From assembly GCA_031841125.1 (NCBI GenBank), contig CM063113.1, positions 61,435,211 through 61,499,210 on the forward strand: a DNA stretch of 64,000 bases, read 5' to 3'. Below, in pieces: positions 1 to 64,000 of the stretch; position 1 is the stretch's first letter, and each line of letters opens with the position of its first letter. Made by a program: the position numbers and the translations under genes. The notes beneath the pieces are model-generated. The model was given only the letters and a program-made list of their open reading frames with translations. It was not told the DNA's origin and searched no databases. The stretch comes from Acanthococcus lagerstroemiae (taxonomy: Eukaryota > Arthropoda > Insecta > Hemiptera > Eriococcidae).

Positions 1-509
1 AGAAACATGTTGATTACAACTCACATGCAAGACCTGAAAGATGTGACCGAAGACGTGTACTACGAAAATTTCCGAGTGCAGTGTATCTCTCAACTATCGC
101 AACAAGCCGTCAGAGAAAGAGGGTTTGTTCTTTGAGCACTAGTCTAAATCGCATACTCTAATACGAATTCGTAATTTTACTGTCGTTCACTTACGTTTTT
201 TAGGAAGTTGAAACGCGACTCAGTCTCCCAAATGGACGGAATCATCACGGAAACCGATAAATTACTTCTTCAAAAGGATGAAGAAGTAAGTTACGCGACT
301 TCTTTCGTTGATTGTAATATGTGTGGTAATGTGAGTCGAGTGCTTTCATTCGAATTACTCGTTTGCAGATTCGTCGCATGCAAGACATGCTTTCGCAAAT
401 GCAGGAAAAACTTAAAGCCACCAGTCGTAGTAGCAACAGCATTTACAGCGATTCGCAAACGCCTACGGAGTTCGAATGCAAAAAGAGGGACGAAGTTATA
501 AATATTTGA
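1..509 (+). CDS. Septin4: Septin, C-terminal end (last three exons; 5' part outside window)
   Basis: Septins are GTP-binding proteins that polymerise into cortical filaments and rings in cytokinesis and membrane scaffolding. Three exons join in phase: 1-122 (enters from outside the window), 204-285 and 369-509 (TGA 507-509). Donors are gtttgt at 123 and gtaag at 286; acceptors are tag at 201-203 and cag at 366-368. The first exon encodes the conserved end of the septin unique element (THMQDLKDVT, then YYENFR). The last two encode the typical C-terminal coiled coil (LLLQKDEE then IRRMQDMLSQMQEKL). The link YENFR-VQCIS and the KLKRDS stretch resemble the SEPT4/SEPT5 (insect Septin4) subgroup more than Peanut/SEPT7, so the subgroup call is an inference from memory. 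The GTPase domain lies upstream of the window. Confidence 0.88.
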
Positions 510-1085
510 TCTGGGGGATGATATCACCGAAAGACCTGGTTCCTGGTTCCTCGCATACTCGCCTTTTGATGCAGTGCCCGTTTTATAGCGAGATGACGAC
601 GTTGACGGCGACGCTGGATCGTAGTCGACCTGTTCTCTGTTTACGTACGCGTGAACCAGGTCTTGAATAGAGAGAGCACCGAATCTTTATCGGAATTAGT
701 GCTAATTTTGCATTTTCTATTACTTTTTCGAGTTTACCGACGCTTTAGCTGATAAAATTCGTCAACTAAAAAAATGTGTATGCAAACGATGTTGCTCTTG
801 TTGATGTCTTCAATTGTATATCTATTTATACATTTTCCAGGATTTTTCACGTGTTTAAGTTATAGATGTATTCAGATTTAACAGCGAGTTGATTCGTAAT
901 AATATTTTTCCTCACAGCTGTATTTATTGAAGTTGTGATGTTGTAAAAAAGGGTAGGTACTTTCTTCGTTAAATTCATCAACTTGATTCGAGGTCAAGAA
1001 ATACACTCGAGTAGCACCTCAATGTGACAAACTTGACAGACCCTTGGCACTCCTACCATTGAATCGAAAGTAATGAAAAGTTACG
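510..1085. other. 3' UTR of the septin and intergenic sequence
   Basis: AT-rich sequence after the septin stop codon. It must contain the septin 3' UTR. I did not spot a canonical AATAAA close to the stop, so the cleavage site is not placed. No further open frame looks coding. Confidence 0.5.
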
Positions 1086-1252
1086 CAGTGGCGTAGCCAG
1101 ACTTAATATGAATGATGGGGGGGGGGGGGTAGTTTTACTACAACATTACAGGTGTATAGTATTTACTATTATACCAGAATAAATTAAAAATTTTCACATT
1201 TTCGTCTGATGCCAGAGGGTTCAGACCCTCTCCCCCTGCGGCTACGCCCCTG
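1086..1252. mobile_element. Short non-autonomous element, CAGTGGCGTAGCC family
   Basis: 167 bp running from CAGTGGCGTAGCCAG to GGCTACGCCCCTG, so the ends are inverted repeats (CAG(T/G)GGCGTAGCC). A run of 13 G lies at 1117-1129. Related copies sit at 47370-47430 and 58799-59047 and, with variant ends, 53176-55165. Two of these four have exact 8-bp target duplications, which fits a hAT-type MITE; here the flanks are only partly alike. Confidence 0.6.
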
Positions 1253-1652
1253 AGAGTTATTATTTTTCTTGCGAGAATCAACATTTTCTCCATTCTATCG
1301 TATTTCTCACAGTTCTCGAGAAAAACAAGCTCGTCTAGGTGAATTAACCGACGTGTACGTATGAAATAATCTGCTTTCGCCAGAATTTTAATCCTCCTTG
1401 CTCTAGCTGTCTCCAGTCCAAAGTTATTCGCGTTTTTACTCTTACAAAAATGAACAAGCAGCTAGCTGCTGGAAGAGGGTCGGCTCTCAACTGAAGAATT
1501 GGAGACTAGCCTATATCTCTTGCTGGCGCGGTTGCTGAAAAATATATCAGGAAAAAGACCTATTGGTAATTATGTTTAAGGTCTTTTGTTCCGGGATATA
1601 AGAGCTGATAGATGAAAGGTAACTGGGACGACACTACACACACACCAACAGC

Positions 1653-2210
1653 CAGAGATGGGCGTTGTTCACTATTTAATGAACTAGTTCTTGCTTGTTC
1701 ACTTGGTCTCCCGACTGATCTAGTTTATTGTTTGTTCATTAAAAAGAACCTTTGCTCTTAGTCTGGTTCATTTAAGATTTGAGTTGTGGCATAAGAAAAT
1801 TGCGAACGGAGCGAGCAAAAATTGTTTTTAGATAGCCTACAATTGAAAACTAGGCTATTACCCGAACAATTTTTTTTAAATCCCTATTGAAATCCTATCC
1901 GTTTGTTGATTAAAATTTAAATATCAAATAAAAATTCAACAATATTATAATTCCTAATTGTAATAACTCTGAAACCATTATGAAATTTGAAACTAGAGTC
2001 TGGAAAGTAAAATATACAAGAAAAAGCCCACCAAAGTACGAAAATGAAAAAATAGATGAACAAAGAATGAACAAGTTGATCAGGTCCAAAATTCGTTAAC
2101 TAGTTCTTGTTCTTTTTTTTTGGGAGATGAACTAGTTCAGAACTAAGTTTCCCGAATAGTGAACAAGAGCAAGTGAACAACTTGCTCTTCAAGAGCAACG
2201 CCCATCTCTG
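1653..2210. mobile_element. hAT-type MITE with CAGAGATGGGCG ends
   Basis: 558-bp element starting CAGAGATGGGCGTTG and ending CAACGCCCATCTCTG, with further imperfect inverted homology inward (motifs of the GTTCACT / AGTGAAC and GAACTAGTTC type on both sides). Flanks are ccaacagc (1645-1652) and ccaagtgc (2211-2218), 6 of 8 identical, consistent with a decayed 8-bp target duplication. No coding capacity. Confidence 0.65.
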
Positions 2211-2591
2211 CCAAGTGCCAACAGCACCACATGGTAACTGGTAAGTTCAAAAGGCTTCAGACTGCGAAGCTGCAGGCTCCACAACATTCGCACTACTTCG
2301 ACCCAACATCCGTATCGAGCTTTTTTGTAGCCCGACTTATCGACATGAGTACATCTTTTAACTATTGATAATATCGATAGTGAAAAACTATCGACTATCG
2401 CCCAACATCAAACTACACTGGCACTGGCTTGTGTTATATCATTTTCAATGTTATCAATGAGTTACTTCAAAATTTTTAAAATTCTATAGTAATAAGTGAT
2501 AATTTACATTTATTTGCATTCGATTCGTCAGTAATGGTTGTGAATTGAAAAGGTATTGGAACTGAACAATTAGTCATTCAACTGCAGTACC
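2211..2591. other. Upstream region of mRpS10
   Basis: Sequence between the MITE and the mRpS10 start codon. It must contain the promoter and 5' UTR, but I see no clear TATA box or other decisive motif. Confidence 0.4.
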
Positions 2592-5566
2592 ATGAATTTA
2601 ATTTTTCAAAACTTCGCTCGTTCTGCAGCCGGTGTAAGCAGGATACCTCTACCGCGTCTTGCATACTCCACAGTCACCAGTATTGCCGAGGCGCCTGTAA
2701 GTTCTGTACATTTGCATTATAGATTCAGATAGTGTAATAACTACCTGAGTAATTACAAACAGGTGGATGCGAATGAGTTTTTAGTCGAAATTACTTTTAT
2801 AGATATGTAATTGAATTATATGGGCACGACCGGCAGTGTTTACATTCCAACTACCGATTAATACAATACGAGGTTCCGGCTCATTTATCATTGAATGTAG
2901 AATATTACCGAACTCGATAACTATTATTTCTGATTCTGTCATTTCATAGTGTGTGTGAATGTCTATCGATGTTACTGAAATATTATGTTTCAGGCTTCCG
3001 ATGAGCCGGACAAACTGTACAAGACCATCGAAATCGAGCTAAGAGCGAACGAATCCGAAACTATGAAGAGTTATGTTAAATTCGCGACGATGGCGGCTCA
3101 ATACCTCGATATAAATGTTGGCCAATGGTAAGCGAGTGTGATTTCATATTTTCCGTTTCGTTTGATGAACGATCTGTTGAAGGAAATTCGTTACAAAATG
3201 AAACACTAGTGTCGATTCAAATTCAGTAGTCGATAGAAACTGAGTTCTGTTACTTTTTGTTACAAATTCTTTCATCAGTTTGTTCGTCAAACTAAAGAGC
3301 TATTTGTGTTCTTAAAGTGAAACGAATAATGATCGTTGGTTTGATAAATTGTGTACACTAACCCACGTTATTCTATGTGAACTAAATAGTAAAGATTGAA
3401 GATATTTTGTTCTGTTGAAGTAGACCGTTTGAAATGAGTACGATTATCATAAAGATAGAGAAAATTACGAAGCTAATATCGTGATATTTTACAGCTGGGC
3501 TCCTTTTAAACCATTTCACGAGAGAGATAATCTAACCTTACTGAGATCGTGCTTCGTGAATAAAAAGTGTCGCGTTCAATATGAAGTGAGAACCTACTAT
3601 AGGTATATGAATTTCCATCGCTTAACTGGATCCACCGCGGATACATTTCTGGAATATTTGGAACGAAATCTTCCTGAAGGGATAGCCATGAAAATAACGA
3701 AAGTGAGTTTTTGTTCTACTACAGACTACAGCGCTACAATGTAACTATGGTAAGCAAGCGTGCCAGTAAATCGTAATTCGTACAAAGTAAGTTTATGCAA
3801 ACGTTATACTTGTAACTGAAGTCGCGAGTCAACTAAAACTCGTCAAGTTGTAATACTTATTAAGTATTCTCCTTTCAGCTTCGTGCATTTCTTCAAAAGA
3901 GTGATCATCCTAATAGATGCAATAGCTCGTGACTCATCTTATTTTCGTTTCTATAAGGAACCGACCCGCTTCACAGCTCATCGAACCGTGGGCTTAAGTG
4001 AGTTCGATGGAAGAACATTAGTTTCTAGCTCTGTATTGCAGTACACGTTATTACTAATCAAATGATTCATTTGGTGCACATGCCCGAGCATTCGGTTTCT
4101 AGACTTATGCTTCAAGATGTGCAGATTTACGAAAGTTTATCATGTGTGAATGCGTGCAGTATACGTCATACAAATCTTTCGCCATTAATCTAAATTACTT
4201 GGACAGAGGAAAGCGGGTTTTAAAGATTTTGCACGAGTATAATGGTTCAAACTCGATGGTAAAGTAGTAAGTTAGGATTGAAGGGCTTTCGGATGAACGA
4301 TGTTGGCTATTCGTTTACTCAGCGCCAACAAATACAACTCATTGGAACTGCTGACAGCTGTCTACGAGAAAAGCACGGTGATCTCAAATTGATACCTGCC
4401 ACGCTTGAAGTCTGGCCTTGTGCCTTATTGATCGGATACTGTAACGATTCAGTTCGATGGTGTCATTGGAATCTTTGGGATGAATACCGATTTTCCTTTA
4501 GCGCATCCAGTCAGAATTTTGACTTTGATGACATGCAGCCGCAAACGTGTCACTCGCATCGTGTTCCATTGCACAGTCGCGGTGCGTCTAGATTCCGCAG
4601 TACCATGATCGGTGCGCCAACTTCCCGCTCAAATCGAGTAAATCTAAAGAATTAAAAAATACCACGAGAAAGTTATTTGCTCTATCATTACCGATTGCTG
4701 TATTAGTTGAATTATATATCACTCGTTCGTTTTCCTCAACTTACGGGAAGGCAAACCGGGTAGATTTGAAGAATTGAAAAATTCCGCGGGAAGTAAACTG
4801 CGCTGATATTATCCATTGCTGTATCAACTAATAATTGTTGTACAAGATAAAGCACATCTATTACACTGAGGGTGAACGCAGATGTGGATACCTGCTTACC
4901 GCGGGGTGTAATGGGTAGGTATATTTGCAAGAAAAATTAACTTGCGCATCAAATTGATAGTGGGCTGCAATAGTAAGGTATTTTGAGCTTCTTTCAATAT
5001 CGGCTCGCTATTCTCAATTACGTTTTGAATTTTTCAAGCGGGTATTCTTGCAGTACTGCGTATTGATCATATTGGTCCTATACGGCTGATACGAAAAATG
5101 CAATACCTACCTTGTAACCCACGAAATAAAGTTGATGAAAAAAGCACGAAACAACTGGAAACTACCTCATTACTCGAGAAAATCAATTACTTTCAAAAAC
5201 AGAAGTGGTGTGGGTGACGACTTACGAGCTGACGATTACTCTTTTGATGAATGCACGAAATTGACGGGAGACTACTTGTTAAGTATTACAACTTGACAAG
5301 TCTTAGTTGACACATAACTTCAATTACAAGTATTACATTGACATGAATTTACCTAGTAGCAGTCGGATTTCACTCGCATGACTTGAGTCCCGGAAGAGCT
5401 CATTTTGAATTTCTCTTTATTAAGTATTGGAGGTAAAAGTTTGTGAATTCTGTTTTTCTGGACGTAGGTTGCAGTCGAAAAATTACCAGTGGAAATCACC
5501 ACGCCGTTGGAATCGTCTAATGAGGTCGAGTCCGATAATGTAGCATCGCCGGAAACGAATGCGTGA
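2592..5566 (+). CDS. mRpS10: Mitochondrial ribosomal protein S10 (uS10m), four exons
   Basis: Component of the mitoribosome small subunit. Exons: 2592-2696, 2994-3127, 3495-3702 and 5468-5566 (TGA 5564-5566). Donors are gtaagt, gtaagc and gtgagt; acceptors end in cag, cag and tag; phases 0, 2 and 0 join cleanly, giving about 181 residues, near the family length. The first ~30 residues are basic with no acidic residue, as expected of a mitochondrial presequence. The uS10 core is clear: RVQYEVRTYYR, then LTGSTADTFLEYLERNLPEG, then KITK. The last exon (VAVEKLP...) matches the charged tail that follows this core in family members. A possible alternative terminal exon starts at 3879. AATAAA is at 5782-5787. 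Confidence 0.9.
3879..3932 (+). other. Possible alternative terminal exon of mRpS10
   Basis: After a pyrimidine-rich acceptor (ctcctttcag), the sequence is in phase with exon 3 and would add LRAFLQKSDHPNRCNSS before a TGA at 3930-3932. The 5468 exon fits the family better, so this is probably a chance site or a minor isoform. Confidence 0.2.
4274..4850 (-). pseudogene. Helitron (PIF1-type helicase) C-terminal fragment, decayed
   Basis: Read on the minus strand, several frames give pieces of the Helitron helicase C-terminus in the right order: DTAMDNIS, AEFFNSSNLPGLPS, APIMVLRNLDAPRLCNGTR, LHVIKVKILTG, KSVFIPKIPMTPS, INKAQGQT (4410-4433) and VAGINLRSPCFS. Frameshifts and stops separate them, so nothing is expressed. 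The FFNS..DL block occurs twice (about 4640-4725 and 4750-4835), a small diverged local duplication. It lies inside intron 3 of mRpS10, in antisense. Helitron ends (TC...CTRR with a hairpin) were not found. The plus-strand open frame at 4278-4655 is a shadow of this fragment. Confidence 0.75.
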
Positions 5567-6689
5567 TCATATTTGGTTCTGCTAGTGATACCGATCAACG
5601 TAGCAGACGGTTCCTTGTATGCTAGTTGATTTGTAATTATCGATTATTTTGATTCATTCTATGAGGCATACCTACGTAAAATGTAGTACTTAGATTTTGG
5701 TAGTTAAACACAAGAGTTGAATGTTTGAGTGGACTAACATCTGAGCCAACCAGTTTCTTGGAAAATCCTTAATTTGGTTAAAATAAAAAGGTCCTTCTTG
5801 AATAAAAAAATCCCTCCCAGAAAATGTTTTAAGGAAGGACTCCGCCCTTCGCGCCTCATCTTAATCCCGCGGTCAGTTTTGGAGGAACAGTCTTTATTAT
5901 TATTTGATTCAGTGTCTGATTCTAATTATCTAATATAGTAATATTTCTAAAGGTTACACTTAGCTAAGTGTAAGAAGTGTTACTGAGATTATGAAAGTTG
6001 AACTTACCAGCTTAATGTTTCCTATGCGCAGGTCTATGAATTACTTGGTCACTAGAAAGGAATAATTTCAACCGAACCTCGAAGCTGAGAAATATTAACT
6101 AAGCTCTCAATAACGTCTATTTGATCATTATTCGTTTGCATTCTGTATAAAAATAGTGCTTCACGTTTTTTAATTTTTAGTACTTTCTGCAGTAGTTCCA
6201 GGAAAATGGTTTCCATATCTTTAGATACAATTCTTTTGATTTCATCGTCGTATTTCAACTATTCAGGACCTGTACTATTTTTATTAATTTGTAAATAAAT
6301 AGAATGCGATCGCATACTTGTGTTTTTTCGTAAATAATTACATCAAAACATAATGTACTAAATTTGACTTCAAAGACACCCATATATATTATTAAATTGT
6401 ACTCAAGCAACAATGATTCTCACTTTGGAGGCCTTTTCAAGCCGTCGTTTATGAGATATAGGGTATACGGCTAAAATCGTACCACTGTCCTCTCTATATT
6501 AGGAAATCTAACCTAATTAGCTTTTCCTGGTCGTAAAATTGAAAACTGTAGTTTGCCTGCAGTTTCCAGTTTTATCGATAGATAGCTATTAATATAACTG
6601 AATCAAAAAACTATTTAGCGTAATTTCGACGCAGGAAATTGGCTATTTTCGTCGATCGTAGTTTCAAAAAATTCCCGTAAATTTTTTGC
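5567..6689. other. 3' UTR of mRpS10 and intergenic sequence
   Basis: Contains AATAAA at 5782-5787, 216 bp past the mRpS10 stop. A 68-codon minus-strand open frame (6258-6052, lysine- and glutamate-rich, preceded by a stop and with no ATG at its head) resembles nothing I recognise; it may be part of an unknown minus-strand exon or chance. Nothing else is supported. Confidence 0.4.
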
Positions 6690-7600
6690 CTAGATGCAAA
6701 CCGCGCCCCTGTAGCTGTCTCGAGGGAAAAATTATTTGCGAATTGTCGGTTCACCCCAGAAAAATGGGAATTCCAAAAACGTAAGTTGGTGCACAATGTG
6801 TGGCATATTCAACGCGTCGAAGGCGACACCACTAATTTTCATTTTGACTACGTTTTTGAGTGTATCTCGGCAACGGAGGGTCAGCGTCAAATTTGGACAG
6901 CGAATTTGAACGCAGCAACAAATATTGAGTATAAATTAGTGGTTATCTCAATTTCTTTGATTTTTGAAAAATTTTGAAATTTCTCCATACTATACACCAT
7001 GTCTTTTATGGGGCTCAGCTGAAGTGACAGTCTTGTTCGAAATTTTCTCCTCTATCCAAAAATGTAAACCGCGCCCCTGTAGCTGTCTCGAGTACAAAAC
7101 TATTCGAAAATTATCGGTTCACCCCAGAGAAATGGAAATTTCGAAAACGTCAATTGGTGCACGATGTGTGGCATATTCAGCGCGTCGAAGGTGCAACCAC
7201 TAATTTTCACTTTGACCACGTTTTTGAGCGTATCCCGGCAACGGCGGGTCAGCGCCAAATTTGAAAAACAAATTTGAACTCGGCAAAAAAAACTGAGTAA
7301 GAATTGGTGATTATCTCAATTTTTTTGATTTTCGAAAATTTTTGAAATTTCTCCATACTACATCATGTCTTTTTTGGGGCGAATTTTTTTTTTTCAGCTG
7401 AAGAGACAGTCCTGTTCAAAATTTTCTCCTCTATCCAAAAATACAAACCGCATCCCATTAGCTGTCTCGAGTCCAAAACTATTCGCGATTTCGAAAACGT
7501 CCGCGAATATTCTGGCAATGCCTTCAGTCCGTCGAATATGCAACTCAACATGCACCAATTGACGTATTCGAAATGGCGAAAATCTCCAGACTGGGGATAG
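6690..7600. repeat. Left edge of the satellite: three diverged ~370-bp units
   Basis: A block ccgcgcccctgtagctgtct occurs at 6701 and 7069 and, more changed, at 7448, so the period is 368-379 bp. After it come ggttcaccccaga, the gaaaacgt...ttggtgcac block, the gtggcatattca...gcgtcgaagg block and a run like gatttttgaaaa. The same blocks in the same order form the left half of the main array units. These copies differ from one another far more than the core units do, the usual state of array edges. Confidence 0.75.
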
Positions 7601-10600
7601 CTAGAGGAAAACGGTTTGAAAATTTGAGGGCAAATTGATCTCCTCTTTTGAAAGTGTCAACCCGTTTCACTGAAGCTGCTTCCAATCCAAAGATTTTTGC
7701 ATTTTATTAGTTCGCCCCAAAGAAATTAGTGATTTTGAAAACGTCAGTTGGCGAATGACAAATAGCATATTCTACACGTCACTTTAGCGAATATTCTGGT
7801 AATGCCTTCATAACGTCGAATATGCAACTCAACATACACCAAACGACGTTTTCGAAATGTCGAATTTCTCTGGGGGGAACTAATAAAACGCGAAAATCTC
7901 CGGACTGGGGATAGCTAGAGGAAAACGGTTTGAAATTTTGAGAGCAAATTGATCCCCTCTTTCGAAAGTGTCAACCCATTTCGCTGTAGCTGCCTCCAAT
8001 CCAAAGATTTTTGCATTTTATTAGTTCGCCACAGAGAAATTAGCGATTTCGAAAACGTCAATTGACGTATGAGAAATAGCATATTCAATTCCTCGAAGGC
8101 GTCACAATTGTATTTCAAATTTTCCAATATTCTGGTAATGCCTTCAGCACGTCGAATATGCAACTCAACCTACACCAATTGTCGTTTTCGAAATCGCGAA
8201 TTTCTCTGGGGGGAACTAATAATACGCGAAAATCTCCAGACTGGGGATAGCTAGAGGAAAACGGTTTGAAATTTTGAGAGCAAATTGATCCCCTCTTTCG
8301 AAAGTGTCAACCCGTTTCGCTGTAGCTGCCTCCAATCCAAAGATTTTTGCATTTTATTAGTTCGCCCCAGAGAAATTAGCGATTTCGAAAACGTCAATTG
8401 ACGTATGAGAAATAGCATATTCAATTCTTCGAAGGCGTCACAATTGTATTTCAAATTTTCCAATATTCTGGTAATGCCTTCAGCACGTCGAATATGCAAC
8501 TCAACCTACACCAATTGTCGTTTTCGAAATCGCGAATTTCTCTGGGGGGAACTAATAATACGCGAAAATCTCCAGACTGGGGATAGCTAGAGGAAAACGG
8601 TTTGAAATTTTGAGAGCAAATTGATCCCCTCTTTCGAAAGTGTCAACCCGTTTCGCTGTAGCTGCCTCCAATCCAAAGATTTTTGCATTTTATTAGTTCG
8701 CCCCAGAGAAATTAGCGATTTCGAAAACGTCAATTGACGTATGAGAAATAGCATATTCAATTCCTCGAAGGCGTCACAATTGTATTTCAAATTTTCCAAT
8801 ATTCTGGTAATGCCTTCAGCACGTCGAATATGCAACTCAACCTACACCAATTGTCGTTTTCGAAATCGCGAATTTCTCTGGGGGGAACTAATAATACGCG
8901 AAAATCTCCGGACTGGGGTTAGCCAGAGGAAAACGGTTTGAAATTTGGAGAGCAAATTGATCCCCTCTTTCGAAAGTGTCAACCCGATTCGCAGTAGCTG
9001 CCTCCAATCCAAAGATTTTTGCATTTTATTAGTTCGCCCCAGTGAACTTAGCGATTTCGAAAACGGCGAGTATTCTGGTAATGCCTTCAGCACGTCGTAT
9101 ATACCACTCAACATACACCAATCGGATTTTCGCGTTCGCGAAAATCTCCGGACTGGGGATAGATAGAGGAAAACGGTTTGAAATTTTGAGAGCAAAATGA
9201 TCTCCTCTTCCGAAATTGTCAACCCGTTTCGCTGTAGCTGCCTCCAATCCAAAGATTTTTGCATTTTATTAGTTCGCCCCAGAGAAATTAGCGATTTCGA
9301 AAACGTCAATTGACGTATGAGAAATAGCATATTCAATTCCTCGAAGGCGTCACAATTGTATTTCAAATTTTCCAATATTCTGGTAATGCCTTCAGCACGT
9401 CGAATATGCAACTCAACCTACACCAATTGTCGTTTTCGAAATCGCGAATTTCTCTGGGGGGAACTAATAATACGCGAAAATCTCCGGACTGGGGATAGCC
9501 AGAGGAAAACGGTTTGAAATTTTGAGAGCAAATTGATCCCCTCTTTCGAAAGTGTCAACCCGTTTCACAGTAGCTGCCACCAATCCAAAGATTTTTGCAT
9601 TTTATTAGTTCGCCCCAGAAGAATTAGCAATTTCAAAAACGGCGAATATTCTGGTAATGCCTTCAGCACGTCGAATATGCAACTCAACCTACACCAATTG
9701 TCGTTTTCGAAATCGCGAATTTCTCTGGGGGGAACTAATAATACGCGAAAATCTCCGGACTGGGGATAGCTAGAGGAAACGGTTTGAAATTTTGAGAGCA
9801 AATTGATCCCCTCTTTCGAAAGTGTCAACCCGTTTCACAGTAGCTGCCACCAATCCAAAGATTTTTGCATTTTATTAGTTCGCCCCAGAAGAATTAGCAA
9901 TTTCAAAAACGGCGAATATTCTGGTAATGCCTTCAGCACGTCGAATATGCAACTCAACCTACACCAATTGTCGTTTTCGAAATCGCGAATTTCTCTGGGG
10001 GGAACTAATAATACGCGAAAATCTCCGGACTGGGGATAGCTAGAGGAAAACGGTTTGAAATTTTGAGAGCAAATTGATCCCCTCTTTCGAAAGTGTCAAC
10101 CCGTTTCGCAGTAGCTGCCACCAATCCAAAGATTTTTGCATTTCATTAGTTCGCCCCAGAAGAATTAGCAATTTCAAAAACGGCGAATATTCTGGTAATG
10201 CCTTCAGCACGTCGAATATGCAACTCAACCTACACCAATTGTCGTTTTCGAAATCGCGAATTTCTCTGGGGGGAACTAATAATACGCGAAAATCTCCGGA
10301 CTGGGGATAGCTAGAGGAAAACGGTTTGAAATTTTGAGAGCAAATTGATCCCCTCTTTCGAAAGTGTCAACGCGTTTCGCAGTAGCTGCCTCCAATCCAA
10401 AGATTTTTGCATTTTATTAGTTCGCCCCAGTGAACTTAGCGATTTCGAAAACGGCGAATATTCTGGTAACGCCTTCAGCACGTCGTATATGCCACTCAAC
10501 ATACACCAATTGGATTTTCGCGTTCGCGAAAATCTCCGGACTGGGGATAGATAGAGGAAAACGGTTTGAAATTTTGAGAGCAAAATGATCTCCTCTTCCG

Positions 10601-13600
10601 AAATTGTCAACCCGTTGCGCAGTAGCTGCCACCAATCCAAAGATTTTTGCATTTTATTAGTTCGCCCCAGAGAAATTAGCGATTTCGAAAACGTCAATTG
10701 ACGTATGAGAAATAGCATATTCAATTCTTCGAAGGCGTCACAATTGTATTTCAAATTCTCCAATATTCTGGTAATGCCTTCAGCACGTCGAATATGCAAC
10801 TCAACCTACACCAATTGTCGTTTTCGAAATCGCGAATTTCTCTGGGGGGAACTAATAATACGCGAAAATCTCCGGACTGGGGATAGCTAGAGGAAAACGG
10901 TTTGAAATTTTGAGAGCAAATTGATCCCCTCTTTCGAAAGTGTCAACCCGTTTCGCAGTAGCGGCCTCCAATCCAGAGATTTTTGCATTTTATTAGTTCG
11001 CCCCAGTGAACTTAGCGATTTCGAAAACGGCGAATATTCTGGTAATGCCTTCAGCACGTCGTATATGCCACTCAACATACACCAATTGGATTTTCGCGTT
11101 CGCGAAAATCTCCGGACTGGGGATAGATAGAGGAAAACGGTTTGAAATTTTGAGAGCTATATGATCTCCTCTTCCGAAATTGTCAACCCGTTGCGCAGTA
11201 GCTGCCACCAATCCAAAGATTTTTGCATTTCATTAGTTCGCCCCAGAAGAATTAGCAATTTCAAAAACGGCGAATATTCTGGTAATGCCTTCAGCACGTC
11301 GAATATGCAACTCAACCTACACCAATTGTCGTTTTCGAAATCGCGAATTTCTCTGGGGGGAACTAATAATACGCGAAAATCTCCGGACTGGGGATAGCTA
11401 GAGGAAAACGGTTTGAAATTTTGAGAGCAAATTGATCCCCTCTTTCGAAATTGTCAACCCGTTTCGCAGTAGCTGCCACCAATCCAAAGATTTTTGCATT
11501 TTATTAGTTCGCCCCAGAGAAATTAGCGATTTCGAAAACGTCAATTGACGTATGAGAAATAGCATATTCAATTCCTCGAAGGCGTCACAATTGTATTTCA
11601 AATTTTCCAATATTCTGGTAATGCCTTCAGCACGTCGAATATGCAACTCAACCTACACCAATTCACGTTTTCAAAATCGCGAATTTCTCTGGGGGGAACT
11701 AATAATACGCGAAAATCTCCGGACTGGGGATAGCTAGAGGAAAACGGTTTGAAATTTTGAGAGCAAATTGATCCCCTCTTTCGAAAGTGTCAACCCGTTT
11801 CGCAGTAGCTGCCACCAATCCAAAGATTTTTGCATTTCATTAGTTCGCCCCAGAAGAATTAGCAATTTCAAAAACGGCGAATATTCTGGTACTGCCTTCA
11901 GCACGTCGAATATGCCACTCAACCTACACCAATTGTCGTTTTCGAAATCGCGAATTTCTCTGGGGGGAACTAATAATACGCGAAAATCTCCGGACTGGGG
12001 ATAGCTAGAGGAAAACGGTTTGAAATTTTGAGAGCAAATTGATCCCCTCTTTCGAAAGTGTCAACGCGTTTCGCAGTAGCTGCCTCCAATCCAAAGATTT
12101 TTGCATTTTATTAGTTCGCCCCAGAGAAATTAGCGATTTCGAAAACGGCGAATATTCTGGTAATGCCCTCAGCACGTCGTATATGCCACTCAACCTACAC
12201 CAATTGTCGTTTTCGAAATCGCGAATTTCTCTGGGGGAACTAATAATACGCGAAAATCTCCGGACTGGGGATAGCTAGAGGAAAACGGTTTGACATTTTG
12301 AGAGCAAATTGATCCCCTCTTTCGAAAGTGTCAACGCGTTTCGCAGTAGCTGCCTCCAATCCAAAGATTTTTGCATTTTATTAGTTCGCCCCAGAGAAAT
12401 TAGCGATTTCGGAAACGTCAATTGACGTATGAGAAATAGCATATTCAATTCTTCGAAGGCGTCACAATTGTATTTCAAATTCTCCAATATTCTGGTAATG
12501 CCTTCAGCACGTCGAATATGCAACTCAACCTACACCAATTGTCGTTTTCGAAATCGCGAATTTCTCTGGGGGGAACTAATAATACGCGAAAATCTCCGGA
12601 CTGGGGATAGCTAGAGGAAAACGGTTTGAAATTTTGAGAGCAAATTGATCCCCTCTTTCGAAAGTGTCAACCCGTTTCGCAGTAGCGGCCTCCAATCCAG
12701 AGATTTTTGCATTTTATTAGTTCGCCCCAGTGAACTTAGCGATTTCGAAAACGGCGAATATTCTGGTAATGCCTTCAGCACGTCGTATATGCCACTCAAC
12801 ATACACCAATTGGATTTTCGCGTTCGCGAAAATCTCCGGACTGGGGATAGATAGAGGAAAACGGTTTGAAATTTTGAGAGCTATATGATCTCCTCTTCCG
12901 AAATTGTCAACCCGTTGCGCAGTAGCTGCCACCAATCCAAAGATTTTTGCATTTCATTAGTTCGCCCCAGAAGAATTAGCAATTTCAAAAACGGCGAATA
13001 TTCTGGTAATGCCTTCAGCACGTCGAATATGCAACTCAACCTACACCAATTGTCGTTTTCGAAATCGCGAATTTCTCTGGGGGGAACTAATAATACGCGA
13101 AAATCTCCGGACTGGGGATAGCTAGAGGAAAACGGTTTGAAATTTTGAGAGCAAATTGATCCCCTCTTTCGAAAGTGTCAACCCGTTTCGCAGTAGCTGC
13201 CTCCAATCCAGAGATTTTTGCATTTTATTAGTTCGCCCCAGTGAACTTAGCGATTTCGAAAACGGCGAATATTCTGGTAATGCCTTCAGCACGTCGTATA
13301 TGCCACTCAACATACACCAATTGGATTTTCGCGTTCGCGAAAATCTCCGGACTGGGGATAGATAGAGGAAAACGGTTTGAAATTTTGAGAGCAAAATGAT
13401 CTCCTCTTCCGAAATTGTCAACCCGTTGCGCAGTAGCTGCCACCAATCCAAAGATTTTTGCATTTTATTAGTTCGCCCCAGAGAAATTAGCGATTTCGAA
13501 AACGTCAATTGACGTATGAGAAATAGCATATTCAATTCCTCGAAGGCGTCACAATTGTATTTCAAATTTTCCAATATTCTGGTAATGCCTTCAGCACGTC

Positions 13601-16600
13601 GAATATGCAACTCAACCTACACCAATTCACGTTTTCAAAATCGCGAATTTCTCTGGGGGGAACTAATAATACGCGAAAATCTCCGGACTGGGGATAGCTA
13701 GAGGAAAACGGTTTGAAATTTTGAGAGCAAATTGATCCCCTCTTTCGAAAGTGTCAACCCGTTTCGCAGTAGCTGCCACCAATCCAAAGATTTTTGCATT
13801 TCATTAGTTCGCCCCAGAAGAATTAGCAATTTCAAAAACGGCGAATATTCTGGTAATGCCTTCAGCACGTCGAATATGCAACTCAACCTACACCAATTGT
13901 CGTTTTCGAAATCGCGAATTTCTCTGGGGGGAACTAATAATACGCGAAAATCTCCGGACTGGGGATAGCTAGAGGAAAACGGTTTGAAATTTTGAGAGCA
14001 AATTGATCCCCTCTTTCGAAAGTGTCAACCCGTTTCGCAGTAGCTGCCTCCAATCCAGAGATTTTTGCATTTTATTAGTTCGCCCCAGTGAACTTAGCGA
14101 TTTCGAAAACGGCGAATATTCTGGTAATGCCTTCAGCACGTCGTATATGCCACTCAACATACACCAATTGGATTTTCGCGTTCGCGAAAATCTCCGGACT
14201 GGGGATAGATAGAGGAAAACGGTTTGAAATTTTGAGAGCAAAATGATCTCCTCTTCCGAAATTGTCTACCCGTTGCGCAGTAGCTGCCACCAATCCAAAG
14301 ATTTTTGCATTTTATTAGTTCGCCCCAGAGAAATTAGCGATTTCGAAAACGTCAATTGACGTATGAGAAATAGCATATTCAATTCCTCGAAGGCGTCACA
14401 ATTGTATTTCAAATTTTCCAATATTCTGGTAATGCCTTCAGCACGTCGAATATGCAACTCAACCTACACCAATTCACGTTTTCAAAATCGCGAATTTCTC
14501 TGGGGGGAACTAATAATACGCGAAAATCTCCGGACTGGGGATAGCTAGAGGAAAACGGTTTGAAATTTTGAGAGCAAATTGATCCCCTCTTTCGAAAGTG
14601 TCAACGCGTTGCGCAGTAGCTGCCTCCAATCCAAAGATTTTTGCATTTTATTAGTTCGCCCCAGAGAAATTAGCGATTTCGGAAACGTCAATTGACGTAT
14701 GAGAAATAGCATATTCAATTCTTCGAAGGCGTCACAATTGTATTTCAAATTCTCCAATATTCTGGTAATGCCTTCAGCACGTCGAATATGCAACTCAACC
14801 TACACCAATTGTCGTTTTCGAAATCGCGAATTTCTCTGGGGGGAACTAATAATACGCGAAAATCTCCGGACTGGGGATAGCTAGAGGAAAACGGTTTGAA
14901 ATTTTGAGAGCAAATTGATCCCCTCTTTCGAAAGTGTCAACCCGTTTCGCAGTAGCGGCCTCCAATCCAGAGATTTTTGCATTTTATTAGTTCGCCCCAG
15001 TGAACTTAGCGATTTCGAAAACGGCGAATATTCTGGTAATGCCTTCAGCACGTCGTATATGCCACTCAACATACACCAATTGGATTTTCGCGTTCGCGAA
15101 AATCTCCGGACTGGGGATAGATAGAGGAAAACGGTTTGAAATTTTGAGAGCTATATGATCTCCTCTTCCGAAATTGTCAACCCGTTGCGCAGTAGCTGCC
15201 ACCAATCCAAAGATTTTTGCATTTCATTAGTTCGCCCCAGAAGAATTAGCAATTTCAAAAACGGCGAATATTCTGGTAATGCCTTCAGCACGTCGAATAT
15301 GCAACTCAACCTACACCAATTGTCGTTTTCGAAATCGCGAATTTCTCTGGGGGGAACTAATAATACGCGAAAATCTCCGGACTGGGGATAGCTAGAGGAA
15401 AACGGTTTGAAATTTTGAGAGCAAATTGATCCCCTCTTTCGAAATTGTCAACCCGTTTCGCAGTAGCTGCCACCAATCCAAAGATTTTTGCATTTTATTA
15501 GTTCGCCCCAGAGAAATTAGCGATTTCGAAAACGTCAATTGACGTATGAGAAATAGCATATTCAATTCCTCGAAGGCGTCACAATTGTATTTCAAATTTT
15601 CCAATATTCTGGTAATGCCTTCAGCACGTCGAATATGCAACTCAACCTACACCAATTCACGTTTTCAAAATCGCGAATTTCTCTGGGGGGAACTAATAAT
15701 ACGCGAAAATCTCCGGACTGGGGATAGCTAGAGGAAAACGGTTTGAAATTTTGAGAGCAAATTGATCCCCTCTTTCGAAAGTGTCAACCCGGTTCGCAGT
15801 AGCTGCCACCAATCCAAAGATTTTTGCATTTCATTAGTTCGCCCCAGAAGAATTAGCAATTTCAAAAACGGCGAATATTCTGGTACTGCCTTCAGCACGT
15901 CGAATATGCCACTCAACCTACACCAATTGTCGTTTTCGAAATCGCGAATTTCTCTGGGGGGAACTAATAATACGCGAAAATCTCCGGACTGGGGATAGCT
16001 AGAGGAAAACGGTTTGAAATTTTGAGAGCAAATTGATCCCCTCTTTCGAAAGTGTCAACGCGTTTCGCAGTAGCTGCCTCCAATCCAAAGATTTTTGCAT
16101 TTTATTAGTTCGCCCCAGAGAAATTAGCGATTTCGAAAACGGCGAATATTCTGGTAATGCCCTCAGCACGTCGTATATGCCACTCAACCTACACCAATTG
16201 TCGTTTTCGAAATCGCGAATTTCTCTGGGGGAACTAATAATACGCGAAAATCTCCGGACTGGGGATAGCTAGAGGAAAACGGTTTGACATTTTGAGAGCA
16301 AATTGATCCCCTCTTTCGAAAGTGTCAACGCGTTTCGCAGTAGCTGCCTCCAATCCAAAGATTTTTGCATTTTATTAGTTCGCCCCAGAGAAATTAGCGA
16401 TTTCGGAAACGTCAATTGACGTATGAGAAATAGCATATTCAATTCTTCGAAGGCGTCACAATTGTATTTCAAATTCTCCAATATTCTGGTAATGCCTTCA
16501 GCACGTCGAATATGCAACTCAACCTACACCAATTGTCGTTTTCGAAATCGCGAATTTCTCTGGGGGGAACTAATAATACGCGAAAATCTCCGGACTGGGG

Positions 16601-19600
16601 ATAGCTAGAGGAAAACGGTTTGAAATTTTGAGAGCAAATTGATCCCCTCTTTCGAAAGTGTCAACCCGTTTCGCAGTAGCGGCCTCCAATCCAGAGATTT
16701 TTGCATTTTATTAGTTCGCCCCAGTGAACTTAGCGATTTCGAAAACGGCGAATATTCTGGTAATGCCTTCAGCACGTCGTATATGCCACTCAACATACAC
16801 CAATTGGATTTTCGCGTTCGCGAAAATCTCCGGACTGGGGATAGATAGAGGAAAACGGTTTGAAATTTTGAGAGCTATATGATCTCCTCTTCCGAAATTG
16901 TCAACCCGTTGCGCAGTAGCTGCCACCAATCCAAAGATTTTTGCATTTCATTAGTTCGCCCCAGAAGAATTAGCAATTTCAAAAACGGCGAATATTCTGG
17001 TAATGCCTTCAGCACGTCGAATATGCAACTCAACCTACACCAATTGTCGTTTTCGAAATCGCGAATTTCTCTGGGGGGAACTAATAATACGCGAAAATCT
17101 CCGGACTGGGGATAGCTAGAGGAAAACGGTTTGAAATTTTGAGAGCAAATTGATCCCCTCTTTCGAAAGTGTCAACCCGTTTCGCAGTAGCTGCCTCCAA
17201 TCCAGAGATTTTTGCATTTTATTAGTTCGCCCCAGTGAACTTAGCGATTTCGAAAACGGCGAATATTCTGGTAATGCCTTCAGCACGTCGTATATGCCAC
17301 TCAACATACACCAATTGGATTTTCGCGTTCGCGAAAATCTCCGGACTGGGGATAGATAGAGGAAAACGGTTTGAAATTTTGAGAGCAAAATGATCTCCTC
17401 TTCCGAAATTGTCAACCCGTTGCGCAGTAGCTGCCACCAATCCAAAGATTTTTGCATTTTATTAGTTCGCCCCAGAGAAATTAGCGATTTCGAAAACGTC
17501 AATTGACGTATGAGAAATAGCATATTCAATTCCTCGAAGGCGTCACAATTGTATTTCAAATTTTCCAATATTCTGGTAATGCCTTCAGCACGTCGAATAT
17601 GCAACTCAACCTACACCAATTCACGTTTTCAAAATCGCGAATTTCTCTGGGGGGAACTAATAATACGCGAAAATCTCCGGACTGGGGATAGCTAGAGGAA
17701 AACGGTTTGAAATTTTGAGAGCAAATTGATCCCCTCTTTCGAAAGTGTCAACCCGTTTCGCAGTAGCTGCCACCAATCCAAAGATTTTTGCATTTCATTA
17801 GTTCGCCCCAGAAGAATTAGCAATTTCAAAAACGGCGAATATTCTGGTAATGCCTTCAGCACGTCGAATATGCAACTCAACCTACACCAATTGTCGTTTT
17901 CGAAATCGCGAATTTCTCTGGGGGGAACTAATAATACGCGAAAATCTCCGGACTGGGGATAGCTAGAGGAAAACGGTTTGAAATTTTGAGAGCAAATTGA
18001 TCCCCTCTTTCGAAAGTGTCAACCCGTTTCGCAGTAGCTGCCTCCAATCCAGAGATTTTTGCATTTTATTAGTTCGCCCCAGTGAACTTAGCGATTTCGA
18101 AAACGGCGAATATTCTGGTAATGCCTTCAGCACGTCGTATATGCCACTCAACATACACCAATTGGATTTTCGCGTTCGCGAAAATCTCCGGACTGGGGAT
18201 AGATAGAGGAAAACGGTTTGAAATTTTGAGAGCAAAATGATCTCCTCTTCCGAAATTGTCTACCCGTTGCGCAGTAGCTGCCACCAATCCAAAGATTTTT
18301 GCATTTTATTAGTTCGCCCCAGAGAAATTAGCGATTTCGAAAACGTCAATTGACGTATGAGAAATAGCATATTCAATTCCTCGAAGGCGTCACAATTGTA
18401 TTTCAAATTTTCCAATATTCTGGTAATGCCTTCAGCACGTCGAATATGCAACTCAACCTACACCAATTCACGTTTTCAAAATCGCGAATTTCTCTGGGGG
18501 GAACTAATAATACGCGAAAATCTCCGGACTGGGGATAGCTAGAGGAAAACGGTTTGAAATTTTGAGAGCAAATTGATCCCCTCTTTCGAAAGTGTCAACC
18601 CGTTTCGCAGTAGCTGCCACCAATCCAAAGATTTTTGCATTTCATTAGTTCGCCCAGAAGAATTAGCAATTTCAAAAACGGCGAATATTCTGGTAATGCC
18701 TTCAGCACGTCGAATATGCAACTCAACCTACACCAATTGTCGTTTTCGAAATCGCGAATTTCTCTGGGGGGAACTAATAATACGCGAAAATCTCCGGACT
18801 GGGGATAGCTAGAGGAAAACGGTTTGAAATTTTGAGAGCAAATTGATCCCCTCTTTCGAAAGTGTCAACGCGTTTCGCAGTAGCTGCCTCCAATCCAAAG
18901 ATTTTTGCATTTTATTAGTTCGCCCCAGTGAACTTAGCGATTTCGAAAACGGCGAATATTCTGGTAACGCCTTCAGCACGTCGTATATGCCACTCAACAT
19001 ACACCAATTGGATTTTCGCGTTCGCGAAAATCTCCGGACTGGGGATAGATAGAGGAAAACGGTTTGAAATTTTGAGAGCAAAATGATCTCCTCTTCCGAA
19101 ATTGTCAACCCGTTGCGCAGTAGCTGCCACCAATCCAAAGATTTTTGCATTTTATTAGTTCGCCCCAGAGAAATTAGCGATTTCGAAAACGTCAATTGAC
19201 GTATGAGAAATAGCATATTCAATTCTTCGAAGGCGTCACAATTGTATTTCATATTTTCCAATATTCTGGTAATGCCTTCAGCATGTCGAATATGCCACTC
19301 AACCTACACCAATTGTCGTTTTCGAAATCGCGAATTTCTCTGGGGGAACTAATAATACGCGAAAATCTCCGGACTGGGGATAGCTAGAGGAAAACGGTTT
19401 GAAATTTTGAGAGCAAATTGATCCCCTCTTTCGAAAGTGTTAACCCGTTTCGCTGTAGCTGTCTCCAATCCAATGATCTTTGCATTTTATTAGTTCGCCC
19501 CAGAGAAATTAGCGAATCCAAAAACGTGAATTGGCGTATGAGAAATAGCATATTTAATACGTCGAAGGCGTCGCAGATTTATTTCAAGTTTTCTAATATT

Positions 19601-19856
19601 CCGGTAATGCCTTCAGCACGTCAAATATGCAACTCTACATACACCAATTGACGTTTTCAAAATGCCGAATTTCTCTGGGGGGAACTAATAATACGCGAAA
19701 ATCTCCGGAGTGGGGATAGCTAGAGGAAAACGGTTTGAAATTTTGAGGGTAAATTGATCTCCTCTTTCGAAAGTGTCAACCCGATTTACTGCAGCTGCCT
19801 CCAATCCAAAGATTTTTGCATTTTATTAGTTCGCCCCATAGAAATTAGTGATTTTT
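7601..19856. repeat. Satellite array: 42 units of three length classes plus a partial unit
   Basis: Using ctagaggaaaacgg (or atagaggaaaacgg) as unit start, the starts are 7601, 7915, 8251, 8587, 8923, 9163, 9499, 9770, 10040, 10311, 10551, 10887 and so on to 19384, with a partial unit from 19720. Classes: A 335-336 bp (16 units, plus one of 314 bp), B 270-271 bp (14), C 240 bp (11). B lacks about 65 bp found in A (the block starting tcaattgacgtatgag). C lacks that block plus the gaatttctctgggggg block, and ends in the direct join ttttcgcgttcgcg. In A, the segment from ccaatccaaag to gtcaattg (~68 bp) is repeated in reverse complement from caattgtcg to ctccggactgg at about 85% identity, so each A unit can fold into a long hairpin. 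Both strands carry recurrent open frames, which follow from the repeat and are not genes. Confidence 0.95.
10688..18538. repeat. Large tandem duplication inside the satellite, shift 3,994 bp
   Basis: The unit order C B A B B' A C B C A B C A starting at 10887 recurs at 14881, every boundary shifted by exactly 3,994 bp (11398/15392, 12275/16269, 14209/18203, 14545/18539). B' is the 270-bp variant with one G fewer, and it recurs at the same place. Private variants, such as the gacattttgagag start of the unit at 12275/16269, are shared. I noticed one substitution, t11798 versus g15792. The similarity begins inside the unit before 10887, near 10688. Confidence 0.9.
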
Positions 19857-20708
19857 AATTAAATTTTCACCATTCTGCTTCATCTGGTGAATTCGAATTC
19901 GTTATTTAAATTGGGTGGCAACGCTTCGTTCCGCAAATAAACGCCAATGACGTAGCTCAATTTCGACGCTGAATTCCCTTCAGTACTCCAGCTTCACTCG
20001 TTCAAAATACAAACAAACGTGTAACGATTTTATATTTTGCAAGCCGCAAGGTAAAACAGAGAGTATTACAACACGCTGACCGTATCAAGTACTTTCATAT
20101 TTTTACAATTATGCGAGAAAAACAAATAATATTAACAACACAACATGCAACTAAACACTACAGACGTAGGTACGTATAAAAATATACATTTTGTCCTTAA
20201 CTTTTAACTCGAAATTAGAGTTACATTTTGACGATTCTTAACGCTAATTTGTACTGTCGATTAACGTAAGTACATGGTACACACTAGGAGTTTTACCTTA
20301 TCCCTATTAAGTATATAAATTTAAAATACGAAGTAAAATGCGCGACTTGAAGACGAAAGCTGATCGCGAAGCTTTTCGATCAACGTCAACGCGACGCGAA
20401 TCTACCGCCTTTACACAACACGTATAATGACAAATTAATAAAACGTACGAGACGAGGACACACCCCGATGATTTAATTTACAACTGGTAAATACGTCTAT
20501 TTCCTCGTTTCATTTTATTTTTTCAATCAGTATGGATTCTATTTCATCACATGAATCGCTTTTTCGTTTGCACTAATGCTTTGAACGTTCTAATTACATG
20601 AACTTCCATTCTCTTCGCATCGTATGATAATCATTGTAAAATTATGGCTGGTTACGCGTAAATATTTGTGATTCGAAGTAGTACTCAGAGTTTACATATT
20701 CAGCAATA
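19857..20708. other. Intergenic sequence between satellite and AAA-ATPase-like gene
   Basis: The satellite breaks off at about 19856 into unrelated AT-rich sequence. I see no open frame of note and no clear promoter before the ATG at 20709. Confidence 0.4.
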
Positions 20709-21887
20709 ATGGCAGAGGAGTACCAAGAACAAGAAACTTGGCCAAACATTCTTGAAGCCGCTGGAATCGATGAAACGGATAGAATTCGTTATGCCCATGA
20801 ATTGACGACTCGAAAAATGAAAGCAGACGTCTTGTTCGAATTGGACCCTAGCATCATCATACGAATGTTTCTACAAGATTATATCACAGATGGTGATATT
20901 TTGAAGTTGCTGTTATACAGACAAAGAACTAAAGCGCCCGGAGAAGCACTGCAAGACGTTGGCTCACCTCCAGCTACCATCAAAAAACCAAGATTGACTG
21001 GGCCAGCAACGAGAATTAAAACTTCCTTTGAAAATGTAATTGGAAAGCCTTATTTTGTCGACAAGACGCTCATGATTCGAAGAATAATCGATTTACTGAT
21101 TGGTTCTGAGGAAAACGTCGACCCTGGTTGTCAGATGGCACGAGATCCTCTATTACTAACAGCACCACGACGCTTTGGGAAAATAACGAACCTGGAGATG
21201 TTGGAATGCTTTTTTGGAGGTCTGATAACCAAAGAATCATTTTCTCACACGAAAATTGGAAAAGACACCGCAGCCTTTGATTGGTATGGTAAATTTACAG
21301 TAATTAGCATTACGTGTATCGATCATGTTGACACTCGTGACAAATGCATTGAAGCTTGCCGTTTAATCTTGCATCAAGCCTTTGAAAAGTATCAGCACAT
21401 GGTAGATTACCTTCCAGAAGCACATATTGAAGCATTTAAGAAATGGATTGACTCAGAAAAATATCGCGATAAAAGTGAGGCGGAAATTCTCGAAGGTCTT
21501 CGATTATTACTGCAGTGTGCACGTTGCTATGAAACAAAGCCTGTTTTTCTATTCATAGATGAATTCGATAAAATTTGTTGCGAGGCTATTTTTGTAGCAG
21601 GTCGGCATTTAACTAGTATTATAAGTTTTTACTGTAATATGGTTGCCCAAGCAGTAAAACACCACCCTGTATGCTCGGCGGCAGTATTCACAGGCGTCAC
21701 TGCTATCACATGTCGAGGTCTGTCGTCATTGAACAATCTTCAATGGTACAAGTTCCTTGATAATGAAAAATTCTATGAATTTTATGGTGTAACAGATGAA
21801 GAATTTGAGGAGTTAATGAAACGAGAGCTGATTCCCGAAAAAGTGCGCGAACAAAAAGAATTGGCTCAAAATTGGTACAATGGTTAA
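20709..21887 (+). CDS. AAA-ATPase-like protein (PF09820 type), C-terminally truncated
   Basis: Intronless frame of 392 residues. Residues ~10-72 look like a SAM-type helical domain (AGIDETD...L...ITDGDILKLLL). From ~105 it follows the AAA-ATPase-like family: FENVIGKPYFVDKTLMI (107-123), a P-loop PRRFGKIT (153-160), Walker B VFLFIDEFD (279-287), AVFTGV (325-330) and SSLNN (339-343). In related proteins the P-loop reads PRRFGK(S/T); here the Mg-coordinating residue is Ile159, which predicts weak or no ATP hydrolysis. The frame stops at WYNG, where relatives continue with Y.FG and then a C-terminal PD-(D/E)XK-like domain (DUF1703), so the nuclease half is missing. The family is common in bacteria and appears patchily in insects; horizontal origin is an inference. 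It could be a recently broken copy. Confidence 0.72.
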   Translation: MAEEYQEQETWPNILEAAGIDETDRIRYAHELTTRKMKADVLFELDPSIIIRMFLQDYITDGDILKLLLYRQRTKAPGEALQDVGSPPATIKKPRLTGPATRIKTSFENVIGKPYFVDKTLMIRRIIDLLIGSEENVDPGCQMARDPLLLTAPRRFGKITNLEMLECFFGGLITKESFSHTKIGKDTAAFDWYGKFTVISITCIDHVDTRDKCIEACRLILHQAFEKYQHMVDYLPEAHIEAFKKWIDSEKYRDKSEAEILEGLRLLLQCARCYETKPVFLFIDEFDKICCEAIFVAGRHLTSIISFYCNMVAQAVKHHPVCSAAVFTGVTAITCRGLSSLNNLQWYKFLDNEKFYEFYGVTDEEFEELMKRELIPEKVREQKELAQNWYNG

Positions 21888-22800
21888 TTGTATCAAGATA
21901 TCAAAATTTTCAATACTTACTCGGTGGTTAACTTTATAATATATCAAGCCGTTGAATAAAAAATAAAAAATACCCACACCAGCTGCAGAAGTTTGGAATA
22001 TACAAGAGAGGAAGCGACGTACGCAGCCCAGCCGAAGAAAACAAAGCAAAAACAGCAGCCACAGACCGCCGTAACCCGACCTCAGGACCGAAACCTCCAC
22101 TCCTGGCAAATGGCAAACTAAACATCGAGACACTTAGAAGCAGGGCGAGCTCAACATCCGTATCGAAATAACATGTAAAGGTGAGTCACCGCCGGGGATC
22201 TCAAACTCCGCTAAAGTAAAGGCTAAGTCGACCCCAAGTCGGTTAGTGGGTACCGGGGGGTTAGTAACCCACAATATCCGTTGTCTCTCAACTCAGGAAA
22301 GAAAATGGGGGGGGGGGGGTAAACAAAATTCTAAAAAACATCGCGGGTTAAAAATTATACATTATAATTGTCGCGGTCTCGCTAATGAGGAAAGACTAAC
22401 AGAATTCGAGCTTGCATTCAATAACATAAAATTTGATGTCATCGGCTTATCAGAGATAAGGCGGAAAGGCGAGAAAATTATCAAACGTAGCAATGGAAAC
22501 ATTTTATTCTATTATGGTAACACGATAGGGTATCGCGGAGTGGGTTTTTATATTAGCAAAAACGTAGTAAATAGTATCACCGAAATGAAAGGGATAACTG
22601 AACGTATAGCTCTGCTTAAGATGAAAGTAAACGAAACAATTGAGGGGTTGGTTTTGAAAACAGCCTTAGTCAATTTTTTTCAAAAATGAGATTATTATGT
22701 TATTTTATAGCATTTTTCGCGCCGAATACGGTGATAACACTGATTTTTCATGAAAACGGGCCCTAATACCTTATAATTTCAGCTGAAAAACAAAAACTTC

Positions 22801-22841
22801 GGTGAAAACGACCATAGTCACTGACTATGGTCGTTTTCACC
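22801..22841. repeat. Perfect 20-bp palindrome with 1-nt centre inside the transposon
   Basis: GGTGAAAACGACCATAGTCA (22801-22820), a single c, then the exact reverse complement (22822-22841). It contains the terminal repeat core in both orientations and lies about 160 bp from the left end. The same motif stands alone at 25253-25272, about 190 bp from the right end. A subterminal transposase-binding site is the likely role. Confidence 0.85.
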
Positions 22842-22944
22842 AGCCGTTTCATTATAGTGTTGACATTCTGTTATCAGTGCATAAATTTACGTTTACGATT
22901 TTATTCTGTTTCATTCCTAATTACATCATTTAATTTCGTTCAAA

Positions 22945-25026
22945 ATGGCCGATGACCAGCTTCCTTTAAAAAAAATGAAACAAAATCATCCATATATAGC
23001 CATAAGAGATAAAAAGGTTCGTGGTGAACCCCATCTACAACACCGTACGAATGTAATAGTACCAGCGAAAGAATTAGGCCCTGATTGCCAGTAAGTTGAT
23101 GCATAATATTCTGTAAAACGACTACTTACAGCACAATGTAGGCATATACAAGTTACAATGCTTCTCATTTTTATTCAGATGTACAAGATTGAAGTGTTTC
23201 GAAGCTGTTCCTGCAGAAACGAGACAACAACTTTTTGACCACTTTTACTCAACTTTTCCAACGAAAAATGACCAGGATTCCCATCTTGCTGGCTTGATTA
23301 CAATGCGACCGGTAGTACAAAGAAGGCCGCGGACAGTTCTCGTTACAGTGCCCGTACTTGATGATGAGAATGGTGTAATCGATGATGATTTTGACAACGA
23401 CTTAGTAGAGGGAAAACATCCTAATACTGCCGCGTTTTTTAAAATAAAATCCGGTGGAAAGATGACGAGATTCCTGTGAGTATTATCGTTTATTTCAAAA
23501 TTTCTTATGTTCTTATCATCTACAGTCATACTGTTATTGTGTAGGTTTGCTTGAAAGCTTTTATGTCTATCTTTGCTGTAACACGTGCACGTATACGCCG
23601 AATTCAAATGAACTTGGTTGAACAAGGATGTTCCCCTCGTGACAAACGCGGACTACATGACAACCATTATAAATCAACACCGGATCCAGTTATGTACCTC
23701 ATCCACCACCACATTAAGTCATTACGACGCCATCAATCCCACTACAGCATTAGAGACAATCCAACACGGTATTACCTACCTGAAGATTTCAAAAGCGTAG
23801 CTGATGTTCATAGAGAGTTTCTCAATGTATACCGTATCAACGTTTCACAACGACTATACAGATCAGTGTTCGACACCTACAACCTCGGCTTCTCCATGCC
23901 TAAAAGTGATACATGTAGTACATGTGATGAGTTCAGGCACAAAATTCAATTAGCTGTGACAAACGAAGAGAAAAATTCATTGGAGGTTGCTCGTCTGGCC
24001 CATTTAAAATTGGCAGGAAAATTCAGAGAGCTGAAACAACGTTATACTGCACAGGCCAAAAGAAAGAAAGTCACAGTACTATCATTTGACTTTATGCAAA
24101 ATCTCCCAGTTCCGAATCTGAACACAAATGACGTATACTATGCTACACAACTTTGGGTGTACATCTTTGGAATTCATAACCTAGGTACGAAGCAAGCTAC
24201 TATGTACATTTACGATGAGGTCAATGGAAAGAAGGGTGCAAACAATGTGTGCTCATTATTATTCAAATATTTAAGCAGGCTGCCCAAACGCCCGTTAGTG
24301 CTACTGTGCGACAATTGTCCGGGCCAGAATAAAAACAAGATCTTGGTCAGATTCCTTTACGCAGTTGTACACATATTTAAAATTGTTCCTAAGGTGACAG
24401 TGATCTTTCCAGTGAGAGGGCATACTTATTTACCTAACGATCAAGACTTCTCGGTAGTATCGAAGAAAAAAAAGTTCATACCGGCGGAGACTCCTTCTGA
24501 ATGGATTGAAGCTTTCAAAATGGCTCGAATAACAAAACCGACATTCGAAGTAGTGCCTGTTTATTACGAATCGTTTCTTAATATGTCCGACAGTTTAGCA
24601 CCATATTTTTTACCGACACCACGCCCCCCAATGAACTTAAAATCTGGAAGAATGATTGAGATTTCAGGTTTTTCACCAGACGTGCGTATTCGACAGTCGT
24701 ACACTGGAAGGTGGTATCATATCGCTGTAAAGAAGACGTCTGTAATGCCATCTCAAGTTAATCTTCAGCCGCTGTATGCAAAACAACTCGAAGTTCTGCC
24801 ACGGAAGTTGAAAGATATGAAGAAGCTGTTCCCATTTACGAAGAATCCTTCTAGTAGAGAATATTATTCTCAGTTTTGGAATCTGGATAATGTTGATAAC
24901 CCTTCAACTTCTGCCCCAGCTATCAGCAGTTCTGTTCGTGCTAATGATGATGAGTATAGCATCGATTCTATTGAATGCATCGAATTTATCGACAGCGATG
25001 AAAACAGCAGTGGCGAAGATGAATAA
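22945..25026 (+). CDS. Transposase of the 2.8-kb DNA transposon, three exons
   Basis: Exons 22945-23090, 23179-23475 and 23545-25026 (stop TAA). The first join (donor gtaagt, acceptor ttcag) gives GPDCQCTRLKCF, a cysteine-rich N-terminal module. Exon 3 encodes about 490 residues: a CSTC pair (120s), SFDFMQNLPVP (D180 of the exon-3 frame), LLCDNCPGQNKN (D254) and RGHTYLPNDQDF (H291, D297/D299). These acidic residues are candidates for an RNase H-fold DD(E/D) core. The layout resembles insect DUF7869-type transposase-like proteins. At the second intron (gtgagt...gtag) the frame is off by one base, since CT + GTT TGC leads to an early TGA, so this copy is either broken there or spliced non-canonically. 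AATAAA at 25128-25133 may end the transcript. Confidence 0.78.
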
Positions 25027-27999
25027 TTTTCATTTTTTTGATATTTTGTTGTTTAAAAAAGAAAAAATTTCGATATTAAAGTCTTTGTTTTTCTTTCTTT
25101 GATTTTGTATTAGGTAGTTTAGTTTGTAATAAAAATATGTCGAAATCGAGACTTATTCTTTAATATTCTTCATTAGTATGCCTTTTGTTAGTAAAGAATG
25201 AGAAAAAAGAAATAAAATACGACTTTCATAACGTATACAAATTCATATTGTTGGTGAAAACAGCCATAGTCAGGTAGCATGCCTAGTAATATCATTAATA
25301 TTATTATTTGGGGTACAGTTACGGTTTGTGTGGGAAGGTTCAAGGAACATTTTTAGGTACTTTTCATCCATCCAGTTATACACAGAAAAACAGAGCCACA
25401 TTTTTTCCCTCTCCTGTAACTTTTGTTTGGACTGACTATGGTTGTTTTCAAAACCAACCCCTCAATTACTGTAACTATTATCCAAGTGTACGCACCAACG
25501 TCGTCGAACGCATCGGAGGAGGAAGGGGAGCGATTTTACGAACTACTTGAGAAGGTATTCGAGGAAGAAAAATCTTATTATACGATTGTAATGGGCGACT
25601 TTAACGCTAAAATAGGGTCGGACGGAATCAATAGAAACTGCCTAGGGAGATTCGCAAACAATCAATCAAATGGCAATGGGCTTATGACAGCAAATTTTAT
25701 GGACAAGTTGAATTTGAAATTAGTAACCTCCTTCTTCAAAAAAAAATCCAAACGGAAATGGACATGGCGATCGCCAGATGGGAGAACGAAGAATGAAATC
25801 GATCACCTAGGTATTAACGATTTAAGAATCGTAGAAAATATAGGAGTATTAAGCGCAGTAAACTTCTCCTCCGATCATAGACCAGTCAGATGCGTAATCC
25901 GAATCCCAACGCAAGCCATATTTCAAAACAATCGAAATACATCGAAATTCTCTTTAAAGAAATTGATAATCCCCCTGCATAGCTACTCGAGACTAAACGA
26001 ATTACTTGCGGTGAAATTAAGGGCTGTCGACTTGACCAGCGGGAACGTGCAATCAAATTACGACAATCTGTGTAATACTATTAACAAAACGCTAGTCGAG
26101 GTTGGGACTTATAAAACAGAGGCAAGTACCGACGATAAAATAAGAGCTGAAACGAAAAAGCTAATTGAAAAAAGAGCTCTATTAAATCGGATTAGGCAAA
26201 AAACGGTGTCACAAAAAGTCGAATTGGCAATGCTAGCTAAGGCGATAAGGAGAGCGATAAAACGGGACGTGAAAGAATACGAAGAAAAGAAAGTCGAAGA
26301 AATTATCGAGGACAAGTGGTCTACAAAGAAAGCTAATAGAGCAATAAACAGAGGCAGGCATCTAATACCAAAAGTAGAAATCGGTGGTGGAAAATACGAA
26401 TATGATAGGACTAAAATTGTAAAGAAGGCGACAGACTTCTACCAAAGACTTTACGCGGAACCAGAGCTAGATAGAGAGGAGTCAAACAGGCCAGAACACT
26501 GGCAGCTTTATGTAACCAACCGCGATAACTTTCGACCAATACTAACACACGAAGTGCTGGATGTTCTAAGAAAAGTAAAGGTAAATAAAGCACCAGGACC
26601 CGACTAAATACAAAACGAACACCTTAAAATCATGGCAGAAACGATGGCAGAACCATTATCACAATTATTTAACCAAATTATGACAACGGGTAATACTCCA
26701 GACCAATGGAATCTTTCAGAAATCGTTTTGCTTCATAAAAAAGGAGATAGGTGCAATATTGGTAATTATCGACCAATAAGCCTGTCATCGAATATGGGGA
26801 AGGTGTTCATGAAAATAATCAAAAACCAAATATACAGCATTTTAGACCAAAATCAACCGATAGAACAGGCAGGTTTTCGTAAAAAATTTGCAACAATAGA
26901 CCATATACAGACGCTCACGCAAATTATTGAAAAAACAAATGAATATGGAATAGAGGTGGTCTTAGCGTTTATTGACTTCAATAAGGCCTTCGACTCCATC
27001 TACCACCACAGTGCCTGGAAAGCACTTGCATCGCAAGGCGTCCCAGAAGGTATTATAATAATGCTAGAAAATCTGTATCGTAAAAGGTGATCCCTTGTCA
27101 CCTAATATTTTTAATGCGGTACTTGAAGGAGTGTTCAGAGAATTACAGTGGGAGAAATATGGCTTGTTAATGGATGGATACCAAATAAATAATCACAGAT
27201 ACCAAATAAACAATCTCAGATTCGCCGATGACATCGTACTGATTGGTAAAAATATGGAGGAAATAAACTGTATGATTGACGATTTGGTGGAACAAGGGGC
27301 TAAAGTGGGACTAAAAATTAACTTAGAAAAATCCAAAATTATGAAAAAAGAGGGAAAATATGCAAGCCGCCCCTCCAGCGGAACGAAACTAGAGATGGTT
27401 GACGACTACAAGTACCTAGGACAGTTAGTATCATTCAAAACCCGAATCGGGAAGGAAATTGAGACTCGCAAAACTAACTCTTGGAAAGGTTTTTGGGCGT
27501 TGAAACACATTTTTAAAAGTAAAATGAAAATTCAAACGAAGGCTAAAATCCTAGGTAGTTGTGTGCTACCAGTGGCAACATACGGGGCTCAAACCTGGTC
27601 AATAACCAAAAAACAGTTGAAGAAATTGAAAACGATGCAAAACTCCATGTTCCGGAGCATTTTAAAAATTAAAATAAAAGACAAAATTAGACTTGAGGAT
27701 ATAAGAAACCAAATTAATGCTACCGATATTGGCGGGCCACCTGGCAAGAGAAAGTAATTTAAAGTGGCACAATATCGCGACCTTTTGGACCCCGTATGGC
27801 CACAAACGCACAAGAGGGAGACCAATACTACGCTGGAGGGACGATTTCAAAGTTTTGAAAGAAAGATGGGTGCAATCAGCGAGAGACCGAGACGTATGGA
27901 GAGAGACAACGGAAACTTATGCCCTAAAATGGGCGGGGTAGCTGGCGGTGGCTCACCTACCCAAAGTTGTAAATAAAATAAAATAAAATAAAAAAATAC

Positions 28000-30900
28000 G
28001 TATCTAACGTTAATCTATGTGGAGACGACGATACGCACATTTCATCCGTGTTTGCAGATTGCAGTGTTCCATATACGAGTAAGTAATACAAATCAGCGAA
28101 AAAGCGTATGCGTACGAACTACTCCAATATTCGATTAATAATGACGTTTAAATACTATATGCATGTTCGTTTGGTCGACCAGTTGGCGCTCACTGGTCGA
28201 TGAACTTACTGGCAAGTTGTGCACTGACTCATTGTGCATTTCGTGCCCCCGGTCGAAGAGTACTCGAGTAATGACCGAGTATTCGACAAGGAGCGCGATT
28301 TTTATTTGTTACGCGATAACTTTCAATTCAAGGTTTTCCACCGCTACAGATTTACACACAACGAACCGGATATAACTACGTCACAGACAGCCGTTGCTTT
28401 TGCGACACGAACGCGCGTCTCTAATTAACTCGAATCGATAATCGTTACCTTTCGAGTAACATGATGAACATTCAACGCGACTAATATACGCTTAAAATTA
28501 GGCCTACAATAAGGATAACAACGAATACAGACGAAGATAAATCTATTTCTGCAATCGGATACTTGACATATCAATGATGCTAACACAGAGAGCCATCGTC
28601 TAAAATGAAAATCAAATCTCGTTAGTCCCTATCTTCTTAGGACACATAATTGACACCTAGTGCAGTTACCCAACAGAAGAGCGTGTTGACTTGCTCAGTG
28701 TTGAAGACACTTAGTCGATTCAACAGAATCAGATCAAGTCTGAAAATCGAATGCAAATACCCTTTCCAACACAAATATCTCCAAAAATCACCACATTTTT
28801 GGTTGGTTCAAGCAGAATCAAAAGGGTCTACGCTGTTTACATCTCTGATGCACCAAGTCCAGAGAATTTTGAAAGTAGAAATGTTACATCTGATTTGCAT
28901 TATACATACTCGCGAAGTACGTTTCTTTTTTTTGTTACGAGTTTTAATCTTTGGCGCGAAGTACCACTGATATGCGAAGTACCCGACTGAGGGAGAATAA
29001 GAAAGCAAAAGAACAAAAAAAAAAAAGATAAGTTTGGCTTCTCTGGACTGTTCCACCTCTCAGATATTTAATGCTCCATCGAAATGACTTAACGCTCGTA
29101 ATACGACTTACTTCTTAATACATTAACAAAAATATACAGGTAACAAAGGATAAATTTAGTGATTTCACAGCCCAACTAATACTTTTGATATCTACGCGCA
29201 GACTAAACGAAATTATAAGAAATAGGCAAACATGGCCGCACCTGCCCGTGATTGCGAAAATGCTGCGCAGGTTTTCAGAGATTTACCACGGCAGATAGAT
29301 AAATCCGCGGAAATGTACGAGTCTCACTCGACATCCGCGGCGAATCCACGTGCCCGAGCACGTTAGTTTCCCGACAAGAATTTCTCAAAAGTTAGGGACC
29401 TGGTAGTTGGCGAGTTCAAAACTTTCGGCAAATAACTTTAAAGGGCTTTCTAACTCGTAATCGGAATAATAACAGTTATTCGTATAGTGTACGAGTATTT
29501 TGACAAAATTCCCAAGCACCGGAAGATTTCGCGAGCACAGAGGGTATAATTCGAAAGGCTGAAGCTACATACAAGCTAATAAAGTATAAAGCTAAGACTT
29601 CTCGAGTGGCTATCCTAATTTGATGGTTCATGACCGAGTAAACAACTTCTCTCTACAACAGCAAGTGTGACGTTGAGCTATGGGAATCGAATATCGAGAG
29701 TGACCCCTTACATTTGTGGTATCGATATCCGAAAATACTTTTTTTTTCTACATGCTCGAAAAGCGTCTTACTTGTAACCACTTCTCAGTGCAAGAAGTGA
29801 AATTTCCCAATCGACAATGTACTATGTAAACAAAACACCAAGAATGCAAAAATAATCCAGTTTTGCACTAGAGCAAAAAAGTGACGTCAAAACCGTATGT
29901 TTACTTGGCAGTTGGCAGTAGAAGGAAGGTTCACACTAGACGGACAGGCGCGTCGTTTTCGTCGCTTATGCGTGTTTTCATACCTAAGCGTTACGGCAAC
30001 TCCAACTCCTATAAACTACTTACTGCTTTTCGAGCATGTATTTCCAAAATAAAAAGTTTGCAACTTTTGCGAGAAGCGCGTTATTCGCTGTGCGTTTTGC
30101 AGCACTCGTCACGAATAACGCGCTTCTTGCACTTGTTGGCAAAATATACTATTTTTCGGGTTGGTCTTTCAGCGGATTACTTCAAGGCTCACTCATTACT
30201 CCATTCTTTGAGTAAGATAACCACCGATGATACGTGGCTCACTTCCAGTAATACCGAATCGGATTATATCAAAATAATTCGCGATATTTCTGGCAACTAA
30301 TTTTGGATACTGGATAAATGGGGTTGTATAATATTTTCTTACCTAACACCGAGTCCGAATCATTTTGGCGAGCATTCGTGAACACCGATTTCCGCGGCTT
30401 GGTGTTGGTAGGGAACGAGGGAACTCGTACTTCGGCAAGACGCACGCAGATTTTAACAAAACATATTCAGACAATTCGCGTGCCAGGATTCTTACGCGAC
30501 AAGTGGAAATTTCGAATCATCGTTTTCGTACACAGTTCCCGAACTAATAGGGTTAGAACGGTGAACTGGTTGCAGCGGTTAGTCACCTATGCTAGTACAG
30601 AGAGAAGTCGAATTAGAACACACTGACCGGAGGAACGCCTTCGTTCGCAAAGAGCACGATTTAAGGTCCCACCCATTGCGATATTCCATTTTTCTTTTTC
30701 TTCTTATTATCATCATCATTGTTATCTATTTTTTATTCACAATATTCTCCAATGACATGACAGCAGTGCTCCGATATGGAGAGCTGCAACTTCGTCACGC
30801 CGCGTTGATATAATTTGAAAACGAAAAATGAAAAGAAAAATTTAACCCGAAATAAGATCTACAAGCATGATCGAGATTACCTAAGTAAAACGTGGACGTA

Positions 30901-33900
30901 GAAAATGCGGACAACGTGACGAACCACATTGTAGAATATGTGATAATTATTTTTCTGTCTCCAGTACGTTGACAGCACTCGAACTACACAATCGCTTAGG
31001 GTTACTTTGGTTCATCACAACCGCGACCATGTCGAAATTTACGATCTACGACTATACTACGACGGCAGGACTAAAATTAAAATCGTTCTCGCCGATTAAA
31101 AATTTAATATTTATGAGATCAGTCGAATCGAAACGATTAATTCGCGTCACTCTACAGTTTCCTTCGGTGGTACACGAACGAAAGGCATCGCCTAATGTTT
31201 AAATTCTTTAGATGAGTGCGCAGCATTTATTCGTAATCTGGACATGTTGACACGACAGGCGCACTTTCGCGTATTGTTCTCCAGGCTACATACGTACACA
31301 TTATCCTTGTTTACATAGTTAGCGGAGAATAAAAGAAATCAAAACGTTAAACGATACGTAAGTACGGTTTCTCTCGTAGATGCACGATAAAAGGTAAAAA
31401 TAAATTGAGTAATGTACACCGTCCGAGATGAACGTTCAAATTCGGAGGGAATAAACAGAACGAAGAGGGAGAAAAAAAGGTAACGGGGTTGGAAGACATT
31501 ACGAGAAACACGAGAAACTTTTCTCGAAAATTATGAATTAAAAAAATAAAAATTAAAAGTTCAATAGATAGGTACGTGAAAATGCGGAAAGTTCTGATAA
31601 ATACTCGAGTATTTAGTTGAGTGCAGTTCGAGCACGGTTGATCTATACCAACGACATAATAATATACGAGTAATCCAACCAACCTAAACTCAGGAGCGGA
31701 TAGGGCTTTTGTAGTGACCTGGGAAAGAAAGGTGAAAACGGCTCACATGCATAAATTTGTGTGTTAATTATTACTGAATGCCACTAGCTGACCGGCCCTT
31801 TTTACCCTTTTGGACGACGGCCCAACGGGCCTTGGCCCACTGCCTAAACTTGAGAGAGTTGCAATTGCAGCATCTTGATGTCTGAATTTCTTAAACCCAA
31901 AATAATAAAAAAATTGTCACTTTAGACACGTTGAAATGGCAACTACCCTTATGGCAGACAGCTGTCTCCCCCCCCCCCCAACAAAAGCCCAATGTTGACG
32001 ATTTCATTAAGAAGCGTGTTCTTCGACTGTGCTTCGAGTAGAGCAGAGCAAAATTTTTGTTCCGTGGTATCGATTTTCGGGCTTTCGATTTGGTCCGTAA
32101 AAGCGGGTACCAGTACTACCTGTGGACTGGGCACCCGTACTATCCGCAAATGAGAACGGGTAATAAATTACGAAACACCCATTCCCACCCAAGCTCACTT
32201 CTGATACTGGTACTTCGTACTTATTCAGGGATAGGATGGGTACCCATGCACACGAACTGAAATTTTCCAACATCTGAACGCGTTAAATACACGGGTATCC
32301 ACGGACTATTTAGAGCTCCAGTTGGTTCAATACAGTGGACAGACTAGAACATCGAAAATGATAACCGGGCTTTGCTCGTTCCATAACGTGCTTTAATTAC
32401 GGAGCGAGTAGCCTTTGGATTGTCCAGATCACATTTCTCGCTGCGTCGTTAACAACCGAGAAGACGGAGAGAACAAGCACACGCATGTATCCTCACTGCT
32501 GTCACATCCGAAAGTCACTCGCTCTGGCTCCGCTCTGTTCACAACAGAGAACATCTAATGTTACCTGATTTATATTACACAAATAATGTTACGAATTTCA
32601 ATCGAGGCTTCACTTCAACCTTGACAGCTCGAATACTCTAGAAATACTCGCGCCCTTCACATGATAAAACATACGCCTCTTGAATCTAAGGTAGATACTT
32701 CTACTATGCACAAGTTTTCTTCGAATCTGAACTGGAATTACAACTCCTCCAAGTGCTAGGACCTCCCTCTTACGAGGCTGTATTCTCGCATATAAAATCG
32801 TCTTTGTAGAACGAGCCAATCAACAGATATCACAGTCTCTTAACAGTAACAACCTAGACAGTTTTTGTCATAAATCGAATCTCTTAGAAAAATAAAACAA
32901 GCTTAATATTCCTCGGGAAACCTTTTCCAAGTGAATTATCAACCGTGAACGAATAACCCTCGAAAATGTTCGATATTATTCTCCAAACGACGTTATTTTA
33001 ATATTTGATATCGATTTTCAGTCAATTTGAAAATGTAACGGACGTGCCACGAGTTTGCAGTCGAATCCTGCACGTTTTTTCTACGTTTCAACGTAAAATA
33101 TCGTAGGAATTATTCGCAATACCGGGATTTTCAATTCTATCGCTTACAGTCTTAATCGCGACACACAATTATCAAATACTAGGACAGAAAACACAAGTCA
33201 CAATAATTAATATTATATGCACAGTGGTCGATACGATCGTTGGTCTTTTAAATGCCTCCAATTTTCGTAGACATCGTGATTAGAATTTAAAATTCATGGT
33301 GAGGAGGGGAGAAGTAGGGGGGAAAACAGAAACAAAAAATACGTTAAAAATAAATACAGTATAAAAACAATTTAAAAATACGGAGAAGGTAACTTCTTTC
33401 ATACCTTGTTCTTTGCAATTTTCTTTAAAAAAGATCCCAATTCCAAATGGACTCGCGAAAAAATCCTTTTTAAACGAAAATATCACACGCTTCAACGTTT
33501 GCGATTTTACGATTGCTCACCGGCTGCGTTCTCTGTCTGACTCACGGAAATATTTTGAAAACCTGGAATACATCACAACTCATTAGCGTCGCCATTCAAC
33601 GTACATCACCTGTAAAACGTAAATCGAGTCGCATTTTGGACTCATTCCAATATTTCAAAATCTCGAGTTCAATCGGGTAAAAAATAAAACAATCATATTC
33701 AAATCTGATCCCAGTGATATTTCTTCAGTCTGCTTTTCCTCTTGAATTTGATCTAAAAATTGTCTCGGTCATTTATTATTTATTTGGGCTCCCTATTACT
33801 TCCGCTTACTTCATTAGACCTCTTGTCCAGAAAGAACTGGTTAAATAGAGTGCTTGCTCCCGAAAGAGGTGAATTAAATAGGTATTTGTTCCTAGTTTTT

Positions 33901-34174
33901 TGAACAGACAGGAGTGAGAACGGAGGGAGGTACAAACGAAATTAATGAAAGTACATTCGGACGCAAACGAAACTCGCCGAACGAGATCATTTTGACGCGT
34001 AAATCCAAAAGTAAGACGAGTTCTTCACCACTGTTCTCCTCGAGGGGTGAATGTAAACATGAAATGAATGGAGGTACGATGTAGCACAACCGATCGGGAC
34101 CATTTTAGAATGAAAAGCGAAGGAGGGCTGAGGAAATATTGCTCGTATTCCTCAAATTCAAAGGGCCGTGCATC
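28000..34174. other. Long intergenic region without a supported gene
   Basis: AT-rich sequence between the retrotransposon and PPP1R37. The open frames here (for example 28650-28970, 29881-30300, 31682-31347) have no family resemblance, several lack an ATG, and they overlap others in opposite frames. It holds an inverted repeat at 30073-30126 and a C12 run at 31968-31979. A 3' UTR or a further 3' exon of PPP1R37 would lie at its right end. Confidence 0.5.
30073..30126. repeat. 15-bp perfect inverted repeat
   Basis: GAAGCGCGTTATTCG at 30073-30087 and CGAATAACGCGCTTC at 30112-30126, with weaker pairing continuing outward (tttgc...aag on both sides). Probably the core of a small foldback element; ends and target duplication not identified. 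Confidence 0.6.
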
Positions 34175-35275
34175 TTACACGATCAATCGCTCACCTGCCA
34201 AATCCGAAGACATGTGCCCTTGCAGCAGTACAAATGCCGTCGCTTCCAAAATGTTCGGCGAACTCTTGCTCGGCGACGACAGGAAAGTAGGAGATAGTTT
34301 CTGCGGCCACGTCGCTGGCGACGATTTCGACTCCGTCGGTTCGTATTTATCGGTCGCGTCGTACTCTCTAGCGGACAGCGCAGAAACAGAGTCTTCGTCC
34401 GCTTTGCCGCAGCATTTTGCTTCTCGATGGTAGCCGGTTTCTTGCTCTATTGTGGTCACGCAATCCGGCAGCTGAGCTTCACTATTCGTTTTCGCAGCTT
34501 CCTCCGACTTCGGCTGACGCACAAACGGATTCTGAAACAAACCGATCAGTTTTTCCAAATTCGCTGGAATCTTGGCCGACTCCATGGCAACAGCCGGCGC
34601 CTGCAGTATTGGCGACACCCACGATAATTTGCGAATTTTCTGCGTTATATTCGACCCGTCTTTATGGTCCGACTTTTCGTCCTTCTTCGACCTGGTAACC
34701 TCATCTTTTTTACTTAACTCGTCGTTCTTATTTTCCTTACCCGCGTGATCTTTTTCTTCTTTCTCTTCTTTATTTTCGGTGCTCGGATTACATTCGGTCA
34801 GCGGCTTTGTCTCCGGTTCGACGACGGTCACCTTGAACCGAGACGACGTCTTGCCCAGCGTTGGCACGTAGAACGGCGGCGACGTATTCGGGCTTTCAGT
34901 CACCTTCGAAACTTGAAACCGATTTCGTACCGGCGACGGACTCGACACGGGACTAGGAATAGGACTGGGGGCCGGACTACGCAGCCGACCATTCTTCTTT
35001 GGCTCGCCCAAGAAGTTATTCGACGGGCACGAGGGTGCGCTGGTGATGTCCTGCGGTCGAAACTGCAGCGATTCGCAAGTCAGCGAGATTTTACGCGAGT
35101 CGACAATCGACAGCTTCAGATTGCGATTACGAGCACTGAGTTCGCGAACCGCGTCTTCCTCCTCGTTGCTATCGCTGTCCATTTCGCCTTTGTGTTCCAT
35201 GATTTTATTCTCGTTTTCGGCACAGCGGTCGCGTATCTTCTCGACCAACGACTTATATTTAACGGCGGTGTTTTC
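34175..35275 (-). CDS. PPP1R37: PPP1R37 terminal exon, disordered C-terminal region
   Basis: 366 residues after the acceptor ttatag. It begins ENTAVKYKSLVEKIRDRC, the helix that follows the last LRR in this family. It then becomes low-complexity: an acidic stretch (DSDSNEEED), a run rich in Ser-Pro (SPAPSPIPSPVSSPSPV), two similar blocks RFQVSKVTESP and RFKVTVVEPE, and a Lys/Glu-rich segment. RKLSW at about residues 215-219 of the exon fits the loose PP1-docking pattern (K/R-x-V/I/L-x-F/W), an inference. A good donor (G|gtgagc, last exon base 34195) lies in frame 18 bases before the stop codon, so a longer isoform with an exon further downstream is possible. Confidence 0.85.
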   Translation of the reverse strand, partial: ENTAVKYKSLVEKIRDRCAENENKIMEHKGEMDSDSNEEEDAVRELSARNRNLKLSIVDSRKISLTCESLQFRPQDITSAPSCPSNNFLGEPKKNGRLRSPAPSPIPSPVSSPSPVRNRFQVSKVTESPNTSPPFYVPTLGKTSSRFKVTVVEPETKPLTECNPSTENKEEKEEKDHAGKENKNDELSKKDEVTRSKKDEKSDHKDGSNITQKIRKLSWVSPILQAPAVAMESAKIPANLEKLIGLFQNPFVRQPKSEEAAKTNSEAQLPDCVTTIEQETGYHREAKCCGKADEDSVSALSAREYDATDKYEPTESKSSPATWPQKLSPTFLSSPSKSSPNILEATAFVLLQGHMSSDLAGERLIV

Positions 35276-38200
35276 CTATAACATACGTAATTCAAAAAGT
35301 TGTCAGTACTGAAAATCAGGATAATAAACATAGGGAGGGAAGCTAGGAACGTTATCTCGGGGAATTCCAATCACAATTTCATCATACTCGAACGTACGTA
35401 CTACACATTTAATAGCGAACCATTCTTTACTCCTCAACAAAACCACTAATGTGTTCAACAGTCAGGAGCATGAATGCAGTGTACACACTTGGACTGGAAT
35501 AATCACTCTAGCATTTAGAATCTTCAAACCCGTCCCAACCAGCATTCCAGGGTAACTCGAAGAATGAGATTAGCCCCATGATCTACTTGACCACAGTCCG
35601 TCAGCATTAATTTATTTTTTTTTTAACTCATGCAGCGAAAGTGCGATAATTTCAGACAGCGAAACTTACGTTTATCCCCACCGGATTTAACAACAATGAT
35701 AACGATGAAACCCGTGGCGAAAGTAAAAACAGCGTGGATATGGAATTCGTAACGTGGTCTAGGAAAAGGGACTAAGTGGTAACCGAACACTGAGGTCCTT
35801 TTCTTGCGTCGCGTTTCATGTTTTTACTTTCGCCACGGTTTTCGTTTAAAAAAGCATCTTATAGTACGAACAGTAATATACTATTTTTACACAAAGTTTT
35901 TTTCTGTTGCAAGATATGGTTACATCTGAGGTGCTTTCACTCACTGTAAATGCAGATTTGCGAGGTACTTTATCCAGATCAAGTCTAATAAGACTTCGGT
36001 TCGTCTGTAAGCATTCGAGTAACGATTCTAAGCCGGTAACTTGAATGTTGTTGTCTCTCAGATCTACTCTCTGAAAACAAAAGACGAAACGAAAAAACAT
36101 TATTTCTGACTAATATCGGCGGTAAGATACGAACCGGTAGAAAAAGTCGGCATATTCCGATAATTGTACCGACATTACATCACTTTCTTGAGAAATCCGC
36201 GTGATTTAAAATTCAGACGAATAAAGGCTGATCGTTACTGACGAATAATTTACGTCACTGTACGAGGTAGACGACATTTCATCATCCGCCTATCAATCGC
36301 AGTATTTTATCAAACCCAATTTTTCCACTACTTCATAACAAAACGATTAAAGCTGCAAACTTTTGTAATAATTCATTTTTAAAAGATTGAAGGTCGGATT
36401 CGGTGACCCACTCTACAGTAAAACAAACACGCTAACTGCTCACTCGGCTTTCTCACAAACGGACCCACTGACTTCTAGAGTAGGTACTCCATTTTATCAC
36501 CCCCTCCTTTCTGTTTCTCATCGTTGACTGGAACAGCAACGTTGTACGTGGAAAGCGTAATGGATGGTTCGCGAAGACTTTATACCGAAAGTAAGCTTTG
36601 TAGGCCGTCCACCAATTCAATGTTTTGCTCCCCTGTCCCTATTTCTTCATTCTGAATGGTTCCGCGACATAATGCCTTCAGGGATTCGCACGAGCTGGCT
36701 ACGTTACTAGTCTTCCAAAGGTTATTTCCGTTTTTGATTGACATTTTAGAAAGTCTGAACGCAGTCTTCACGAATCTTATCAGTCATACCGAGTTTTCAG
36801 ACCCATTTGGACCAATCTGGGCGAGAGCCCACCCGATAAGGTTTTCGTAGCCAAGCCCTACATCCGCAACTGCTAGACATTACATTCGAAAGAATTATGT
36901 AACCGTATAAATCATCCCAAAATAACTATCTTAAAGAGAACCTCGCCGTCATCACAAGTTCATTTCCGCATATGTTAAATATCGATATCAAACTGTATAG
37001 GGCATGTAGATTAAAACGGCGGAAAAACTTCCACTAACCTGGATCCAATTATTGACTTTTAAAACGCTAGAAAGGACGAGTGCGGATTCGTTAGTTAGCG
37101 AGGTAGACTGTAGGCCCAGCCTTAGGATACTTTTGTTTTTAACAAGCGGTTCTTTGATGATACGTAGGAAATCGTCGCCCAGCGGGTTTTGACCAATGTT
37201 CAGCGTTTCCAGGCCGGTCCATTCCTCCTATAAAACGCAGAAATAAATTGTTGTCGGTTAATTTGCAATTACATGAAAATAGAGCAACTTAAAAAGCAGC
37301 CTTACGCTTAATTTTCTACCCTGTACAGTAATATCAATACTGACGAAAGTTCTGAAATAATACGAATCTGACGAGAGCTCGAGTATAAGTACGAATACAG
37401 AAAACTTGAACCAGCTCTCAACTGTACCAAGTCCCTTTTTGAGTTGAGCAAACAAAATTTGCTATCTACCGAGCAGTTAAAAACGAAGCCGACAAAATGT
37501 GACTAAATGTAATATCAGTGTTTCTATCACTGGAAGGGCAATCTTTCAAAATTCGAGTGACCATTCGCTATCCTGCGGAACTTTCAAGATTTTGGACTTG
37601 CTGAAAGGGGTTGATCAATGATCTAACTTCCCCGAAGCACCTCTGTCGCAATTTCTTTTTCTCTTCGACGGTTTAACCCCTCTTAACCGTACAACTGAAA
37701 CTGAAGTTCATTTATCCACTTATTCACCTCGCACGGTACAATATTACGTCAATACGTTACAATTTTTGAACTCGCGTTTAACCTTATCGCGGTGATTTGA
37801 CTAATCTCAAATTACACGATGTATTCGCCTTATCACAAATACTCATAACATACAGATTAGAGACGCCGCGTAAATGTGTAAGTGCCATTTTTATCTACAA
37901 ACAAAATAATATCGCAAAAACGCAAAGAGGTTTCAACTTAAAATAAAAATAATAACAATAATAATAAATAAATAAAATAAAATCACGATAATGCAACTTT
38001 GATAATTTCAAATGCTAACTTATAAATCCTAGGATCGTCTCCATTTCTGGGTCTGCATACAGTAACATCACCAGTTCTTATCAACAACGAATATAAAGTA
38101 CCGACCACAGAAATTACTAACCAATAATCTGAAGACTGAGTAGGCGACATTCCTCGTAAGCTGATTATTCCACACCATTAATACTGAAAGGCCGTAACAC

Positions 38201-41200
38201 TGTTCTATGATGCCGTCGACAATGTAATTAAATCCGACATCTTTAATATCGTTATGACTACGAGAACAAAATAGAGAAAAAAATTAATTTTCAATTAAGA
38301 GGAAGATCGAGTAACGGGAACAACATGTAGGATCGTAGTCAAACACGCAGGGATTATGCGAGATGGTGTCTCAAAACACGAGAACATAATAATACAACTG
38401 TATAATTACCTAATATCTAAAAGTTTCAACGTTACGTTGCATTTGAGCATAGAGCCGAGTTGATTGGCATCACTCATGCCAAGGTTGTTTTCACCTAAGT
38501 ACAGTTCCTTCAGGTTGCTGTTCACCTTCAAGGCTGACGCTGAAAATTCACAGAAATCTTTTTAATACACATTTTACAAGACAGTCGAAGATTGTCGTAT
38601 CAATGCTAGAATGAGTGAAAACGTGTCTTGGAACAACTCTCTTTGGCCAAGAAGGTAATACTATACCTCTTATGACTTAAAAAAACCCGCAGTACAGGAG
38701 TGAAGGGGGATACTAGGGAAATGAAATTTGGTACAATTCGAGATTCCTTCCGCCGCCAGGACCAGTCAACACAAATCGAACCTACATGAAATTCACTCGT
38801 ATCTACAATCGGTATAAGACCTCGAATTCACCCAAAATACCGCACTCCGCCCAAATGAGACACGCGAATCACGCTCAATACTTTGTGATAAAACAAATCT
38901 TCATCATTTTTCCGATTCGCTGGTAATTTATTCGACGTTTAGAAACATAAATAAATAATAAAACATCCGCTGACAAACGCTATTACGAGCGCACAATTTC
39001 TTTTTCACTGTATATCGTTGGCAAAAATCCAATTCTGTCACTCCGCCGAGTTACTTCCTTTTCGCACAGTCTTATAATAATTTTGTGTAAATTACACGGC
39101 GAAAAATTATCTTCTTTTAAAACGCCGACGGTATAAAAATTCCATGGAAAAATTTCTCGACAAAATTTTTCGGTTTATAACTACTCTAAATACAAATTAA
39201 CGAAGGCTGAACATTTGCCAGTGATAGAATAGGTTGAAACGCCTAGTCCGTTCAATACACACGCGGTTTGCTACAGATCAAGTACATCGATCGTACAAAA
39301 TTTACATAATATTTTGTCATCATTCTACAGACATAAAAGTACTTTCAAAACTAGGCAGTCGATAAATTCCTATCATCGGTTTAGTTTAAATTAAATTTGT
39401 TTCTACTGATAGACTGACACCAATGTTGATACTGCGTTAGTGACAATTTGTTTACTTTCCTATCCACGATGAATGAACGAGGAACTGGTATATGTCGAGT
39501 TTTTTAATGTAAATTTGTGAATTCACTATACGAGGTCAATAATTTCGAAGTTCTGATAACGATTCAATCGTAACATCGTAGCATATGGGATCGCAACAAA
39601 GAATAATTTGAACGGGCCTCAGAGGTGAGACTTTAAATGTAAATTTATTTGGAAAGGGAAGATAAACGTACCGGAGAACTTCGAGCCTTTTCAACGACAA
39701 GTTCTCGTGCAGGTTTCGTTTCAAAATATGAAAATTTAAGAAGATCCAAATACTACTTACAACTCACCCAGGGTTCATTAGTATAATCTTCGAGACTTTT
39801 GCAGATATGTTCAGGACTCTTCAACACTCTTCTAGACTAGTTAAGGAATTTTTAAGTTCATTTCAAACTTATTTCACGCTCTTCGACTTATTTAGGTCAG
39901 AATTATTCGAATTTCTTCGAGGCTTTTTCAAACTATTTTGAAACTCTTCGAGACTTCTTAAAGACTCTAACGGACATGTTTCAGACTCTTCAAGACAGTT
40001 TACGACTCTGTAAGACTTTTTCAGACGTGTTACAATGACTACAGACTTGACTGAGACTTCCTGAGATCTCTCCAGTTTTTCAAGACTGAAACCCTTCCAA
40101 AGGTTTTCAGTTCCTCCAAATGAAATGTAGATAATGAAATAAACGAATTCAATACGTAACTTGAAAAATATGATGCCTGATATGTAAACCGCCATATTTG
40201 GAATTTTGGATGATCAATTCCTCCCTTTCCTTCACTTACAAGATCGGCCTATTGTGTTCCAAGACACGAATTATCGCGGGTATAGCCGGATTCGCGATTA
40301 ATCTAAGAAGACTTTTCCAGAACGACGATGAAAACTACTTTTATTTCACAAACAAGTGGCGGAACGAATCAAAATTGAAAATATCGAATGAACACCGCAG
40401 GATATTTTTCGTAACAGACAAATTCGAGGAGTTATCTGTCAAAAGGGCGTCCGTTCCATAAGAAATATACATTGAACGGACGCCCTTTTGACAGATAACT
40501 CCTCATTCGATAACTTCGACCGGGCCCACCCACTTATTTCGATCCGGCTATACAATAATATGATATACTTCATAACGAGGAAGACGCATCGTTAATTTAC
40601 CTAAAATAATAAGAGGACGACCGCTAAGATTGCAGTTTTCTAATTTTAATACTTGTAATTGAGATCCCACTTTTAGTGCACGGCCGAGTATTGGCATTGA
40701 TACTTCGTTCAGCGTTGTATTTCGCGCTTCCAATTCTTCCAAACAGCAAGCCTGCAAAAACACGAGTGCGTCAATACAAAAAAATTAAGAAGAGATTAAT
40801 CGGGTAAGAAGTTATATATATTTAACATATATTATTAAATCAGTCGTCGTACGAGTTAGTATACATTTCCTCTCCCCCCCCCCCCCATAATCGAAGACGT
40901 AACGTCGAACGCATCGTTTCATAGCAAGTCTGGCAACGGTGAGCACCACGTGACAGCATCGTTTTTAATTTCACGCTCCATAAAAAAATTAACTAATTTC
41001 AATTGTACGACATGCGACTGCTCATCGCGCCAACATCGTTGTTTCTCCTCTCTGGCCGCCATCGGCCAATTTCAAAGCTGAGATCGTCTATAGAAGAGGA
41101 CATCTAGCTGAAAATTGACTCGCTTTATCTGGAGCTGGGATATACGGACAATTGTGCCCAATCCAAATTTGGGAATGTGAGGGTGCGCAAGTTTCAAGAC

Positions 41201-44200
41201 TGGCAATCGGAAGTGGATACCCCTCTTGTTGTAGCGTATGGCGATGTACGCTTGCCAAATTGGCTCCCCAGACACCACACCCCAGGCCCCGGAAACTAAC
41301 CTTTCGAGTATCGCATCAGTGACCAGAGGAATCTAAAGAGGATACCTGTGCCAACAGGAGTTGTGGTATTTCAAGACCAAATACACGCATCAAAGACCAG
41401 AGGAAAGCACTCCTGCGAATGAATAAAAACTGGATCGCCCAGCTTGTGCAAAACTCTGTTCGGGGTTACATTGCTCAAGTAATTAAAAATACTTATCGTT
41501 CAAAATCAAAAACTAGCAGACTAAGTGAAAAGTGAACTTACCATAATAATACATGAACACAGAGACACAAGAGAGACAAGAGGTGACGGATTTACATGTA
41601 CTGCGGAGAAATTGAAGAAAAACGTGCATTTCGTCATAAAAGTGTGAAATTCGGCATGCGAGCTTGTAGTGACAAGAGAATCCATTTGAAGATTAGTATC
41701 ATGCCAAAATCCTCTCTGAGGGATCTAAATTTGTGAGGCAAACGCTACGAAAATTAGAGTTTAGACTATGTCTAGTCCAATATGGCCTAACATGAAAAAT
41801 GCGTCGAGCAAAAATTAACGCTCTTTGGATTTCTCATAAAAAAAGGTCTTTCGCAATTTTTCGTAACCATCCGAGAAATATTGCAAAATGATGGTTCAAG
41901 TAATCATTTCCACTGCCATACATCAACACAGAGCTTATGAGAGGAAGTATAAGATTTTCGACATTTTCGGTCTTATTTACGTATGCGAATAAGAGGGAAC
42001 GCTAATTACCCCTACACTATTTTCCTGAGCCAGAACCTATTCATTCACGGGAATTTTTCCTCTCTCCTCTTCTCAACGACACAGCCCATTTGTAATACGT
42101 GATTATTTGTGTTTTATTTCTTTTGGATGCGATTTTGATGGAGAAATTTCTTCAATGAGCAATTAATAAAGGCGTACAAACACCGAGGGTTTCAAGGGTC
42201 ACTGATCCATTTTTGGTATTACTTAGTCAGTAAGTTCAAAATTTTGGCACCTGGAAGAGGAAGCGAGGAAGAAGATTTATCTATTTTCATAACATACGTC
42301 ACGCAAAATCTAACGTCGAATTGTTTGGGTCGCTGAATTCCTTTTCAACATCATTATGGCTCCTCCAAAACTGTGACACACAAGACAGTAGGGATAGGAT
42401 CAATATTCCACCCAATTTACGTTAACAAAAATCAGATTTTCGATTTTTCTGGGATTAGTGAATAAAATTTTCATGAAAGCTTATAAATCAAATACTTATT
42501 CGATTCTACAGAAATGACTCGATAAATTTATTCCTCACTCGCAGTAATTTATGGTCGCCTGTTGAAAATTTCTTCGTTTTACCAACTTGGAAACCGTACT
42601 GGCGATTGGTAAAATCGAATCAGCATGCTCCGGCTAATATACGATATAATTCATTATTCAGTAAAACTGATGTGACTGTATTAATAAGAAATAGCAGCAG
42701 CTAAAATCCTCAACTGTCAACGAAATATTGTGTCTCATTTTCCTCTACTCAGATACCATGATTTTCAGCTCGGAGTCAAAGTGATATCAAAAACTAGTTC
42801 AGCGACACAGAGAACCTAATTTTTGATATGCATAACGTATTGCAATGAGAATTTTGGCTTCTTCTGTTTCCTCCTCCTTAATTGTTATAATTTTGAATTT
42901 GAAGTAAAAATAGTATCAAACACGAATTTCGAGACCCAAAATACCTAATTTTCGATGCGCATGACATATTTTATTGAAATGTTGATCCCTCCTCCTCCTC
43001 TCCTACCCACGGGTGCAAAGTTTTCGATTTAGAGTAAAATTACTAGGAAAAAGACCTTCCGCTTTGTTGTAAACCAGTTACCAGGCAAGTGGATTACACT
43101 CGCGGGCACGCGATTCGAAAAAAACAAACAACCTGTCTTATACTCGTACTACCGACAGAATACACTGCCGGACAAAAGTCTTTATCCACCCGCCAAAAAT
43201 ACGTTATTTATGTTCTGATGGCAAATAAACACACGCGAATGACTCGAATTGAGGATATAATATTTCTATACTGTTTTTATATTTACGTCTGTTCCGTAGA
43301 ACACTCAGCCATACAGAAAATTGGGGAAAAAATTAAGTTTCCGGAAGTAGAGGAAAATCGACGTATCACATAAGTGCGACTACGCTGTTCAACGTAGACA
43401 AAGATTCGTTCACAATTAAATTCAGCGGTTTGTACACGTTGATTAGGTAACACTGGAAATATTCGCATCAGTTTCCATTCGACTGAAAGAATTTTAAATT
43501 TCAAAATATTATGCCTATTTTACCGGAAATTTCTGGGCAAATTATTGCACTCGTTAACGAGGGTTGAAGTCGTTCTGTCGCTCTACAGTATAATCTGGCA
43601 CATGGTACCGCGAATCACATTTACAACGATATGTAGCGACATCAGGATCATTCGTCCAAAGACCGCGACCTGACCGTCCAAGAGTTACAGATGTCCGAGA
43701 GGACAGAAATATTGTGAAAATAGCGATGCGAGATCCTTATTCAACCATCGAATAGAATAGCTGGGGAAGCGAATTTATTTCGTAACACGCCTAGTGAATT
43801 CTCGAACAATCCGTCGCCGACTTTGCGAACACGGTTTATGTAACTGTAAACTGGCACAAGTCTCAATACTCACTATGGAACACGGACGACGACGTCGACG
43901 CTTGTCTTTCGCTCGCAATCGCGTGCAGTGGCGAGAAGGAGATTGGAGGCGGGTTTTCTCAACGGATAAGTCCAGATTTTCTCCCGCAGGACCGAATGGA
44001 CGTGCACACGTATGGAGATGCCCTGACCAACGATATGTTCAACTTACGTTTACACGGAGGATGAATTATTTTGGTGGTTCCGTTATGGTCTGGGGTAGCT
44101 GATGCTAAGGCGGATCTCTAATTTTGTGACTCCGGTACTGTGCACGCTTCAGTGTATATTGAGGACCTTCTCCTAAACTAGGGGCTCCTTGTTCATACAA

Positions 44201-46459
44201 GATAACGCACGACCGCATGTAGCATGACAGACGCTCAAATTTTTGAAAGAAGTCGAAACTGCACAAATTGAATGACTTAGCTTGCAGCTCAGACTTGAAT
44301 CCAATTCTGGGTAGACGCATACGAGCCCGTAATCTCCTCATAAATTACCCTCAATGCTATGAGAACTGCCCTGCCAGAAGCATAGGAAGCGGTACCACAG
44401 GAGACCAGCGCGTCAATTGATAGCATAACGAGCCGGTTACGAGGCGTGATTCGGGCCTGTGGCGGCAACACGCGTTACTAGGATCAACTTGTGGTTAGTT
44501 TTATCAACATTAGTAAACCTTTGTCGTCTTACATCGGTTTCTTACCGATCCGAAATATGCGATTTCTTGCAACATTAAGGATTTTTTCGTCTACATCGAG
44601 TAGGTAGGTAGTACCTATGTCTGAATGCCTCTACAGCACACGTGTGAAAAGAGATATGTTCTAGAAATATTATATCTGAATTTCCAGTCACTCATTTGCT
44701 GGTTCCCTTTGCTAACAGAAGGAGAAACATGGTTTTTTTGGGGCGTTGATATGGAGAAACATAACAACGCGAGGCGGAAGTAAATCATTCGAGATTTCAA
44801 GGATCCCGAATATTCCTAGAAATAGGTAACTGATCTCGCGAATAAGTTACCAACACGTGAATCAGGGATCACAACAAAGTATCGATGGTCTCATGCACAA
44901 CTGGCCTAGGCGACAAAAACTTTTTTTTTTTCTTCAGGACAGCGATTTGAATATTATAAATAAAGCTGTGTTATATACATGGCTTAAATGGTTTACGCCA
45001 TCTAGCGGGCTAAAAAATGAAGTAATTCGTCATTTACGAGTGTAGCACGATAGAGGGCATCGAGATCTATAAGAATATGTATTAAACTCATTTTCTGTCA
45101 AAATGTCACTTAGGCCAATTATGCAAGAGACCATCGGTATGCACTATGCACTTTGAAAAAACTAATCACGTGCCACTCTAAGATCTTCCTCTACGAACTT
45201 TGCATTACTTGAACAACTACCTCGACCGGTAAGTTGGGGACACTTGATGAACTTTGTAATAAAGAGCTTCAGAAATTACTCTCGGACTAGACAAGTAAGT
45301 CCAAAGTACACGACAGATCGGAGCAGCGTTTCATAAATGTACGGTGACCTTTCGTCTGAGCGCAGACATTTCATAAGTTTCGAGCCAGCAGACAGGGCAT
45401 TTCTAATTCGAGATACGGCTAGGAAATATGAAAAAGATTAGTACACGGGAACTCACTCTACACTGGAAGACAAGTTCGCACGAGAAAAGTTACGATGACG
45501 GGGTTGCGGATTACTGGCGGGAAATTTAAATTAGAAAATATATTAAGAAGGGCTGTATATCGTGTGAACATCGAAAGACAACTCAAAAGCACCCGCAGGT
45601 GCCGCAGGGTGGAAAATACTTGCAGCATTTCTCACGCTGAACAAGACAATTTTTAGAATCGGACATATTAAATTACGGATTATCCAATCTGTTGTTAAAA
45701 ATTACCGCACCAATGTTTCCTCGATGTCAGATTTGAAAAAAGGTTTCCTGCGGGTCGAATCAATAGCTATAACCACGACTCAAGATTCATACTTTACAAC
45801 CCCGCACAACCTGAAAAAACTTCATCCGTAAAAGTAAGTCGGCCCCCGTTCTCGCGAACTTTTCAAAATGATTAACCGAAAATCAGCGAGTTTTAACTGA
45901 AGCTCTGCTCAAGGCCAACCACCCGGTGACGACAGACGCTCGAAATTCGAAACTGCGGGACTGAAAACGTCAATTAAAAGCGAACGCAGGTATTTTACAA
46001 AGAAACTGGCGAGAAGATAAGCACGTGACCCTCCCACCCCGCCCCCTTCCGAAGACTATATAAGCAAACAATTTGGAAAAGGTCACGTCATTCATCCTTT
46101 CCACGAGAGACACGCGGATACCGAAAGGCAAACCGAAATGGGCTGGCGGGGGCGGGAGCCGGGAGTAAAGCTTCGAAAAGCCCGCGAGTCGCGAGCAAAC
46201 GAATAATGAAAAATGGCGCGCTAACTGAACAGCTTTCTACCCGTCATGGACGTCTTCATTTCTCGAGCGCGTTAAATCCAGATAGAAATTATCGACGCCT
46301 AACCCGAGTTATCATTTCGCCGCGAAATTTCCAAGACGATTCGGCCGAGCGAGCGGCAGCAGGGCGGAAGGTACGACGTGCAGATATCTACGCGATATGC
46401 CGGCAGAAATATCGACGCCCTTCGTTTGTTTTTATTCGCCCGTCTTATTAATACGAGCA

Positions 46460-46490
<31 letters not shown>

Positions 46491-49400
46491 CACACCGAGT
46501 CGAACATAATATTATGTATTTTTCTGTGCGCGTAACCTTACTCCACTATTGCACAGTTTGGGATCGAACTCGCCTATCCGGGGCTTTTAAAACGAATTTC
46601 AAAATAAATCGAATTTACGATACCCGCTCGATCTGGATCGTAAAACGACCACGTACCGAACCGAAATATAAATAATTAGTTTTTGTAAAATCAAACGCGC
46701 TCGGTCTGTCGCCAAATTCGTTTTGCTGCTCGGCGCTGGCTGATCTACCGTTTGAACGGATTTTGGAACTACACAAAAAAGTCACGTCAACGTTTGTTCG
46801 TTTCGGTTTTCAGGATTTTCGAATTAGGATCGGTTTCGGACGGTTTAACGGTCGCTTCGATTACTTTTGATCGCGGAACGATGATCACATCGAACCCTCC
46901 AAAGATTTGGTACATCCACGAAACCCTTTAAATTCGCTCAGATATGAAATTGTGTTGCGTGCTATCTTAGCGTGGTGAGGGTAAAGAAAAACTACAGGCA
47001 CACAGGGGAAAGAAAACTCCGACAGATAAACCCTGATGAAGTCTCTTCCACCACAATTATGATGGCAACTCGCAAAGTAAATAATAACTCCGGACGTAAG
47101 AAGCCTTCCAGTCGGACGTCCGGGCGGGGACTACCAAGTGAGAAACAATCAGAATAATGGAGAATACGGATACGGAATGTAAGGACAGTTAGAAAACCTA
47201 AAGAAAAAAAATGAAATTTATCTCAGAAATGAAAAGATTAGTATACAGAAGAGAAAAAAGTGGAGAAAAGCCAATTACTAGTCTAGAGACTCGGGAATAT
47301 AACAACATAAAATTCATCGCCACCTTTAATGTTGAAATATGCTCAGGCTGAACCAGCTGTTATACTTAGCAGTGGCCTAGCGTCGGGGGAATACCCCCTC
47401 CCCCTCGGAAAAATCCTGGCTACGCCCCTGATACTTAGCATACAACCGGAGACGCCGGAGGAAAATCTTGAAGGGGAGGGGGTTAGTCCAAAAAGTAGAC
47501 CTTTTATTGTGTAATTTTTCGAGTTCTAACCTTTAAAGAAGCCTTCACAAAATAGGAAGAAAACAACAATAATGTCAAAAATGATCTTGGTGTATTCAGA
47601 AAACTAACAGATTTTTTCATTTATTTTTCGTTACTGTATGGCATGTGTGAAGTAATTTACTTTTCACTAAAAATGAAACTAAGTGCGTAGATCTCTTAAA
47701 ATACTTTTCTCAAAATTCAAAGTATGTAGTTTATTATTACGCTAACGAATACAACGATTTCGGCTCGAAACGATTTTTCGAATTTTTAAGGTAAAATGCA
47801 AAATTTTTTTATAAGGAAAAGTTTACTTTACCGAAAGAGCCTACTAAATATTTTTCGATATCAAAAAATTACAACGAATGGGCGGGAGAGGAGCATCAAT
47901 ACAGACTTAGCCAGTGAGAGCAAAACATTTTGAAAAGAGTCATGTTTTGAACCACGCTACTCTTCAATATACGAAACGACAAAATGAACGTTCGAACACA
48001 TTTAGTACGAGTGGAAAATAATTTCCTCGAATGTGTATGCTCCGTCATAATAGTGTCAAATTTAGGTTCTTAGCTGGACCCGACGACCTAAATATTTTCT
48101 TCTCCTCACCGCAACAATCAATGGCCGCAATACATTCTATATTATGTAAATTCGGGACACTTCGCACATGCATGACGAAGGAACTTCGGCTTGCCCACCC
48201 AAAAAAGCTTGTTCGCCTTACAACTAACTCGCAAGAGTATTACACCCTTCCATTAAAATATTCCTATTTCTACGTTAATCTCTATTCCATTAGGTATTAA
48301 TGGGCGTGCTTTATTGTAACACTCGGTAATAATCCGATAAATTCTATCGTAAACACAATGTTTAGGAAAATCACAAGGAACTATTTTCGTTCCCTCCACT
48401 TGTTCCCACTACCATCATACTGAAGCCTAATCTTACAGTTATCACTATACCTATATGTATAGTGATTCTCAAGTGGTGGAAATTAGCTTTTGTAAATTTG
48501 TACGCACCAAATCTGAAACTCGATATTTTTATTACAAGAAGTATATACTAGCATCCAACTTAGAAACACAGAGAACTCCATTTTCGTGTCATACTACCGA
48601 CAGCGAGCGGACCAATTTTACCGAAAAGGTCCGTCCTAGTTGCGGCATAGGCCGAGTTCCTTTTATTACATTATTTCACGAACGATAACGCTCCATCAGC
48701 TTTGAAGTTATTTTGCAAAATTCGGCTTTAATTATTCTTGAAATTTATGTGTGACACGCTGATCAAATCAAATGCAAAATGTTTCACGACAACGAATTGA
48801 ACTGCAGAACTTCGTACAAGAATGAATAATGTGATAAAACTAACACTATAAGGCGATCGTGAGCGACCTATGCTTTGATGATTACATCTGAACGACCTGA
48901 AATGGAGATAAATTTCTCGACTTCGAAACTACATACTTCCTTTCATTTTGATCACTAGAGCACCTAACAGCAAGTGCACCGTACAGCCTTTTAATACTCG
49001 ACCAGCTCCGCTCAACGTTTTCTAACACATAACACCATATGTAGTATTCTGTTTTCTTTCTCGAGAGTAATTTTCATTACATAGTGAAGGAAAACTAAAC
49101 AATTTTTTTGTTTGACAGAAACGTGGCTTGTGAAATTAGGTACTTTTCAAGATGGTCGAGGGAAAAGAAAGTTTATTTCGGAAATCATTTCAACGAGATA
49201 TGGGCGGATAAAACTATTTGTGTATCCTAATAAGTGGAGTTCCAAAATATTGAAAAAGCCATTTTAAGGGGAAAACTTCAATTGCACGTTGAAATAAAGC
49301 GAATAAACGTTAGGAACATAACGATAAAATCGAATGTATAGAGGATAGGAAATGTACCAATTAACGTTACACATTACACGTTTTTCTACAATGAAATAAC

Positions 49401-52400
49401 ATTAACTTGAAATGAGTTCAACGATTGAAAAATATATTACAATTCTTCACCCCCCCCCCATACGTGCCTTCTTTTCTGGGCCATCCTCAAGTCTCTCTCA
49501 ACTTTTTTTCAGGCCTGCGTTAGTCTTACTTTTTTGTAACCGGTATAGAATAAGGAAAAGTTCATCACCATCAAAGGGTACCTATCCCTTTTTACTTTTC
49601 TACGGGTAACTATCTCATTTTTCCTCGCTGGCATAAAGATCCCTCACCAATCGTAGGTTCGCCATTCATTATTTTCAATTTTACCCCAAATGTCTTTTTC
49701 CATCCCTCTGGTCACTGATGCGATACTCGAAAGGGTAATTTCCGGGGCCAGGGGTGCGGTGTCTGTGGAGCCGTTTGGGCTTACGTACATCGCCACACGC
49801 TCCACCAAACATTAAATGTCTTTTTTCCAACAGCTCTCCTCAAGTCTCACTCAAGTGATTTTCAGACCGAGTCAATTTCACCTTCCTGTAGTTGATATAG
49901 GATAAGGAAAAACTTGGCTTCATCAAAAAGCACTTTAACTCTTTCCGCTTTGCCCCAGAATAATAATCTAATCTTCCTCGTCCACCTACTCCCGCTAGTA
50001 TCACCCCGACCCGAATTATTTTCATTTTTTTGGATCTCCCTCGATTCTAAAAGTTCCTTACCACCCTCAGGTCCGTCATTTGTTCATTCACTTTTCCCCC
50101 CAAGTGCCTGTTTCTAGGTGTTTTCCAAAATGAGTTAGTGTCACTAATTCGTAAGCATCAAGGAGTCAAGTTTGAATTACGTCAACGTGCAGTGTGTATC
50201 GCTGCTTAATATTTTTAATCGTAAATAGAAATATTTTATCGTGCATCCATTTCTTCTATGGTTCGTTACTTATATTTTCGGAGAACTCATTTTTCAATCG
50301 TTACATTTTCCCCATCGTTCGTACACCGTATTTTATCGGGCGATTAAATGAAACCCCTTTTAATGGTTTCCAGCGTCGGCTGACTACGTTTTCCCAAGTA
50401 AGACGGACCCAAGGCACTAGCTTCCGTTAACAACTAGGAAGTAGCAAAATTAATTCACAGTTCAATTTAAATAACAATATCACGACAGTATATATTTGCT
50501 TCCTGGTCCCTTCGTGACTTGATCAATGCTTCACTCGGATCACTCCCCACCCTGCTTAATCCCCCACCAACTACTTAGTATTACTTCCTCGTTTCCCGTT
50601 TGACGGTCTGCCTCATGGTCAATTTGCCAGTCAATCTACTCCTTCTTCAGGCGAGCTGGTAGCTACGTTTGTCTATATTATTTCCAGCAAAGGAGTTTTT
50701 TCGAGGTTTACTAGGTAACACTAGTGACCAGCTTAACGACTACTTATCGAAAAGGAACGTTTACGAAGACAACCAAATGACATACTGGATACAGGATACA
50801 ATAGGATTGAGAGATGTTGGCTCTATCTTGGTTCTTCACTCATGCTCATCTTCCAGCGGAGGGGTATCAGTTTATCAGCATTTCTATCTCTATTTGGAAT
50901 TTTTCAGTTTTAGGAAGGCAACCGATTCCGCATTTTTATTCGACGAGAAGAAGGACGAAAGACAAAGAAGATCTTCAAAACGCAGAGACTTTTTCTTTTT
51001 TTAGAGAGAGGAGTTGCACCGCGTATGGTTTAAGATTCGTACGCCTTCATTGTCCAATATCACTCGCAGTGTTTCCGGTAATATTTGCGTTCTAAACGCG
51101 TCGAATTTTACATTATATTTTTTTTCTCTCCCCATAATACGTTGTTTGATGCTATAAAATAATTCTCAAATGCCAAGATTTTCAATCAAGCAAATAAGCT
51201 ACACCTTTCCTTCCGACGGTGTTCTAAAATTAATTTTAAAATGAAACCAAAACTCACTTTTTTAATCATTCGTGCACAAGCTTGCCATCCTCTGACACCG
51301 ATGTTTTGATTTGTGGAGATATTTAAATGCGTAGCAGATTCGTAATACTCCAGCATATCGAATAATGCCACCGATGACTGAAACAAATCGATAAGTACAA
51401 ATGAATAAATAATTACTAATAACGCGGAACGTACCGGCATCCGCATCTATTATAAAAAGAGACGCTGATAAACCAGGCTGCAAAATGAAAAGAAAAATAA
51501 AGCCCTTTTATTCTCTTTCAGAAAACCTAATCAGTTTTAATTAGAAGATGAATAAAGAGTTCGCATGGGGCAACCCGAAAATCTCAGTTGATGGCCTGAT
51601 TACATAAATCAACAAGGGTGGATCGAGACTAAAATGGTGGTTAACGACAATGTGTTAGCGTTTTCACAGTCTCAGAAAGTTCGAAATTTAAGTTTTGAAA
51701 AGCACACTCGCACAGAATATTGGTACTTCTTGAAGCTTTTCATCGGCTGACCGGCACTATCTCGGGGTAAAGTGGATTTCGTAGTTGTCGAACTACCAGG
51801 AGAATCAGACACCGCTGCGAACCATCTCAGAATGCGCATACCGATTTAGCAAATGCGTTACAAAAATCATCGCATATTATCGACTGCACAGTTCGCTCCC
51901 GATGTGATTATTGAATTGTTAAAATCACAATCTTGCTGAAAACGTATTAACTCGCATAGGTATTAATATACCTATGTGTTTTCATAGTAAATACACATAG
52001 ATTTTATTGTAACAGGAATGTTAACTTCGTGAATTTCTCCTTGAACTATTACATTGAAAATGAGACATAGCGTGAGAGCCTCACATAGTTCCGCAGCCAT
52101 GTGGGTACAATGAAGTTTGGTTACTGAACATTATTAGAATCAATTTCGTATAAGAACCCTTCATCAGGAGTTTGGAGTGGAGCGGAGCGAGAAAAAATTT
52201 GTCACTCCGAACCCCTGCTCCACTCACTAACTAACTCAACGGTAGAATTACAGTTATTCCAGTGACTGTCGAAGTTTTCATCATTTTCTTCTATCAGCTG
52301 TCGTGTACATAATATATATCTAGGTAGTCAATATGCCTACATCCAACACACACTTGCGAAACTCTAGGGTTACTTTCTCCTCACACAACTGGAGATGATC

Positions 52401-55400
52401 ATCGAGGGAATGTCAGGCATAATTCTGCCAAATTTCATCTCAGTTCAATTTTTTCATTTCAGGAAAATGTTGGCTCTTCATGAGCCGCGCCATAATACGC
52501 TACGCGAGAAGGAAAACAAATTGAAGAATTCTGTTGAACGAGTTGGTAACTGGTAAGTGGTGGCCGGTGGCTGACAATCAGAAGACGGTCAATTCGAGGA
52601 GTACCTGCGTCATTGCTCTTCGTTGACCCTTCTCATTCACTTATTATGCTGTGTTTACGAATATCGTGAACGTACATAATGTGGAGTACGTTCCTCGAAA
52701 ACACCCGTACTAATTAGTCGAATCTACGCCGCAGCAATTTATTGTGGTTATCTAACTTCCAGCAATCGCCTGAGAATAAGCAGCGTTTTCATCATCATCG
52801 TCATCATCATTACCATCCTCGTCATAGTCGACGTTGTCACTGTCTACACGATCTGGCGAGTTACTCCGTTTTTCCATCGCACTGCAATTAGTTTCCGGCT
52901 CTGTACTACGAGGAACGCACATTATCAATCGTAACAAGGTGAATTTATTTCAATCATCTGATAAATCGACATGAAAAGCTAAGGCGATAAATTATCATTC
53001 CTGTACATGGTAAGAACAACGCGAAGTCAAATGCGACCGGCGATTATTAATTACGGCCATTTGGTACATATGACTTTCGACACGGCACAGAGCAAGGTGC
53101 AAACGCATTTTCGAGATTTCGAAGGGATGAAAATGAAGAATTTGCAGATTCAAATTTTTTAAGATAGATAGCCGCCAGTGGCGTCGCTGGAAAATTCTTT
53201 GGGGGGTAATTTTTTCAGTAGTGTTGACTTGGGTGTAGTATGTTGTATCAAAGTGTCTAACAGTCATTTAAGTCATTTATTTTCAGTCATGGTTATTTAA
53301 AAATTTAAGAATCAGCAAATTATATCATGAAAGAGAAAATAAAGAATTTAGAATTGGAAAATTCTATTATAATGACCAGGGCTGCAATTTTTATGCGAAT
53401 GCATAATATTTTTATCTATGGCGTATAGGTATAAGTTTCAAAAGATCTTCACGAATCACAGAATTCTCAGTCGAATGACAGGGTGTCTACTGAAATTGAA
53501 AACTGAAAAATCATGCTATTTTCATGCCCGCTAAAAATTTTCTTGGCGCCCTTACCACGAAAACCAATATGGGTCATTTCAAAGGGTATCTAAAGCTGAA
53601 TATGAAAAAATGAGAAGATTCTTATTGAACTTAAGTAGTTCCTACACTAAAATTATTCACGAATTACACCACGAATTTGAATTAGTTTATAACAATTTTG
53701 ATTCTTATTTTATGAAAAATGAAATGAGAGTATGAATGAAAATTCATGCTTTTCCCCAGACATTGTCAAAAATCATGCTATTTTCATGTTTTTTTCATGT
53801 TTACCATGTCAGTAGACACCGTGAATGAGCAGCTCTTCATCCTGCATATTTCACATATTTTTGCATTTACCGCATATTTTGCACCAATTCTGCTTATTTT
53901 TCAATTTCTTCCCCCCAAAAAATTATTTTTTTAATGTCGAGAATTATGTCCGACTCCAAAAAAAAATTGTGAAGACCTCATGGTTAATGAATTAGTAGAA
54001 AAGCTTTTAGAAAAATATGTTCTTTTGCACGTGAGATAACCTTTCTCTTGCCCGCATCACATTCATCAATCATCAAGAAATTACGAATAGGTGCATTATC
54101 TCCTGGGTGCATCTCTTATTAAAAGAAGATTGGACTCTTAAGGAGATACTTTGCTGGGATAAAAATTGTCTCAGTGTATCCAACTTAATTTTTCTTTTGA
54201 AACGATATACCCAATACCCATGTATTGTATTTACCTATTTACGCATATTTTACAATTTTGGCGCATATTTTCGGCATATTATTTAGACTGCATTGAGTGC
54301 ATAAAATATGCGCATATTTCGCTATTTTTTGTGCATAAAAATTGCAGCCCTGATAATGACGATAAATCGAAATATCAGCTTACAAGAGACTTCGCATGTA
54401 TGATATGCTCATGTGAGTCGTGTGAGAGGTGATCACCATGCGCGTATTAAGGTAGGTGAGGTCAATAAGGCCCTAATTTAAGGTCTTGGCTCTCCGGATT
54501 TTCATGTAAGTGATTTCATGTTTTTCCTTTTTTGTGCTATAGTCGTCGACTGCAATATTTAAAAATTGGCTAGCTTGAAATTTTTCTAGACTGCTCCACG
54601 TTCCTCAGATCTTCTAATAAAAATATCTTGATAAAAACAATTGGACAGTGTTGCCATATCATGAAGGAACAACTTTGCTGTGCGTTTTTATGCAGTCTAA
54701 AGCATAGTAGTTAAGATTGGTACATGGGGTCTGATATTGTGGATCCGGGCCTTATTGGGCTCATCTCATCTACCTTATGCAATAAAATTAGGGTTTTCCC
54801 CCTGAAAATGTAGCATTATAGACGAAGAAGTATATTTAGGTTTAGTTTATTATTTTAGCGCATTCGTAGCAAATGGGGGGGGGGGAAGGTGAAGGTCATT
54901 TATTTTCAGATTTCGATTTTGTTAGACACTCTGTGTATGTGTATTGCGAGTTAAGTGTATGGTACGGAACTATTAATTGCGGTATCACACGGCACTAATT
55001 CATTTACAAATTTTTAATAACTGCAAGTACATATAAATATAAATATAATTATTGGCCTTTGAATTTGGGGGGGGGGTAATTTGGATCATTTCTACCACCT
55101 AATTTTTTTTTGGGTGGGGTAAAAATTACCCTTCTACCCCCCCCCCCCCCTCAGCGACGCCCATGATAGCCGCCAACCGAAGTAACCAACTGCATCCATA
55201 TAGGGCTAACATCCCCGCCCAAGAGGTTTATCAACAGAATTGCCCGGAGGCATACACCGCACACAGGTGAAGAAACAATAGGAAAATCAATCGCGAGCCA
55301 ATGGGTAACGTAATATCTTGAAATTCGATTCTCGGAGAAAAACTGGGTATCGTTGTGTCACCTTTCTAGAGATCGGTTCCTTGTGATTAGGTCACTGAAC

Positions 55401-57055
55401 TGAAAGACGGTATACATCTGACGGTATCGTAAAATTTTGACGAGTGTTACTGAAGTATGTTTAGGATGAGGTTTTTAAACTTGTTATCGCTTCTGAGCAC
55501 CGCACAACGGTCCGAGACCTCAAAAACGCGAAAATTACAAAAAAAAAAAATTGAAAAATCTTGAGATGATGACGTTATGAGTTACATTTTTGAATTTCTC
55601 AGGTTACGACGTTTACAAAATCCAGGACGATTATGCGGCACCTCGCAGAAAACCATTTGGGTATAGACACGCGCAAAATCCGATTCTTGAGCTAATAAAT
55701 AAAAACAGGAGGAAATGGCTCAGCGCATATATTCAGATTTTCTCTCCTTTATTCATCCTGATGCACGTAATTAAATTTCTTGCTGTATGGCAGAACAACG
55801 AAACAACATCGAAAATATGTATATAGAGATAGACATTCTTTTAAGTAGGCCGGTTTTTCGGCAAGACGAGAAGAGGGCTAAGACAGCCCCAACAGCCTCC
55901 CCGACGTTGAAGTAATGCTCGAAAGGGCGAATTCTACGGCTTGGGTTTTTTTTTTTTAGGTTTTATAATACAGGGTGTTCCAAATCCATGGAGTAAGAGC
56001 AGACTTGATGTCACAGAATCGTACAAAATTAGTACCTACCAAAAACATGAGCCAGACATCAACCAACAAACCAACAAGTTTGATACTATGACTTACGACA
56101 AACCAGGGAAATGAGTGTTTGGCATTATTTTTCACTGCGGCAGGTGGAGGGTGGGGTCCAGCTAACTGACTCATTGGACAGTAAAAAATAAGTACCTACG
56201 AAGAGAAATTAAAAAGATTGAAAATAATGCAAATTAGTATCGTAATACCCTCGCGGAACAAAATGCCCACGATTTGGAGAATGACCCGTGTACAAATAAT
56301 GCGACAGCAAGACAGTTGGAACAGAGGTACAAAAATGATAGTAATAGCTCGAGTAATGTTGGACGAAATGACGCGGTTCTTCAAGGATAGATTTTGAATT
56401 AATTACAAAGGTTAATCCACGGCCTGCGATTTAAAAGAAACAGATTGCAAAAAGTTTTAGTCCGATAGAAAACAGTCCAACGCAATTACTATTCTCGGCG
56501 AGCAAACCGCATTTACTCGTACATGTGCTGGTCTGGGAAATGCTGGTGGGAAAAAAGCCTATTTACAGGTACAGGGCATTCAAATTAGAGTGCTTTCACG
56601 ATCGCAACGCTTAATCCAACTAATTGAGCGCGTTTTCAACGAGAAATTCGGAACAAAATTCACGAAAATTCCAGGCCTTAGCGAGAGAATGTTCGCAATG
56701 TGTACGAAAAACGATTAAGCAAGACCATCGAGCATCTCAGAAAAGGAAATCAAATCAAAACAAAAAAATAACGTTAATCGTAATTCCACGAACTACGTTA
56801 TATCGATCTCTTTTACTGAGAATATTTCCGCTGGAAAACGGCGGCACGAGAAGTACCCGCCAGATATACGATATTAATTTATGAAAAATACTAATAAATT
56901 TCCAATACCTCGTCATCCAGCGCTGTTGACTCCAGATTGATCTGATTGAACTGGATATGCTTCAGAATTTCTTCTAACGTTTCGCATATCACCGCATTCA
57001 ACGTCACGCCTTTTAACGAAAATAATCTATTACGTTCGATTTTCAGCTCGAGTTT
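34175..57055 (-). CDS. PPP1R37: Protein phosphatase 1 regulatory subunit 37 (LRR protein), eight exons; N-terminus not found
   Basis: PPP1R37 (LRRC68) is a leucine-rich-repeat protein that binds and inhibits the PP1 catalytic subunit. Exons in coding order: 57055-56909, 51377-51258, 40751-40601, 38539-38410, 38257-38122, 37227-37039, 36070-35945 and 35275-34175 (TAA 34175-34177). All junctions are GT-AG and phases match (0, 0, 1, 0, 0, 0, with one 2-nt carry between 38410 and 38257), giving ~699 residues. Exon 51377-51258 encodes LFDMLEYYESATHLNIS and GVRGWQACARM; 40751-40601 encodes LEELEARNTTLNE and LENCNLSGRPL; later exons give LKELYLGENNLG, LMVWNNQLT, LETLNIGQNPLG, LRLGLQSTSLT and VDLRDNNIQVTGLESLL. 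These align repeat by repeat with the vertebrate protein. The segment normally preceding the first exon (the acidic/proline N-terminus and an YK.AC-type helix) was not found in 57056-64000. Introns reach 10 kb and are full of transposons. Confidence 0.93.
35276..35944. other. PPP1R37 intron with 19-bp inverted repeat
   Basis: Contains CGTGGCGAAAGTAAAAACA at 35713-35731 and its exact reverse complement at 35819-35837, an 87-nt loop apart. Otherwise no feature seen. Confidence 0.55.
36071..37038. other. PPP1R37 intron
   Basis: Nothing supported. A 63-codon minus-strand frame (36771-36580) has no LRR pattern, and the flanking exons already join in phase without it. Confidence 0.5.
37228..38121. 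other. PPP1R37 intron
   Basis: AT-rich with short A/T tracts near 37,930-37,990. Nothing else seen. Confidence 0.5.
39780..40090. repeat. Degenerate short tandem repeat
   Basis: Variants of gactcttcaagactt / cagactctt recur about every 15-25 bases across ~300 bp with many substitutions. The overlapping 108-codon minus-strand frame, rich in KSLEES-like strings, is a product of this repeat. Confidence 0.55.
40280..40552. mobile_element. Possible palindromic MITE containing a 31-bp perfect hairpin
   Basis: GTATAGCCGGAT starts at 40280, and its reverse complement ATCCGGCTATAC is at 40542-40553. Between them, 40426-40456 (GAGGAGTTATCTGTC...GTTC) pairs perfectly over 31 bp with 40474-40504 across a 17-nt loop. 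The outer motifs may be terminal repeats; a target duplication is not certain. Confidence 0.55.
41232..41328 (-). repeat. R repeat, copy 1
   Basis: Read on the minus strand: ggtcactgatgcgatactcg, then a ttccggggcc block, a ggtgtggtgtctg block, and gtacatcgcca. Copies with most positions shared lie at 49703-49813 and 59960-60052 on the plus strand. This copy extends further downstream than the others. Not a recognised RNA gene or coding unit. Confidence 0.65.
42750..43060. repeat. Diverged tandem units of about 130 bp
   Basis: Successive stretches share the order attttcagctcggagt / attttgaatttgaagt, then a tatcaaa...cga block, then acctaatttt(t/c)gat, then a purine-poor cttcctcctcc block. Two good copies and part of a third; a further weak match lies near 48,500. 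Confidence 0.4.
43163..44600 (+). mobile_element. Tc1-like transposon, decayed
   Basis: Starts CACTGCCGGACAAAAGTC directly after a TA (43161-43162) and ends with a diverged inverted version (...TTTTTTCGTCTACATCGAG) before a TA (44601-44602). It encloses a Tc1-type transposase pseudogene. The end repeats match only moderately, so the boundaries are approximate. Confidence 0.6.
43511..44480 (+). pseudogene. Tc1/mariner-superfamily transposase, broken
   Basis: Order of readable pieces: IIALVNEG with a helix-turn-helix region containing stops, then RTIRRRLCEHGL, KLAQVSILTMEH, RVFSTDKSRFS (DDE catalytic region; family has FTDESRFS), GRAHVWRCPDQRY, MNYFGGSVMVWG, then after stops and frameshifts FIQDNARPHV (second catalytic Asp) and RLRGVIRACGGNTRY at the C-terminus. 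The Asp/Glu of TDES reads TDKS here, and several stops (for example TGA at 44101) remove function. Confidence 0.85.
44883..45136. mobile_element. MITE with 32-bp inverted ends
   Basis: Left end 44883-44914 begins CGATGGTCTCATGCACAACT; right end 45105-45136 is its reverse complement with about five differences. GTAT lies directly before (44879-44882) and after (45137-45140), a possible 4-bp target duplication. No coding content. Confidence 0.75.
46020..46200. promoter_or_regulatory. Promoter-like stretch (speculative)
   Basis: A locally GC-richer block holds a CACGTG E-box near 46022, a C-rich tract (ccaccccgccccc), TATATAAG near 46056 and a second cacgtc site. The arrangement looks like a promoter on the plus strand, but no gene follows that I can support, and it lies inside a PPP1R37 intron. 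Confidence 0.25.
46459..46495. repeat. CA microsatellite
   Basis: About 18 CA dinucleotides with a single interruption. Confidence 0.95.
47370..47430. mobile_element. 61-bp minimal MITE with exact 8-bp target duplication
   Basis: Starts CAGTGGCCTAGCG, ends CCTGGCTACGCCCCTG, and is flanked on both sides by ATACTTAG (47362-47369 and 47431-47438). Same family as 1086-1252 and 58799-59047; its right half (cggaaaaatcctggctacgc) matches the right end of the 58799 copy. Confidence 0.85.
49480..50120. repeat. Diverged tandem duplication of ~350 bp
   Basis: Two blocks share ctcctcaagtctc, caggcctg/cagaccgag, ataggataaggaaaa, catcaaa, and ccctcac/ccctcagg...gtcat/gccattcattattttcaa-type segments in order. 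Strongly diverged. Function unknown. Confidence 0.4.
49703..49813 (+). mobile_element. R repeat, copy 2, flanked by a 15-bp direct repeat
   Basis: AAATGTCTTTTTCCA (49688-49702) recurs as aaatgtcttttttcca at 49814-49829, immediately outside the ~110-bp R sequence. Such a duplication length points to insertion by retroposition, so R may be a short SINE-like or retroposed element. No poly-A tail is visible. Confidence 0.55.
52752..52880 (-). other. Acidic open frame, possible unknown exon
   Basis: After an acceptor-like attgcag, an ATG at 52880 opens 42 codons: EKRSNSPDRVDSDN, then a D/E-rich run, then YSQAIAGS and a TAG. It does not fit between the flanking PPP1R37 exons, which already join in phase. 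It could be chance in a GAT-rich stretch. Confidence 0.2.
53377..54352. mobile_element. hAT-type MITE with perfect 20-bp ends, nested
   Basis: CAGGGCTGCAATTTTTATGC at the left end and its exact reverse complement at the right, flanked by ATAATGAC (53369-53376, 54353-54360). 976 bp, interior rich in gcatatttt-like motifs, no coding content. Confidence 0.92.
53479..53823. mobile_element. Small element with GGTGTCTACTG ends, nested
   Basis: Starts CAGGGTGTCTACTG, ends CAGTAGACACCGTG, flanked by AATGA on both sides (53474-53478, 53824-53828). Subterminal sequence aatcatgctattttcatg occurs in the same orientation near both ends, close to 53510 and 53770. Confidence 0.75.
54450..54775. mobile_element. 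Tc1/mariner-like MITE, nested
   Basis: Starts AGGTAGGTGAGGTCAATAAG and ends with its imperfect inverse (...gccttattgggctcatctcatctacct), with TA on each side (54448-54449, 54776-54777). 326 bp without coding content. Confidence 0.7.
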
Positions 57056-58701
57056 CTGGAAATGAAAATAACAACGGAGATATTAGCCCATTGGGTATAT
57101 CTATAGTTTTCGATTAAAATTAACCGCTGCCGGGCAAATGAACGACAATAATAATAAAAAAATCCATCAAAACGGGATTGTTTTTATTTCTTATACCGCG
57201 AAAATTTCGCGTACATTTCCCATACGACCCGATAAAACAAATTATCGTTATCGTGTTTGTCCACGATAACTCGTCCGATGCCTTTGTACAATATCGCGAG
57301 TACACACATAATTATGTACACACGAAAAACACACACATAAATGTTTTAACACAAGCCTGATACGGACAGTCAAAATCTGAAGGACGTTCGTAGGATTAAC
57401 AAAATGAATGCATAAAAAAAGAGTAACAAACATCTCATTATAATTAAACACCCGTTTTGCAATATGTTGTTGTTTTCCTATCTCTCTTCTTCCCCCTCCC
57501 CCTTCCCTCCCAGATATGTAAACCAAGAGGATCTGAAAAACGATCTTTTGCCGACAGCGAAATTTAATATTCTACTTTACCACATTTGTATTATACACTG
57601 GGGAGGGAGCGAGCGAACAAATAAATGCGAGAGTGTACAATCATTTTGTTATTACGAACGAAAAATGTTTCCTTATTAAAATAAGAAATCAGTTCACGAT
57701 TTTGCGATAGTTGAAGGGACATCAGACGGAGAATGAGAGATTCACGTTTCTCAGCTTGCAAACCGTTAGAATAGAATAATCAGAAAAACTTCGCACGGCA
57801 GCGAAGCCAAAGTAGTACCCATAATCTGGGAAAGGTAAATATGGTTTTACCCTTTGTTACGTACAATATTGGGCACGAAAATCGGGTCGATTCCGAATCT
57901 GGTAACTGGTCTCGAATAACTCAAACCTTCGAAGTAATTACGAAAATTAAAACTCTATGTGTAACATATACATTTAAAAAAAGTGTATTTTCAGGGACAG
58001 AAATGGCGGAACATTCCCCTCCCCACCCAAGCGAAGTTTCCTTTATCAAAAAAAGATAAATACGCGATTTGATCAATATCATATTTTTTTTAACGTTTTT
58101 CTTTTCCTTTTTCTTTCAGGGAAATGAACGTCATTCCCGTCGACATTTGTACAAATTTTCACTGATTATGTTAATTTTACAACCTGCTTCTTCTCGCTAA
58201 CTTCCCTTTCATCATCGAAAGTTATGTTGCTGAAACAGCTATACGTTGTATTCGAGAATTATTTTATTTATATCTTTGATTCACTTAACAATTTTACATT
58301 ATAATAAATCATCTAATCCATTATGAATCAATATTAAATTATAGATTTAATCAATTTAAATCATATATTATTATTATTTAAAGATTTTTATTTTATTTTT
58401 TAAATAGTTAGATTAATAAAATTTTAATTAGTATAATTTTAATTTTTCCAATTTTTTTTAAGACTAGAAACCGCGCCCAGAATCGAAAAAGCACGGGCCT
58501 CTACAGCTCCATAACCCTTTCACACACGTCAGCTCAATGGAATAAGTTCACTTTAGTCTTCTATCTTTTTCATGGTTTAGGAAGTATTTTAGGGATTAAG
58601 GCTAACCCTATCACAGACACTCGCGGCCCTCGGATTACGCTCGGCCGCTCACTTCATCGATTTATCGACCCGCCTGTCAGTCAGTCTATCAGACTACCAA
58701 C

Positions 58702-59466
58702 TAGGCCCGTAGCCAACCATCTGTGGTATGGGGTGCTGACTGTTTACCAGGGGAGCTTGAGGATACACATAGTATATAATGAGAATATTTCTACGAGGCA
58801 GTGGTGTAGCCAAAGGAGGGGGGGGGGCGAAGGCTCTGAGGCACCTAAAATTGAATGTAAAATATGCAAAATGAGCAACTTTCCGCTTTTAATACACGTT
58901 TTTTCGAAAAAATTTTGCTCGAGCTTCATTTTTATAAAATAGTTTTCTAATATCCCCGATTTTTGAAAAATACCCCAATTTTCAACTTTTTCTCCCTTGA
59001 AAATCTTACCTTGCCCCCCCCCCCGGAAAATCCTGGCTACTCCACTGATTGAATTTGGTCTCAAAATTCATAACCAAAACTGGCGATTCAACTTACCGAC
59101 AAAGATTAACACTTTCACAACGATCAAAGTTTCAAACTACTGGAAGTCAAAAAATTGTATTTTTGTGCCCTCATCCAGTTATAAATTTTCAAACATCCAT
59201 TCAGGTATTTAGCCATCGATATTCAATGTGAACTGGATCGCGAGCCTACCACTGTGTTTGTGAATTACATAGAACGACAAACACACGATTCGTCCATCTT
59301 TCAAAGCAAAATCAGTGTAGCAAAATTTATAAATATTAAAATGTAGTGGAAAGAAACGTTTTGAACAAAACTAGCAAGAAAAATAAAAGGAATTCGTTAT
59401 TTTTATTTACGAAATTTTGCCAGAGGGGGCTCCGGCAAGCACTGCACCCCTTTGGTTACGGGCCTG
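58702..59466. mobile_element. hAT-type MITE with AGGCCCGTA ends, hosting another
   Basis: Left end TAGGCCCGTAGCC, right end GGTTACGGGCCTG, flanked by CTACCAAC (58694-58701, 59467-59474). The first base is T where the right end predicts C. A second MITE (58799-59047) sits inside. Confidence 0.75.
58799..59047. mobile_element. CAGTGG(C/T)GTAGCC-family MITE, nested
   Basis: Starts CAGTGGTGTAGCCA, ends CCTGGCTACTCCACTG, with a G10 run near the left and a C11 run near the right end. No matching target duplication. The minus-strand frame through it is a shadow. Confidence 0.7.
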
Positions 59467-59959
59467 CTACCAACTGTTTCTCTGTTTCATGTCGTGGAAG
59501 GAGGGGTTTGACTTTCAGCATAAAAAATATCTCGCAAACATGAGACAATATTTCAACAGAAAGTAGAACAGGTTGAATTTAAGAAAAAAATTTCCATCAA
59601 TGAACCACTGTTAGAGTTAGAGGCCTCTGAATTGTGAAGATTTCACTTTTTGAAACGGAAATATTGTAGTCACTCAATAGCAAATATATCCAATCAGAGC
59701 TTTTTTGGAGAGCAATGCCAGATTCTTAATAATATGATGTTTTTACGTCTGTGCCACTATGAATACGGAGAGAGGAGGTCAAGTTTTTTAATATGTTCTG
59801 CTTATATCTTATGCCTTTACACCACGGAGACTGCTCCAGAGACGGGAGTGGAGGAGACCGAAAGAAACAGAATATCTATGCCTTTATATCAGATGAAGAG
59901 GAGGCGGTCAGGAATGCTAGGTATTTATACAGTAAAAGCGTAACAAGACATAATACAGT

Positions 59960-60052
59960 TCACCGATGCGATACTCGAAAGGGTAGTTTCCGAGGCCACG
60001 GATGCGGTGTCGAGGGAGCCAATTTGGCATGCGTGCATCGCCATATACTCCT
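59960..60052 (+). repeat. R repeat, copy 3
   Basis: Shares gatgcgatactcgaaaggg, ttccgaggcca, gatgcggtgtc, ggagccaatttggca and gcatcgcca with the other two copies. No clear direct repeats at its edges. Confidence 0.65.
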
Positions 60053-62701
60053 CTAATGGAGGTTTAATAGGGACTTAATAAGATATAACCGAGACATACT
60101 AATGGATTAGGTCAGTATGTCTTATAAGCTAGTTTTTTTTTGAGAGGAGGGAGGAAGAGGAGAGGGGAGATCGGGTATTTAATGCGTATCATTCCTTGCA
60201 CAAACAGCCTATTTGATGAGTAATTTTTTACCACCCAAATTAGCAATCAAGATGCTGGGAAAGTTGGCGTAGAGAGGAAACTACTGGAAAAAAATCCGTA
60301 GAAAATGCACACGGTACGTTTTTGACAAACAAAACCATAACTTATTACGATATCGTAAATAGGTGCGTATGATTAGTTATGACTCATGTAAGACATTCAG
60401 TAAGTGTTGTTAGCGTCCAAGATGGTTCAAGTTGATAATGTTGAAAAATGGAAAAATTCAAATTTTTGAAATCCTTAAACCGAGAAATAGTTGACTACGG
60501 AATTCACGCTGGTAACATTGCAGCTGTCGACCACGCGAAACATTTAAGCCTTTTTTGTCACCAATTTCTCACAGTACCGATGTACACGTGATTGAATATG
60601 ATTATTTTAAAGATTCTTTGACACTAACGCTCACTGGGTGTAACATTTTCGGATACAAGTAACCAGTTTGGATTCGAGGTGAAATATTGTCCAGTGCAAT
60701 CCCAACGAGTAATACCGCCGTTTATAAAAAGGGCCAACTCGGTGCCACATTGAAGCATTTAGAAGGCAGATGTTGGAAAAGGCTTAAGATCTTTTTTATA
60801 CGAAAACTGACGGTCCTTAATTTTCGAAATAATCATTTTGCGTTTACGAGCTTAGTTAACCACGACTTCCTCGTAGAATTCGCGGCGGTCTTTCGTATTC
60901 CAATGTAGTAAGAGAAATGGTGTCTCGGCAATTTAAAACGAGTTCAGTTTACAAGCATCTTCTCATAATAAGTATCTATCTTGGGGTTTCATCGTCTAGG
61001 CTGAATTATTGCACGTCGTCGTTATCAAAGCGGAAGTATTTTAACCCTCGAAATGTGACGTATACCAGGCGGCGATAAAAGTACTCTCGAATATATTGAA
61101 ACTTGAGAAAGAAAATGAGTAGATATGTTAAAAGTATTGACCACAATTTTGTACAGATAGTATCGATACTTGGACAAGGATACGGAGGACTTACAAAATT
61201 TCGTTCAAATTTTGGCTTGGAAAGTAGAAGAAAAAAGTCTTGGGTCTAAAATGTTAGTTGACAAGCTCTAATATTTTACATGTCCTCAAGCTCTCGGTGG
61301 AGATTTTATCCCCATATCCCCTCATTCATGTGACTTAAATAGTGAGGTCACTGAGACGTCAATCAAGAAACTTGAACTGAAGCGACAATAATATTATACT
61401 ACTCTACTAGAATATATTGGCGGTATAAAATATTTCATTCTTCATCATTCGTTTTATACATCTCTTTTTTTCCCTTATGTCTTTACCCAGCGCTGAACTT
61501 TTTTGTGGAGGGGGGGGGGATTTTGCCATCTTTATAGAGTTTTTGAATTTCTGTACATCAAGAGTATCAGAAGTATTGTCAAGAGTATCGATACTATCGA
61601 ATACTTTTATCATTACCAAAGGAAATCGCGCCGCGAATCCAATTTTCGTAGTGCGTCACTCTTACAGGATTACTGGGACCTTGAGGCCCAAATCATAACA
61701 TACGACCAAGTTGTACACGACTTTTATACAAAGCAATGTCTATTGTAACGGAATGAGTTAGAACAGTGCAGCTGTACATCAACCACCAACCACGTATTGG
61801 TACTCATCTGCCTTGTAAATGTAGAAGTACGAGTTTTATTCTTGCGGGGGCTCAAAGTTCAAAATTCCAGTACTTTCTCCAACATATGCAACAAGTTTGC
61901 GGCATACGTTTGCTTTTCTAAAAGAGAGGATTCTGGAAGCTTCAGGAGGTCTCACACGCGAGATCCTCAGTTTTCATTTCTCTCCTTCTCATTTGTAATC
62001 ACGTAATCAAAAGAGCTTCTAATTTTAATCTTGAATGAGCGAGAAAATGATCTTCGATCACACTTTTTCTCATTGTCCGAGTAATATTCTATTCTTCAGC
62101 GAGGGAGGAGGTTCTGTACGTACCTCATACGGTAACATCTGTAACAGTGTGCATGCACTCTCGGATTTTTCGGTAAACTAGTTTTTCGAGGCTTCGAATC
62201 ACTGTGCGGCGTTTCGTTTGGTCTACATTCATTGCCAATGATGAAGAATACAACCTACCTCGTTTTAAAAAGTTTTCAAGGGAGACTTGAGGTAAAAAAA
62301 AAAAAGAAAAGAAAACTCGAGAACTAAACTTTAAATCTACTTCTGAATTTTTAATAAATTCTGCGAAACAAAACGGACTAATTTCTTTACACGAGGGTAT
62401 GGTCATGATATTACATAAGCCAAATGTAGCTTTTAACCCTTCTACAAGGCTAAGCTATGTAATCACGTTTCACTCAGATGAGAATAGATCGATAAGGGGA
62501 AACGGTAGCGAAAAACGAACAATATGACGAAGGTAGCTCGCGACTCGCCAAATATCAGTGTTCGCAAATTTCAACGAACTTCTCAGATTTCAGGATATCG
62601 TTTATTCTCCATCAGCCAGATTATTTGGCCAATAAGCACGTCTCAAACATTTTAACCCATTATTGTTTACCCGGCAGAGAGCTTGTCAGAATTAGGTTAA
62701 A

Positions 62702-62956
62702 ATGTTGAAACTAGTCGCAAATCCTTTTGAAAATAGGAAGCATCTCGATGAGATGGCCAAGTGCGTTGAATCTGCACGAAGAACCGAGTTTGCGAAATAT
62801 CGATTGAAAGCCGTTCCGTTTGAAAATCTTCGGCACGGACTCGAGTGCACGATTAAAGGTAGCCACTTCAAAACTAAAGCACCCGCCAAGTCTACTGACC
62901 ATTTTCGAATCATCGGATTAAATATTCAGATATTCATTGCCGATTACGCGATATGA
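62702..62956 (+). CDS. Hypothetical small protein, 84 codons
   Basis: ATG at 62702, TGA after 84 codons. The composition is plausible for a protein (NPFENRKHLDEMAKC and VPFENLRHGLEC are two similar segments about 41 residues apart), but I recognise no family, and a competing frame exists on the other strand. It may be a fragment of an older repeat or gene. Confidence 0.2.
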   Translation: MLKLVANPFENRKHLDEMAKCVESARRTEFAKYRLKAVPFENLRHGLECTIKGSHFKTKAPAKSTDHFRIIGLNIQIFIADYAI

Positions 62957-64000
62957 AAATGAATATCCGTATACTTGTTAAACAGCTGTTAACGTTCTTT
63001 ACGCCCAGCCAAGAGATGTAAACATTTTACGCCTTTGGTTTGTACTCGTACTTTTCAAACTCGCAATCACCGTATATTTCGATATAATATTTTGCATTAA
63101 TTCCGCATACACACCCCCTCTCGCACTCTTTCTCGTCTCAAGAATATACAACAAACGGGTAACTAAACGCCTCCACAAAGCTCACTCACATGACGCCCAA
63201 GAAATCCAAAACGTAACAAGGTCAACATTCCTTCGTTACGGTTTCGAGTAGTCAAGTCTTCCGACGACGCAACAGCTTCACGATTTCGAACTTTCTTTCT
63301 CTGTTTTTCAGTTAATTTATCGCCTTTTCCTACCAGTATGATTTTATTTACAAACTAAGGCGGAAAATTTTTCGTAAACATCGTAAAATGAATTCAGCTC
63401 AGTCCGTGTATACGCATTCTATGTTCCTTTTTTTCGTTTTTTTTTTCTCTTTGTTCCACAATTACAACCGACAGAAATTGCGCATTGCACCGTGTTCAAG
63501 CTATACAGCCAGTTCACGGATAGACGATGGAAAGCACAATATATAAGTTCGAGGAGACTATGGAACACTTTTTGTATATTCATTACCCAATATGAATATG
63601 ACGAACAAAAGCTCAGAATTTGAATCTTCGTTATTTTCCAAACTAAGTAAGATCAAAAATCCGCTTCCTGTATGGAAAATCATTCAATTTGAAAATGTTA
63701 TTCCTATTAACAGTGATGGTAAATGATGAAGATAGAATCTTCTCTGAGGGACCAGACAGAAAGGGAAGGGACCTAAACATTTGAAAAGTCAAAAAGTACT
63801 ATACGTCATTCTCGCACGAAATGTCAAGCCATGGTTCCATAAAACTGCGATTTTGACTAAGTTTCAAATTAATTACGGAATTTTATAATTATTTGTTCTG
63901 TCTTCGGTAAAGTTTACAGGTAAATAATCAGTGTGAACTTATCAGTTTCAGTTAGCATAGGCCAGTATTACAAATGTCCAACTATTAAAAAAAAAATGGA

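What the first reader, a model, noticed from the sequence alone, without database searches (positions are those of the whole stretch)
7601..19856. Satellite whose unit is a long hairpin
In the 336-bp units, about 68 bp on the left arm (from ccaatccaaag to gtcaattg) recurs in reverse complement on the right arm at roughly 85% identity; weaker pairing continues inward around gcatattc/gaatatgc. The array is therefore a head-to-head arrangement repeated 16 times in full form and 25 times in shortened forms. Any read-through RNA from either strand would fold into many stems. Such an array could feed small-RNA production (hairpin siRNA or piRNA) or affect chromatin; that role is inference. The 12-bp palindrome CGTCAATTGACG marks the inner arm of each A unit.
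Basis: partly seen in the sequence, partly recalled or inferred. Interest (0 to 1): 0.85.

Follow-up and report, generated by a model that had tools for sequence, protein, structure and literature searches.

The report
Tandem satellite with hairpin-shaped repeat unit
A 12-kilobase stretch of animal, probably insect, DNA repeats a unit made of two mirror-image halves; it is one of many such arrays in this genome and a known kind of satellite DNA, and nothing yet shows that the hairpin itself does a job.

Summary
Window 7682-19800 holds 42 head-to-tail units: 16 A (335-336 bp), one of 314 bp, 14 B (270-271 bp), 11 C (240 bp). A is an imperfect 249-bp palindrome, far beyond shuffles; B keeps a reduced stem; C has lost the long hairpin.

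Two direct ~370-bp repeats beside the array (6660-7440) are not hairpins, yet their first ~180 bp match A in both orientations: A is best read as an inverted duplication of an older direct monomer, then amplified. A locus on another contig again shows direct monomers around inverted ones.

The host genome answered late: related repeats lie at 18 or more further places on six contigs, with shortened units too. A perfected small palindrome in C was found only here among the eight loci read for it.

Selection on pairing is unproven. One-sided, pair-breaking changes far outnumber compensated ones, but compensated ones exceed one relatedness-keeping control. Fold-back template switching could explain both. 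Small-RNA or chromatin roles are untested.

This is a new member of a known kind: satellites with inversely oriented subunits, as in Tribolium and parasitoid wasps.

The parts
1363..1436 (+). solo, diverged fragment of the half-unit, about 5 kb left of the direct repeats
   Evidence: nhmmer with half-unit profile, E 1.2e-10; sequence read
6660..7440 (+). two direct ~370-bp older monomers (D1, D2), not hairpins
   Evidence: 84% identity between 6694-7106 and 7062-7485; self-inverted scores 28 and 26, reached by 94 and 209 of 500 shuffles; D2 against A 147 (+) and 128 (-), shuffle maximum 81 of 300; D1 113 and 109, shuffle maximum 77 of 300
7441..7681 (+). transitional, degenerate unit: D-like left half, A-like inverted right half, both short-form deletions
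   Evidence: nhmmer hits 7416-7491 (+) and 7643-7504 (-); self-inverted score 36, reached by 4 of 500 shuffles; junctions
7682..19800 (+). tandem array of 42 complete units in the order aAAACABBBCACBABBACBCABCAACBABBACBCABCABCAA
   Evidence: blastn of one unit against the window
7682..7995 (+). 314-bp left-edge variant of the A unit
8332..8667 (+). a typical A unit: imperfect palindrome made of two inverted ~168-bp halves
9004..9243 (+). first C unit (240 bp): long hairpin lost, 22-bp fold-back palindrome present
9580..9849 (+). first B unit (270 bp): inner left arm deleted
10531..14655 (+). copy 1 of a higher-order repeat (14 units, ACBABBACBCABCA, period 3,994 bp)
   Evidence: 13 mismatches in 4,125 bp against 14525-18649; 1 mismatch in 10689-14605
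14525..18649 (+). copy 2 of the higher-order repeat
19801..19854 (+). truncated last unit; array ends abruptly

Best explanation
This is one array of a dispersed satellite family. Its monomer arose by inverted (head-to-head) duplication of about 170 bp of an older, directly repeated ~370-bp monomer still present at the array's left edge. The 336-bp composite was amplified head to tail and kept uniform by unequal exchange or a like process. Two internal deletions gave the B-like and C-like short forms, which are shared with arrays on other contigs and so are older than this array or recurrent. In this array's C lineage a small imperfect palindrome was then made perfect, the mark of fold-back template switching. 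A recent duplication of a 14-unit block added about a third of the present length. The hairpin is most likely an inherited by-product of that origin, perhaps touched up by template switching, rather than a structure kept for a function. If the array is transcribed its RNA would be double-stranded enough to enter a Dicer pathway; that step is pure inference. Shown: anatomy, homology of halves and D monomers, shared junctions, block duplication, other loci. Inferred: order of events, exchange mechanism, absence of function.
For: D2 against A: 147 (+) and 128 (-), maximum of 300 shuffles 81; D1 113 and 109, maximum 77. The two halves of A are 68% alike, A halves against D1 and D2 60-66%, D1 against D2 81%. 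Units within a class differ by 1.3-2.4% (A without its right-edge unit 1.6%) while outer arms differ by about 18%. Second locus: L007 has half-units in the order +++++-+-+-+++, with direct repeats of 70-80% identity around inverted ones. Short forms elsewhere: B-like and C-like junctions in L010, L017, L018 and L020, B-like in L021. Perfected C palindrome 11 of 11 C units here and 0 in the seven other loci scanned. Block duplication: 1 mismatch in 3,917 bp. Within this array pairing is not kept: of A-paired columns that changed in the edge units, 0 of 16 (left) and 2 of 14 (right) were compensated; covariation score 0.014 equals its shuffled mean. Across 45 distinct A-like rows from seven loci, one-sided pair-breaking cells are 405, compensated cells 36.
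Against: Across loci the compensated changes exceed chance in some controls: 36 cells against a shuffled mean of 19.4 (0 of 500 shuffles reach it; relatedness not kept); with partners re-matched among pairs of the same type, which keeps relatedness, 32 cells against a mean of 12.9 (2 of 2000) and 15 pairs against 8.6 (22 of 2000). Sliding the partners gave 17-24 pairs and 21-31 cells, not clearly less than the observed 16 and 36. With the 35 rows at least 85% like the reference: 16 cells against 4.5 (21 of 2000) but only 4 pairs against 2.1 (269 of 2000); for two of the pairs inspected the compensated form is confined to one locus. Partner columns may share mutation rates, so this is a hint, not proof, of constraint or of arm-to-arm copying. 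In the edge units paired columns changed about half as often as unpaired ones (15% against 33%, 12% against 26%). Columns 101-125 of the half-unit alignment are well conserved between the A halves and with D2 (24/25, 21/24, 21/24), less so with D1 (18/24 and 18/24). A genome search with D2 did not complete, so the age and spread of D were not measured.
Confidence: 0.66

Rival explanations
1. Self-correcting hairpin: replication or repair switches templates between the two arms, copying changes from one arm to the other, so that the palindrome is partly maintained by its own mechanics without any function for the organism.
For: C units of this array carry a perfect GATTTTCGCG/CGCGAAAATC palindrome where the C-like units of other loci have an imperfect one. 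Excess of compensated double changes across loci.
Against: Arms remain about 18% different in the outer stem; pair-breaking one-sided cells outnumber compensated ones 405 to 36; no such signal inside this array.
Confidence: 0.2
2. Hairpin-RNA locus: the array is transcribed as a long RNA that folds into many stems, is cut by Dicer-2 into siRNAs, and silences a gene or the relatives of the repeat, as described for tandem hpRNA loci in Drosophila.
For: Strong RNA folds on both strands; tandem hpRNA loci with 9-20 copies (hp-CG4068) and 13 copies (hp-tHMG cluster) are described (PMC10317233, passages seen); satellite siRNAs and piRNAs are described in Tribolium castaneum (PMC7796160, passages seen). 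Other arrays would be natural targets.
Against: No RNA data. 25 of 42 units have a reduced or lost stem. No 16-mer of A elsewhere in the window. A 191-codon frame of the array has no relative at E 1 among 48 candidates.
Confidence: 0.1
3. Transposon origin: the hairpin unit is a fold-back or MITE-type element that inserted and was then multiplied in tandem.
For: Unit is two inverted repeats round a loop. Short copies occur: 1363-1436 and L025 with one full unit and part of another. In T. castaneum, TCAST satellite segments form terminal inverted repeats of transposon-like elements near genes (PMC3411249, passages seen).
Against: Direct D monomers already explain the halves. Of three places with a single listed A match that were fetched, two are ends of mixed A/B/C arrays and the third (L025) begins inside a unit. 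Comparison of 5801-6700 with 19841-20700 gave only short matches, the best a 14-nt AT-rich inverted one (E 0.008) away from the array edges.
Confidence: 0.1
4. Chromatin or centromere role: the dyads or the ~168-bp half-unit position nucleosomes or attract centromere proteins.
For: Dyad-rich satellites are linked with (peri)centromeric regions in Tribolium by their authors, without experimental proof (PMC13081366, passages). Half-unit length is close to a nucleosome repeat (inference). Many listed matches lie on contig C9 between 34.7 and 58.4 Mb (list cut short).
Against: Arrays are short and scattered over six contigs; this one is followed by open reading frames from 20.7 kb on. Best CENP-B-box-like match in A is 12 of 15 positions, 6 of them wild.
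Confidence: 0.06
5. Assembly artefact: the near-perfect 3,994-bp block duplication, or the array length, is a mis-assembly.
For: Only 1 mismatch in 3,917 bp between the copies.
Against: Mismatches gather at both ends of the matching stretch (13 in 4,125 bp), and the hairpin unit does not depend on the duplication.
Confidence: 0.1

Closest known systems
TmSat2, minor satellite of Tribolium madens (PMC13081366; abstract and passages seen)
   Same: Monomer of related subunits in opposite orientation that form a long imperfect palindrome; subunits derive from one short progenitor.
   Different: 704-bp monomer with ~300-bp inverted arms, thousands of arrays, inversions at array level. Here 336 bp and one orientation within this array; no sequence comparison was made.
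Tribolium brevicornis 1,061-bp satellite with ~470-bp inverted segments (as described in PMC13081366; original not seen)
   Same: Long inversely oriented subunits make up the monomer.
   Different: Longer arms, major satellite of its genome; no sequence comparison was made.
Trichogramma brassicae 385-bp satellite with 80-bp inverted repeats (as described in PMC13081366; original not seen)
   Same: Monomer and arm length close to those here.
   Different: Its sequence was not at hand, so homology was not tested.
[quoted passage not shown]
   Same: Insect satellites with predicted dyad or cruciform structures.
   Different: Details and sequences not seen.
TCAST transposon-like elements of Tribolium castaneum (PMC3411249, passages seen)
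   Same: Satellite segments in inverted orientation near genes, likely to form hairpins.
   Different: Dispersed elements with ~269-bp terminal inverted repeats and target-site duplications, not tandem arrays.
Tandem hairpin-RNA loci hp-CG4068 and hp-tHMG cluster of Drosophila (PMC10317233, passages seen)
   Same: Tandem hairpins with copy-number turnover.
   Different: Those are transcribed and Dicer-2-dependent and have target genes; here transcription, small RNAs and a target are unknown.

Membership tests
Satellite DNA with inversely oriented subunits in the monomer | Head-to-tail tandem repetition of a long monomer | tested here: met
   42 units in one orientation
Satellite DNA with inversely oriented subunits in the monomer | Monomer made of two related subunits in opposite orientation | tested here: met
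   Self-inverted score 191, shuffle maximum 44; halves 68% alike; holds for A, reduced in B, lost in C
Satellite DNA with inversely oriented subunits in the monomer | Units homogenised, with degenerate edges | tested here: met
   Within-class difference 1.3-2.4%; edge units 8.6% and 11.4% from the others
Satellite DNA with inversely oriented subunits in the monomer | Several arrays in the genome | tested here: met
   369 matches of one A unit at E 0.001 or better, 38 of 1107 candidates scored, list cut short; half-units in 7 of 18 fetched palindrome places, the other 11 without
Hairpin-RNA (hpRNA) locus | Long inverted repeat able to form an extended RNA duplex | tested here: met
   A units; B reduced, C not
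Hairpin-RNA (hpRNA) locus | Arms homologous to a target gene | tested here: inconclusive
   No 16-mer elsewhere in the window; genome matches to A seen are of the same family in the loci read; no gene search of the genome was made
Hairpin-RNA (hpRNA) locus | Transcript and Dicer-2-dependent 21-22-nt RNAs | not testable with these tools
   No RNA data held
MITE / fold-back transposon | Dispersed single copies with terminal inverted repeats and target-site duplications | tested here: inconclusive
   Three places with one listed A match were read: two array ends, one copy of a unit and a part without an obvious element end; no terminal repeats at this array's edges

The most novel reading that the evidence does not exclude
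The arrays double as tandem hairpin-RNA loci: A units yield siRNAs that act on the family's own D-type and array relatives, so that an inverted duplication turned a passive repeat into the source of its own silencing, with the stem kept in repair by fold-back template switching and with B and C as decay or escape forms.
Probability: 0.07. Interest if true: 0.7.

Novelty: new member of a known kind. Interest (0 to 1): 0.35.

Why it matters
Long dyads inside a satellite monomer are described as not so common (PMC13081366, passage), and how they start is rarely visible. Here the presumed direct-repeat precursor, a transitional unit, the composite hairpin unit and its shortened forms lie side by side in about 13 kb, and a second locus repeats the scene. 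The order of events, and whether arms copy each other by template switching, can be tested with the arrays of this one genome and a sister species. If small RNAs were found, one could ask whether an inverted duplication alone starts silencing of a repeat family.

Tried and rejected
Known structured RNA: no Rfam family in the window at gathering scores. Protein-coding relic: a 191-codon minus-strand frame found no relative at E up to 1; a doubled A unit carries stops in all six frames. Relatives in public DNA: two exact 20-mers and one 22-letter pattern gave 0 stretches in viral contigs; the one 20-mer hit in genome contigs (a Planctomycetia contig) extends to 21 matching bases and is about what I expect by chance in 257 billion bases (my estimate, no call); rejected. 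No match of 6660-8667 in the phage collection. Literature: five sequence words are in 0 papers of the held library; topic searches are. CENP-B-box-like motif: best 12 of 15 positions (6 wild) in A and 13 of 15 on the D minus strand; judged too loose, no shuffle run. Larger inserted element: no terminal repeats joining the flanks. My own earlier reading that C arose in one step by a fold-back insertion was dropped: other loci show the right-arm deletion without the perfect palindrome. My earlier claim that the stem shows no covariation holds only inside this array, not across loci; the odds of the best explanation were lowered from 0.72 to 0.66 and those of a transposon origin from 0.15 to 0.10 for that and. 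Ten of 45 rows below 85% identity, some perhaps aligned in the wrong orientation, were dropped only in the third test. Host identity: animal, probably insect, from a reverse-transcriptase LINE (the label RTE-like is recalled) and relatives of one ORF, the sole named one from the mayfly Ephemera danica at E 2.7e-5; order not settled.
Full report
What is there. Window 7682-19800 is a head-to-tail array of 42 complete units, followed by a truncated unit to 19854. In order they read aAAACABBBCACBABBACBCABCAACBABBACBCABCABCAA, where A is 335-336 bp (16 units), a is 314 bp (1), B is 270-271 bp (14) and C is 240 bp (11). All units have one orientation.

The hairpin. The A consensus aligns to its own reverse complement over 249 bp, score 191; 500 shuffles reached at most 44. 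One by one, 15 of 16 A units score 172-191 and the last 117; the 314-bp unit 142; B units 64-125; C units 34 each, the last within the shuffles of the C consensus (maximum 42). Outer arms match at 59-61 of 73 columns in 15 of 16 A units, 53 of 73 in the last. One A unit folds at -136.2 (+ RNA), -146.5 (- RNA) and -71.8 kcal/mol (DNA), 0 of 100 shuffles as stable each time. In RNA folds of three and four units many pairs join different units.

Where the hairpin came from. Left of the array, 6660-7440, lie two direct repeats of about 370 bp (84% over 6694-7106 and 7062-7485). They are not hairpins: their self-inverted scores are reached by 94 (D1) and 209 (D2) of 500 shuffles. Yet their first ~180 bp match A in both orientations: D2 147 and 128, maximum of 300 shuffles 81; D1 113 and 109, maximum 77. 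The halves of A are 68% alike, A halves against D 60-66%, D1 against D2 81%. The unit between D and the array (7441-7681) has a D-like left half and an inverted right half; its self-inverted score 36 is reached by 4 of 500 shuffles. The simplest reading is an inverted duplication of part of a D monomer, then tandem amplification.

The rest of the genome. The genome search failed nine times before it answered. The assembly has 658 Mb in 438 contigs. CGTCAATTGACG occurs at 35 places, 15 of them in this array; the reversed control pattern at 23. Of the 20 places elsewhere I read 18 with about 5 kb on each side: 7 hold half-units, 11 none; the other two, read with 3,012 bases each, have no match to A, D1 or D2. 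A search with one A unit gave 369 matches (38 of 1107 candidates scored; counts are lower bounds and the list was cut), at 11 further places on C6, C8 and C9 in the part shown, among them an array at C9:58.40-58.43 Mb. Together that is 18 places outside the window on C1, C2, C6, C7, C8 and C9. In six of the seven loci half-units mostly alternate in orientation. The seventh, L007, reads +++++-+-+-+++: direct monomers, then inverted composites, then direct ones, the same scene as here on another contig. The search with D2 did not complete, so the spread of D itself is unknown.

How the units changed. Units of one class differ by 1.3-2.4% on 238 shared columns, A-B 4.5%, A-C 10.9%, B-C 11.0%; the edge units are 8.6% and 11.4% from the rest. 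24 of the 25 short units share one exact left-arm junction; the 25th has one base changed. Closely similar junctions, not identical ones, occur in L010, L017, L018, L020 and L021, so this deletion is older than the array or recurrent. C-like right-arm deletions without the perfect palindrome occur in L010, L017, L018, L020 and in the window's own transitional unit; the deleted stretch is bounded by CGCGAA repeats (read by eye). In this array's C units, 11 of 11, the place holds GATTTTCGCG facing its inverted copy CGCGAAAATC, 10 identical in the stretch compared and the first with one base changed beside it; the pattern is absent from the seven other loci scanned. Turning an imperfect palindrome into a perfect one is a known mark of template switching (recalled, not tested). 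A 14-unit block is repeated at an offset of 3,994 bp, 13 mismatches in 4,125 bp and 1 in the inner 3,917 bp: a recent duplication or, less likely, an assembly error.

Is the stem under selection? The answer is mixed. Inside the array, no: at the left edge unit 16 of 106 A-paired columns changed and 0 were compensated; at the right edge unit 14 of 115 changed and 2 were compensated. On 17 A-type units (12 distinct rows, 121 pairs) one pair changed on both sides (44 of 500 shuffles reach that) and the covariation score equals the shuffled mean. Across loci I took 51 full-length A-like units, 45 distinct rows from this array and six other loci. Pair-breaking one-sided cells number 405, compensated cells 36, double changes that do not pair 19. 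Shuffles give 19.4 compensated cells on average and none of 500 reaches 36; slid partners give 21-31 cells and 17-24 pairs against 36 and 16 observed. Re-matching partners within pair types, which keeps relatedness, gives 32 compensated cells against 12.9 (2 of 2000) and 15 pairs against 8.6 (22 of 2000); with the 35 closest rows 16 against 4.5 (21 of 2000) but 4 pairs against 2.1 (269 of 2000). At the seven pairs inspected the compensated forms are largely fixed per locus, so the number of events is small. Shared mutation rates of partner columns, arm-to-arm copying and selection could each cause this; I cannot part them.

Context. The window is animal DNA, probably insect: an AAA-ATPase-like ORF (20709-21884, PF09820), a LINE in pieces and an ORF at 34178-35275 (-) with 43 relatives in the protein collection. 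The array sits beside open reading frames at least on its right.

Comparison with what is known. Satellites with long inverted subunits are on record: T. madens TmSat2, T. brevicornis, and Trichogramma brassicae with 80-bp arms in 385 bp (PMC13081366, passages); Diadromus and Eupelmus (PMC8122249, passages). The first paper calls longer dyads within satellite repeats not so common and says that formation in vivo is unverified. Tandem hairpins that make siRNAs exist in Drosophila (PMC10317233, passages). Satellite siRNAs and piRNAs exist in Tribolium although TCAST1 RNA is said to lack significantly stable structure (PMC7796160, passages). So small RNAs would not need the hairpin, and the hairpin does not prove small RNAs.

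Verdict. The proposed role is untested. This is a new member of a known kind with an unusually readable origin; the coevolution of its arms is an open, testable question.

Noticed in passing
window 22638-25467: An ORF with a DUF7869 domain (23545-25023) lies between inverted arms of 35 nt (94% complementary) and interrupts a LINE whose pieces continue at 25420. Similar ~20-nt motifs recur inside each end (22801-22841, two perfect 20-nt arms 1 nt apart, and 25248-25273). It looks like a nested DNA transposon of a little-described kind; part of the arms may be LINE target sequence.
   Followed up: partly
window 7416-7491 and 1363-1436; L025 1126-1200 and 1255-1327; L018 1975-2044: Fragments of the half-unit end at nearly the same place (profile position 77-79), and several others in L021, L024 and L026 begin at 68-73. 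The half-unit may consist of two modules with a natural boundary there.
   Followed up: no
window 20709-21884: AAA-ATPase-like ORF (PF09820) about 0.9 kb right of the array; its two relatives found are 592 and 599 aa, so this 392-aa frame is short.
   Followed up: partly
window 34178-35275 (-): 366-aa frame with 43 relatives (best 71% identity over 98% of the query) and no Pfam family; likely part of a conserved insect gene.
   Followed up: partly
window 8842-9417 and four similar stretches (-): Open frames of 164-191 codons run across array units on the minus strand; the one searched has no relatives, so most likely a by-product of unit length and composition.
   Followed up: partly
L010, L020, L021 (array ends): At the ends of these arrays one or two units match A on the opposite strand at low identity; either true inversions or the unit's own reverse self-match.
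   Followed up: no
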